Assembly: GCA_013360875.1 (NCBI GenBank)
Contig: JABWAU010000020.1
Span: 1 to 41,743, forward strand
From: Anaerolineales bacterium
GTDB lineage: Bacteria; Chloroflexota; Anaerolineae; Anaerolineales; Villigracilaceae
Reading direction: 5' to 3'
Length of the DNA: 41,743 nt
The notes below the pieces were generated by a model that saw only the letters and a list, made by a program, of their open reading frames with translations, was not told the origin of the DNA and searched no databases. This document shows, in pieces, positions 1-41,743 of the stretch. The first letter of the stretch is position 1. Each line of letters opens with the position of its first letter. The position numbers and the translations under genes are program-made.

Positions 1-22
1 ACACGCTTAACAACAGAATATC

Positions 23-95
23 GCCGAGATAGCTCAGTTGGTAGAGCACGCGACTGAAAATCGCGGTGTCCACAGTTCGATTCTGTGTCTCGGCA
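23..95 (+). tRNA. tRNA-Phe (GAA)
   Basis: A full 73-nt cloverleaf is visible. The acceptor arms GCCGAGA (23-29) and TCTCGGC (88-94) pair over seven base pairs, followed by discriminator A95. The anticodon stem CGCGA/TCGCG closes the loop CTGAAAA, giving anticodon GAA for phenylalanine. The T arm contains GTTCGATTC. No CCA is encoded. It is the first of three tRNA genes spaced 16-24 nt apart, probably processed from one transcript. Confidence 0.96.
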
Positions 96-119
96 CTCTC
101 GGTGGTTGGTTGATCGAAT

Positions 120-191
120 GCGGGCGTAGTACAGTGGTAGTACGTCTCCTTGCCAAGGAGAAGGTCGTGGGTTCGAATCCCATCGCCCGCT
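120..191 (+). tRNA. tRNA-Gly (GCC)
   Basis: A 72-nt cloverleaf. Acceptor arms GCGGGCG (120-126) and CGCCCGC (184-190) pair perfectly, with discriminator T191. The anticodon stem TCTCC/GGAGA encloses the loop TTGCCAA, giving anticodon GCC for glycine. The T arm has GGGTTCGAATCCC. CCA is not encoded. It lies 24 nt after tRNA-Phe. Confidence 0.96.
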
Positions 192-207
192 CAGTTCTTT
201 TATAAAT

Positions 208-279
208 GGCGTCGTGGCCAAGTGGTAAGGCAAGGGTCTGCAAAACCCTCATTCAGGGGTTCGAATCCCCTCGACGCCT
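208..279 (+). tRNA. tRNA-Cys (GCA)
   Basis: A 72-nt cloverleaf. Acceptor arms GGCGTCG (208-214) and CGACGCC (272-278) pair perfectly. The discriminator is T279, the U73 expected of tRNA-Cys. The anticodon stem AGGGT/ACCCT encloses CTGCAAA, so the anticodon is GCA. The T arm is GGGGTTCGAATCCCC. It ends the tRNA cluster and is followed by a terminator at about 304. Confidence 0.96.
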
Positions 280-303
280 CTTATCAATTTACGATTGACG
301 ATT

Positions 304-331
304 AACGCCTCGCGGCGTTTTTTGTTTTTTC
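304..331 (+). terminator. Rho-independent terminator after the tRNA cluster
   Basis: AACGCC (304-309), a TCGC loop and GGCGTT (314-319) form a six-base-pair hairpin, followed by a T-rich tract broken by one G (318-331). It lies 25 nt after tRNA-Cys and would end the tRNA transcript. The rest of 280-450 holds only the possible promoter noted at 377-387. Confidence 0.8.
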
Positions 332-376
332 CGGAACGGTTCGTTCGACGACTCCCGGCTCAAGGTTGCGCGACTT

Positions 377-387
377 TGTTATATAAT
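377..387 (+). promoter_or_regulatory. Possible -10 element for the multi-GAF HD-GYP gene
   Basis: TATAAT at 382-387 overlaps a possible extended -10 (TGTTATATA, from 377). No convincing -35 hexamer lies 16-18 nt upstream, so this is a candidate only. It sits about 65 nt before the ATG at 451. Confidence 0.4.
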
Positions 388-450
388 GTTCTCCGATGGA
401 CATGCAGCGTGGAGGAGATTCGTATTACCAACTTTAGGATTTGATTTGCA

Positions 451-3400
451 ATGAAAATTTTGTACGTTGAAGACGATACAACTCACGTGGAACTGACACA
501 ACGCACCCTTGAGGATAGTCTCAAGGAGCGTTTTGTCCTGCTCCATTCCGATTCGTTTCAAGCCGCGCTGGAGGTCCTCGAGAAAGAAACGGACATTGAC
601 ATTGTGCTATCCGACCTGCGTCTGCCGGACGGTTCGGGCTTGGACCTTTTGAAGAGGATCCGCGAAAGACCGATGCCTCCCGCAGTCGTGCTTGTCACCG
701 GGCAGGGGGACGAACAGGCGGCGGTGGCCGCGCTCAAGGCGGGCGCGGCGGATTATCTCGTCAAGCAAAGCGATTACTTGCACCGCCTCCCTTTTGTCGT
801 CACGAACGCGGTGGCGCAAAACAATCTGGCGCGCGAACAGGCGGCAAAACTCGAAGCCCAGGTCAGATACCAATCCCTCGTGGAGCAGACCCCTGCGGTC
901 GTCTTTCTGGATACGTTGGATGAGATCGAGGAGACGATCTATATCAGTCCGCGCGTCGAGGAACTGACCGGTTACACACCCGACGAATGGCAGGCGGATG
1001 ATTTCCGCTGGGAAGATCACATTCACCCCGAAGACAGGGAAAGGATTTTGGAGGCGGACAGGAGGTCGCGCGACAAAGGCGGGCGTTTCGCGGAGGAATA
1101 TCGCTTCATTCGTCGGGACGGCCGGGTCGTCTGGATCAAGGAGGATACCAGCCTGATCCGCGACGCGAACGGGAATCCACTCTACTGGCAGGGCATCCTG
1201 ATTGACATCACGCGTGAAAAAGAAGCCCAAGCCGCCATCCAGGAAAGCGAGGAAAGGTTCCGGCGCGTCTTTCACGCTTCACCCATCGCCACCTGTGTGG
1301 TAACGCTCGAGGAGGGGCGTTTTATTGACGCCAACCTTGCGTTCCAGAACCTGACCGGCATGTCCCTAGGCAGGTTGATCGGGTACACGTCGCTGGAATT
1401 GGGGTTCTGGGACCAGAAGAGCGAGCGGGAAAATTTCGTCCGGCGTTTGAAGGAGCAGGGTTCGCTGAAAGGGGTCGAGATCCAATTCAAGAACGTGCCG
1501 AACGGACCCAGGGATACGCTCGCCTATTACGAACTGGTCGAACTGGGCGGAACCGCCTGCGTGCTGGCAATGTTCTACGACGTGACCGAACAGAAGAACG
1601 CGCAAAAAGCGATACAGTCGGAACGGGATTTTGCCCTGCAGATTCTCAACAACATGGGGCAGGGTCTGACTGTTTCCGCCCGGGATGGTAGTTTCGAGTA
1701 TGTTAATCCGGCGTTTGCCGGGATGCTTGGGTACGCCGCAGAGGAAATGATCGGAAAGACCCCGCTGGATTTTACGGCGCCGGCAGATCGAGCCGCCCTG
1801 AGGGAGGAACGCGCCAAGCGCGAGAGCGGTATCTCGTCCACTTACGAATCGAGGCTGATCCACAAAGACGGGCGGGAGGTTCCGGTCACGATCACAGCAG
1901 TTCCGCGCGTGCAGGATGGGAAGATCATCGGCACGATCGCGGTCATTACCGATCTCACAAACCGCAAGCGGACGGAGGAGGCGCTGGCGCGGCAGGTCAA
2001 GGAATTGACCGTATTGCGCGCCGTCTCCGTTGCGGGAACGGAAGGCGGCTCTGAAGACGAGGTCATCGCAAAGATCGTAAGGATCACGACGCAGATCTAC
2101 GACGAGGTGTGCGGCGTACTTTTGCTCGAGGAGGGAGGCGCTACACTGAAACCGCATCCGTCCTATTTCGGAGCCAACGTCGAATACTGGAAGGATGGCG
2201 TCCCGATCGCGCAAGGCGTTACGGGGAAGTGTGTGTCGCTTGGAAGACCCCAGCGGCTTGGAAACATCAGCAAGGAACCGGCCTACATAGAGATCGCCTC
2301 GGGCATCCGCTCCGAGTTGTGCGTACCGATATACGTCAATAAAAGGATCATCGGCGTTTTCAACGTCGAGAGCAGGAAAGCGGAGGCCTTCGACGAGGAG
2401 GACGAACAGTTCCTGGTCACGGTGGCTGGCACGCTGGGAACGGCGCTGGAAAGCGTGCGCCTATATGAAACCGAACGCCTGCGACGCGAAGAGGCGGAGA
2501 CTCTGCGGGAGGCGACCGCGTCCCTGAGCGCACACATCGAGATCGAATCCCTGCTCGAACAGATCCTGGTCTCGCTTCGGAAGATCGTTCCCTACGACAG
2601 CGCCTCCATCTTCCTAGAGAAGAACGAAGAGGAAATGGAGATCGTCGCCGCAAAGGGCTTCCCCGAAGGGGAGAAGGTCGTCGGCAGGATCGTTAAAAAT
2701 ACTGCCAGATGGGCGGAATTGGTCAAGACGCGCCAGACGCTCATCATGCCAGACGCTCGGGAGGATCCGCGTTTCGAAAAATGGGAAGTCTCCCATGAGA
2801 TCCGCGGCTGGATGGGCGTCCCCATGATCACACAGGACAAGGTCGTCGGGTTCATCAACCTCGACAGCCACCGTGTCAACGCCTTTACCGAACGCGATGC
2901 GACGCTAGTGCAGATCTTTGCTCATTCCGCCGCCGTTGCGATCCAGAACGCGATCCTGTTCAACGCGGAGAGGGAACAACGCAAGCGCGAAGAAACCATG
3001 CTCGAACTGATGCGCGTCACCACCTCCACGCTCGAACTGGACGCGGTCATGCAAACCATCCTCCAGCACATGATCAACCTGATCCCCAGCGATTCGGGGA
3101 CCATCCAATTGCTCGAAAACGGCAGGCTTCGCATCACAGCCACGCAGGGATTCAAATCGGACGTTCTGATAATGGGTCAAACGCTCCGACTGGAGGATTC
3201 GCCCCTCAAACAACGGGCGTTGAACACCTTACAGCCCGTCTGGGTCAACGATACGCACCAGGACCCCAATTACAGGTTTTTCGCGGGCGTGGAGGATATC
3301 AATTCCTTCATGGCAATCCCCCTGGTTTACAAAGGGGACGCCATCGGGCTGGCTACGCTGGACAGCCGCCAACGCGGCCGGTACAGCCGGGAGGACGCCG

Positions 3401-6400
3401 AATTTGCCTTCACCATCGCGAACCAGGCAGCCATCGCCATCGGAAACGCGAGACTCTACCAGGAAGCCTTGAGAGCCTCGGAACGCCGCGCCGTTCTGCA
3501 CCGCATCAGCCAGGATATCGTCCGCTTCACCCAGGACGCGGAGCGGATCTACCGATCCATACATGAAGCCGCCGAAAAACTCATGCCCTGCAATGTGTTC
3601 ACGGTGACACTGAAGAACGAAGCCGCCGACGAAAACGTTTTCGTGTACGTGATGGAAAACGGGGTGAGATACCATCCCGAAAACAGACCCGCCCGCGAGG
3701 GGCTATCCGGCGCGGTCATCAACGAGGACAGGAGCGTCATCCTGAGAAATGAACAGGAGATCGAGGCGGCGGGCTTCCCGCATTTCGGCTCGACAATGCG
3801 CGTGAATTCTGTGGCGGCTGTTCCCATGCGGGTCGGGGACAAGACCATTGGCATGATCTCCGCGCAATCCTACGAGCCCAATTCGTATCAGGACGAAGAG
3901 CAGCGCCTGCTCGAAATGCTCGCCACCCATGCCGCGACCGCCATCGAGAATGCCCGCCTCTTTCAGGAGGAAAGACGCCGCACACAGATCATCGAAACGC
4001 TCGTGGACATCGCCAACGAGATCGCCACGACACAGGACATCATGCCCGTCCTCGACAAGATCACCCAGCGCGCCCTCGAACTCCTCCACGCAAACCACGT
4101 CGCGATCTACCTGCTCCACGACGACAACCACACGCTCAAGGTCATCACAGCCCAGGGAATACACAGGCAGGAACTGCTCGCCCAAACCCTGAAGGTCGGC
4201 GAAGGCATCACCGGCAGTGTGGTCGCCACAGGCAAGCCCGAAATCATAGAACTCGTCGCCAGCGACCGGAGGAGAAAACGCGTCCTCGGCACGCCGGAAA
4301 GCGACGCCGAACGCGAAACCATGATGTCCTCCCCGTTGATCCTGCGCGGGCGACGCATCGGCGCGATCAACGCCTGGAGATTGCGAACCAATGGCGTGTT
4401 CACCGGCGTGGAATTGAGCTTTTTGACCAGCATCGCGAACCAGGTATCGGTTGCGATCGAGTCGTCGAACCTGTTCAAGGAGACCGTCCGCCGCGCCCAG
4501 GAATCCGCCGCCATTGCGGAGGTCGGGCGGGATATTTCCGCCACGCTCCAACTGGACGTCGTTCTCAACAGGATCGCAACCTACGCCATGGAACTGTTGA
4601 ACGGCGAAAGCAGCGCCGTCTACCTGCTCGACCCGGCGCGTTCCCTCCTCAGGGCGATTGCGGCGCAGGGAAAGGACGCCGCGGAGATCATGAACGATCC
4701 GCTCGAGATGGGAAGGGGCATTCTTGGAAACCTTGCGTTGAACAAGGCGGGCGAGATCGTCAACGACACTTTCAACGACCCGCGCTCCGTCATCATCAAA
4801 GGAACGGAGGTGGATCCCCACGAACACCTTATGGGCGTGCCGGTCCTCGAAAAGGATCAATTGACGGGATTGGTGGTCGTATGGCGCAGCGGCGTCGAGA
4901 ATGAATTCAAACCCTCCGACCTCGATTTCCTTAACAGCCTCGCCCAGCAAGCCGCGACCGCCATCAAGAATGCCCGCCTTTACGATGAAGCGCAGCGCCG
5001 CCTCAGGGAGGTGGAAACCATCAACCGCCTGTCCTCCTCTCTGCGCGAGACCCAATCGCAGACGGAAATGTGCAACATCCTTCTCGACGAAACGCTCGAC
5101 CTGCTCGAAGCCGATCACGGATCGGTCTGGATACTGGACACCTCCATTAACATGATCGTCCAGCGCGCGGCGAGAGGCGTCGCCGAAAAGGTCAGAAACC
5201 CGCGCCTCAAGCCGAACGAGGGGATCGTGGGACACGTTCTCAACACGGGCAGGCGTCACATTTCCGCCGACATGAAGAACGACCCCCTTCTTTACAGAGG
5301 CAACCGGGATGTGATCCTGGACGGGTACGGAGGCGCGGGCATTCCCATCAAATCCACCGATGGGATTCTGGGGGTGCTGATCGTGCAAATCGAATCGAGC
5401 CGGCGCGTGGAGGATCACCTCAACCTGCTGGAAACGCTTGCCGAGATCGCGGGAAACGCGATCCACCGCGCGGACCTTTTCGACCAAAGCCAGGAACAGG
5501 TCCGCAAATTGACCACCCTGCGCGACATCGACTCCGCCATCGCCTCATCCACCGACCTGCGCGTGACTCTCAACATCCTGATGGATCATACGCTGAGACA
5601 TCTCAAAGTGGACGCGGTGGACATTTTGCTTTATCACCCGGAACTCCAAAGCCTGACGTACCTGTGCAGCGCCGGTTTCCGTTCCGCCTCCCCCACCCGC
5701 CCAATGATGAGGATCGGCGAGGGGCTGGCTGGGCAGGTCGTCCTGAAGGGAAGAATCGGGCAGGTCCCCGATCTGCAAAGGTCGAGCGAGGTGGCGCGCG
5801 ATCCCCTGCTGGCGCGCGAGGGTTTCGTCTCGTACATTGGCGTTCCGTTGATCGTAAAAGGCCAGATCAAGGGCGTATTCGAGATTTTCACCCGCTCTCC
5901 GCTCTCGATCAACGACGAATGGACGCAGTTCATGCAAACGCTGACGGGACAAGCCGCCATTGCGATTGACAACTCGCAGTTGTTCGATAACCTGCAGCGT
6001 TCCAACCAGGAGATCAGGCAGGCATACGATACGACGCTGGAAGGCTGGGCGCGCGCCCTCGAAATACGCGACCGTGAAACCGAGGGTCATACCCGCCGCG
6101 TGACCCAACTGACGATGCAACTTGCGCGCTACATGAACGTCAGCGACGACGAAATGGTCAACATCTATCGCGGCGTGCTTCTGCACGACATCGGCAAGAT
6201 GGGCGTGCCGGATCATATCTTGAGGAAGACGGGTCCGCTCACCGAACAGGAATGGGTCGAGATGCGCAAACATCCGCAATACGCCTTCGACCTGCTTTCC
6301 CCCATCCCCTACCTGCGCCCGGCGCTCGATATCCCTTATTGCCATCACGAGCATTGGGACGGGAGCGGTTATCCGCGCGGCTTGAAGGGCGAGCAGATCC

Positions 6401-6594
6401 CGCTTGCGGCGCGCATCTTTTCCGTCGTGGATATTTGGGACGCCCTGCTCTCGGACCGTCCCTACCGGAAAGCGTGGCGCGAGGACAAGGTGATCGCATA
6501 CCTAAAGGAGATCTCGGGCGCCATTCTCGATCCGAAAGTCGTCAACGCCTTTATGAGGATGCTCGAGGAAAACGAAATAATAAAAAAGGGATAG
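451..6594 (+). CDS. Receiver-PAS-GAF(x8)-HD-GYP signalling protein
   Basis: This 2047-residue cytoplasmic protein probably hydrolyses cyclic di-GMP. Residues 1-120 are a response-regulator receiver domain with acidic residues E7, D8, D9, phospho-acceptor D55, T83 and K105. Three PAS domains follow at about 140-255, 265-380 and 390-510, ending in the usual DIT/DVT/DLT-type motifs. Eight GAF-like modules then run from about 540 to 1845. The C-terminus (about 1855-2040) is an HD-GYP domain with LLHDIGK near 1910 and HHEHWDGSGYP near 1965. No histidine kinase or GGDEF domain is present, so input from phosphorylation and many ligand pockets would converge on one phosphodiesterase. No membrane segment is visible. 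The start ATG at 451 directly precedes the receiver core; the Shine-Dalgarno is weak. No cognate kinase gene adjoins it. Domain boundaries are estimated by eye. Confidence 0.9.
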   Translation: MKILYVEDDTTHVELTQRTLEDSLKERFVLLHSDSFQAALEVLEKETDIDIVLSDLRLPDGSGLDLLKRIRERPMPPAVVLVTGQGDEQAAVAALKAGAADYLVKQSDYLHRLPFVVTNAVAQNNLAREQAAKLEAQVRYQSLVEQTPAVVFLDTLDEIEETIYISPRVEELTGYTPDEWQADDFRWEDHIHPEDRERILEADRRSRDKGGRFAEEYRFIRRDGRVVWIKEDTSLIRDANGNPLYWQGILIDITREKEAQAAIQESEERFRRVFHASPIATCVVTLEEGRFIDANLAFQNLTGMSLGRLIGYTSLELGFWDQKSERENFVRRLKEQGSLKGVEIQFKNVPNGPRDTLAYYELVELGGTACVLAMFYDVTEQKNAQKAIQSERDFALQILNNMGQGLTVSARDGSFEYVNPAFAGMLGYAAEEMIGKTPLDFTAPADRAALREERAKRESGISSTYESRLIHKDGREVPVTITAVPRVQDGKIIGTIAVITDLTNRKRTEEALARQVKELTVLRAVSVAGTEGGSEDEVIAKIVRITTQIYDEVCGVLLLEEGGATLKPHPSYFGANVEYWKDGVPIAQGVTGKCVSLGRPQRLGNISKEPAYIEIASGIRSELCVPIYVNKRIIGVFNVESRKAEAFDEEDEQFLVTVAGTLGTALESVRLYETERLRREEAETLREATASLSAHIEIESLLEQILVSLRKIVPYDSASIFLEKNEEEMEIVAAKGFPEGEKVVGRIVKNTARWAELVKTRQTLIMPDAREDPRFEKWEVSHEIRGWMGVPMITQDKVVGFINLDSHRVNAFTERDATLVQIFAHSAAVAIQNAILFNAEREQRKREETMLELMRVTTSTLELDAVMQTILQHMINLIPSDSGTIQLLENGRLRITATQGFKSDVLIMGQTLRLEDSPLKQRALNTLQPVWVNDTHQDPNYRFFAGVEDINSFMAIPLVYKGDAIGLATLDSRQRGRYSREDAEFAFTIANQAAIAIGNARLYQEALRASERRAVLHRISQDIVRFTQDAERIYRSIHEAAEKLMPCNVFTVTLKNEAADENVFVYVMENGVRYHPENRPAREGLSGAVINEDRSVILRNEQEIEAAGFPHFGSTMRVNSVAAVPMRVGDKTIGMISAQSYEPNSYQDEEQRLLEMLATHAATAIENARLFQEERRRTQIIETLVDIANEIATTQDIMPVLDKITQRALELLHANHVAIYLLHDDNHTLKVITAQGIHRQELLAQTLKVGEGITGSVVATGKPEIIELVASDRRRKRVLGTPESDAERETMMSSPLILRGRRIGAINAWRLRTNGVFTGVELSFLTSIANQVSVAIESSNLFKETVRRAQESAAIAEVGRDISATLQLDVVLNRIATYAMELLNGESSAVYLLDPARSLLRAIAAQGKDAAEIMNDPLEMGRGILGNLALNKAGEIVNDTFNDPRSVIIKGTEVDPHEHLMGVPVLEKDQLTGLVVVWRSGVENEFKPSDLDFLNSLAQQAATAIKNARLYDEAQRRLREVETINRLSSSLRETQSQTEMCNILLDETLDLLEADHGSVWILDTSINMIVQRAARGVAEKVRNPRLKPNEGIVGHVLNTGRRHISADMKNDPLLYRGNRDVILDGYGGAGIPIKSTDGILGVLIVQIESSRRVEDHLNLLETLAEIAGNAIHRADLFDQSQEQVRKLTTLRDIDSAIASSTDLRVTLNILMDHTLRHLKVDAVDILLYHPELQSLTYLCSAGFRSASPTRPMMRIGEGLAGQVVLKGRIGQVPDLQRSSEVARDPLLAREGFVSYIGVPLIVKGQIKGVFEIFTRSPLSINDEWTQFMQTLTGQAAIAIDNSQLFDNLQRSNQEIRQAYDTTLEGWARALEIRDRETEGHTRRVTQLTMQLARYMNVSDDEMVNIYRGVLLHDIGKMGVPDHILRKTGPLTEQEWVEMRKHPQYAFDLLSPIPYLRPALDIPYCHHEHWDGSGYPRGLKGEQIPLAARIFSVVDIWDALLSDRPYRKAWREDKVIAYLKEISGAILDPKVVNAFMRMLEENEIIKKG

Positions 6595-6644
6595 CGGCAT
6601 CCCGCGCCGCCATCCCAAAAGAACGTCCCCGGATTTACAGTATC

Positions 6645-6715
6645 GCAAGATTTATCTTGCCTCGCACTGCAAGGCTTTATCCTGCCTCGTACCGCAACAC
6701 ATCCTGCGGTGTTGC
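6645..6715. repeat. Three tandem hairpin units between convergent genes
   Basis: Three hairpins follow one another at a period of about 24 nt: GCAAGA/TCTTGC (6645-6660), an imperfect GCAAGG/CCTGC unit (6669-6685) and GCAACAC/GTGTTGC with an 8-nt loop (6694-6715). The first two units share most of their sequence, including GCCTCG after the hairpin. They sit between the stop at 6594 and the tyrS stop at 6742, so they could end transcription from both sides, although no U tract follows. The remaining bases of 6595-6741 show nothing else. Confidence 0.5.
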
Positions 6716-6741
6716 AGCGCGGGAAAGCCGGGCAAGGTGGG

Positions 6742-7953
6742 TTACTTGACCCTCAGGAACTTCCGCCTGCCAACCTGCAACACGCCCGGATGCGGGAAAG
6801 GGACGTCCCCGCGTTCTAGCGCTTCGCCGTCGAGCCGCACGCCCTTCTGGTCTATGAGGCGGCGCGCTTCGCTCCTGCTCGAAGCCATTCTGGAAGCAAG
6901 GATCACGTCCAGCACGGTTTCTCCCTTTTTCAGGGTATGTTCGGGCATTTCCCTGGGCGCTTCCCGTTCCTGGAAGACGCGTTTGAAATGTTCCTCGGCT
7001 TTAACCGCATGGGCTTCTCCATGAAAGATGCTGACGATTTCACGCGCCAACTCCATCTTTACATCACGCGGGTGACGCGTTTGATTTGCCAGAGCGTTCT
7101 CCACAGATCTAACCTGCTCCGGCGTGTAACGCGTAACCAGCTTGAAGTAAATGGGCATGACATGGTCGGGCAGACTCATAACCTTGCCGTACATATCTTC
7201 CGGGTCAGCCAGTATCGGAATATGATTGCCCAGCGACTTGGACATGCGAATGACGCCATCCGTGCCGGGCAAAATGGCAAGCAAAATGCCGACTTGCGGA
7301 CGCTGACCGAACATTTCCTGCAACTTGCGTCCGGCGGTTATGATGTTGAACAACTGATCGCTGCCGCCCACCTGTACATCTGCGTTCAAGGCGACCGCGT
7401 CATATCCCTGCATGAGCGCGTAAAAAGTTTCGTGCAGGTAAACCGGCTCGCCCTTGTCCCACCGCAATTTGAAGTTCTCGCGCGCGACAAACTGCTGGAT
7501 GGTAAATCCCGAACCAAGTTTAATAAGATCAGCCAGTTTCAGATCGAGCAGCCATTCGTGATTGAAGCGAACTTTTGTTTTTTGACGGTCGAGAACGTGA
7601 TAAGCCTGTTCGGCATAAGTCCGCGCATTATGCTCGGTCTGCTCCCTGGTCAACACAGCCCGGAGCCGGTCCTGGTCGGATGGGTCCCCGACCATGCTTG
7701 TTCCTGTTCCAATGAGGAAGGTCACGTCATGACCCAAATCCTGGAACTGGCGCAATTTGCGCATCGTGATCGTGTGACCCAGGTGCAGGTCGGAAGTCCG
7801 AGGGTCATACCCGCAGTACACGCGCAGAGGTCTGCCCTCTTTTTCGGCGTCCATCAGGCGCTGGCGCAGTTCATTCGTCATCGCCTTTTTCAATTCCTCA
7901 TCGCCGTATTCGGTGCCTTGCATCAATAGTTCGACTTGTTCTTCGATATTCAC
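6742..7953 (-). CDS. tyrS: Tyrosyl-tRNA synthetase
   Basis: A 403-residue class I aminoacyl-tRNA synthetase that charges tRNA-Tyr with tyrosine in the cytoplasm. The class I signature HLGH lies near residue 57 and the KMSKS-like RMSKS near residue 238. The tyrosine pocket region includes VGGSDQLFNI. The C-terminal 60 residues form an S4 RNA-binding domain (DVILASRMASSRSEARRLI). The length matches the TyrZ/TyrS family. The start is GTG at 7953, with GGAGG eight nucleotides upstream; no better ATG exists before the conserved N-terminus. The 268-nt stretch upstream contains a terminator hairpin with a competing fold (8051-8095), which could control read-through into this gene. The gene is convergent with the HD-GYP gene at 451-6594. 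Confidence 0.96.
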   Translation of the reverse strand: MNIEEQVELLMQGTEYGDEELKKAMTNELRQRLMDAEKEGRPLRVYCGYDPRTSDLHLGHTITMRKLRQFQDLGHDVTFLIGTGTSMVGDPSDQDRLRAVLTREQTEHNARTYAEQAYHVLDRQKTKVRFNHEWLLDLKLADLIKLGSGFTIQQFVARENFKLRWDKGEPVYLHETFYALMQGYDAVALNADVQVGGSDQLFNIITAGRKLQEMFGQRPQVGILLAILPGTDGVIRMSKSLGNHIPILADPEDMYGKVMSLPDHVMPIYFKLVTRYTPEQVRSVENALANQTRHPRDVKMELAREIVSIFHGEAHAVKAEEHFKRVFQEREAPREMPEHTLKKGETVLDVILASRMASSRSEARRLIDQKGVRLDGEALERGDVPFPHPGVLQVGRRKFLRVK

Positions 7954-8050
7954 TTGTGCCTCCAGGTAACGCGAGATTTACCTCGTCCGCAACGATATGT
8001 ATCCTCTTCGAGGACCTTGTATTGCGCTGTGAACGCAAAAGCCTGCATAA

Positions 8051-8081
8051 ACAAAAACGCGCCCGCGATGGTGGGCGCGTT
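8051..8081 (-). terminator. Intrinsic terminator upstream of tyrS
   Basis: Read on the minus strand, AACGCGCCC (8081-8073) pairs with GGGCGCGTT (8064-8056) across an 8-nt loop and is followed by a U tract (8057-8051). It lies 98 nt before the tyrS start and 140 nt after the stop of the upstream lipoprotein gene. It could simply end the lipoprotein transcript, or act as an attenuator in a tyrS leader if a promoter lies between 8100 and 8150. The minus-strand TATTAT at 8117-8122 is a possible -10 element. Confidence 0.8.
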
Positions 8082-8095
8082 CATATTCACCATCG
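8066..8095 (-). promoter_or_regulatory. Alternative hairpin competing with the tyrS leader terminator
   Basis: A perfect 8-base inverted repeat, CGATGGTG (8066-8073) and CACCATCG (8088-8095), overlaps the terminator. The downstream copy occupies the terminator loop plus one stem base, so pairing with the upstream copy would place the terminator's 5' arm in a loop and block the terminator. This is the geometry of an antiterminator. No T-box consensus (TGGNACCGCG) is visible. The regulatory role is inference. Confidence 0.45.
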
Positions 8096-8221
8096 TCGGG
8101 TTTACGGATGGGGATAATAATACAAATTCACAAACCGGATCTCGAACATGCGCCCATTATACACGCAAGCAGTCCTGTGGACAACGATACCGGCGGCCGC
8201 CGCGCAGGTTGACAACCTGCC

Positions 8222-8884
8222 TCACTGACCCAAATTGACAGCGAAAGACCACGGACCTTTGACCGTGTAGAACTCGTCGCTGTAGACGATCCGTTCCGCC
8301 TCCTCCTGGGACATTGAGTCGGGTTTGCTCACGATCTGCATAACCTGCACCCCGGCCGAATCCACGCATGCCAGTTGGATGGCGATTCCGCGCTCATTGA
8401 GCGTCTGCTGGATCTTGGGCATGTAGATCGAGCAATATTCCTCGGCGCGCGGCGGCGCGGCGATGGCGTCAATCGTGATGACGGCGGCAGACAGGTCCGC
8501 GTCGGGCGGGATGTTGAAGAACGACAGGTCGTCGCACCTCAAGCCCGATTGACCTTCCGCCGCCTCCCGCAAACTCAGCATGGTCGAACCGAAATCAACC
8601 GCCGCCCCGCCCGTGTATTGCAGGCTGGCGCTCCACACGGACCAGTCGGACGTATCCAGCAGGGTGTAACACACTTCGATGTGAACTTCCTTGCCGTCGC
8701 GCCAGGCGCGGTTCACGCGCGCCTCGATCCCGTTGGCGGCTTGAACCGCGGAGACAGGGGCGGCTTCGACGGTGGGATAGGATGGGTCAATGTAAGCGGT
8801 GGGCAGCGGCGGTTCCGCATTCGGCGCGGATGGCAGGTTGCACGCGGAAAGAAGAAGGACGAGCAGGACGAATATCTTTTTCAT
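8222..8884 (-). CDS. Hypothetical lipoprotein
   Basis: A 220-residue exported protein of unknown function. The N-terminus is a lipoprotein signal peptide: two lysines, a leucine/valine-rich core and the lipobox LSAC with the lipidated cysteine at residue 15. A Pro/Ala-rich linker of about 30 residues follows, as is common for anchored extracellular domains. The mature part has four further cysteines that could form disulfides, and aspartate/serine-rich segments; I recognise no family. It would be processed by the Lgt (13685-14467) and LspA (29501-30049) encoded in this window. The start ATG has AGGAGA seven nucleotides upstream. It is separated from the epimerase gene upstream by a short hairpin terminator at 8894-8916. 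Confidence 0.75.
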   Translation of the reverse strand: MKKIFVLLVLLLSACNLPSAPNAEPPLPTAYIDPSYPTVEAAPVSAVQAANGIEARVNRAWRDGKEVHIEVCYTLLDTSDWSVWSASLQYTGGAAVDFGSTMLSLREAAEGQSGLRCDDLSFFNIPPDADLSAAVITIDAIAAPPRAEEYCSIYMPKIQQTLNERGIAIQLACVDSAGVQVMQIVSKPDSMSQEEAERIVYSDEFYTVKGPWSFAVNLGQ

Positions 8885-8893
8885 GGGTCTCCT

Positions 8894-8916
8894 AAAAACC
8901 GCCAGCGGGCAGGCGG
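8894..8916 (-). terminator. Short GC-rich terminator between epimerase and lipoprotein genes
   Basis: On the minus strand CCGCC (8916-8912), an 8-nt loop and GGCGG (8903-8899) are followed directly by TTTTT (8898-8894). The stem is only five base pairs but fully GC. It lies 9 nt after the epimerase stop and just before the lipoprotein Shine-Dalgarno, so it would end or attenuate the upstream transcript. Confidence 0.55.
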
Positions 8917-8924
8917 ACTTCCTG

Positions 8925-9815
8925 TCATTCGAATATCTCTTGTGCCGCCTCTTCGATGGTTGGAAATTGGAACTTGTATCCGAGTTCGAGCAGGCGTTTG
9001 GGCTGGGAGTAACTGCCTTCGGTGAGCAGGACGCTCATTTCGCCGAGAGGGATCCTCAACAGGAACGCGGGGAGATGGAACCAATAGGGTCGTTTCAATT
9101 CCCGCGCGAGGGCTCGCATGAAATCGGCGTTGGAAGTGGGGGTGGGCGCGATCAGGTTGAAGGGACCGCGCGCGTTTTCGTTTTCGAGCAGGAATCGCAT
9201 CGCGCCGACGTAATCGGAAATGTGGATCCAGGGCGTGGCTTGCTTTCCATCGCCGAATCTGCCTCCGAAGAACAATCGCACGGGCAGCGCCATGAGCGGA
9301 AACAAGCCGCCACGCTTTGCAATCACAACCGCATTGCGCGTGACGACGCGCCGCACGCCGAGTTCCTCGACGGATTTTGTGGCGTCCTCCCACGTCACAG
9401 TGAGTTGCGCGAGGAAGTCGTTCGCGGGAGGCGCGGACTCGTCCGCGATGGTATCGTTTCGCAAGCCGTAACGGTTGATGCCGGAGGTTTGCAGGAAAAC
9501 GCGCGGGCGGCGCGAAGAGTCCTTTATCGCGGAGGCAAGCGCAAGTCCGGGCAGGATGCGGGAGTCGAGGAATTTCCGCTTCTGTCGTTTCGTCCAGGGC
9601 CAGTGTTCGAGTCCGTATCCCGTCAGGTTGACGACCGCATCCATTTCACTGACGCGGCTTCCCCATCCGTTCGTCGTCCTGCCGTCCCATTGAATGTGGT
9701 TGGGGTCTGCCGTTTTTCGGCGGGTCAGGATGATAACGGTGTGTCCGTCCCGTTCGAGGGAGTTCGTGAGGGCGGAACCGAGGAAACCGGAGCCGCCCGC
9801 GATCAATACGTTCAT
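8925..9815 (-). CDS. TIGR01777-family NAD(P)-dependent epimerase (YfcH/SDR39U1-like)
   Basis: A 296-residue member of the extended short-chain dehydrogenase family. The N-terminal Rossmann motif GGSGFLGSAL begins at residue 7, and NLTGYG lies near residue 63. SGINRYG near residue 111 stands where family members have a catalytic Ser and Tyr region. The C-terminal 50 residues (ending in TEGSYSQPKRLLELGYKFQF) match the DUF1731 tail typical of YfcH-like proteins. The natural substrate of this family is unknown, so none is assigned. The start ATG has GGAGAG five nucleotides upstream. The gene diverges from the HNH nuclease gene. A 10-base perfect inverted repeat (8922-8931, 9825-9834) brackets the reading frame. 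Confidence 0.9.
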   Translation of the reverse strand: MNVLIAGGSGFLGSALTNSLERDGHTVIILTRRKTADPNHIQWDGRTTNGWGSRVSEMDAVVNLTGYGLEHWPWTKRQKRKFLDSRILPGLALASAIKDSSRRPRVFLQTSGINRYGLRNDTIADESAPPANDFLAQLTVTWEDATKSVEELGVRRVVTRNAVVIAKRGGLFPLMALPVRLFFGGRFGDGKQATPWIHISDYVGAMRFLLENENARGPFNLIAPTPTSNADFMRALARELKRPYWFHLPAFLLRIPLGEMSVLLTEGSYSQPKRLLELGYKFQFPTIEEAAQEIFE

Positions 9816-9859
9816 CGTTCTCTCCGAATGACAGGTTCGCGGCGTTCCAAAAAGTGGGT

Positions 9860-9888
9860 TTTACGAAATATATTAACTGGCATATAAT
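9860..9888 (+). promoter_or_regulatory. Promoter for the HNH endonuclease gene
   Basis: TTTACG (9860-9865, four of six matches to TTGACA) and a perfect TATAAT (9883-9888) are separated by 17 nt. Transcription would start near 9895, giving a leader of about 15 nt with GGAGG at 9901-9905 before the ATG at 9910. Confidence 0.7.
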
Positions 9889-9909
9889 CGTGCCTGTTGC
9901 GGAGGCAGA

Positions 9910-10413
9910 ATGCACGAACCAGTGCTGGTGCTAAACGCCAATTTCGAACCGATCAATGTCTGTACCACGCGCCGTGCGGTTGGGCTGCTCCTGGCGGGCA
10001 AAGCCGACATGGTGATGAACGGACGCGGTCAAATAAAAACTGTATCGCAATTGATCCCGCGCCCCTCGATCATCCGGCTGGAGATGCAGGTTCATCGCCC
10101 GAGACCCCGCGTCAAGTTGACGCGGCGCGAGGTGTTTCGCCGCGACAATTATACCTGCCAGTATTGTGGAAAGCGCGACGGGGGCATGACAGTGGATCAC
10201 GTGATTCCGCGTCACATGGGGGGCATGCACGTATGGACGAACGTGGTGACTGCCTGTCCGTTCTGCAACCACCGCAAGGGAGGGCGCAAGGTGGAGGAGG
10301 CGCACATGCGCCTGTTGCATCCGCCGAAGGAGCCGCCCGCCAGCGCCATGTACATTTTCGGCAGACATTTGAACGAATGCCGGGAATGGGAGCCGTACAT
10401 CGTCGGCTGGTGA
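9910..10413 (+). CDS. HNH endonuclease
   Basis: A 167-residue HNH nuclease of the type common near housekeeping genes in Chloroflexota, Deinococcota and cyanobacteria. The zinc-supported ββα fold is visible: CQYC (C83, C86) and CPFC (C116, C119) as metal-binding knuckles, with D96-H97, N111 and H121 as the catalytic H-N-H positions. The N-terminal 70 residues (LVLNANFEPINVCTTRRAV) are a conserved family extension. It likely cuts or nicks DNA; no toxin/immunity or intron context is present, so the biological role is open. The start ATG has GGAGG five nucleotides upstream and a clear promoter at 9860-9888. It shares a bidirectional terminator with the convergent metallo-beta-lactamase gene. Confidence 0.92.
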   Translation: MHEPVLVLNANFEPINVCTTRRAVGLLLAGKADMVMNGRGQIKTVSQLIPRPSIIRLEMQVHRPRPRVKLTRREVFRRDNYTCQYCGKRDGGMTVDHVIPRHMGGMHVWTNVVTACPFCNHRKGGRKVEEAHMRLLHPPKEPPASAMYIFGRHLNECREWEPYIVGW

Positions 10414-10421
10414 TCCCGATC

Positions 10422-10462
10422 ATAAAAGCGACAGTCACCTTCGAGGTGACTGTCGCTTTTAT
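10422..10462. terminator. Bidirectional terminator shared by convergent genes
   Basis: A perfect 19-base-pair stem (10422-10440 with 10444-10462) closes on a TCG loop; its ends are ATAAAA and TTTTAT, so a U-rich end forms on either strand. The stop codon of the minus-strand metallo-beta-lactamase gene (10459-10461) lies inside the outer stem. The HNH stop is 8 nt before the stem. Confidence 0.9.
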
Positions 10463-11214
10463 ATGTCTATCGTCATAAAATCCCTTGCTAAGATGATTTC
10501 GCCCTGGAATGCCTTTCCCGCCTCGGTGACGAGGTCGCCTTTTGCAAAACGCCCCGTCGGGTAGTGGATGAGATAAAGCGTCGCGACCTCCGCCCTGGCT
10601 GCGATCTCGCCCGCCTGTTCCGCGGAGGAATGTCCGTACGTCGCGCCGCCCGCTTCGTGGATGAGGATGTCCGCCCCATCCGCCAGGCGGACGGTCTGTT
10701 CGCACGGTTCCGTATCGCAGGAATAGGCAAGCACTTTTTTGGTTTGTTTGACCTCGACGCGGATGCCGATAGTGGGGACCATGTGATGGACGGGGGAGGA
10801 GGATATTCTGAACTCATCGTCGTCCAGCACAAACGCCATTTCCGCTTCCGGCAGGCGATAAAAGGCGACGGGAAAAAAATTGGGCCACTCCGCCCAGCCG
10901 TAGAAGCCCATCAGGTCTTCGAGACGATCCATGGTGAAGTGAAGCCCATAGATGTTGATCGGCTTGGTCCTGCCCATCAGCCACATGCCCATGAGAAGAA
11001 GCGGGACGCCGGAAACGTGATCGGGATGGAAATGTGTGATGATGATGTCGGTCAATTCGTTGAAATCCACCCCCGCTTCCTCCAGGCGGACGACCGGGTT
11101 GCTGACGCAATCCACAAGGATGGAACGTTTCTCGCCTATGATTGCCAGGTGTGTGTTCTCGTGATCACGGGTTGGTACTGCGTTGGACGATCCGAGGATG
11201 ATGACCTTTGCCAA
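10459..11214 (-). CDS. Metallo-beta-lactamase-fold hydrolase (RNase Z-like)
   Basis: A 251-residue MBL-fold protein. The zinc signature H61-F-H63-P-D65-H66 is intact, with further ligands plausibly in the VHHMVP, SCDTEP and LIHYPT segments. The order ILGSSNAVPT, HFHPDH, HEAGGATYGHSSAEQAGEIA is that of the RNase Z/arylsulfatase-like phosphodiesterase branch, so a phosphoester or cyclic phosphodiester substrate is likely. A classical RNase Z exosite arm is not obvious, so tRNA 3' processing is not claimed. The start is TTG at 11214 with GGAGGG about nine nucleotides upstream. It follows the permease gene by 15 nt and is probably the last gene of the ABC operon. Its stop codon lies within the shared terminator. 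Confidence 0.88.
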   Translation of the reverse strand: MAKVIILGSSNAVPTRDHENTHLAIIGEKRSILVDCVSNPVVRLEEAGVDFNELTDIIITHFHPDHVSGVPLLLMGMWLMGRTKPINIYGLHFTMDRLEDLMGFYGWAEWPNFFPVAFYRLPEAEMAFVLDDDEFRISSSPVHHMVPTIGIRVEVKQTKKVLAYSCDTEPCEQTVRLADGADILIHEAGGATYGHSSAEQAGEIAARAEVATLYLIHYPTGRFAKGDLVTEAGKAFQGEIILARDFMTIDI

Positions 11215-11229
11215 GATGGTATCCCTCCA

Positions 11230-12666
11230 TCATAGAAATGGGAACGCCATTTTGATCAGCACGGGAGTTAGATAGATCTCGATCACCGCCGCGACCACCA
11301 GCAATGGAACGACCAGACCGATAAAGACCCGGAACCAGTCAGCAATCGAAAGAAGAAGCGTCTCGCCGATGCTTTTATCCGTATTGGGCGAGACCAGCAC
11401 GGCGCCCACCCGCAACATTGACGCAGTGGCAAGGACGACCGCCGTCAATTCGAACAACCCATGTGGCAGCACTCCCACCAGGAAGGTAAGGATCGGGGAA
11501 AAGCCGATCAGTTGCGCCGCGCCCAAAACCCCGCCAACCAGCGCAAAGTTGAACAGATACAACGTCAAGCCCAGCGTACCAAAGGAGATCAGCCCCAGCA
11601 AAAGGAAGACGACCGTCGTCCGCGCGTTGTAGAAGAACAGCAGCGGCGCGGGCAGCTGGCTCCCCAATTGATCGAGATTGACGAGGTTGTTCTCCACGAA
11701 GGATTTGAAGTCCTCCGCGCGCTCCGGCGAAAATTCGATGTAGGCCGGCACGTTGACAACCACCCAGGCGTAGGCGGCAAAGATCGCGGCCACGCCCAGA
11801 ACGATCACGATCGCGAGGGGCTGTTTCAATTGCCGCAGGGTGATGGGGATTTCCACGCGATACCAATCGGCGAACGATTTTGCCCCGCCCACAAAACGGT
11901 CGCGAAAGACGCGGTAAACGTTTCTGATATTCAGGTTGTCAATCTCGCGCCCCAGCAGGTACTCGCGTTTGAAATGAGCAAGCCCAAGGCGCACCAACAA
12001 ACCCGAGAGCAGGGTCACGGCGACGATCGCGAACCACAACACATCCTCGTTGCCCCAGAAGATCAGGATGGTCTCGCCCTGCAGGAGGAACGCCACGGGG
12101 ACGACGACGAACGAAGCCATCAAGTTCGCGGAACGGATCGTCGTCGCCTGCACCGAAATCACGATCGCCGAACTGACCATCAGAACCGCGTGGGCGAAGG
12201 TCAGCAAAAAAATCAATGCCAGCATGTAGAGGCTTGGAAACTGCACGTCCCGCCGCGAAACCAGGATCAGATAGATACCCATGGACAGATAACTGAACAC
12301 CAACGGAGTGGCGATCCCCACGAGCAGTTTGCCGAGATACAATTGTTTGTCCTCCAAAGGGGAGGAAAGCAGCGGCTCGATGGTGCCGCGTTCCTTTTCC
12401 CCCACAAACGCCTCCAGCGCAACCACCAGCGTGAACGACAGCGGGAAGAAACCGATCACCAGAATCGCAAACGGGATCAAATTATCCAGGATCAAGTCCC
12501 CGCCGAAACGGTTCATAAAATTGACCGCCTGCCGCGTGGTGTCGTCCGCGATGAATGGAAACACCGAAACCAGCAAAGCCATCGGGACGACAATGCGCCA
12601 GTCACGGAACTGATCTGTGAACTCGCGCCGCGCCACCAGCCAGATCGCATCCCAATTACGACGCAT
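11230..12666 (-). CDS. ABC-2 permease fused to a SpoIIM-like domain
   Basis: A 478-residue integral membrane protein in two halves. Residues 1-235 resemble ABC-2 permeases: an amphipathic start (ARREFTDQFRD), then about six membrane segments, with the cytoplasmic EKERGTIEPLLSSPL motif at about residues 90-105 typical of ABC-2 coupling regions. A soluble/amphipathic linker (about 235-275) leads to a second half (about 275-478) with four or five membrane segments and the LPHGLFELTAVVLATASMLR motif of the SpoIIM/DUF95 family. Standalone SpoIIM-like proteins often accompany ABC transporters and MoxR genes; here the two are one chain. The frame starts at ATG 12666 and overlaps the ATPase gene by 11 nt, so the products almost certainly form one transporter. 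The substrate is unknown. Confidence 0.85.
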   Translation of the reverse strand: MRRNWDAIWLVARREFTDQFRDWRIVVPMALLVSVFPFIADDTTRQAVNFMNRFGGDLILDNLIPFAILVIGFFPLSFTLVVALEAFVGEKERGTIEPLLSSPLEDKQLYLGKLLVGIATPLVFSYLSMGIYLILVSRRDVQFPSLYMLALIFLLTFAHAVLMVSSAIVISVQATTIRSANLMASFVVVPVAFLLQGETILIFWGNEDVLWFAIVAVTLLSGLLVRLGLAHFKREYLLGREIDNLNIRNVYRVFRDRFVGGAKSFADWYRVEIPITLRQLKQPLAIVIVLGVAAIFAAYAWVVVNVPAYIEFSPERAEDFKSFVENNLVNLDQLGSQLPAPLLFFYNARTTVVFLLLGLISFGTLGLTLYLFNFALVGGVLGAAQLIGFSPILTFLVGVLPHGLFELTAVVLATASMLRVGAVLVSPNTDKSIGETLLLSIADWFRVFIGLVVPLLVVAAVIEIYLTPVLIKMAFPFL

Positions 12667-13594
12667 ACGCCACCCCCTGCGCTTCCGCCATGGTCTTCAG
12701 ATACACCTGTTCCAATTTCCTCGAAACTTCCTGGAAGGAAACGAGCGGCGCGTTGCGGGAGGTCAACGCGCGCACGATCTTCGGGTTGACGACCTGCGGC
12801 GCTTCGACCCTGAACCGTAAACTGGTCCCGCTTCGATAAGCCAGTTCCACGCCCTCGGGCAGGTCCAACTCACCCGCGTCGAAGGGCTCGGAGAACTTCG
12901 CCTCATATTCCACGGGACCCAACACCCTTCGCTTCAATTCCTCCAGCGACCCGTTCAGCAGGATCCGGCCGCGATAGATGATGGCGATCGTATCCGCCAG
13001 CGCCTCCGCCTCGGCAAGGTTGTGCGTACAGATGATGATCGTCCGCTGGGAGGAACGCAGCCGCGCGATCTCGCTCCGCACCAACTGCGCGGATTCCGGG
13101 TCCATTGCCGAGGTCGGCTCATCGAGCAGTAACACGGATGGGTCGTGGATCAGGGCGCGCGCCAGCGCCAGTTTTTGTTTCATGCCCTTCGAGTATTCGC
13201 CGGAACGCCGGCGCGCCGCTTCGGCAAGCCCGAAGTATTCGAGCAGATATTGGGTGCGTTTCCTGCGTTTACCGGGGTCCAAGCCGTACACCTTGCCGAA
13301 AAAGTCGAGATATTCCTCGCCGGTCATGCGCACGTACAGACCGTGCTGTTCCGTCAACACACCGACGTTGGCGCGCGTTTCATGCGGGTTCTTCATCACG
13401 TCGTAGCCGGAGACGCGCGCCCAGCCGCGCGTTGGGTTGAGAAGCGCGGTCAACATGCGAACGGTCGTCGTCTTGCCGGCGCCGTTCTGTCCCAGTAAAG
13501 CCAGTATTTGCCCGGGGCGCACCGTTAACGACACTCCCTCCACAGCCCAAAAATCCCCGTTGTATTTCTTGCTCAGGTCTTCACATTCGATCAT
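12656..13594 (-). CDS. ABC transporter ATP-binding protein
   Basis: A 312-residue ATPase of the ABC-2 (drug/Na+ export, CcmA-like) class. Walker A GQNGAGKTT lies at residues 35-43, the signature YSKGMKQKLALARAL near 133-147, and Walker B VLLLDEPTSAMDP near 152-164, followed by the switch histidine in CTHNLAEAE. The C-terminal 90 residues form the variable extension seen in this class. It would power the partner permease (11230-12666), with which it overlaps. The start ATG 13594 has a GAGAG Shine-Dalgarno-like sequence, and a good promoter lies 20-45 nt upstream. The order ATPase, permease, MBL hydrolase suggests one operon. Transported substrate is unknown. Confidence 0.95.
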   Translation of the reverse strand: MIECEDLSKKYNGDFWAVEGVSLTVRPGQILALLGQNGAGKTTTVRMLTALLNPTRGWARVSGYDVMKNPHETRANVGVLTEQHGLYVRMTGEEYLDFFGKVYGLDPGKRRKRTQYLLEYFGLAEAARRRSGEYSKGMKQKLALARALIHDPSVLLLDEPTSAMDPESAQLVRSEIARLRSSQRTIIICTHNLAEAEALADTIAIIYRGRILLNGSLEELKRRVLGPVEYEAKFSEPFDAGELDLPEGVELAYRSGTSLRFRVEAPQVVNPKIVRALTSRNAPLVSFQEVSRKLEQVYLKTMAEAQGVAYAS

Positions 13595-13612
13595 TTTAAC
13601 TCTCTCGTTTTG

Positions 13613-13640
13613 AGCATAGCATAGACAGATTCATGGTCAA
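13613..13640 (-). promoter_or_regulatory. Promoter for the ABC/MBL operon
   Basis: On the minus strand TTGACC (13640-13635, five of six consensus matches) and TATGCT (13618-13613, four of six) are separated by 16 nt. Transcription would begin near 13606, 12 nt before the ATPase ATG at 13594. Confidence 0.65.
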
Positions 13641-13684
13641 TAAGACAAGGGTCACCCCACGCATCTTATCATTAACCGGGGAAT

Positions 13685-14467
13685 TTAAGCCTTACGATGC
13701 CGCAAATACAACGCCGCCCCCGCGCACAGCGCGACGACAGCCATTACGGTCTGGTTGATGTTGATTCCCCCGACGAGCGAAGCGTCGAGCCGCAAAAAGT
13801 CCAGGAGGAAGCGCCCGAGCGGGTAGACGATCAGGTAGGTGAGGAAGACGTCGCCGTTTTTCAGGGAGCCGGCAAATCGGCGGGAAATCCACAGCAGTAG
13901 GAACAGGTTCATCAGGTTCCACAGGGATTCGTACAGGAATAGCGGATGATAATATTCCACGCTCTGATAATTCGCGAGGCGATGATCGGGATCAATGTAA
14001 ATTTTCCACGGGAGGTTCGTGGGCGCGCCGTAGAGTTCCTGGTTGACAAAGTTCCCCCAGCGTCCGATCGCCTGTCCCAGCGCCAGGCTCGGCGCGCCGA
14101 TGTCGGTCCACTCGGCAAAGTTGATCCCGGTTTTGCGGGAATAAAAATACAATGCGATCAACCCGCCGATGACCGCGCCGGGGATACCCAGCCCTCCCTT
14201 CCAGACCGCCAGCGCATCGAGCGGATGCGAAAGATACCAACTCGTTGTGACCCCGCTCGAAGGAGAGGGCGTCAGGATGTGCCATATCCGCGCGCCGACG
14301 ATACCGCCGATCAGCAGATAAATGAACAGGTCCCAAACGATTTCGGGATCGTAGCCGCGGCGCCTCGCCTCCCTGGTTGCCAGGAACGCGCCCGCCACCG
14401 CGCCGCTCATCAGGATAATTCCGTAAAAACGCACAAAGAAAGGACCAACGCTAAAGCCTTCGGGCAT
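13685..14467 (-). CDS. lgt: Prolipoprotein diacylglyceryl transferase
   Basis: A 260-residue membrane enzyme that transfers diacylglycerol from phosphatidylglycerol to the lipobox cysteine of prolipoproteins. About seven membrane segments are visible. The family signature GRWGNFVNQELYGAPT lies at about residues 135-150 and includes the essential arginine and asparagine. The region that is HGGL in Escherichia coli reads WKGGLGIPGA here, a variant usual outside Proteobacteria. The N-terminus (SVGPFFVRFYGI) also fits. The ATG at 14467 has GAGG about eight nucleotides upstream and lies 8 nt after the phosphatidyltransferase stop, so it is the last gene of the long operon. Its coupling to a phospholipid-synthesis-type enzyme makes sense, because phosphatidylglycerol is its donor. 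Confidence 0.96.
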   Translation of the reverse strand: MPEGFSVGPFFVRFYGIILMSGAVAGAFLATREARRRGYDPEIVWDLFIYLLIGGIVGARIWHILTPSPSSGVTTSWYLSHPLDALAVWKGGLGIPGAVIGGLIALYFYSRKTGINFAEWTDIGAPSLALGQAIGRWGNFVNQELYGAPTNLPWKIYIDPDHRLANYQSVEYYHPLFLYESLWNLMNLFLLLWISRRFAGSLKNGDVFLTYLIVYPLGRFLLDFLRLDASLVGGININQTVMAVVALCAGAALYLRHRKA

Positions 14468-14475
14468 GTTTACCT

Positions 14476-15108
14476 CTATTCTTGTCTTTTCATTCTCGCG
14501 CGCGCGAGTTTACGCACGTGCCAGATCCGCTGTAACGCGGTGACGTTGGCAAAAACCGCAAGGATTCCAAGACCAAGATAAACCAGATTGAAAACCAACG
14601 CAGGGGCAAGCACGAGATACCGCTCGGCGCGCGTGAGCAGACCCACTCTCGCTTCATACCCCAGACCTTCCGCCCGCGCCTTGACGTACGAGACCAGCAC
14701 CGATCCCGCCGCCGCGCCGAAGGTGAGCATACCGCCCGTCACGTCTCCAACGGTCAGGAAGTGATACAACAAGCCGCCGTAGATGATCAACTCGGAATAA
14801 CGATCCGAGACCGAGTCAACGTACGCGCCCCAGGCGCTCGCCTCCCCGCGCAGGCGCGCCATCGTGCCATCCAGCGCGTCAATCGGGGTCATTACCGCGA
14901 TCAGGATGCCGCCGGTCAGCAATTCGCCGCGCGCCAGAAAGTAGGCGCCCAACGTGTTGCCCGCCAAACCGAGCATGGTGACCATGTTGGGCGTAAGTCC
15001 AAGCCGCAGGAACAAACGCCCCAGCGGGTCCAATACCCACTTGAACCACAACCGCAGATAATCGGTGAGTGTCTTTTCCGATGATGTCGCGCCGGCGGAT
15101 TTTTCCAT
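14476..15108 (-). CDS. CDP-alcohol phosphatidyltransferase
   Basis: A 210-residue membrane enzyme that condenses CDP-diacylglycerol with an alcohol phosphate. The family motif is complete: DALDGTMAR, eight residues, G, three residues, D, three residues, D (all eight conserved positions present). About five or six membrane segments follow the usual order, including PNMVTMLGLAGNTLGAYFLA. The polar substrate cannot be told from the sequence; phosphatidylglycerophosphate or phosphatidylinositol-phosphate type synthesis are both possible. The ATG at 15108 is preferred over one at 15141, because GGAGTGAGG lies just upstream and overlaps the ftsK stop. It sits between ftsK and lgt in one transcription unit. 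Confidence 0.9.
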   Translation of the reverse strand: MEKSAGATSSEKTLTDYLRLWFKWVLDPLGRLFLRLGLTPNMVTMLGLAGNTLGAYFLARGELLTGGILIAVMTPIDALDGTMARLRGEASAWGAYVDSVSDRYSELIIYGGLLYHFLTVGDVTGGMLTFGAAAGSVLVSYVKARAEGLGYEARVGLLTRAERYLVLAPALVFNLVYLGLGILAVFANVTALQRIWHVRKLARARMKRQE

Positions 15109-15112
15109 AGCC

Positions 15113-17302
15113 TCACTCCGTTTCATTCTCTTCCTCTTCATCCAGCGGTCCCAACAGCACGTCGCGTTCCTTGCCGCCTCCTTGCGAGGGACCCACGACC
15201 CCCATCTCCTCCAGTTGATCCAGCAAACGCGCTGCGCGCGGATAGCCGATCCGCAGTCGCCTCTGCAACAAAGAAGCCGAAGCGCGCTGGCTCTCTCGGA
15301 CGATGGATGTCGCCTTTTCGATCAACCCTTCGTCTTCGTTCTCATCCGGTTCGGTCAGCAGTTTCTCCCACGGAGGCGCCGCCGCGTCGCTTTCGCCAAC
15401 GGTCTTCTGCCAGTGCGAGATGACGCGCTCGATCTCCATGTCGGTGACAAACACACCCTGCGCGCGAACGGGGCTTCCGACTTCCGGGTTGAGGAAGAGC
15501 ATGTCGCCGCGTCCGAGCAGGTTTTCCGCGCCGGTCGTATCCAGGATCACGCGGCTGTCCACGCCCGAAGCGACGGCGAACGCAAGTCTCGCCGGGAAGT
15601 TCGCCTTGATCAAGCCGGTCACCACGTCCGTCGAAGGGCGCTGCGTGGCGACGATCAAATGGATTCCGGTCGCGCGCGCCATCTGCGCGAGCCGCACGAG
15701 GTTATGCTCCGTCTGGTCGGGCGCGGACATCATCAGGTCCGCCAGTTCGTCAATCAGCACCACGATGCGCGGGAGAGGAGCCCCCTCCTTTTTGCGCGCA
15801 AGTTTACGGTTGTAATTTTCAAGGTCGCGCGCGTGCGCGGCTTCGAGCAGGCGATAACGATGTTCCATCTCGACGACCACCCAGCGCAACACGCCAAGAA
15901 TGCGCTCCACGTTCGTCTCCACCTTGCCGTACAAATGCGGCAGACCGTTGAAACGCAGCAATTCGACCATCTTGGAGTCGATCATCACCATTCGCAGGTC
16001 TTCCGGCGCGTTGTTCATCGCAAGGCAAACCGCCAGCGACGTGATACAGATGGACTTGCCCGATCCTGTCGCGCCGGCGATCAACAAATGCGGCATGCGC
16101 GCCAAGTCCGCAACCACAGGTTGACCCGAAACGTCGCGTCCCAACGCCAGAGCCAGCGGCGCGCCGACCTTGTGAAACGCTTCGGTCTCCAGCAGCGGGC
16201 GCAGGCGCACGTTCGATTGATGCGTGTTCGGCACCTCGATGCCCACGTACGGCTTGCCCGGCACCGGCGCTTCGATCCGCAACCGTTCCGCGGAAAGCGC
16301 CAGCGCAAGGTCTTTTTGCAACGAAGCGATCTGCGCCACGCGGACCTTGATCTGCCTTTCCTCCTCTTCGTTCGCGCCCGCCCGCTTCATAAAGCCGGGT
16401 TGCACGGCGAATTGCGTCACGGTCGGTCCCACGCGGAAACCGATCACCGTTGCGGAGATGCCGAACTCGGCAAGCGTCTTTTCGATCATACCCGCCGTCT
16501 GGTTGATCGTGCGTTCATCCGGGCGTGCGGCTTGATCCGCCAAAAGGATGTTCAGCGAGGGCAGCCGCTCGTCGCGATAACGCGGCTCGACTTTCTTATC
16601 CTTCTGCTCGGAAACCTTCAGGGATTTGCGAAACTCGGGAGGCAAAGCGGGGGACTTCTTCCGAGATTCGCGCGGCTTCTTTTCCTCGGCAATTGCTTCT
16701 TTCTGCGCCTGGGGCTGGGTCGCCGTTTCGAGAGAAGGAGTCTCCTCTGCGACCTTTACCAGCCACTTTTCGACCAGCGACCAGACGTTGAATCCGCTCA
16801 TCACGGCAAGCAGCCACAACACGAACAACAACAACGTCCCCCACAACTCATCCACGCGCCAGAACAACTCCGTGATGCCCCACCCGATGCGCCCACCGAA
16901 TTTGCCGGCTTCCGCGTCGAGGACGGAATTGCCTCCGATGGCTGCGAACAAGCCCAGGGTCAGGAAAGAGGCGAGTTCGAGGGCGAAGAGTTGAGTCCAC
17001 GTGAGAAAACCTCCGCCGTGTCTCAGCAGGGAGAATCCAAAATATCCGATCCACAAAACGACGAGGTACGCCCCCCAGCCGGTCCATAACGAAAGCAGAC
17101 CCACCCAGGGCACGAGCAGCGCCCCCTGGGTATCACCGCGCAATGCAAGGAAGGTCATCAGCGCGAACGCGATCAAAATGACCCCGAGGATGTCGCGGAA
17201 AAAACGCCCGAAGTGACGGTTGAAGATCACGAGGCGATCCAGCCAGCCGTCGCGCGATTCGGATTCGTATCCGCGATCCGCCGGTTGCGAACGTCTCGTC
17301 AT
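15113..17302 (-). CDS. ftsK: FtsK/SpoIIIE-type DNA translocase
   Basis: A 729-residue membrane-anchored, ATP-driven motor that moves chromosomal DNA through the closing division septum. Four N-terminal membrane segments (about residues 30-175) are followed by a charged linker, then the motor: Walker A GATGSGKS near 409, Walker B VVLIDELAD near 515 and the FtsK box ATQRPSTDVVTGLIKANFPARLAF. The last 65 residues are the winged-helix gamma domain (ASLLQRRLRIGYPRAARLLDQL) that reads polar DNA motifs. The ATG at 17302 overlaps the S1 gene stop as ATGA, which indicates translational coupling. Longer in-frame extension upstream to 17680 would lie inside the S1 gene and looks non-coding (Arg/Gly-rich), so it is rejected. 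The linker is short compared with the E. coli protein. Confidence 0.95.
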   Translation of the reverse strand: MTRRSQPADRGYESESRDGWLDRLVIFNRHFGRFFRDILGVILIAFALMTFLALRGDTQGALLVPWVGLLSLWTGWGAYLVVLWIGYFGFSLLRHGGGFLTWTQLFALELASFLTLGLFAAIGGNSVLDAEAGKFGGRIGWGITELFWRVDELWGTLLLFVLWLLAVMSGFNVWSLVEKWLVKVAEETPSLETATQPQAQKEAIAEEKKPRESRKKSPALPPEFRKSLKVSEQKDKKVEPRYRDERLPSLNILLADQAARPDERTINQTAGMIEKTLAEFGISATVIGFRVGPTVTQFAVQPGFMKRAGANEEEERQIKVRVAQIASLQKDLALALSAERLRIEAPVPGKPYVGIEVPNTHQSNVRLRPLLETEAFHKVGAPLALALGRDVSGQPVVADLARMPHLLIAGATGSGKSICITSLAVCLAMNNAPEDLRMVMIDSKMVELLRFNGLPHLYGKVETNVERILGVLRWVVVEMEHRYRLLEAAHARDLENYNRKLARKKEGAPLPRIVVLIDELADLMMSAPDQTEHNLVRLAQMARATGIHLIVATQRPSTDVVTGLIKANFPARLAFAVASGVDSRVILDTTGAENLLGRGDMLFLNPEVGSPVRAQGVFVTDMEIERVISHWQKTVGESDAAAPPWEKLLTEPDENEDEGLIEKATSIVRESQRASASLLQRRLRIGYPRAARLLDQLEEMGVVGPSQGGGKERDVLLGPLDEEEENETE

Positions 17303-18270
17303 TTGTGATCCATGTTCATGCTGAATCCGAGGCGTTGCCTGCCCGCGTCCACGTGCAGGACGCGCAGTTGAAGGGTCTGCCCAACGGAGAGAATTTCGCG
17401 CGGCGATTGCCCGGGCGCAAGCGGCATTTCGGTCGCGTGGATGAGCCCTTCGACGCCCACCTCGAGGCTGGCAAACGCCCCGTACGACAGCACGCTCGTG
17501 ATTGTCCCGGTCACAACGCTCCCGACGGGAAACGCCTCCTCCGCTTTTTCCCACGGATTGGGGAGCAGGCGCTTGCGACTTAAAGCCACCCGGCAGCGCT
17601 CCGCGGAAATATCCAGCACTTGCACGGCAATTTCCTGCCCAAGTTCGACGAGTTGTTTCGGGTGCGAAACGCGTCCCCACGAAAGTTCGGAGATGTGGAT
17701 CAAGCCTTCGACCCCGCCCAGGTCAACGAACGCGCCGAAATCGGTGATGTTCGTAACGATCCCGTTGACCTGCATCCCGACCGCGAGGTTATGGAACAAT
17801 TCCACGCGCCTGCCCGGCTCGGAAAGCGCGGCGCGCTCCGAAAAGATGACGCGCTCCTCCTCCGGCGCGCATTCGATGACCTTGACCTTCATCGTCCGCC
17901 CGATGTACTCCGCCATGGATTGGTCGCGGTCAACGGCGGCTTCCCTGCCAGCCAGTTCGATCAAATGCGAAAGCGGGACAAAACCGGACAAGCCCTCGCC
18001 TTCGACGAGTAGTCCGCCGCGGTTATGCCCGGTGACCTTTACCTCGACGATGCGGTCGGTGTTGTAAAACTGCCTGACGGTATCCCAATTCACCGAAACG
18101 GGGCCGGTTTCATGGCTTTCCTCAGCCTGCTCGTTCGCGTTCGAAGCGGTCGTCCTTGGATGGTGAGGCGTGTATTTCTGTTCTTCCGCAAGGACGGATT
18201 CCCACCAGCCTTCGTCCACCACCGGCATCTCGTTCTGGTATTTTTTCCTGTTATCTCTTTGAACGTTCAT
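17299..18270 (-). CDS. S1-domain RNA-binding protein (ribosomal protein S1-like)
   Basis: A 323-residue protein with three S1 repeats after a low-complexity, charged N-terminal tail of about 65 residues. Repeat 2 (GIVTNITDFGAFVDLGGVEGLIHISELSW) and repeat 3 (GTITSVLSYGAFASL) are canonical OB-fold S1 motifs; repeat 1 (KVTGHNRGGLLVEGEGLSGFVPLSHL) is the more divergent, acidic type seen in repeats 1-2 of ribosomal S1. Function is likely mRNA binding during translation or RNA turnover. It is shorter than the four- to six-repeat S1 of many bacteria. The ATG at 18270 is preferred to one further upstream, because GGGAG lies about eight nucleotides before it. The frame overlaps the sensor gene by 20 nt and ftsK by 4 nt (ATGA). 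Confidence 0.88.
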   Translation of the reverse strand: MNVQRDNRKKYQNEMPVVDEGWWESVLAEEQKYTPHHPRTTASNANEQAEESHETGPVSVNWDTVRQFYNTDRIVEVKVTGHNRGGLLVEGEGLSGFVPLSHLIELAGREAAVDRDQSMAEYIGRTMKVKVIECAPEEERVIFSERAALSEPGRRVELFHNLAVGMQVNGIVTNITDFGAFVDLGGVEGLIHISELSWGRVSHPKQLVELGQEIAVQVLDISAERCRVALSRKRLLPNPWEKAEEAFPVGSVVTGTITSVLSYGAFASLEVGVEGLIHATEMPLAPGQSPREILSVGQTLQLRVLHVDAGRQRLGFSMNMDHK

Positions 18271-20203
18271 CCTGCGCTCCCTGTCCAGCCTTTTCGTTAT
18301 GTTCCATCTCAAGAATGGCGCGCGCCACCGTTTCGACAGCCACGCGTTGTTTACGATACAAATCCGCCTCGGACATGGCGAGTCGATTCGCCACGTCGCG
18401 CACCTTGCGCCCCTCGATGAATTTCATCTCGAGGATGTTGTAAAGGATCCACTCGCTCGTGAATTTGCGGTCTCCCTCGGGTTTGACCTGGTCCACCGCC
18501 TGGCGGAGCAGGGCGCGCAGGGCGTTCGAGGCGTTCCCATCGTAATGCTCCATGAAATTCCGCACGATCTTCAGCCGCATCAACGGGCTGTTCGTCAGTT
18601 TGGGTCCGCCCCAGTAATGCGTGAGGGCGTCCTTGACCCAATCCGCCATGTCCGATTCTTCGAAGACCGGTTCGGTCAGCAGGTTGGTCGTGGTGTCGTA
18701 TCTGCCCGCGGCGCGGATGCGCTGCAACATGTCCATTTGCGGCTGCAGGTCTTCGAGCGAACGGAAGACGCGTTGCTGCAACCGGCGGTCCTCCAGCGCA
18801 AGAGCCACGCGGTTCGCCAGCAGCCAAAGCGCGTCGCGCTGGTCGCGATCCAGGAGACGATCCGATCTGCGCGCGATGCCGAGCAAACCCAAAAGGGGCG
18901 GCTCTTCGTCGCGGTCGCCGTTGAACCTGCGCTGATGCAGCGGCAAAATCCAGAATTCGCCCCAAGTGAATTCGTGCCGCCTGCCGTTGCCGTTGCCGTA
19001 TTGCATGACCTGAAGGGCGTCGTTCAGGTTCTTTTGTTCCAACAGGGAGCGGTTCCCAGCCACCAGGTTCAACGAGAGTTCCTCCCCGTCCAACGCGGCG
19101 ACGAAAGCGCACGGCGATTGAAGGTGATCGCGCACCGCCGCCAGCACGTTTTCCAGGAACTGGCGCAGGTCGCCCTGGGTCAACAACCGTTCCTCGATGT
19201 TTTGCAGGAGTTGAATCTCCTCGCGGTCGCGCCCGAAGAACAGCACGCGCTCCCACAAGGGAAACAGCAGCGAAATGGCATGCTCGAACAAGAGGACGGT
19301 CACGACCATGACCAAGGGGACAAAGCCGGTATATGGTTCGCCGCCGAACACCTCCCCCGCGCGGCGGACGATGGTCATAAAGCCCAACGCGAGCGAGGCG
19401 GTCACCGGTCCGCGCAGCAGCCATTTGAACAGGCGGCTCTTGACCACCCGGTCGGGCCACGAAACCCCGAAGAACGCGACGGCATACGCCATGACAACGA
19501 CCAGCACAGCCACGAGCGCGTTGATAACGATGACGATGGACCAGAAGAGCAGGGGAAATTGCGCCGCAATACTGGAACCGTATAACAGGTACGGGTACGA
19601 ACCGAGCGCCGGCGCGGTCGCGCCCGCCATCAGGTACAACATCCGGCGCCGACCGGAACGCGTCAACATACGGCGGTAGGCGCGAATAAAGTTATATCCC
19701 GCCCACGCAATGATCCCGATGTAATAGAGCGTAAAGACCTCGGTCCAAAGCGTGCGCTGCAAATGCGACGCGGGCTTTCCGTTCACGACCAGCCCGCCGA
19801 CGAGCATATCCAGAGCCAGCAGAATCAAAAACAAGAAAGAGACAACGTACATGAGCCGGACCGCAAGCCGCCTGCGGCCCCGCGAAGGACGTCCAGCGGT
19901 CACAAGCAGGGCATCCGAAAGATGCAGGTAGGCGGGAGGCAAAAAGATGATGCCGATCCATTGCGTGCGCAATAGAAACTCGACCCCCCAATCCGGCGTT
20001 GACGTGTTTTGCAGGGATTCGGTGGTGAAAACCACCACAACGCAAAGCAGAATGATGGCAAACGAGCGGGCGACGCGGTCGCGCAAATTAAAGGACAGGG
20101 CGTACAGGAACAGCGAAAAGGCGGTAATCGCAATTCCTGCCGTCAGGATGCTATTGAGTACCTGAAGCCCCGCCAGTAAACCGTCATACCAACCGTTAAA
20201 CAT
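18251..20203 (-). CDS. Multi-TM sensor with GAF-like and C-terminal helix-turn-helix segment
   Basis: A 650-residue integral membrane protein. Residues 10-260 hold seven or eight membrane segments resembling the N-terminal 7TM region of some histidine kinases (PAYLHLSDALL, LYALSFNLRDRVARS), and a further pair spans 265-330. A GAF-like module follows at about 345-485. The C-terminal segment contains a helix-turn-helix-like stretch, KVRDVANRLAMSEADLYRKQ (about residues 590-610), like the sigma-70 region 4 or LuxR type. No kinase, GGDEF or HD-GYP domain is found, so the output is uncertain: a membrane-tethered transcription regulator is an inference. The start ATG 20203 has GGAAGGA six nucleotides upstream. 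It overlaps the S1 gene. Confidence 0.75.
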   Translation of the reverse strand: MFNGWYDGLLAGLQVLNSILTAGIAITAFSLFLYALSFNLRDRVARSFAIILLCVVVVFTTESLQNTSTPDWGVEFLLRTQWIGIIFLPPAYLHLSDALLVTAGRPSRGRRRLAVRLMYVVSFLFLILLALDMLVGGLVVNGKPASHLQRTLWTEVFTLYYIGIIAWAGYNFIRAYRRMLTRSGRRRMLYLMAGATAPALGSYPYLLYGSSIAAQFPLLFWSIVIVINALVAVLVVVMAYAVAFFGVSWPDRVVKSRLFKWLLRGPVTASLALGFMTIVRRAGEVFGGEPYTGFVPLVMVVTVLLFEHAISLLFPLWERVLFFGRDREEIQLLQNIEERLLTQGDLRQFLENVLAAVRDHLQSPCAFVAALDGEELSLNLVAGNRSLLEQKNLNDALQVMQYGNGNGRRHEFTWGEFWILPLHQRRFNGDRDEEPPLLGLLGIARRSDRLLDRDQRDALWLLANRVALALEDRRLQQRVFRSLEDLQPQMDMLQRIRAAGRYDTTTNLLTEPVFEESDMADWVKDALTHYWGGPKLTNSPLMRLKIVRNFMEHYDGNASNALRALLRQAVDQVKPEGDRKFTSEWILYNILEMKFIEGRKVRDVANRLAMSEADLYRKQRVAVETVARAILEMEHNEKAGQGAQDERSKR

Positions 20204-20219
20204 TCGATCCTTCCAAATC

Positions 20220-20759
20220 TTATTTTATTGCTCTCCCAAAGAACAACGCGACATCCTGAGTTGGATAATACTTGTCATTATACCCGCAGAATTCATAACC
20301 GAACTTTTGCGCCAGGCGGATGCAGGGATAATTCTTGGACTGCATCTCGATGAGGATGCGCCCCACGCCTCTTTCCAAAGCCCAAGCCTGGATCGTGCTC
20401 AAAAGGGCGGACGCGACGCCCTGGCGTCTCGCCTCCGGCGCTACAACCAGATCCGTCATCCTGGCAATTCCCGAGACGCGGTCCTCCTCCGCGCTCACGT
20501 ACCCAACGACTTTCCCGCCTTTTTCGGCGACCAGCAAAACGCCGCGTTTCATCCATTCCTCCGCCAGGGCAAGCGGGTCGCGCGGATACGTCACTGTCAC
20601 CGAGCGCGGCAGGCGCACTTCGTGGAACGCGGCTGTCACGCGCTTTGTCTCGTTTCGCAACTCCAACTGCCAGACGTAATCGCTCGAACAGGAATGATCC
20701 ATTCCCGTCAGGCGCGGCAGGTCGCTCGAGGCGGCGGGTCTGATCACAAAGGAAGCCAT
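20220..20759 (-). CDS. GNAT-family N-acetyltransferase
   Basis: A 179-residue acyl-CoA-dependent acetyltransferase. The fold order is clear: an N-terminal IRPAASSDLPRL strand/helix, the central strand LLVAEKGGKVVGYVSAEE, then motif A, MTDLVVAPEARRQGVASALL, with the Q/RxxGxA-type acetyl-CoA pyrophosphate loop. The tail ARKFG-like AQKFGYEFCGYNDKYYP completes the fold. The substrate (protein, amino group or small molecule) cannot be deduced. The ATG at 20759 is chosen because GGAGAA precedes it and the conserved strand begins right after; a longer frame extends into the upstream gene. It lies 10 nt after the gene at 20770-21438 and 16 nt before the sensor gene. Confidence 0.9.
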   Translation of the reverse strand: MASFVIRPAASSDLPRLTGMDHSCSSDYVWQLELRNETKRVTAAFHEVRLPRSVTVTYPRDPLALAEEWMKRGVLLVAEKGGKVVGYVSAEEDRVSGIARMTDLVVAPEARRQGVASALLSTIQAWALERGVGRILIEMQSKNYPCIRLAQKFGYEFCGYNDKYYPTQDVALFFGRAIK

Positions 20760-20769
20760 TTGTTCTCCG

Positions 20770-21438
20770 TCACTGGTTTGCCACGCGCACGGCGATGATA
20801 CAGGGTTCCATCGTCCGGCCAACGTTGTCAATGATGACCAGTTGTAGAAAATAATCGCCATTGGTGAGCGCGGCGGTGTCCCATTTTCCGAGTTCGCCAT
20901 CCCTCACCGGCTGCGCCCCGGCGGAGATGGTCACAAAGGCGCCGGTTCCCACCGGGGCAATTTCGTACTTGTAAAACCCAAAATTGGGAATGTCGGCTGT
21001 GCCGGTCAAGGTCACGGTTCCGCTGACCTCCTCGCCGGGCAGCGGCGCGGTGAGCATGATCTGGTTCTCCACACATCCGCTCATGCCGGTCTGAATGGAT
21101 GGAGCGCCGGGCGACGCCGCTCCGTTTGCCGGGGTTGTTTCGATAGAGGTGGCGAGAAGGTCGAGGGTGGGAGTGGTCATCACGTCGGGCGCGGGCAGGG
21201 ATGGAACGACGAACACACTGATATAGAATTCGCCGAAGAACAGCAAAAGCACGAGTAACCCGAACGCGGTCGCCTGGCCCAGCCTGCGTAACGCAAATTC
21301 ACGTTCAAGGGAAAACACGGCATCGCGCCATTCCCGCCACGAACGCCACATCCGGCGAAAGACGTACAACGCCATGATCGCCAGAAGGATGTAGATCAGC
21401 GGTCCGTACGCCGCAAGGGAACGATAGATCGCGCCCAT
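20770..21438 (-). CDS. Membrane-anchored protein with extracellular Ig-like domain
   Basis: A 222-residue protein of unknown function. Two membrane segments are visible, LIYILLAIMALYVF (about residues 15-30) and LLVLLLFFGEFYISVFV (about 60-80), separated by a basic, Arg-rich cytoplasmic loop. A Thr/Pro/Ala-rich linker leads to an outside domain (about 125-222) whose alternating strands (IMLTAPLPGEEVSGTVTLTG, ALTNGDYFLQLVIIDNVGR) resemble the bacterial Ig-like domains common in Chloroflexota surface proteins. Two cysteines could form a disulfide. The ATG at 21438 is chosen because upstream residues overlap the phosphorylase gene and look non-coding; no clear Shine-Dalgarno is seen. It lies 13 nt after the phosphorylase stop. 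Confidence 0.72.
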   Translation of the reverse strand: MGAIYRSLAAYGPLIYILLAIMALYVFRRMWRSWREWRDAVFSLEREFALRRLGQATAFGLLVLLLFFGEFYISVFVVPSLPAPDVMTTPTLDLLATSIETTPANGAASPGAPSIQTGMSGCVENQIMLTAPLPGEEVSGTVTLTGTADIPNFGFYKYEIAPVGTGAFVTISAGAQPVRDGELGKWDTAALTNGDYFLQLVIIDNVGRTMEPCIIAVRVANQ

Positions 21439-21451
21439 GAGAAGGGACCGG

Positions 21452-22288
21452 TTAGAGCGAGCGCAGCACGCCGCGCAGGATGGTTTCGAGTTTTGGGGTG
21501 ATGACCCTGCCAGCCTCGATGACCTCGTCGTGCGTCGTGATCGTCGAGCCGTCGAGGTTGGCTTTGTTGCTGATACCGGAAAAACCGAGCGTCCGCAAAC
21601 CGCCGTGCCGCGCCACAATCACCTCCGGCACCGTGGACATGCCGACCGCATCCGCGCCCGCCAGGCGCAGGAAACGCAAGTCGGCGGGACTCTCGAAGGA
21701 GGGACCGCTCAACCCGCAATACACACCCTCGCGCAATGCGATCCCGTTTTTCGCGGCGACCTTTCGAGCGATGTCCATCAACTCAGGATCGTAGGCGCGG
21801 CTCATATCCGGGAAGCGGGGACCGAGTTCGTCAATGTTCGGTCCCATGAGCGGGTTGGCGCCAGCCATGCCAATCAGGTTCAGGTTGTCCGTAATCAGCA
21901 TCACGTCGCCGGGGGAGAAATTCGGGTTGATGCCGCCCGCCGCGTTGGTGACAAACATCATCTCGATGCCGAGCCGGATCATCACGCGCACCGGCAGCGT
22001 CACTTGCGACATGCTGTATCCCTCGTAAAAATGGACGCGCCCTTGCATGACAAAAACGGATTGTCCTTCCAGTTCGCCAATGACCAGCCGACCGGCATGT
22101 CCATGAACGGTCGAACGGGGCCAGTGGGGCAGGTCGGCGTAGGGGATGAAATCGGCTTTTTGGACGGAATCAGCCAGGGCGTTAAGCCCCGAGCCGAGGA
22201 TGAGTCCAATGCGCGGTTTGTAGGACGAGCGAGAACGCACCGCGTGCGCGGCTTCGTCAATTTGTTGCAGGGTCACATAAGGTTCCAT
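21452..22288 (-). CDS. punA: Purine nucleoside phosphorylase (trimeric type)
   Basis: A 278-residue cytoplasmic enzyme that cleaves inosine or guanosine with phosphate to give the free purine base and ribose 1-phosphate. Family landmarks run in order: the phosphate loop LGSGLNALA, HGHAGRLVIGELEG, VTNAAGGIN, YCGLSGPSFESPADLRFLRL (holding the base-binding glutamate), VGMSTVPEVIVARH and SGISNKAN (holding the conserved asparagine). The length and motifs fit the trimeric PNP/inosine-guanosine phosphorylase group, not the hexameric DeoD group. The ATG at 22288 is preferred over an upstream TTG at 22333, since conserved sequence starts here; its Shine-Dalgarno is weak. It leads the minus-strand operon that runs to lgt. 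Confidence 0.94.
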   Translation of the reverse strand: MEPYVTLQQIDEAAHAVRSRSSYKPRIGLILGSGLNALADSVQKADFIPYADLPHWPRSTVHGHAGRLVIGELEGQSVFVMQGRVHFYEGYSMSQVTLPVRVMIRLGIEMMFVTNAAGGINPNFSPGDVMLITDNLNLIGMAGANPLMGPNIDELGPRFPDMSRAYDPELMDIARKVAAKNGIALREGVYCGLSGPSFESPADLRFLRLAGADAVGMSTVPEVIVARHGGLRTLGFSGISNKANLDGSTITTHDEVIEAGRVITPKLETILRGVLRSL

Positions 22289-22351
22289 ATCGGGTTCTTC
22301 TTTTCGGCAAGGATAAGGATCACTGCCCCCCAATGCAGTCGTTCGCGAAAA

Positions 22352-22360
22352 ATTATATCA
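22352..22360 (-). promoter_or_regulatory. Extended -10 promoter for the punA-to-lgt operon
   Basis: On the minus strand TGATATAAT (22360-22352) is an extended -10 (TG, one base, TATAAT). No good -35 lies 17 nt upstream, which extended -10 promoters can tolerate. Transcription would start near 22345, about 57 nt before the punA ATG. Confidence 0.6.
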
Positions 22361-22393
22361 GATTTGCTACCGCACAAACCTCTCGTAAAAACC

Positions 22394-22692
22394 CTAAGAG
22401 AGCGTCTGAAAACTTTCGGAAAAGACCCTAAAGGTTTCCTTTGGTTTCAAATTGGTTGGCTAAACGGGAATTCTGTTAAATTGGGGGGTTGTGAAGGGTA
22501 TAGAGACCTTTAGAAAGTGTCTGAAAAACCCTGCCAGATGTCATTTCGACGAGCCCTTCGGCACGGCTTCGCCGCTCAGGGTAAACTCCGCAAGGAGAAA
22601 TCCTGGCTCGGTGGGCAAAGGATTTCTCGCTGGCGCTCGAAATGACAGGTACACACCAGCCTCACTGATTTTGTTTTCAGCCACTCTCTTAG
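22394..22692. repeat. 299-bp element with 20-bp terminal inverted repeats
   Basis: The ends, 22394-22413 and 22673-22692, are inverted copies that match at 18 of 20 positions. A second inverted pair lies inside it (22428-22438 with 22503-22513), and a partial third copy of the end sequence lies at about 22511-22529. The element holds no reading frame of note and no transposase, and no clear target duplication flanks it, so it looks like a small non-autonomous (MITE-like) element or its remains. It contains the shorter palindromic repeat at 22539-22647 and separates two divergent promoters. Confidence 0.6.
22539..22647. repeat. TGTCATTTCGA palindromic dispersed repeat, full length
   Basis: A 109-bp unit with perfect 11-bp ends, TGTCATTTCGA (22539-22549) and TCGAAATGACA (22637-22647). 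The inside has CCCTTCG...CGCTCAGGG and AGAAATCC/GGATTTCT sub-palindromes, so the whole folds into a long branched hairpin. Related copies occur at 26866, 36920, 39260 and 39574. The family resembles short dispersed repeats seen widely in bacterial genomes. Confidence 0.75.
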
Positions 22693-22741
22693 CGGCAGAG
22701 AAATATCAGATAACAACTTGCAACGTTGTAAGTAACTGAAT

Positions 22742-22770
22742 TTGAACCGGGCGGTCATGCAGGTTAGAAT
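22742..22770 (+). promoter_or_regulatory. Promoter for the HD-GYP/GGDEF operon
   Basis: TTGAAC (22742-22747) and TAGAAT (22765-22770, five of six matches) are separated by exactly 17 nt. The predicted start of transcription is near 22777, only about 9 nt before the ATG at 22786, and no Shine-Dalgarno is visible, so the mRNA may be almost leaderless. Confidence 0.6.
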
Positions 22771-22785
22771 ATATCGCCGTGACGT

Positions 22786-25329
22786 ATGTCAACTTTAAAA
22801 CCGAACCGGTCCCATAAAGCCCAGTTGATCGCCGCCGGGGCAATATCCGTCGTTGCCCAGGGTTTGTTGATCCTGCCTGCCAGCCTGATCCCCCAAATGA
22901 GCCTGCCCGATTGGGGAAGCGTCACAATTGGCGTGACGTTTTTTGCAATCGCCACCATTTGGATTCTTTCCACGATTCGATCTCTCGACGTGGGATGGCG
23001 CGGCAACGCGCATTTCATCCTGAACCAGGCGATCATCGTCATCGGCTTTTTCCTTCTCTCGACCTCCTCCGATTCGGTCGTACACCTGGGCGGATTCCTC
23101 CTTACGAGCCTGATCACCGCTCTGACAGTGTACGGCATCATCGCGAACACGGCGTCGCCCTCGCTTACCGGCGTGGTCATGGAGCGGGAAAAGGAAAGGG
23201 AAGCCTCCCGCCCGGCCGACCTTTCTCAAAACGCGGAAACCCTGAAGGAACTGGCGGAAATCGCAAACCAGAAACTGAATGCGGAAAAACAACGCGCCGC
23301 GCAGCTCACCCACCTGGTCGAGTTGTGCCAGCAGCTCCACGACGAACTCGACCCGCCCGTTGCCGCGCAACTTGTGGTCAACACCCTGGAACGGGCCGTG
23401 AAATGCACGGTCGTTTCCCTGATGACCTACGAGGCGGATAACGGGGAATTTGTCACGCTGGCTTCGAGCGGACCCCTGACCCACCTCGTTCCGCCCGGAC
23501 TGTTGCTTGGCGCGGGCAGGGGCTTGCACGAGCGCGTCGTCCGTTTGAAGAAGACCGTCATCGTGAACGATACCGCCCTCGATTCGGATTTCATCCCGGT
23601 CAACAACGAAAACACCCGCTCGCTGGTCATCGTCCCCTTGATATCACAGGGATCCGTCAAGGGCGCGTTGGAGGCGCGCTCCGACCAGACCTACGCCTTC
23701 AACAACACGGATGTTTCCAGCATCGAAGGGGCGGCGGCTGAATTGACGCGCGCCTGGGAACGCGCCAACTACAACCAGCGGTTGACCGAACTCATCCAGT
23801 CTGGCATTTCGCTCACCACATTGCTCGATCCGCAAGCCGCTGTGCAGGAGATCGCCCTCCTCGCCCGAAAAACATTCGGGGCGCGCTTTGTTTTTGTCAC
23901 CCTGCTCGACCAGCAGGGGTCTTTTTCCCGCGTTGCCCACGCCGGAGAGGCGCCGCGTTTGTTGAAATCTCTGAGCAACAACCCCGCCGGGGAGCCGCTT
24001 TTGCAAGCCGCGCTGAACGCGGCAAAGCCGTTTCGTGTGCGCGACCTGAGGAAATATACGAATCGCACCAACCTGGATATCGACAGTTCCAACCTGCGGA
24101 GCGTGCTGGCGATACCCATCCGATTGCATCGTCTGAGCATTGGGACGATTCTGGCATTCGGCAAACAGGACGGCATCTTCTTTTCTGAAAGGGACGAGTC
24201 GCTGGCGGACCTGCTCGGGTCGCAGGCGGCGGCTTCCGTGGAAAGTTCGTGGTTGTATCAGGAATTGCGGGATACGCTCAACATCACCTCCATGCTTTTG
24301 CAGTTAAGCAAGGACGTGCTGATGGCGGAGGAGGACAGAAAGGCAGCGGAGACGATCCTGCGCGCCGCGCACAGAGCCGCGAGCGCAACCGAATCGGGGA
24401 TCATTCTCATGGCGCCCAACGGCGATATTCAGGTGGAGGTCGAACTGGACGGCAGCGGTTTTCATACGCGCCGCCGCCATCCCATGGACACCATCCAGCA
24501 GTCAATCCAGATGGGTCAGAGCGTGTTCGTTTCCAAAAATCAAGGCGTGCTGGTCTGTTATCCGCTGATGATGCGGTCGCGGGGGCTTGGTGCATTGTGG
24601 ATGGAAATCCCGGAAAGCCGCGGCAAGAATTTCTCGAACATTCAGTTGCTGGTGAATCAGGCGGCGGTTTCGCTCGAACGCGTGAACCTGCTCGCCGAGT
24701 CCCGCAGGCAGGCGAGGGAGATCGAAGCCGCGTACGAGGAATTGGAGGCGACCTACGATCAGACCCTCAAGGCATTGATGTCCGCGTTGGACGCGCGCGA
24801 TCGTGAAACGGAAGGTCACAGCATGCGCGTCAGCCGCCTGGCTTGTTTGTTGGGGGAAAGGATCGGGTTGAACGGCGAGCAACTCAAAGCGCTGGAGAGA
24901 GGCGCATTGCTCCACGACATCGGCAAGATCGGCATCAGCGATTCCATCCTGCATAAACCCGGCACGCTGACCGACGACGAATGGAAGATCATGCGCCTGC
25001 ATCCCGAGATCGGCGCGCGGATCGTGGAGCGCATCCCATTCCTCCAGGAAAGCATGTCGGTGGTGCGTTATCATCACGAACGCTGGGACGGGAGCGGTTA
25101 TCCGCTCGGCATAAAGGGGGAGGAGATTCCCATCCACGCGCGCATCTTCGCCGTGGTGGATGTGTTCGACGCGCTGACCAGCAACCGCAGTTACAGAAAG
25201 CGGGCGACGCCGGAAGAGGCGTTGCAGTATTTACGGGAACAGTCCGAGACCTTGTTCGACAGCAGGATCGTGGAAGCCCTATCGCAACTTCCCTATCGGG
25301 ATTTCGTCGAAGGGGGCAGGTTTTCATGA
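22786..25329 (+). CDS. Membrane GAF/HD-GYP cyclic di-GMP phosphodiesterase
   Basis: An 847-residue membrane protein. Four membrane segments occupy residues 10-125. A coiled-coil-like charged stretch (EREKEREASRPAD to NAEKQRAAQL, about 130-175) leads to three GAF-like modules (about 185-325, 340-490 and 505-640), then an HD-GYP domain from about 655. The catalytic signatures are complete: HSMRVSRLA, LLHDIGK near 709 and HHERWDGSGYPLGIKGEEIP near 763. It is predicted to hydrolyse cyclic di-GMP in response to small ligands or redox state. The ATG at 22786 has no Shine-Dalgarno but follows a good promoter closely. Its stop overlaps the next start as ATGA, coupling it to a diguanylate cyclase. Confidence 0.93.
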   Translation: MSTLKPNRSHKAQLIAAGAISVVAQGLLILPASLIPQMSLPDWGSVTIGVTFFAIATIWILSTIRSLDVGWRGNAHFILNQAIIVIGFFLLSTSSDSVVHLGGFLLTSLITALTVYGIIANTASPSLTGVVMEREKEREASRPADLSQNAETLKELAEIANQKLNAEKQRAAQLTHLVELCQQLHDELDPPVAAQLVVNTLERAVKCTVVSLMTYEADNGEFVTLASSGPLTHLVPPGLLLGAGRGLHERVVRLKKTVIVNDTALDSDFIPVNNENTRSLVIVPLISQGSVKGALEARSDQTYAFNNTDVSSIEGAAAELTRAWERANYNQRLTELIQSGISLTTLLDPQAAVQEIALLARKTFGARFVFVTLLDQQGSFSRVAHAGEAPRLLKSLSNNPAGEPLLQAALNAAKPFRVRDLRKYTNRTNLDIDSSNLRSVLAIPIRLHRLSIGTILAFGKQDGIFFSERDESLADLLGSQAAASVESSWLYQELRDTLNITSMLLQLSKDVLMAEEDRKAAETILRAAHRAASATESGIILMAPNGDIQVEVELDGSGFHTRRRHPMDTIQQSIQMGQSVFVSKNQGVLVCYPLMMRSRGLGALWMEIPESRGKNFSNIQLLVNQAAVSLERVNLLAESRRQAREIEAAYEELEATYDQTLKALMSALDARDRETEGHSMRVSRLACLLGERIGLNGEQLKALERGALLHDIGKIGISDSILHKPGTLTDDEWKIMRLHPEIGARIVERIPFLQESMSVVRYHHERWDGSGYPLGIKGEEIPIHARIFAVVDVFDALTSNRSYRKRATPEEALQYLREQSETLFDSRIVEALSQLPYRDFVEGGRFS

Positions 25330-26864
25330 AAGCCAGCAAGCCGGCCGCCACGTTCGCCCCGCAGGAGGTCAGGCGTTTCATTTCACCGCTCACGATTGCC
25401 ACGCTCGTCATCCTGACGGGTTTGATTATGGAAGCCGTTTCGAGGCGCCCGGCGCCGAATCTCCCGCTAGCGTTCTACGGAGGGCTGGGGATCGCCTACA
25501 TTGCCACCGTTCACATCCTCCTCCTCCGCTCCGCGTTCAGGCATGGGACGTATCGGGTCATCAACTCGGTTCTGGCGGGCATTGGGATCGGCATCTTGAC
25601 CTATCTGCTCTCCGAGCGCTTGAATGAGATCACGCACATCCTGGTCCTCTTCAGCGTTGTGGTGATGACGATGATCTCGGGACGGATGTACGCCTATCTG
25701 ACGTTGTTTCTAATCATGGCGGTCAGCCTGCCGGCGGAACTTTCCCAACTCAGGACGGCGGAAGGGATTCTCGATTACACGACGCCGTTTGTCGTTTCCG
25801 TAATCGTCGCGGAAGTCATCATACGGATCAAGAATACCGCCCACCAGCACATCCACAGGCTGGAGATCATCAACCAGGTCAGCCGCGAGATCATGCAAAC
25901 TCTCGATACGAAGCAGACCTTCGCGCTCCTGGACAAGACCATTCAGGATACGCTCGGAGCCGACACCTATTTCATCGGCATCGTCAAGGATGGGAAGATT
26001 CAACTCGAACTATTCTTCGACGATGGAGAATACTTCAACGGGATGCGCGTCCCTTTCGAGGGGACGCTTTCCGGCTGGGTGATCCGAAATCAAAAGGTAT
26101 TGTTCCTGCCGGACTTGAGGGAGGAGGTGGAGTTGGACGGCGTCGAACGTTTCATCATCGGAAGGGATCGGACGAGTCTTTCCTGGATCGGAGTGCCACT
26201 CAAAGCCGAAAACGTGACCGGCGTCCTCGCGCTGGCGTCCTATGCCGCCAATGCGTTCGACCGCGCCGACCTCGAACTGCTCATCAGCCTCGGCCAGCAC
26301 GTCACCCTGGCGTTGGACAATACCATCCGCCACGCGCAAGTCGAAAGGCAGGCGCGGCTCGACAGCATGACCGGCGTCTACAACCACGGATATTTCCTCA
26401 AGTTGCTTGCGGAACAGGCGGAGGAGGCGTCGAGAACACAAACGCCCCTCAGCCTGATCATGCTCGACATTGATTATTTCAAGCAATACAACGACACGTA
26501 TGGTCACCTGGTGGGAGACCGCATTTTGAATTCGCTTTGTTCGGCGATCCAGCGCAACATCAAACAGGCGGATGCCGTCGGCAGGTGGGGCGGCGAGGAG
26601 TTCATCATTTCCCTGCCCGGAGCGACCGGCAGGCAGGCACATCGGATCGCCCGGCGCATCGGCGAGACCATGAGAAGCCTGCGTGTGGAAGACCGCGATA
26701 ACCGCACCGTTCCCATACCGACCGTCAGCCAGGGGATCGCCGTGTACCCTGACGAGGCGAACGAAATCTATCGCCTGATTGATGTTGCCGACAAACGGTT
26801 ATACGTTGCAAAAGAACGGGGCAGGAACCAGGTCGAGCCGGGGGAGGAATTCTTTCAGGAATAG
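25326..26864 (+). CDS. Membrane GAF/GGDEF diguanylate cyclase
   Basis: A 512-residue membrane protein that should make cyclic di-GMP from two GTP. About six membrane segments lie in residues 15-170, then a GAF module (about 190-335), then a GGDEF domain. The active-site loop is GGEEF at 422-426, and the metal-binding MLDIDYFKQYNDTYGH precedes it, so the enzyme looks active. The inhibitory-site position, normally RxxD, reads KQAD (413-416), so product inhibition may be weak. The ATG at 25326 overlaps the stop of the HD-GYP gene (ATGA) and has a G-rich Shine-Dalgarno-like sequence upstream; it is preferred over longer frames that run inside the upstream gene. Synthesis and breakdown enzymes are thus made from one transcript. 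Confidence 0.93.
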   Translation: MKASKPAATFAPQEVRRFISPLTIATLVILTGLIMEAVSRRPAPNLPLAFYGGLGIAYIATVHILLLRSAFRHGTYRVINSVLAGIGIGILTYLLSERLNEITHILVLFSVVVMTMISGRMYAYLTLFLIMAVSLPAELSQLRTAEGILDYTTPFVVSVIVAEVIIRIKNTAHQHIHRLEIINQVSREIMQTLDTKQTFALLDKTIQDTLGADTYFIGIVKDGKIQLELFFDDGEYFNGMRVPFEGTLSGWVIRNQKVLFLPDLREEVELDGVERFIIGRDRTSLSWIGVPLKAENVTGVLALASYAANAFDRADLELLISLGQHVTLALDNTIRHAQVERQARLDSMTGVYNHGYFLKLLAEQAEEASRTQTPLSLIMLDIDYFKQYNDTYGHLVGDRILNSLCSAIQRNIKQADAVGRWGGEEFIISLPGATGRQAHRIARRIGETMRSLRVEDRDNRTVPIPTVSQGIAVYPDEANEIYRLIDVADKRLYVAKERGRNQVEPGEEFFQE

Positions 26865-26865
26865 A

Positions 26866-26940
26866 TGTCATTTCGAGCGAAGCGAGAAATCTTTCACCTT
26901 CGTTCGGTAAGGTCTCACACATTCAAGGCTTGCCGAAACG
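26866..26940. repeat. Partial dispersed repeat and hairpin between convergent genes
   Basis: TGTCATTTCGAGCGAAGCGA begins two bases after the GGDEF stop (26866) and matches the left half of the dispersed repeat. A separate hairpin follows: 26901-26912 pairs with 26929-26940 over about 11 base pairs with one bulged A. Together they fill the space between the cyclase and the convergent threonine aldolase (stop at 26971) and may serve as a terminator, though no U tract is present. Confidence 0.55.
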
Positions 26941-26970
26941 AAAATTTCCAGAGTATTCAGCCCCCCTCTT

Positions 26971-28008
26971 CTAGCGCAGCGCCTTCGCGAAAGCCTCGAC
27001 GCTTTTTTCCACCGCATCATCGTCAATCCAGTAATGCGTCACGAGGCGAAGTCGGCGCGGATGATCCGCATCCACCAACACGCCCTCCCTCCTCATTCTT
27101 TCGGCAACCTGGCGCATCGTCAGCGGAACGCTATCCGCGAGGTTCAAATAAACCATGTTCGTGTACGGGGAATTTTCATCAACGACAATTCCATCAATTC
27201 GGCGCAAGCCGTCGGCAAGTTTCCTCGCGCGGACGTGATCCTCGCCCAGGCGGGTGGTCATCTTCTCCAATGAAATGATCCCAGCCGCGGCGATCACGCC
27301 CACCTGCCTCATTCCGCCTCCGAGCATCTTGCGCAAGTGACGCGCCCGCGCAATGAATTTCCCCGTCCCCGCGAGCATCGAACCGATGGGCGCAGCCAGC
27401 CCCTTGCTCAAACAGAACATCACCGAGTCGGCGGGCGCGACCAGTTCCTTCACATCCGCGTCTTGGGCGATCGCCGCGTTGAAGATGCGCGCTCCGTCAA
27501 TGTGCAAAGCAAGGGCATGCCCGCGCGCGATCTCGCCCACCCGCCGCGTGTACTCAACAGTCAACGGGACGCCGCCACAGATGTTTTGCGTATTTTCGAG
27601 ACAGATCAAACGCGTGATGGGGTGATGCACGTCTTCGGTGCGGATGGAGGCGAGGATATCGTCCAGCGCGAGAGTTCCGTCCTTTTGATTCGGGATCGGA
27701 CAGGGTTGGATGCCGCCCAACGCAGACATGCCTCCCGCCTCGTTCAAGTAGACGTGGGATTGATTCCCGACGATGACCTCATCCCCCCTCTGACAATGGA
27801 CAAGCAACGCGAGCAGGTTGCCCATCGTCCCCGAGGGGACAAAGATCGAGGCTTCCTTTCCTAATTTTTCCGCCGCCATCGCCTCCAGCCTGTTGACAGT
27901 TGGATCGTCACGAAAAACATCGTCGCCCACCTCAGCCTCTGCCATCGCTTCACGCATTTCGGGCGTGGGTTTGGTCACAGTATCGGAACGAAGGTCAATA
28001 TATTCCAT
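26971..28008 (-). CDS. ltaE: Low-specificity L-threonine aldolase
   Basis: A 345-residue PLP-dependent fold-type I enzyme that cleaves threonine or allo-threonine to glycine and acetaldehyde. The N-terminus [18 protein letters not shown] is diagnostic. The PLP phosphate loop PSGTMGN lies at 58-64, D171 in [10 protein letters not shown] binds the pyridine nitrogen, and K202 in [10 protein letters not shown] forms the Schiff base. GGGMRQVG follows, as in the family. The length is normal. The ATG at 28008 has GGAGAA upstream. It is 10 nt after the histidine-phosphatase stop and the last gene of a six-gene minus-strand run that also includes alanine racemase, so amino-acid stereochemistry enzymes share the unit. 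Confidence 0.94.
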
Positions 28009-28018
28009 GGGATTCTCC

Positions 28019-28591
28019 TCAACTGAAGTTTACTGTTTCGAGCAACGTCCGGTTATTCAGATCCAAAACGACAAAAGAAGGCAAGCCCAATTCGTTCCAA
28101 AGTTGATAACCATCAAGTCCTGTCAATTCTGAAGCGAACAGGGAAATCACCGTTCCATGAGCGACGATCGCCATCCGTTTGCCGGCATACAATTCCATCA
28201 GCAATTCAACCGATGTTTTGAATCGCTCAAGCGCTTCAGCGGCAGTCTCGTTCCCGAAGATCAATTCATCGGGTTTTTCGAACAATGTACGAACGGAAGA
28301 CTGGAAATCCTCCTTCGAAACCAGTTGGACGCTACTCCGTTCGTGCTCATGCAACCCATCCATCACAACAATATCCACTCCCAAGGATTTGCACAGAATC
28401 TCTGCCGTCTCCCTGGCTTTGGGCTCCACGCTTGAACCGATGACTTCAAGTTGATATTTCTTTATCTTTTCGGCAAGCCTTACCACGCGTGACCGTCCTT
28501 CGTCGGAAAGTTCCCACGCGTGAGCAGGGATATTTTCCACAATTTCAGGCAGGGAATGCCTGATCAATATCAACGGATCGCCAGCGTTCAT
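28019..28591 (-). CDS. Histidine phosphatase (phosphoglycerate mutase-like)
   Basis: A 190-residue member of the histidine phosphatase superfamily. The catalytic motif [11 protein letters not shown] gives R11-H12 (the nucleophile is H12). The second histidine is in [10 protein letters not shown] (H145). The usual RHG reads RHS here. The branch is the small phosphoglycerate-mutase-like group (E. coli SixA/CobC-like size), with substrate unknown. The start ATG at 28591 overlaps the RluD stop as ATGA, so the two are translationally coupled. Phosphoserine, sugar phosphate or nucleotide substrates are all possible. Confidence 0.86.
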
Positions 28592-29508
28592 CTTCGTAAA
28601 TCGTTCAGAACTCTTTCCAACTCGTCAGGCAAAGGCGCTTCGAAACTTCTCGGTTCTTTTTCGTTTGGCAAAATGATCTTCAGGCGATAGGCGTGCAGAA
28701 AGTGACGCCCGATCTCGATGGTAGCAGTTTTCCTTCCATAGACTTCATCACCCACAATGGGACATTTCAGGAAGGCGCAATGCAGGCGGATCTGGTGCGT
28801 CCGCCCGGTCAACGGATGAAATTCCAACAACGTATGTTTCTCGAACTCTTCCACCGTTTTGTATTCCGAAACCGACTCACGCCCTTTGTTCTCAGAGACG
28901 ATTGCCATTTTCTTGCGCTGTTTTGGGTCGCGCCCGATGTACGCCTCCACGCGGCCGGTCGGTGTGGGAGGTTTCCCGTCCACGAGGGCAAGATAGGTTT
29001 TGTCAACTTTTCGCAAACGGAATTGATCCTGCAACCAGCGGTGGGCGCGTTCGTTCTTCGCAAGCAGGATCAAGCCCGAGGTCTCCTTATCGAGGCGATG
29101 AACCACGCCGGGACGTTCCTCGCCGCCGATGCCTTCGAGGTCGGGATCGTATCCAAGAACCGCATGGACCAGCGTCCCGGACGAATGACCCGCGGCCGGA
29201 TGAACGACCATGCCCGCCGGTTTGTTGACCACGAGCAGGTCGTCGTTCTCGAAGAGGATGTCGAGCGAAATTTTTTCGGGAGTCAAAGCCGTCGGCGCGG
29301 TTGGCGGAATCCGAACCGTCACCGTGGATCCGCTTTCGAGGGGCTGACCAGCCTTCCGTGCCGCGCGACCGTCCACATCCACAAATCCATCCGCAATCAA
29401 TCGCTGTATCCGCGAGCGCGAAAACTCCTGCAACTGCCCGACCAGAAATTTGTCGAGCCGCTCAGGAGTCTTTTGATCGAAACGGAAGTTCAGGACGCGT
29501 TCATTCAC
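28588..29508 (-). CDS. rluD: Pseudouridine synthase, RluD type
   Basis: A 306-residue RNA-modifying enzyme. Residues 15-60 form an S4 RNA-binding domain (ERLDKFLVGQLQEFSRSRIQ), and the rest is the RluA-family catalytic core with the signature HRLDKETSGLILLAK at about 136-150, whose aspartate is the nucleophile. It would convert uridines in 23S rRNA to pseudouridine (E. coli RluD modifies 1911, 1915 and 1917); the exact target here is inferred from the S4-containing architecture. The frame starts at GTG 29508 inside the end of lspA (8-nt overlap), with no strong Shine-Dalgarno, so it relies on coupling. The lspA-rluD order is conserved in many bacteria. Confidence 0.93.
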   Translation of the reverse strand: MNERVLNFRFDQKTPERLDKFLVGQLQEFSRSRIQRLIADGFVDVDGRAARKAGQPLESGSTVTVRIPPTAPTALTPEKISLDILFENDDLLVVNKPAGMVVHPAAGHSSGTLVHAVLGYDPDLEGIGGEERPGVVHRLDKETSGLILLAKNERAHRWLQDQFRLRKVDKTYLALVDGKPPTPTGRVEAYIGRDPKQRKKMAIVSENKGRESVSEYKTVEEFEKHTLLEFHPLTGRTHQIRLHCAFLKCPIVGDEVYGRKTATIEIGRHFLHAYRLKIILPNEKEPRSFEAPLPDELERVLNDLRR

Positions 29509-30049
29509 TGGTCATTTCGCTCGAAGATTTGTTCGGCGGATTGTCCTGTTCCGCGCTTTGTCGTTTCTTCCTCTCGGCTCGTTCCATTATCCATACCCCC
29601 AAAAGGAGCGTCCCCGCGCCAACGGTGATGCTCGCGTCTGCCACATTGAACACTGGGAAGGAACCGACCGAAATGAAATCGGTCACGTGACCGATCGTGA
29701 CGCGGTCGATCAGGTTGCCGGCCGCGCCGCCCAATTGCATGCTCATCGCGAGGCGCAACGACCAATCCGCCTTGTCCACCTGCGGATAATAATAAAGGAT
29801 CAACGCGATCACGATAAAGGCAAGCACGGTGAACACCATGCCGCCACCCTTGAACATGCCGAACGCCGCGCCCGTGTTGTACCAATGCACGATGCGCATG
29901 TATGGGCTGAGCCATGTCAGCGACTCGGGAAGCCAACTGCCGCCCAGCGGAATATTTTCGCGCACCAGCGTCTTCGTCCACTGATCCAGCGCGACGATCG
30001 CAACGGCGATCATAACGATCTGCCAATACCTCTTAATTAAAATTCTCAC
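29501..30049 (-). CDS. lspA: Lipoprotein signal peptidase (signal peptidase II)
   Basis: A 182-residue membrane aspartyl protease that removes the signal peptide after Lgt has lipidated the cysteine. Four membrane segments are visible. The signature motifs are present: NTGAAFGMF, then NLIDRV (first catalytic aspartate) and FPVFNVADASITVG (second). The C-terminal tail of about 30 residues is highly charged (ERAERKKRQSAEQ) and longer than in short family members. The start is GTG at 30049, with GAGG eight nucleotides upstream. It lies 34 nt after the alr stop and overlaps rluD by 8 nt. Together with lgt at 13685-14467 it completes the lipoprotein pathway. Confidence 0.95.
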   Translation of the reverse strand: MRILIKRYWQIVMIAVAIVALDQWTKTLVRENIPLGGSWLPESLTWLSPYMRIVHWYNTGAAFGMFKGGGMVFTVLAFIVIALILYYYPQVDKADWSLRLAMSMQLGGAAGNLIDRVTIGHVTDFISVGSFPVFNVADASITVGAGTLLLGVWIMERAERKKRQSAEQDNPPNKSSSEMTSE

Positions 30050-30083
30050 ATTTCACCTCAATCGAAATCGCCCCATTCTACCA

Positions 30084-31193
30084 TCACTTGTTGACGAACA
30101 CGCGCGGCACGCGCGCGCGGATGTTCGTCAACACCTCGTATTCATTCGTGCCGCTCCACTCCGCAAGGTCTTCGGCAGCGATTCCCTCCCCCAGCAGGAT
30201 CGCCTCGTCCCCAACATTGACCTCGTCGTCCTCAACGTTCACCATGAACTGATCCATGCAGATGCGCCCCACCTGTGGATATTTTTTCCCCCGGATGACC
30301 ACCTGCGCGCGGTTCGTCATGCGGCGGAAATACCCATCCGCGTACCCGCACGGGATGGTGACGATTCGCGTCTCCGCCTCGGCCTGCCACAACGACCCAT
30401 AACTGACCGCACGTCCCGGCCGCGTCCGCTTCGAATAAGAGACGCGCGCACGCCAGGTGAGCGCCGGCTTCACGTCCACCACGCGAGCCGCCTCTTTGCC
30501 GGGATACACCCCGTAGAACATGATCCCCGGCCGCACCAGATCGAAATGCGCCTCAGGCAAATTCAACACGCCACCCGAATTGCATACATGCCGAATGGGC
30601 GGGACGGGAATACCCAGCCTCGCGTATAGATCGAGAACCGTTCGAAATCGTTCGAGTTGCAGGGATGAAAAGGATCGGTCCGCCAATTCCGAGTTGGCAA
30701 GATGCGTATAAATCCCCTCCACATCCAAATGCCTGCACGCCGCCGATTTTTGGATCAACGCCTCCGCCTCATATTCGTGAACCCCCACTCTTTCCATGCC
30801 GGTATCAATCTTCAGGTGAGTCCTGATGCGTTTGCCGGTTGTTCGCGAGACCTCGTCAGCGACCCCCAGCAATTCAACGGACGAGCCAGTCAAAGTCAGG
30901 TCATATTCCGCAAAATACGGAACCTGCTCAGGCAAAGTCCCCCCGGCGACGAGGATGGGTTTCGTGATCCCAATTTCCCGCAAATGGATTCCCTCCTCCA
31001 GGATGGCAACACCGAAATAATCCACGAACGGTTCGATGAACGGAGCGACGCCGTCCACGCCGTGCCCATACGCATTGGCTTTGACCATCGGCATCACCTT
31101 CGCGGGCGAAACGCGGGCGCGAATGGCTTCGATATTCCTTCGCAACTGGGAAAGATTCACTTCAAGATAGACAGGACGCATCGAATTCGACAT
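30084..31193 (-). CDS. alr: Alanine racemase
   Basis: A 369-residue PLP enzyme of fold type III that makes D-alanine for peptidoglycan. The N-terminal signature PMVKANAYGHG places the PLP lysine at K38. The second half carries RAVSYGSLW, with the candidate catalytic tyrosine, and GRICMDQFMVNV, typical of Alr. The C-terminal beta domain (DEAILLGEG) follows. The length is normal. The start is ATG 31193; an alternative M5 cannot be excluded, as neither has a strong Shine-Dalgarno. It is downstream of a GNAT gene (28 nt gap) and upstream of lspA. Confidence 0.95.
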   Translation of the reverse strand: MSNSMRPVYLEVNLSQLRRNIEAIRARVSPAKVMPMVKANAYGHGVDGVAPFIEPFVDYFGVAILEEGIHLREIGITKPILVAGGTLPEQVPYFAEYDLTLTGSSVELLGVADEVSRTTGKRIRTHLKIDTGMERVGVHEYEAEALIQKSAACRHLDVEGIYTHLANSELADRSFSSLQLERFRTVLDLYARLGIPVPPIRHVCNSGGVLNLPEAHFDLVRPGIMFYGVYPGKEAARVVDVKPALTWRARVSYSKRTRPGRAVSYGSLWQAEAETRIVTIPCGYADGYFRRMTNRAQVVIRGKKYPQVGRICMDQFMVNVEDDEVNVGDEAILLGEGIAAEDLAEWSGTNEYEVLTNIRARVPRVFVNK

Positions 31194-31221
31194 GACTTAT
31201 TTACGCGCCACGCGCCACGCG

Positions 31222-31683
31222 CTACCCGTTCCTCCTCCAATGATATTCCACATCCGGCTCGTCCTCCGGCGGGTCGCTGAAACCGAACTTCTCCGCCACA
31301 AAGCCATGCTTTTCATAAAAGGCGCGCGCATTGACGTTGACCTGCAAAGTATACAGCCACAAATGCTCCGGGGATAACCGCCTCGCAAAATTCAGCAGGG
31401 TTTCCCCGATCCCCTTTCGCCAATGATCGGGATGGACGTACAACTGGTCAATGAAATCTTTTTCCATCGCCATGAACGCCACGGGCTGCCCCGCCTCCTC
31501 GACCACCCAAACCTTGTCCTTTTTCAAAATCCCGTTTTGGAAGTATTCCTGGTCTTCATAAAAGAAATGTCCTTTTCTCTTCTGGAACTCCGGCGTCGAT
31601 TTTTCACGCGCAATGCGCCAGAGAATGGTTACCGGGTCGAAATCTTCAGCTCTGTAAGCTCGAACGAGGAAATCGCCGGGCAT
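31222..31683 (-). CDS. GNAT-family N-acetyltransferase
   Basis: A 153-residue acetyltransferase. The N-terminus VRAYRAEDFDPVTILWRIA is the usual first strand and helix. Motif A is IDQLYVHPDHWRKGIGETLL, where the WRKGIG segment binds the acetyl-CoA pyrophosphate. The C-terminal NARAFYEKHGFVAEKFG is the conserved motif B of small-substrate GNATs. The substrate is unknown. The ATG at 31683 has GGAGG six nucleotides upstream and is preferred over an upstream alternative that begins inside the preceding terminator hairpin. It is the likely first gene of the GNAT-alr-lspA-rluD-phosphatase-ltaE unit. Confidence 0.9.
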   Translation of the reverse strand: MPGDFLVRAYRAEDFDPVTILWRIAREKSTPEFQKRKGHFFYEDQEYFQNGILKKDKVWVVEEAGQPVAFMAMEKDFIDQLYVHPDHWRKGIGETLLNFARRLSPEHLWLYTLQVNVNARAFYEKHGFVAEKFGFSDPPEDEPDVEYHWRRNG

Positions 31684-31703
31684 GTCAACCTCCGAAAATA
31701 ATA

Positions 31704-31737
31704 TGAGCCAAATGGTTGGCGCCACCCATTTGGCTCA
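31704..31737 (-). terminator. Hairpin terminator after the RRM gene
   Basis: TGAGCCAAATGG (31704-31715) and CCATTTGGCTCA (31726-31737) form a perfect 12-base-pair stem whose loop contains the palindrome TGGCGCCA. On the minus strand the stem is followed by ATATTATTTTC. It begins 24 nt after the RRM stop and ends about 20 nt before the GNAT start. Confidence 0.65.
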
Positions 31738-31761
31738 ATGGTTTGAAAGAAACAGAACGAT

Positions 31762-32085
31762 CTAGTAATCGCGTCTGTTTTCGCGGTCGCCGCCCTGCCT
31801 GCGATCTCTGCCGCCGCGAAAACCGCCCGGTCGTTCCTCGCGCGGACGGGCGAGATTCACTGTAAGGGCGCGTCCATTATAATCCTGCCCATTGAACCGG
31901 CTGATTGCGGCTTGGGCTTCCTCGGCGGTGGACATCTCGACAAAGCCGAAGCCCTTCGAGCGCCCGCTGGCGCGATCCTTGATCACCTGCGCAGATTTCA
32001 CAGTGCCAGCCTGTGAAAACAGATTCTGCAAATCAGCATCCACGGTGCTGTACGGCAGGTTTCCAACATATAGTTTCGCTTCCAT
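31762..32085 (-). CDS. RRM-domain RNA-binding protein
   Basis: A 107-residue protein with one RNA-recognition motif, like the glycine-rich Rbp proteins of cyanobacteria. RNP2 is LYVGNL (residues 5-10) and RNP1 is KGFGFVEM (44-51). The tail from about residue 80 is Arg/Gly-rich (RPGGFRGGRDRRQGG), typical for RNA-binding chaperones. It probably remodels or stabilises mRNA, perhaps in the cold; this role is known for the family and inferred here. The ATG at 32085 has GGAGAAG nine nucleotides upstream. The 326-nt region before it holds no gene and may be a long regulated leader. Confidence 0.93.
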   Translation of the reverse strand: MEAKLYVGNLPYSTVDADLQNLFSQAGTVKSAQVIKDRASGRSKGFGFVEMSTAEEAQAAISRFNGQDYNGRALTVNLARPREERPGGFRGGRDRRQGGDRENRRDY

Positions 32086-32411
32086 GAAATACTCTTCTCC
32101 TAGGTGTATGCCGGGGCAGTGAAGCAACCGCCTGCGGCGAAACGGATGAACGATGCATGACTACGGGGATCACAGACACCCAGGCGCCAGGAAGTGAAAT
32201 ACTCATCCCCTTCTGATTGCCGAGACCGCCACACCTCATGCACTTACAAACTGATTCTAGCACAAGAGGGAATACACGACCAGAAATCCGCAAGCCCAAA
32301 GCGGATCAATTTTTTTCGTTCCCGCACAGGGACAACTGTGCCGGCGCTTCGAGCGCGCCCAACGCCCATGCTTTGCCGCCGGGCGCGCTCGCAACGACCC
32401 GCAAACTCCGC
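32086..32411 (-). promoter_or_regulatory. Non-coding region, possible long leader of the RRM gene
   Basis: No convincing reading frame lies in these 326 nt. A minus-strand TAGAAT (32254-32259) could be a -10 element and would give a leader of about 160 nt; the -35 is poor. GAGTATTTCA occurs both in the ribosome-binding region (about 32084-32095) and again upstream (about 32195-32206), where its surroundings also resemble a ribosome-binding site. Nothing else was recognised. Confidence 0.35.
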
Positions 32412-32816
32412 TCACCCCATGGATGCAATGATCGCACCGAAGGCGATGAAGTTGACAAGGTGATTACCCGCCTCGATCGCCCAGACCTTGAGCCCATGAC
32501 CCGCGAAAAGTTTATTCACCAAATTCGTCGGCGCGACGAACCCAAGCCAGATCATGAACCCTGCCTGAACGCCCGCGGCAACCGTATTACTCTCCATCAC
32601 CGAGAGAAGCAACGAAACGAACACCGCCTGGACCGCCGCGGCAACGAGGGTCAACACCCAGATCATGGGATTCGGGTTGCCCGGCTCACCGGACTTTCCA
32701 ATCCCCGCCCACCAGGCGGGAAAGAACACCCTTCTGTGATACCAGACGAACCCGCTAACCATGCTGAACACGACGCACACCACGACGGCAATCCAATTGA
32801 TAGAACCAAGATCCAT
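32412..32816 (-). CDS. DUF1761 membrane protein
   Basis: A 134-residue integral membrane protein with four membrane segments. The family's marks are INWIAVVVCVVFSMVSGFVWY at the start, FPAWWAGIGK after the first segment, and LGFVAPTNLVNKLF and HLVNFIAFGAI near the end; these match DUF1761 proteins, whose function is unknown. The ATG at 32816 is chosen over one 12 nt upstream, because that ATG lies inside the Shine-Dalgarno (GGAGG, 32824-32820). It diverges from the transglutaminase-like gene at 33005. In the 188 nt between, GGCGCGCGCC and a tandem ACTGGCG repeat are seen but not interpretable. Confidence 0.85.
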   Translation of the reverse strand: MDLGSINWIAVVVCVVFSMVSGFVWYHRRVFFPAWWAGIGKSGEPGNPNPMIWVLTLVAAAVQAVFVSLLLSVMESNTVAAGVQAGFMIWLGFVAPTNLVNKLFAGHGLKVWAIEAGNHLVNFIAFGAIIASMG

Positions 32817-32988
32817 TTCAGCCTCCATTGATAAAGTGTGACCGGCGCGCGCCAGTCGCCAGTTATAATAACCCGAATGTTTGTTCTAAGATACGCGGCT
32901 CGGAGGATTTTTGTCAACTCCAGGGACAAATCTCGACAACTACACCGGAACGGAATCACGACCATGAAAACCCGACAACCGGACAGGA

Positions 32989-32994
32989 TATAAT
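32989..32994 (+). promoter_or_regulatory. Possible -10 element, nearly leaderless transcript
   Basis: A perfect TATAAT at 32989-32994 lies 10 nt before the ATG at 33005. The -35 region (about 32966) matches poorly. If used, transcription would begin within a few bases of the start codon, which also lacks a Shine-Dalgarno. Confidence 0.4.
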
Positions 32995-33004
32995 CGGCGC
33001 GGAT

Positions 33005-33658
33005 ATGTCCTTCATTGCCGAATTCGAGTCGCGTCTGCCCGCAAAACTGCGCCGGAAATTCAATCAACTGAACACCCCCTTCGCCATCCAGGACTATCTG
33101 GACAGCCTGATCTACAAGGGAGAGGAACGCGACCGTTCTCCCCTCAACGTCATGCTGGACGGACAGGCGCACTGCCTCGACGGTGGATTCCTTGCCGCGC
33201 TCTGCCTGTGGCGGATCGGCTTCAAACCGCTTCTCATTGACCTTTTGCCGGATCCCGGCGTGGACGATGACCACGTCCTCGCGCTGTATCGTATCGAAGG
33301 ACGCTGGGGCGCGCTGGCGAAATCCAATTACGTCAATCTCGGCTTCCGCGAGCCGGTTTACAAATCCCTGCGCGAATTGGTGATGACCTACTTCGAACAC
33401 TACGTCAGCATCCGCCAGCGCAAGGTTCTGACCGGCTATACGCGTCCCATTGACGCATCGCGTTATGCACATCTCGATTGGGCGTGGGACGAAGCCGGGG
33501 CGAACATCCTGTACCACAAACATTTCTACGGGCGCAAAGCGATTCGCCTCATCACCCCGGGCATGGCGGCGCGCCTCAGCCCCGTCACAGACAGAGCCTA
33601 TCGCGCGGAAACGCTCTTCACCGATTTGAACGAGTCGTTTGGGAATCGGAGGTATTGA
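33005..33658 (+). CDS. Transglutaminase-like cysteine hydrolase family protein
   Basis: A 217-residue soluble protein. It resembles the transglutaminase-like fold: GQAHCLDGGFLAALCLWRIG (around residue 59) supplies a cysteine at the start of a helix, DDDHVLALY (around residue 83) supplies a histidine on a strand, and KSNYVNLGFREP follows where an aspartate/asparagine would complete the triad. The assignment to this fold is by pattern only. The start ATG 33005 is chosen since the conserved region begins there; a longer TTG-started frame upstream would run through the divergent promoter region. The gene stands alone, with a palindrome-rich intergenic region after it. Confidence 0.65.
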   Translation: MSFIAEFESRLPAKLRRKFNQLNTPFAIQDYLDSLIYKGEERDRSPLNVMLDGQAHCLDGGFLAALCLWRIGFKPLLIDLLPDPGVDDDHVLALYRIEGRWGALAKSNYVNLGFREPVYKSLRELVMTYFEHYVSIRQRKVLTGYTRPIDASRYAHLDWAWDEAGANILYHKHFYGRKAIRLITPGMAARLSPVTDRAYRAETLFTDLNESFGNRRY

Positions 33659-33839
33659 CTGGCGACATTGCGCGGGTTTTTCGTAATGCCATACGCTTCG
33701 CGGCGTTGTCTTGCGAGGCAGGAGAAATCCTGTGACGCCGCCCGAAGGCGTGAGGCAAATTGTGCAGCAGGGACCGCGAACTCAAAGCGCCGGGGAGGAT
33801 ATTGCATCGAAGATAACACCTCCTCAACTCCTGTACTAA
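33659..33839. other. Intergenic region with small hairpins
   Basis: No gene is supported here. CAGGA, GAAA and TCCTG (33719-33732) form a small hairpin with a GNRA loop, and CGCC...GGCG follows at about 33736-33750. The bases TTGCGAGGCAGGAGAAATCC resemble parts of dispersed repeats, and short open frames across it look repeat-derived. The hairpins might end the transcript of the gene at 33005, but no U tract follows. Confidence 0.4.
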
Positions 33840-33860
33840 AAATTATATATAATTTATAAT
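33840..33860 (+). promoter_or_regulatory. AT-rich palindrome overlapping candidate -10 of the GntR gene
   Basis: AAATTATATATAATTT (33840-33855) is a perfect 16-bp palindrome. It contains TATAAT at 33848-33853, and a second TATAAT lies at 33855-33860. Either could be the -10; no strong -35 is seen. A palindrome across the -10 just before a GntR-type gene is a plausible autoregulatory operator. Confidence 0.5.
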
Positions 33861-33883
33861 GTCGTCAGTTCCATGAGGCGCTG

Positions 33884-34624
33884 ATGACCATTCACCTCAC
33901 CCCCACAGAAGAGACCGAACTCAACCATAAGAGACCTCTCAAAGAGGATATTTTCGACGCCCTGCTGGAAAAGATCATCTCGGGCAAATACAAACCCGGC
34001 GCATGGCTCCGGCAGGAAGACATCGCTTCACAACTTGGGGTAAGCATGACTCCCGTGCGGGAGGCTTTGGATTTGCTCGATGCGGCGGGTCTGGCCGAAC
34101 GCGTCCCGTATCGCGGGGTGCGCGTCCCACAACCGACGCATGAAACGATCGCGGAGTCCTACGTCACGCGGCTGCTGCTGGAAAAAGCCGTCAGCCGCGC
34201 GGCGGCTCTTAACCGGGAGCAGGCTCACGTCGAGGCGTTGAAGCGGATCGTCGGTCAGTCCAAAAAATTGATCCGTGTGGACGATATGTCCGCCTCCCGC
34301 AAACTGAGCGGCGATTTCCATTCCACAGTGGCAGAGGCGACAAAGAACTCAACATTGATACGCGTGTACAAAGTGGCGGCAAACTCCTTCCCCGACTGGA
34401 TGCTGTATCAGGCAATGTTCGAGCATCCTGAAGAGTTGGAGCAAAGCGTAAAGGAGGAATACGAGGAACACCTTGCCATCGCGGAAGCAATCGAGGCGCA
34501 GGATGCGGACCTCGCAGAACAACGCGCAATGGAGCATATTCGCGACATCGGCAGACAGATCGTGACGTATCTGGGCGTCCCCCAGAAATTGCTCGATCAG
34601 AAAATGATCCAAATGGGTTTGTAA
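33884..34624 (+). CDS. GntR-family transcriptional regulator, FCD (FadR) type
   Basis: A 246-residue regulator. The N-terminal winged helix-turn-helix is clear: DALLEKIISGKYKPGAWLRQ, EDIASQLGVSMTPVREALDLL, then a wing (AERVPYRGVRV). The C-terminal FCD domain (about residues 88-230) is all-helical and includes DFHSTVAEATKN and EEHLAIAEAIEAQD, holding acidic and histidine residues at which FCD domains bind metal and ligand. FCD ligands are usually carboxylates. The ATG at 33884 has GAGG six nucleotides upstream. Next to it is a corrinoid protein, so it likely controls the methyltransferase genes in response to their substrate (inference). Confidence 0.93.
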   Translation: MTIHLTPTEETELNHKRPLKEDIFDALLEKIISGKYKPGAWLRQEDIASQLGVSMTPVREALDLLDAAGLAERVPYRGVRVPQPTHETIAESYVTRLLLEKAVSRAAALNREQAHVEALKRIVGQSKKLIRVDDMSASRKLSGDFHSTVAEATKNSTLIRVYKVAANSFPDWMLYQAMFEHPEELEQSVKEEYEEHLAIAEAIEAQDADLAEQRAMEHIRDIGRQIVTYLGVPQKLLDQKMIQMGL

Positions 34625-34638
34625 ATCATTTGGACTCA

Positions 34639-34673
34639 GGGAGCTTGCTCCCGTAACTCGCCAGCAGGCTGGC
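34639..34673 (+). other. Two adjacent hairpins before the corrinoid protein gene
   Basis: GGGAG, CTTG, CTCCC (about 34639-34652) and GCCAG, CAGG, CTGGC (34660-34673) form two five-base-pair stems with four-base loops, placed between gntR and the corrinoid gene. They are followed by the Shine-Dalgarno AAAGGAG. They may mark processing or partial termination. Confidence 0.45.
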
Positions 34674-34693
34674 TGATTCCAAAAGGAGAAAAC

Positions 34694-35344
34694 ATGTCTG
34701 AGGAACTCTACAAACAGATGGCGCAGAGCATCATTGACGGCGAGAAGGAACTCGCAATCGAACTCGCGCAAAAATCCATCGAAATGAACATGCATCCGCT
34801 CGATACGATCACGAAGGGCTTCGTGGTGGGCGTCAATTACATTGGCGACCAGTTTGGCAAGGGCGAGGCGTTTTTGCCTGAGTTGGTGATGGCGGGTGAA
34901 GCGATGAAAGCCGCGGTGGCTGTGTTGGAACCGGAGTTATTGAAACTCGGCGAGGCGCGCGAGATGATGGGACGCGTCGTGCTTGCCACAGTCGAAGGCG
35001 ACATCCACGAGATCGGCAAGACGCTCGTCGGGACGATGTTGAGCGCGGCGGGCTTTGAGGTCGTTGACCTGGGAGTTGATCAACCTGCCGAGAAAATCAT
35101 CGGCAAGGCGCTCGAAATAGACGCGCAGATCATCGGCATGAGCGCGCTGCTTACGACGACGATGGTGCGCCAACGCGAGGTCATCGAGGAACTGGACAAG
35201 GAAGGTTTGCGTCCGCGCATCAAGGTCATGGTGGGCGGCGCGCCGATCACCAAGGATTGGGCGGACAAGATCAAGGCGGACGGTACATCGGAGGACGCCG
35301 TCGGCGCGGTGCAACTGGCGAAGAAACTGGTTGGGAAGGAATAA
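34694..35344 (+). CDS. Corrinoid protein (MttC/MtgC-like methyl carrier)
   Basis: A 216-residue methyl-carrier protein that holds cobalamin and shuttles a methyl group between methyltransferases. The helical cap (about residues 1-85) precedes the Rossmann-like B12-binding domain. The signature D103-I-H105-E-I-G108 in EGDIHEIGKTL gives the cobalt-ligating histidine H105; MSALLTTTM (about 152-160) and VMVGGAPITKDWADKI (about 175-190) complete the pocket. The length is standard for MtbC/MttC/MtmC carriers. The ATG at 34694 has AAAGGAG eight nucleotides upstream. It is the only corrinoid protein in the window and lies directly before two MttB-type genes, so it likely serves all of them. Confidence 0.96.
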   Translation: MSEELYKQMAQSIIDGEKELAIELAQKSIEMNMHPLDTITKGFVVGVNYIGDQFGKGEAFLPELVMAGEAMKAAVAVLEPELLKLGEAREMMGRVVLATVEGDIHEIGKTLVGTMLSAAGFEVVDLGVDQPAEKIIGKALEIDAQIIGMSALLTTTMVRQREVIEELDKEGLRPRIKVMVGGAPITKDWADKIKADGTSEDAVGAVQLAKKLVGKE

Positions 35345-35375
35345 ATTTTCAACCACAAAGGAATTGAAAATTGGT

Positions 35376-35437
35376 GGAATCCGCAAGTTCTACTTGTGAG
35401 TTTCCACAGGTTTCCAGAAGTAGAACTTCTGGATTCC
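35376..35437 (+). promoter_or_regulatory. Long hairpin between the corrinoid and first MttB genes
   Basis: GGAATCC (35376-35382) pairs with GGATTCC (35431-35437), and after a 2-nt internal loop AAGTTCTACTT (35385-35395) pairs with AAGTAGAACTT (35418-35428), leaving a 22-nt loop. The right arm can instead form its own hairpin (CCAGAAGT, AGA, ACTTCTGG). Two exclusive folds just before the mttB Shine-Dalgarno (GGGAGG, 35445-35450) could modulate expression of the methyltransferase relative to the carrier. Confidence 0.6.
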
Positions 35438-35455
35438 ATGCCTCGGGAGGGCGCC

Positions 35456-36907
35456 ATGTCAAAAAACATCAAGTCAATAACCAATCCGAAGTTGAAACTC
35501 GAAATCCTGACCTCGGAAGAAGTACAAAAGATCCACGATGCCACGTTGTGGATCATCGAAAACGTCGGCGTGCGGTTTCCATCCGAGCGGGCGCTGGAGA
35601 TATGGGAAACCAACGGCGCGACAGTGGATCGCGAAAAGAAGATCGTGCGCGCCAAGCCGAAGGTCATAGAAGACGCGTTGAAGAAATGTCCGCCCGCGTA
35701 TACGCTCGCGGCGCGCCATCCTCAGCAGGACTGTCCGCTGGATGGGAATCACGTCTTCCTCGGGACGGACGGCTGCGGCGTGGAAGTGATTGACATCCAA
35801 ACGGGTCAAAAACGGACCTCGAGCCTGCGCGACGTGCGAGACATCGCCCGCGTCGCCGACGCCACGGAGGAGGTCGGCTTCCACTGGGTGCCGGTCTCCG
35901 CACAGGACAAACCCGCCGAGACGCGCGGTCTGTATGAGATTAAGACGATTTGGGAGAACTCCACCAAGCACGTGCAAACCGAGTCCATCTACAGCATCCA
36001 TGAGGCGTATGCCGCGATGGAAATGGCGGCATTGCTCGCAGGCGGCAAGGATGAGTTGCGGAGGCGACCCGTCCTCTCGTTGATGCAATGTACCGCCTCC
36101 CCGCTCGGTCACGATGGCGGCAGCCTGGATGCGGCGTTGATCGCGGCGGAGCATGGCATCCCGACCGGATTCATGACGATGGCATCCTGCCTGACGACCG
36201 GTCCCGCAACGATGGCGGGAAATCTTGCAGTGGGCAACGCGGAGGTCATTGCAGGAACGGCGTTGCTTCAACTCGCATTTCCCGGCGCGCCGGTCTTCTA
36301 CGCCGCCGCGCAGACCGCCGCTGATTTGCAATCCGGTGCCTACACCGGCGGCGGCCCGGAGGACTTCCTCTTCGGCGCGGCGACCAACGTGCTGGCAGAT
36401 TTCTATAACATTCCACTTTCGATGGGCGCGTTTGCGACCGGCGCCAAGGAACCCAATTGGCAGGCGGGACTGGAAGGCGCCATGTCCAGTTTCATGGCGA
36501 GCGTGGTCATGTCCGACATGCTGCTCGGTTGCGGATTCCTGCACGGGAGCCGCATCTGGTCCTACGCCGAGATGATGATGGATTGCGAGATCTTTTCGAT
36601 TGTCCATAAGATGATGCAGGGTATCGAAGTGAACGAGGAAACGCTTGCATTGGAAACGATTGCCAAAGTCGGTCCCGGCGGTCACTACCTCGCGCAGAAA
36701 CATACGCGCAAACACGCCCGCGAACTCTTCCGCCCCGAATTCATGGATCGCCGTCCGTACAGCGAATGGGAAACCAAGAAGGACGATGCTAGGGATTGGG
36801 CTTTAGCGAAGGCAAGGCGAATTTTGCAGGAGCATCAACCCGATCCGCTCGACCCGAAGATCAGCGCGGAGATGGCGAGGATCATTGAGTCGGTGGAGAA
36901 ACAGTAA
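35456..36907 (+). CDS. MttB-family (COG5598) methyltransferase, first copy
   Basis: A 483-residue protein of the trimethylamine methyltransferase (MttB) superfamily, TIM-barrel enzymes that move a methyl group from an amine to a corrinoid protein. Family marks are the N-terminal LTSEEVQKIHDATLWIIENVGV helix, SLRDVRDIARVADATEEV, GPATMAGNLAVGNAEVIAGT and GGPEDFLFGAATNVLADFY. There is no in-frame stop, so it is of the pyrrolysine-free type, like the glycine betaine enzyme MtgB. The substrate cannot be read from the sequence. The ATG at 35456 is preferred over one at 35396, because GGGAGG lies just upstream and the extra residues come from the hairpin region. It follows the corrinoid gene closely, so it is the natural first partner. 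Confidence 0.92.
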   Translation: MSKNIKSITNPKLKLEILTSEEVQKIHDATLWIIENVGVRFPSERALEIWETNGATVDREKKIVRAKPKVIEDALKKCPPAYTLAARHPQQDCPLDGNHVFLGTDGCGVEVIDIQTGQKRTSSLRDVRDIARVADATEEVGFHWVPVSAQDKPAETRGLYEIKTIWENSTKHVQTESIYSIHEAYAAMEMAALLAGGKDELRRRPVLSLMQCTASPLGHDGGSLDAALIAAEHGIPTGFMTMASCLTTGPATMAGNLAVGNAEVIAGTALLQLAFPGAPVFYAAAQTAADLQSGAYTGGGPEDFLFGAATNVLADFYNIPLSMGAFATGAKEPNWQAGLEGAMSSFMASVVMSDMLLGCGFLHGSRIWSYAEMMMDCEIFSIVHKMMQGIEVNEETLALETIAKVGPGGHYLAQKHTRKHARELFRPEFMDRRPYSEWETKKDDARDWALAKARRILQEHQPDPLDPKISAEMARIIESVEKQ

Positions 36908-36919
36908 AACACATTTACC

Positions 36920-37016
36920 ATGTCATTCTGAGCAGAGCGAAGAATCTCTACGACAGTCTCACAGACCCTTCGCCACACCTGCACTTGCGTGCGGTGCAAG
37001 TGTCGCTCAAGGTGGT
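36920..37016. repeat. Expanded dispersed repeat between the two MttB genes
   Basis: TGTCATTCTGAGCAGAGCGA begins at 36920 and matches the left half of the dispersed repeat. The right half (CCCTTCGC...TCGCTCAAGGTGG) is split by an extra hairpin, CACTTGC/GCAAGTG (36982-37002). The repeat lies in the space between mttB copies one and two and could affect transcription or mRNA stability. It also adds spurious open codons upstream of the second gene. Confidence 0.65.
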
Positions 37017-37046
37017 CCACCCATAAAAAGAAAGGAGATTACCGGT

Positions 37047-38531
37047 ATGCAGCCCAAACTCACCCTGTTATCCGATGAACTGATTCCGCGCATCGTGGAG
37101 GAGGCGTATCAACTCATGCTCAAGCCGGGCATCAAGGTGATGAACGCGGAGGCGCGCCAACTTCTTGCCGGGGCAGGCGCGCAGGTGGATGAAGAGACGT
37201 TCGTCGTCAAAATCCCGGCACAGATCGTAAAGAACGCGCTGAGTACCGTCCCGCAGAAGTTTCATCTTTACGATTACGATGGGAACCCCAAAGTGGAATA
37301 CGGCGGCGATACGGTGCAGTTCGACCCGGGTTCTTCCGGCGTCGCCATCTTCGATCCCGACACCCTCGAACACAAAACCGCCGAAACGCAGGACCTCATC
37401 AAACTCATCAAGATCGCGGAACAACTCCCGCAATACGATGCGCAGTCCACGATGGTGGTGTGTGACGACGTTCCAAAGGATCTGCACGACCTGTATCGTT
37501 TATACCTGGTCATGCTGTATTCGAAAAAGCCCATCGTCACCGGCGCGTTCACCAACACGACCGTGCATCAGATGATCGAGATGCTTGCCATCTTTGCGGG
37601 CAGCCACGAACAACTACGCAAGAAACCGCGTGCCATCTTCGACGTCTGTCCCTCGCCGCCGTTGATCTGGTCGAACTTCGGCGCAGGGAATCTCATTGCC
37701 CTCGCGCGCGCGGGCATCCCAGCGGAGATCGTTTCGATGCCGCTGGCAGGCGCGGCGGCTCCAGTCACTTTATTGGGGGCTGTTACACAACACGCCGCAG
37801 AGTGTCTTTCAGGCATCACCATCCATCAACTTGCCAAACCCGGCTCTCCCATCGTCTGGGGCGGCGCGCCCTCCATCTTCGACATGCGCAAGGGCGGCAC
37901 ACCGATGGGTTCGATGGAAACCGCCATGATCGATTCCTCCTACGCGCAGGTCGGCAAATGGCTCGGTCTGCCCACACACGCCTACCTCGGCACGACCGAA
38001 TCCAAAGTCCTCGACATGCAAGCCGGTCTCGAAAGCGGCATGGGCGCGTTGATCGGCGCGTTGAGCGGCATCAACATGATCTCCGGTTCGGGCATGTTGG
38101 ATTCGCTCCTCTGTCAAAGCCCCGAAAAACTTGTCATTGACGCGGAAGGCATCGCCATGGCGAAGCGCATGTTGCAGGGGATGAAAATCCACACCGAGAC
38201 GCTCGCCACCGGCTTCTACGACAACGACATCAATTTCAAGGGCGGAGATTTCCTCAAGCAAAAGATCACGATGAAGTTGTTCCGCGAGGAGCAGCATATT
38301 CCGAGCAACGTCATTGACCGGGACTCGATCCGCGGCTGGAAGGCATCCGGCGGACTGGACACCCTCGGGCGCGCCAAACTCCGCGTCAAGGAACTGCTCG
38401 CTTCCTATACCAAGCCGGAACTTGATCCCGCCAAAGTGGAGCGACTCCACGCCTTTGTCCTTGACCTCGCGCGCAAGGCGGGAATGGACGCGTTGCCCGT
38501 ACACGATCTTTCGCCGGTTGTGGCTGGTTGA
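37047..38531 (+). CDS. MttB-family (COG5598) methyltransferase, second copy
   Basis: A 494-residue member of the MttB superfamily, clearly different from the first copy: KLTLLSDELIPRIVEEAYQLML at the start, then PSPPLIWSNFGAGNLIALARAGIP, LAGAAAPVTLLGAVTQHAAECLSG and WGGAPSIFDMRKGG. The C-terminal half has MGALIGALSGINMISGSGML, as expected for the family. No in-frame stop, so pyrrolysine is not used. The ATG at 37047 has GGAGA eight nucleotides upstream; the frame continues upstream only through the repeat at 36920-37016, so a longer protein is rejected. It lies in the same direction as the corrinoid gene and is probably co-transcribed. Confidence 0.92.
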   Translation: MQPKLTLLSDELIPRIVEEAYQLMLKPGIKVMNAEARQLLAGAGAQVDEETFVVKIPAQIVKNALSTVPQKFHLYDYDGNPKVEYGGDTVQFDPGSSGVAIFDPDTLEHKTAETQDLIKLIKIAEQLPQYDAQSTMVVCDDVPKDLHDLYRLYLVMLYSKKPIVTGAFTNTTVHQMIEMLAIFAGSHEQLRKKPRAIFDVCPSPPLIWSNFGAGNLIALARAGIPAEIVSMPLAGAAAPVTLLGAVTQHAAECLSGITIHQLAKPGSPIVWGGAPSIFDMRKGGTPMGSMETAMIDSSYAQVGKWLGLPTHAYLGTTESKVLDMQAGLESGMGALIGALSGINMISGSGMLDSLLCQSPEKLVIDAEGIAMAKRMLQGMKIHTETLATGFYDNDINFKGGDFLKQKITMKLFREEQHIPSNVIDRDSIRGWKASGGLDTLGRAKLRVKELLASYTKPELDPAKVERLHAFVLDLARKAGMDALPVHDLSPVVAG

Positions 38532-38692
38532 TACGTACAAACGCGGCTCCTGTGTGATTTGTGTACAGACGTTAGAGAACGTCCGCTACGCGCAAATGTT
38601 TTTGCACAATTTTCATAGATGAGCCGCAAACGCAAACAGGCGGACATATACACGCGTGTCCACCTGTTTACCTCCGTGTACCTCCATCCCCC
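38532..38692 (+). other. Intergenic region with CGTTAGAGAACG motif
   Basis: No gene is visible. ACGTT, AGAG, AACGT (38569-38582) forms a short hairpin. Its core CGTTAGAGAACG is an exact inverted copy of one at 40590-40601 after the peptidase gene, so the two bracket that gene. GGACA and TGTCC form another weak hairpin at about 38642-38661. No Shine-Dalgarno is clear before the ATG at 38693. Confidence 0.4.
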
Positions 38693-40558
38693 ATGCTTGA
38701 CCTCGCCCAACTCCTCCGCGTCCCCCAAGTTGACCACCTCTTCGACATTTCGCCTGTTGGCTCCAAACTCGCCTTTGCCTGGAACAAGACAGGCGATTGG
38801 CAGATCTACGAGATGAGTTTGTCCCCCTCTCCCAATGGGAGAGGGGCTAGGGTTGAGGGAGCGGTTCAACTCACATCCGGTCCCGGCGGCAAATTCAACC
38901 CGCGCTACTCCCCCGATGGGACAAAACTCGCGTATGCCTCGGATATTGACGGGGGTGAAAGTTACCATCTCGTCGTTTACGACTTCACCACAAAACAAGA
39001 CACGGACCTGACCCCAAATATTCCTCATGCGCTGCAACCCAACTTTTGCTGGTCGCCGGATGGAAGCCAACTGGCGTTTCTCAGCGACGAAAAGGGACAT
39101 TTCAGCGCGTACATCATTTCATCGGACGGCGGAGAACCGCAACTCGTGCTGGATACCGGTCACCCCGCCTGGCAGGTGGAGTGGTCGCCTGACGGAAAGC
39201 ATCTCGCGGTCAGTTGCGAAATGCGCGGACAGGACTACGGGATATTTATCGTTGAGGTATGTCATTCCGAGCGAAGCGAGGAATCTCCGCCTTTGCTAAA
39301 GAGACCCTTCGCTGTCGCTCAGGGTGACAATCCACTTAACGCACACGAACCCAGATGGTTTCCTGATGGGAGTAAACTGGCATTCCATTCTGACCTGTAT
39401 GGGTGGTTCGACGTTGGAGTTTATGACCTGTCTACGAGAGAAATCGAGTGGGTCACAAAGGGCGAAGACGATTCACAAACGCCGATTGTCCTCCCACACC
39501 AGCAAGAGCGCGGTCAAAAACATCAACTTGCCTACACACAGAGCAGGGGCGCGGTCAATTGGATCGAGGCGGGTAAGATTTCTCAGTCGCAGGGAACGCT
39601 CCTTCGAAATGACAGGGTAAAGTATCGGATTGGGAAAGGCATCCACGCTGGAATCAGGTTCACGTCCGATTCGAAGCGGGTGGTGACGGCGTTCAGCAGT
39701 CCCAGTAAGCCTCCCGATCTCTGGATGATTGATCTCGAGTCGGGCGAGTCCATCCAATTGACTCATTCGCTGCCGGAGGAATTATCAAGGGAAGAGTTTG
39801 TCATGCCGGAGGAAATTGAATATCCGGGCATGGACGGCACGCCCATTCCCGCGTTGTTGTATCGCTCGAAGCAAACGCCCGCGCCTGCCGTGGTGATGAT
39901 CCACGGCGGACCGAACTGGCATTACTCAATGGAATGGAACCCGATCATCGCGCATCTGGCAAGTCGCGGATATGTTGTTCTATGCCCCAACTATCGCGGC
40001 TCGACCGGCTACGGGCGCGCGTGGCAATACGCCGCGCAGTTCGACATGGGTGGCGTGGATACGCGCGATGTCGCCGCGGGCGCGCAATATCTGTTGCGTG
40101 AGGGAATTGCACATCGTATTGCGGTGACGGGAAGGAGTCACGGCGGGTATTTGACGATGACGTGCCTGACCCAATTCCCGGGGTTGTGGCGCGCGGGATC
40201 GGCGGTTGTGCCGTTTACGAACTGGTTCAAGTCTCATTACGATTCCCGCGAAGACCTGCAACATTGGAACATCGAGAACATGGGCGATCCCGGGGAGAAT
40301 TATGAGCGCTGGTACAACGCCTCGCCGTATTTCTTTTTGGACAGGATCGAAGCGCCCGTGCAAATGATCTGCGGCGGGAATGATCCGCGTTGCCCCGCAT
40401 CGGATTCGATTGACACACGTGATAAACTTGTCGAACTGGGCAAGAATGTGGATTTTCTATTGTATGAAGATGAAGGTCATGCCTTCCTGAAAATCGAGGA
40501 TGTTTTGGATGCCGAAACAAAACGTGTGGAGTTTCTGGCGAAGGCGTTGGATTCATAA
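38693..40558 (+). CDS. S9-family prolyl oligopeptidase-like serine peptidase
   Basis: A 621-residue serine peptidase of the acylaminoacyl-peptidase/DPP type. The N-terminal half is a TolB-like beta-propeller with repeated PDG-type blades (YSPDGTKLAYASD, WSPDGSQLAF, WSPDGKHLAV, WFPDGSKLAF). The C-terminal half is an alpha/beta hydrolase with the nucleophile S482 in GRSHGG, the acid in GGNDPRCP (about 562-569) and the histidine in DEGHAF (about 594). No signal peptide is seen, so it probably acts in the cytoplasm. The start ATG 38693 has no Shine-Dalgarno. Three segments derive from dispersed repeats and interrupt the propeller: about residues 44-56, 190-212 and 294-308. Why a peptidase sits in a methyltransferase cluster is unclear. 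Confidence 0.92.
   Translation: MLDLAQLLRVPQVDHLFDISPVGSKLAFAWNKTGDWQIYEMSLSPSPNGRGARVEGAVQLTSGPGGKFNPRYSPDGTKLAYASDIDGGESYHLVVYDFTTKQDTDLTPNIPHALQPNFCWSPDGSQLAFLSDEKGHFSAYIISSDGGEPQLVLDTGHPAWQVEWSPDGKHLAVSCEMRGQDYGIFIVEVCHSERSEESPPLLKRPFAVAQGDNPLNAHEPRWFPDGSKLAFHSDLYGWFDVGVYDLSTREIEWVTKGEDDSQTPIVLPHQQERGQKHQLAYTQSRGAVNWIEAGKISQSQGTLLRNDRVKYRIGKGIHAGIRFTSDSKRVVTAFSSPSKPPDLWMIDLESGESIQLTHSLPEELSREEFVMPEEIEYPGMDGTPIPALLYRSKQTPAPAVVMIHGGPNWHYSMEWNPIIAHLASRGYVVLCPNYRGSTGYGRAWQYAAQFDMGGVDTRDVAAGAQYLLREGIAHRIAVTGRSHGGYLTMTCLTQFPGLWRAGSAVVPFTNWFKSHYDSREDLQHWNIENMGDPGENYERWYNASPYFFLDRIEAPVQMICGGNDPRCPASDSIDTRDKLVELGKNVDFLLYEDEGHAFLKIEDVLDAETKRVEFLAKALDS
38821..38860 (+). repeat. In-frame CCCTCTCCC/GGGAGAGGG repeat in the peptidase gene
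   Basis: CCCCTCTCCC (38824-38833) and GGGAGAGGGG (38837-38846) form a ten-base-pair hairpin with an AAT loop, followed by CTAGGGTTGAGGG. The encoded peptide, LSPSPNGRGARVEG, has no propeller character and breaks a blade after residue 43. The frame is kept open. This is a different repeat family from the TGTCATT type. Confidence 0.75.
39260..39329 (+). repeat. In-frame TGTCATTCCGAG dispersed repeat in the peptidase gene
   Basis: A 70-bp unit running from TGTCATTCCGAGCGAAGCGA (39260) to CTCAGGGTGACA (ending 39329), with its ends inverted and inside it AGACCCTTCGCTGTCGC. It encodes CHSERSEESPPLLKRPFAVA within the propeller, between IFIVEV and NAHEPRWFPDG, which would otherwise adjoin in a normal blade. 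The frame is kept open. Confidence 0.85.
39574..39614 (-). repeat. Third repeat segment in the peptidase gene, reverse orientation
   Basis: Read on the minus strand this is TGTCATTTCGAAGGAGCG at its start (39614 downward) and a GACTGAGAAATCTTA end (39588-39574), the same family as the other TGTCATT repeats but in the opposite direction and shorter. It encodes KISQSQGTLLRND between NWIEAG and RVKYRIGKG, again without breaking the frame. Confidence 0.7.
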
Positions 40559-40567
40559 TCGGTAAAT

Positions 40568-40642
40568 CACGAAAACGCCGCGTAATTTGCGTTCTCTAAC
40601 GCAAATACGGGCGGTAGAGGCCGCCTAATACGCGCTTTCGTG
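40568..40642. other. Three-arm structured element between peptidase and third MttB gene
   Basis: The outer arms CACGAAAACGC (40568-40578) and GCGCTTTCGTG (40632-40642) pair over 11 positions with one mismatch. Inside are two hairpins: ATTTGCGTT, CTCT, AACGCAAAT (40585-40606) and GGCGG/CCGCC (about 40610-40625). The fold is a closed three-way junction. It may be a repeat, a terminator-like structure or an RNA element; no function is assigned. The rest of 40559-40717 shows nothing else. Confidence 0.5.
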
Positions 40643-40717
40643 AAGTACTGATAATCTGTGGTCTCGATACGGCGGACAAACGCCGCCCACTCGACCACCA
40701 GACTCTACAGGAGCCTT

Positions 40718-41743
40718 ATGCCGCCATTAAAATTCTTATCCGATGAAGATATAAAAGCGATGCACGAAGCCACGCTTCGCGTCCTGCAGGAGGCGGGTGT
40801 CTTTTGGACACACAAGCCCAGCCTCGAAATCTTGCAAGATGCGGGATGCACGGTCAAGGATAATCGCGTCTTCTTTCCTCCCGACCTAGTGTTGGATTCG
40901 ATTGTGAAGGCGAATAAGCGTCCTCTCATTCGCGGGCGCAACGGGCAGGTCAATGAACTCGGTGGGGGCAATTTGTATTTTCACAACCTCGGCGGCGCGC
41001 GGGATGTGTTCGATGCGAAGACTGGCACGCGTCACGCCGCAACGAACAAAGACGCTTGCAACGCCATCCGCCTGCTGGACGCGCTGCCGAATTGTCATAC
41101 GGTCACCCCATTCTTTACGCCGCCCGACGTATCCAATGAAATGCTTTCGCTGCGCATGTATCGCAGCGCGCTGTCGTACACGACCAAACCCGTGCAGGGA
41201 CCCGGCATCCAATTCGGGCATGAAGTCAGGTATGCAGTGGAGATGGCGGCTGTAGTCGGCACACCCGCGCATGAACTCACGCTCTCGCTTTCGCCAGTCA
41301 GCCCGCTGACGATGCACGACATCGCGGCGGAAGCGATCATGGAAATGGCGAAGCATGGCGTGATCCATGCCAACCTGCCCTGCCCGACCGGTGGCGCCAC
41401 CTCGCCCATGACCATTACGGGCAGCATCGTCCAGCAGAGCGCGGAGACACTGGCTCCGTTGGTGCTGGCACAACTCATCAACCCGGGATGTGGCGTCGTA
41501 TATTGCGGGAGATTGGGGATGCTGGAGCCGCGCACCGGATTGATCTGGGGAGGCGTCGAACTCGGACTCTCCTCCGCCGCCACGGTTCAACTCGGACATT
41601 ATTACGGATTCAGCGTCAACGTCTATGGGTTTTCAACGAACGCCCATACGCTCGACGCCCAAAACGCCTTCGAACGCGGACTCAACGCCGCCATCCCTGC
41701 CCTGGCCGGCGCGGACGAACTTTCCGGCATCGGCGAAATGGAG
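40718..41743 (+). CDS. MttB-family (COG5598) methyltransferase, third copy, partial
   Basis: The frame opens at ATG 40718 and stays open for 342 codons to the end of the window, so the C-terminus is missing. The N-terminus, LKFLSDEDIKAMHEATLRVL, is shared with the second copy (LTLLSDELIPRIVEEAYQL), and NLYFHNLGGARDVFDAKTGT, TNKDACNAIRLLDALPN, LSLSPVSPLTMHDIAAEAIM and CPTGGATSPMTITGSIVQQ are typical of MttB superfamily enzymes. No in-frame stop, so no pyrrolysine in this part. GGAG lies six nucleotides before the ATG. It is the third distinct MttB-type gene here; all probably share the one corrinoid protein at 34694-35344. Whether it differs in substrate cannot be told. Confidence 0.9.
   Translation, partial: MPPLKFLSDEDIKAMHEATLRVLQEAGVFWTHKPSLEILQDAGCTVKDNRVFFPPDLVLDSIVKANKRPLIRGRNGQVNELGGGNLYFHNLGGARDVFDAKTGTRHAATNKDACNAIRLLDALPNCHTVTPFFTPPDVSNEMLSLRMYRSALSYTTKPVQGPGIQFGHEVRYAVEMAAVVGTPAHELTLSLSPVSPLTMHDIAAEAIMEMAKHGVIHANLPCPTGGATSPMTITGSIVQQSAETLAPLVLAQLINPGCGVVYCGRLGMLEPRTGLIWGGVELGLSSAATVQLGHYYGFSVNVYGFSTNAHTLDAQNAFERGLNAAIPALAGADELSGIGEME

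Follow-up and report, generated by a model that had tools for sequence, protein, structure and literature searches.

A conserved Anaerolineales gene cluster likely to specify corrinoid-dependent demethylation through several MttB paralogs and one MtgC-like carrier, with two hydrolase genes in fixed association

The window, i.e. the whole stretch of 41,743 nucleotides that was analyzed, was an entire contig (C185) of a 4.0-Mb genome in 208 contigs. From position 33884 onward its plus strand carried, in order, genes for a GntR/FCD regulator, a corrinoid protein, two MttB paralogs (MttB-1 and MttB-2, here W1 and W2), an S9-family hydrolase, and the start of a third MttB paralog (MttB-3, W3), separated by gaps of 69, 111, 139, 161, and 159 bases. 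The first gene (33884..34624) encoded a GntR-family regulator of 246 residues with an FCD ligand-binding domain (PF00392, 4e-17; PF07729, 6e-19), as already read by a first-pass annotation, and occupied the same position in most relatives (22 loci). The regulator would sense a small ligand. It was followed at 34694..35344 by the gene for an MtgC-like corrinoid (B12) carrier of 216 residues with PF02607 and PF02310 domains. The cobalt-ligand motif DIHEIG, previously described as intact, was indeed found at residues 103-108 and conforms to the DxHxxG signature of MttB-type corrinoid proteins. Among NCBIfam models, that of MtgC gave the top match to the carrier, with 225 bits and thus below its cut-off of 310; TIGR02370 was matched with 221 bits, just above the cut-off of 215, and the best PDB match was MttC of 7xcn (2e-53).

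W1 (35456..36907, 483 residues), W2 (37047..38531, 494 residues; duplicated in several relatives), and W3 (40718..41743, the first 342 codons of a gene cut by the contig end) matched PF06253 far beyond chance, with E-values of 2e-92, 7e-92, and 2e-52. The scores of 310, 308, and, for the cut gene, 178 bits against a cut-off of 25 place all three in the MttB superfamily (PF06253/COG5598). The first-pass annotation had thus been right in recognizing three diverged genes of this superfamily devoid of internal stops. The families stood, whereas the extents did not: the starts of the longest open reading frames were replaced by the likely starts at 35456, 37047, and 40718, each an ATG after an AGGAG-like site, and the third gene proved incomplete. 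Nor were the MttB genes consecutive, as had been assumed. An overlooked gene for a hydrolase of 621 residues (plus strand, 38693..40558; PF00326 plus PD40 propeller), of the prolyl oligopeptidase/acylaminoacyl-peptidase type, stands between W2 and W3. The catalytic Ser, Asp, and His motifs of the S9 prolyl oligopeptidase family were intact (GRSHGG, GGNDPRC, and EGHAF), and nearly all S9 orthologs carried similar motifs.

The remainder of W3 was located on another contig (C143), which opened in frame with an MttB C terminus (L007 1-378; PF06253 positions 385-493). Comparison with the closest relative (G006) indicated that the last ~120 codons of W3 lie at the start of C143 and that ~7 codons are missing at the break. 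The possibility that W3 is a pseudogene was rejected because only the contig end cuts the gene and the remainder is on C143. Directly 3' of W3 on C143 was a gene for an M20 amidohydrolase (TIGR01891, 369 bits); further along, a dipeptidase-like gene lay on the opposite strand. In G006, whose W1 was 97-98% identical, the order W3-M20 was unbroken on one contig, and the gene order of the locus (L042) was identical. The S9 gene within the cluster and the M20 gene after W3, the latter beyond the window, are the most distinctive part of the arrangement.

Relatives of W1 were sought in the 60 nearest genomes and relatives of W3 in 400 genomes of the phylum. W1 orthologs (60-98% identity) were present in 18/60, and W3 was confined to a single family (17 genomes, 5 genera). 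In a plasmid collection, one match of 28% was found for W1 and none for W3. The stretches around the cluster genes were then compared over all open frames. The order regulator-MtgC-W1-(W2')-W2-S9-W3-M20 was conserved in ~20 relatives, and because W3 orthologs diverge to 59% identity, this order has outlasted much divergence, with the genomes sharing ancestry and not being independent samples. A gene for a lipoprotein-like alpha/beta hydrolase (c6) often came next after the cluster genes. Comparison with relatives gave dN/dS values of 0.03-0.07 for MtgC and 0.03-0.17 for the MttBs; over MtgC, W1, W2, S9, W3, and M20 the range was 0.03-0.19, i.e. purifying selection. The earlier proposal of several diverged, pyrrolysine-free MttBs on one carrier was borne out as a conserved trait, since relatives usually carried 2-4 MttBs per MtgC, and it has a biochemical precedent in Eubacterium limosum, whose MtpB, MtcB, and MtyB share MtqC as methyl acceptor (PMC8604678). 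At a separate locus in one relative (L056 6414-13113, G022:C76), the one-carrier theme recurred in a different form, with four additional diverged MttB genes side by side ahead of one MtgC gene and a peptide-type ABC permease adjoining.

W1, W2, and W3 shared only 23-28% pairwise identity (23% for W1 versus W2) and were 28-34% identical to MtgB of Desulfitobacterium hafniense (DhMtgB) and to Methanosarcina barkeri MttB, W1 having 34% identity to the former and 31% to the latter. Because internal stops are absent and the position of Pyl334 is occupied by Ala in W1, Thr in W2, and Ser in W3, their sequences assign them to the non-pyrrolysine class and not to the pyrrolysine-type trimethylamine MttBs. 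In the tree, W1 orthologs and W3 orthologs formed separate supported clades. The W2 set as labeled took in one stray (L120_5393), and W2 representatives formed a clade with 100% support in a reduced tree; the deep branching order among the paralogs was weakly supported, with many nodes at 49-70%. Residues Tyr94, Asn199, Arg309, and His345 of DhMtgB have been predicted by docking to bind glycine betaine (PMC6855144). All four were present in the Sinorhizobium meliloti homolog 4yyc and none in W1, W2, or W3, where the counterparts were Gly/Cys/Ser/Leu, Ser/Cys/His/Ser, and Gly/Ser/Asn/Ser, respectively. At these mapped positions the residues were invariant in 26/26 W1 and 25/25 W3 orthologs and kept in 37/38 W2 sequences, the exception being the stray. 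At 23-28% identity, W1-W3 are ancient paralogs, each with its own conserved set of pocket residues. They probably have three different, maintained specificities other than for glycine betaine, a reading built on a docking prediction of the pocket and not on a structure with bound substrate.

The first-pass annotation had seen neither a methyltransferase II (MT2) nor a RamA-type reactivase and had advised looking for both past position 41743. Their absence holds for the window and reflects the limit of the contig; neither was found among the genes read on C143, but both occur elsewhere in the genome and in the operons of relatives. A PF00809 methyltransferase gene directly followed M20 in ten loci and W2 in two (L050 and L057), which supports the earlier claim of methyl transfer to tetrahydrofolate, and RamA/RACo-like genes lay in or near the cluster in five relatives (G019, G020, G023, G032, and G049). 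In the genome itself, contig C198 encoded a PF00809 protein (MtgD) that passed the PRK07535 cut-off for methyl-tetrahydrofolate:corrinoid/iron-sulfur protein methyltransferases, as expected of an MT2, and was 59% identical to the in-operon type of the relatives. Activases of the RACo/RamA type (PF14574), the activating component of a three-component system, were encoded on C132 and C11. Besides its RACo gene, contig C11 encoded CODH (TIGR01702), ACS (NF040764, above cut-off), CFeSP-like subunits (assigned by eye), and an AcsE-like protein. The idea of a system incomplete for want of an MT2 or an activase was therefore rejected: every component is present in the genome. Because MT2, activase, and CODH/ACS are encoded elsewhere in it, the predicted route from MttB via MtgC and tetrahydrofolate into the Wood-Ljungdahl pathway is complete on paper. 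The operon suggests that this Anaerolineales lineage, a poorly understood group of uncultured Chloroflexota whose named relatives stem from metagenomes of groundwater and other sources, can draw part of its living from methyl groups via that pathway.

We consider it likely that the cluster is a regulated operon whose products take methyl groups off several methylated nitrogen compounds in a corrinoid-dependent manner. The MttB paralogs would act as methyltransferases I, each binding its own substrate, and would methylate the one MtgC at Co(I). The MtgD-type protein (on C198 here, in the operon in relatives) would move the methyl group onto tetrahydrofolate, a RACo/RamA-type activase would keep MtgC reduced, and methyl-tetrahydrofolate would enter the Wood-Ljungdahl pathway (ACS/CODH) or be oxidized through C1 reactions. 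This model is favored by the gene families with their intact motifs, the conserved order, the MtgD- and RamA-like genes in the clusters of relatives, the purifying selection, and the paralog-specific pocket residues. The genome's MtgD, two RACo proteins, second MtgC, and CODH/ACS/CFeSP/AcsE set, together with two precedents (PMC8604678 and PMC9768040), also count for it. Against it, S9 shows the lowest conservation within the cluster and has a frameshift in the closest relative; W3, which lacks a loop lysine, might have changed in function; and the MtgD of C198 adjoins another corrinoid protein (MtgC2, which shares 68% identity with the MtgC of the cluster), so that its role may instead lie with MtgC2 and methionine synthesis.

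We regard as rather unlikely the alternative of a split methionine synthase or methyl-salvage module in which methyl groups would go mainly to homocysteine, as in the MtgBCDE model (PMC12478193), and not to acetogenesis. SahH-like and MtnA-like genes occur close to those of MtgC2 and MtgD (L089 4076-10271), surroundings that suggest a methionine/methyl salvage neighborhood. On C132, the neighbors of the RACo gene encode a UroD-family protein and a homocysteine S-methyltransferase, and enzymes of the latter kind are encoded close to MtgD in a number of relatives (L046, L121, L124, L126, and L099). However, the operon in the window lacks an S-methyltransferase gene, and the genome encodes a MetH-type protein (on C162) as well as a full CODH/ACS.

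It appears improbable that one or more of the MttB paralogs have lost methyltransferase function, or work with a different corrinoid protein, so that clustering would mean shared regulation only. In W3, His replaces the loop lysine that is kept in W1, W2, MtgB, and MttB, and this His was found in 25/25 W3 orthologs; the mapped pocket positions differ from those of MtgB and MttB, and the second MtgC offers another possible partner. Yet all MttBs are under purifying selection with pocket residues conserved across genera, and MtgC remained beside W2/W3 even in loci where W1 was lost (L118, L119, L122, and L128).

Least probable of all is a plain demethylase for glycine betaine (or dimethylglycine) of the MtgB/MtgC/MtgD kind known from Desulfitobacterium or Ruegeria, the MtgB copies here being redundant. 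To this would point the closest PDB match of W1 (a glycine betaine methyltransferase, 34% identity), the MtgC model as top NCBIfam match, and the MtgD plus homocysteine S-methyltransferase genes nearby in relatives (as in PMC12478193). However, W1-W3 have none of the four predicted DhMtgB residues as against four in 4yyc, the pocket itself being a docking prediction, and neither a betaine transporter nor dimethylglycine/sarcosine genes were seen in the operon. The identity "glycine betaine demethylase" is thus not supported for W1-W3 by their sequences, nor is the quaternary-amine identity that the first-pass annotation had proposed.

In the loci with W3 (n = 25, counted by hand), S9 was directly upstream of W3 in 24/25 and M20 directly downstream in 24/25, and the same flanking was seen in loci without W1 (L118, L119, and L128). 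S9 was the least conserved cluster member (75-79% identity). In the closest relative its gene was split by a frameshift, real or an assembly error, between intact neighbors (L042 8512-10405). No obvious signal peptide was found by eye in S9 or M20; both would therefore act intracellularly on imported material, which fits the Opp/Dpp-type ABC transporter encoded within the cluster of some relatives (L051, L052, L053, and L120). The fixed neighborhood suggests a coupling in which S9 and M20 would first free methylated moieties from peptides or amides in the cell. Tentatively, and with appreciable doubt, we propose a pathway for peptide- or amide-linked methyl donors: S9 and M20 would cut imported peptides or N-acyl/amide conjugates that bear N-methylated residues, e.g. 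trimethyllysine, a betaine residue at the N terminus, or further quaternary amines in amide linkage, and MttBs of new specificities would demethylate the freed moieties onto one carrier. The choline kinase MthK has been called the first known enzyme to prepare a substrate for an MttB (PMC12155760); by analogy, the hydrolases may represent another kind of preparation. If the proposed pathway is true, the MttB superfamily would gain in them another type of partner that prepares substrates, the second after MthK, and with it a number of new substrates.

The three-component system and the use of one carrier by several MttBs are already known; the novelty, within the literature searched, lies in the constant association of MttBs with two hydrolases. 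Among the closest known systems is MtpB/MtcB/MtyB-MtqC-MtqA-RamQ of E. limosum (PMC8604678), in which pyrrolysine-free MttBs for different substrates likewise share one corrinoid protein, one tetrahydrofolate methyltransferase, and one activase and feed the Wood-Ljungdahl pathway. In E. limosum, however, the MttB genes are scattered and each is induced separately; those of the present cluster stand together downstream of one regulator gene, along with the S9 and M20 genes. D. hafniense MtgB/MtgC/MtgA (PDB 2QNE and 9YCE) belong to the same methyltransferase I and corrinoid families, with W1 34% identical to MtgB, but the predicted glycine betaine residues are missing here and the MT2 is of the PF00809 AcsE/MetH-like kind (PRK07535 model). 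The Roseobacter MtgB-MtgC-MtgD-MtgE split methionine synthase/betaine demethylase (PMC12478193) also unites a PF00809 MtgD and a homocysteine methyltransferase with MttB and a corrinoid protein; the present genome differs in having CODH/ACS, several MttBs per carrier, operon hydrolases, and a MetH-type protein in addition. The glycine betaine cluster of Ca. Formimonas warabiya (PMC9768040) has three MttB genes, corrinoid proteins, and one MT2, and this three-MttB cluster is induced in vivo; unlike here, it contains two corrinoid proteins and betaine transporters, and no peptidases are reported (PMC9768040). In the choline pathway MthK-MthB-MthC-MthA of E. limosum (PMC12155760) the gene for an MttB is accompanied by one for an enzyme that prepares the substrate, as may be the case here; MthK is a kinase making phosphocholine, whereas the candidates here are hydrolases of putative role. 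Two further proteins considered as relatives with other substrates were set aside: chloromethane CdmB belongs to the UroD superfamily, and for bathyarchaeial MtgB a lack of homology to known MT1s has been reported. That Anaerolineae carry annotated MttBs is known in general terms (PMC11264602). The literature searched, most subscription journals lying outside it, contained only generic mentions and no description of MttBs joined to S9/M20 or of this Anaerolineae operon. Most members of the MttB superfamily have no known substrate, and those of the cluster's MttBs look different, from the sequences, from the characterized ones. Pocket-conserved, selected paralogs with fixed hydrolase partners provide concrete clues from which new substrates can be guessed and then tested.

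Two more MttB genes were found in the genome. One (L009 7451-8881, contig C70) was very divergent, with 17-28% identity to the others and without the conserved loop lysine; a lipoprotein-like alpha/beta hydrolase gene preceded it and an Opp/Dpp transporter followed. The fifth (L008 1373-2821, contig C45) had no adjoining corrinoid protein gene, and a Pit-like phosphate transporter and a four-gene ABC transporter were nearby.

A dispersed repeat of the GTCATTCTGAGC-GAAGAATC type, outside the mechanism, lay on the plus strand in the W1-W2 spacer (36922..36946; 2 matches, 0 expected). Its second copy stood in frame inside the S9 gene (39261-39285), giving the peptide CHSERSEES; S9 genes of relatives (L042, L044, and L118) had different repeat-like insertions, likewise in frame, in these propeller loops. 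Just 5' of the operon, a reading frame of 276 codons (32828-33658) had no Pfam match and, among the loci compared, a counterpart only in the closest relative (95%). Elsewhere in the window, a REC/PAS/GAF(x8)/HD-domain protein of 2047 residues (451-6594) and two more proteins of the GAF-HD and GAF-GGDEF types (22786-25329 and 24981-26864) were encoded, a dense set of cyclic-di-GMP-type signaling genes on one contig.
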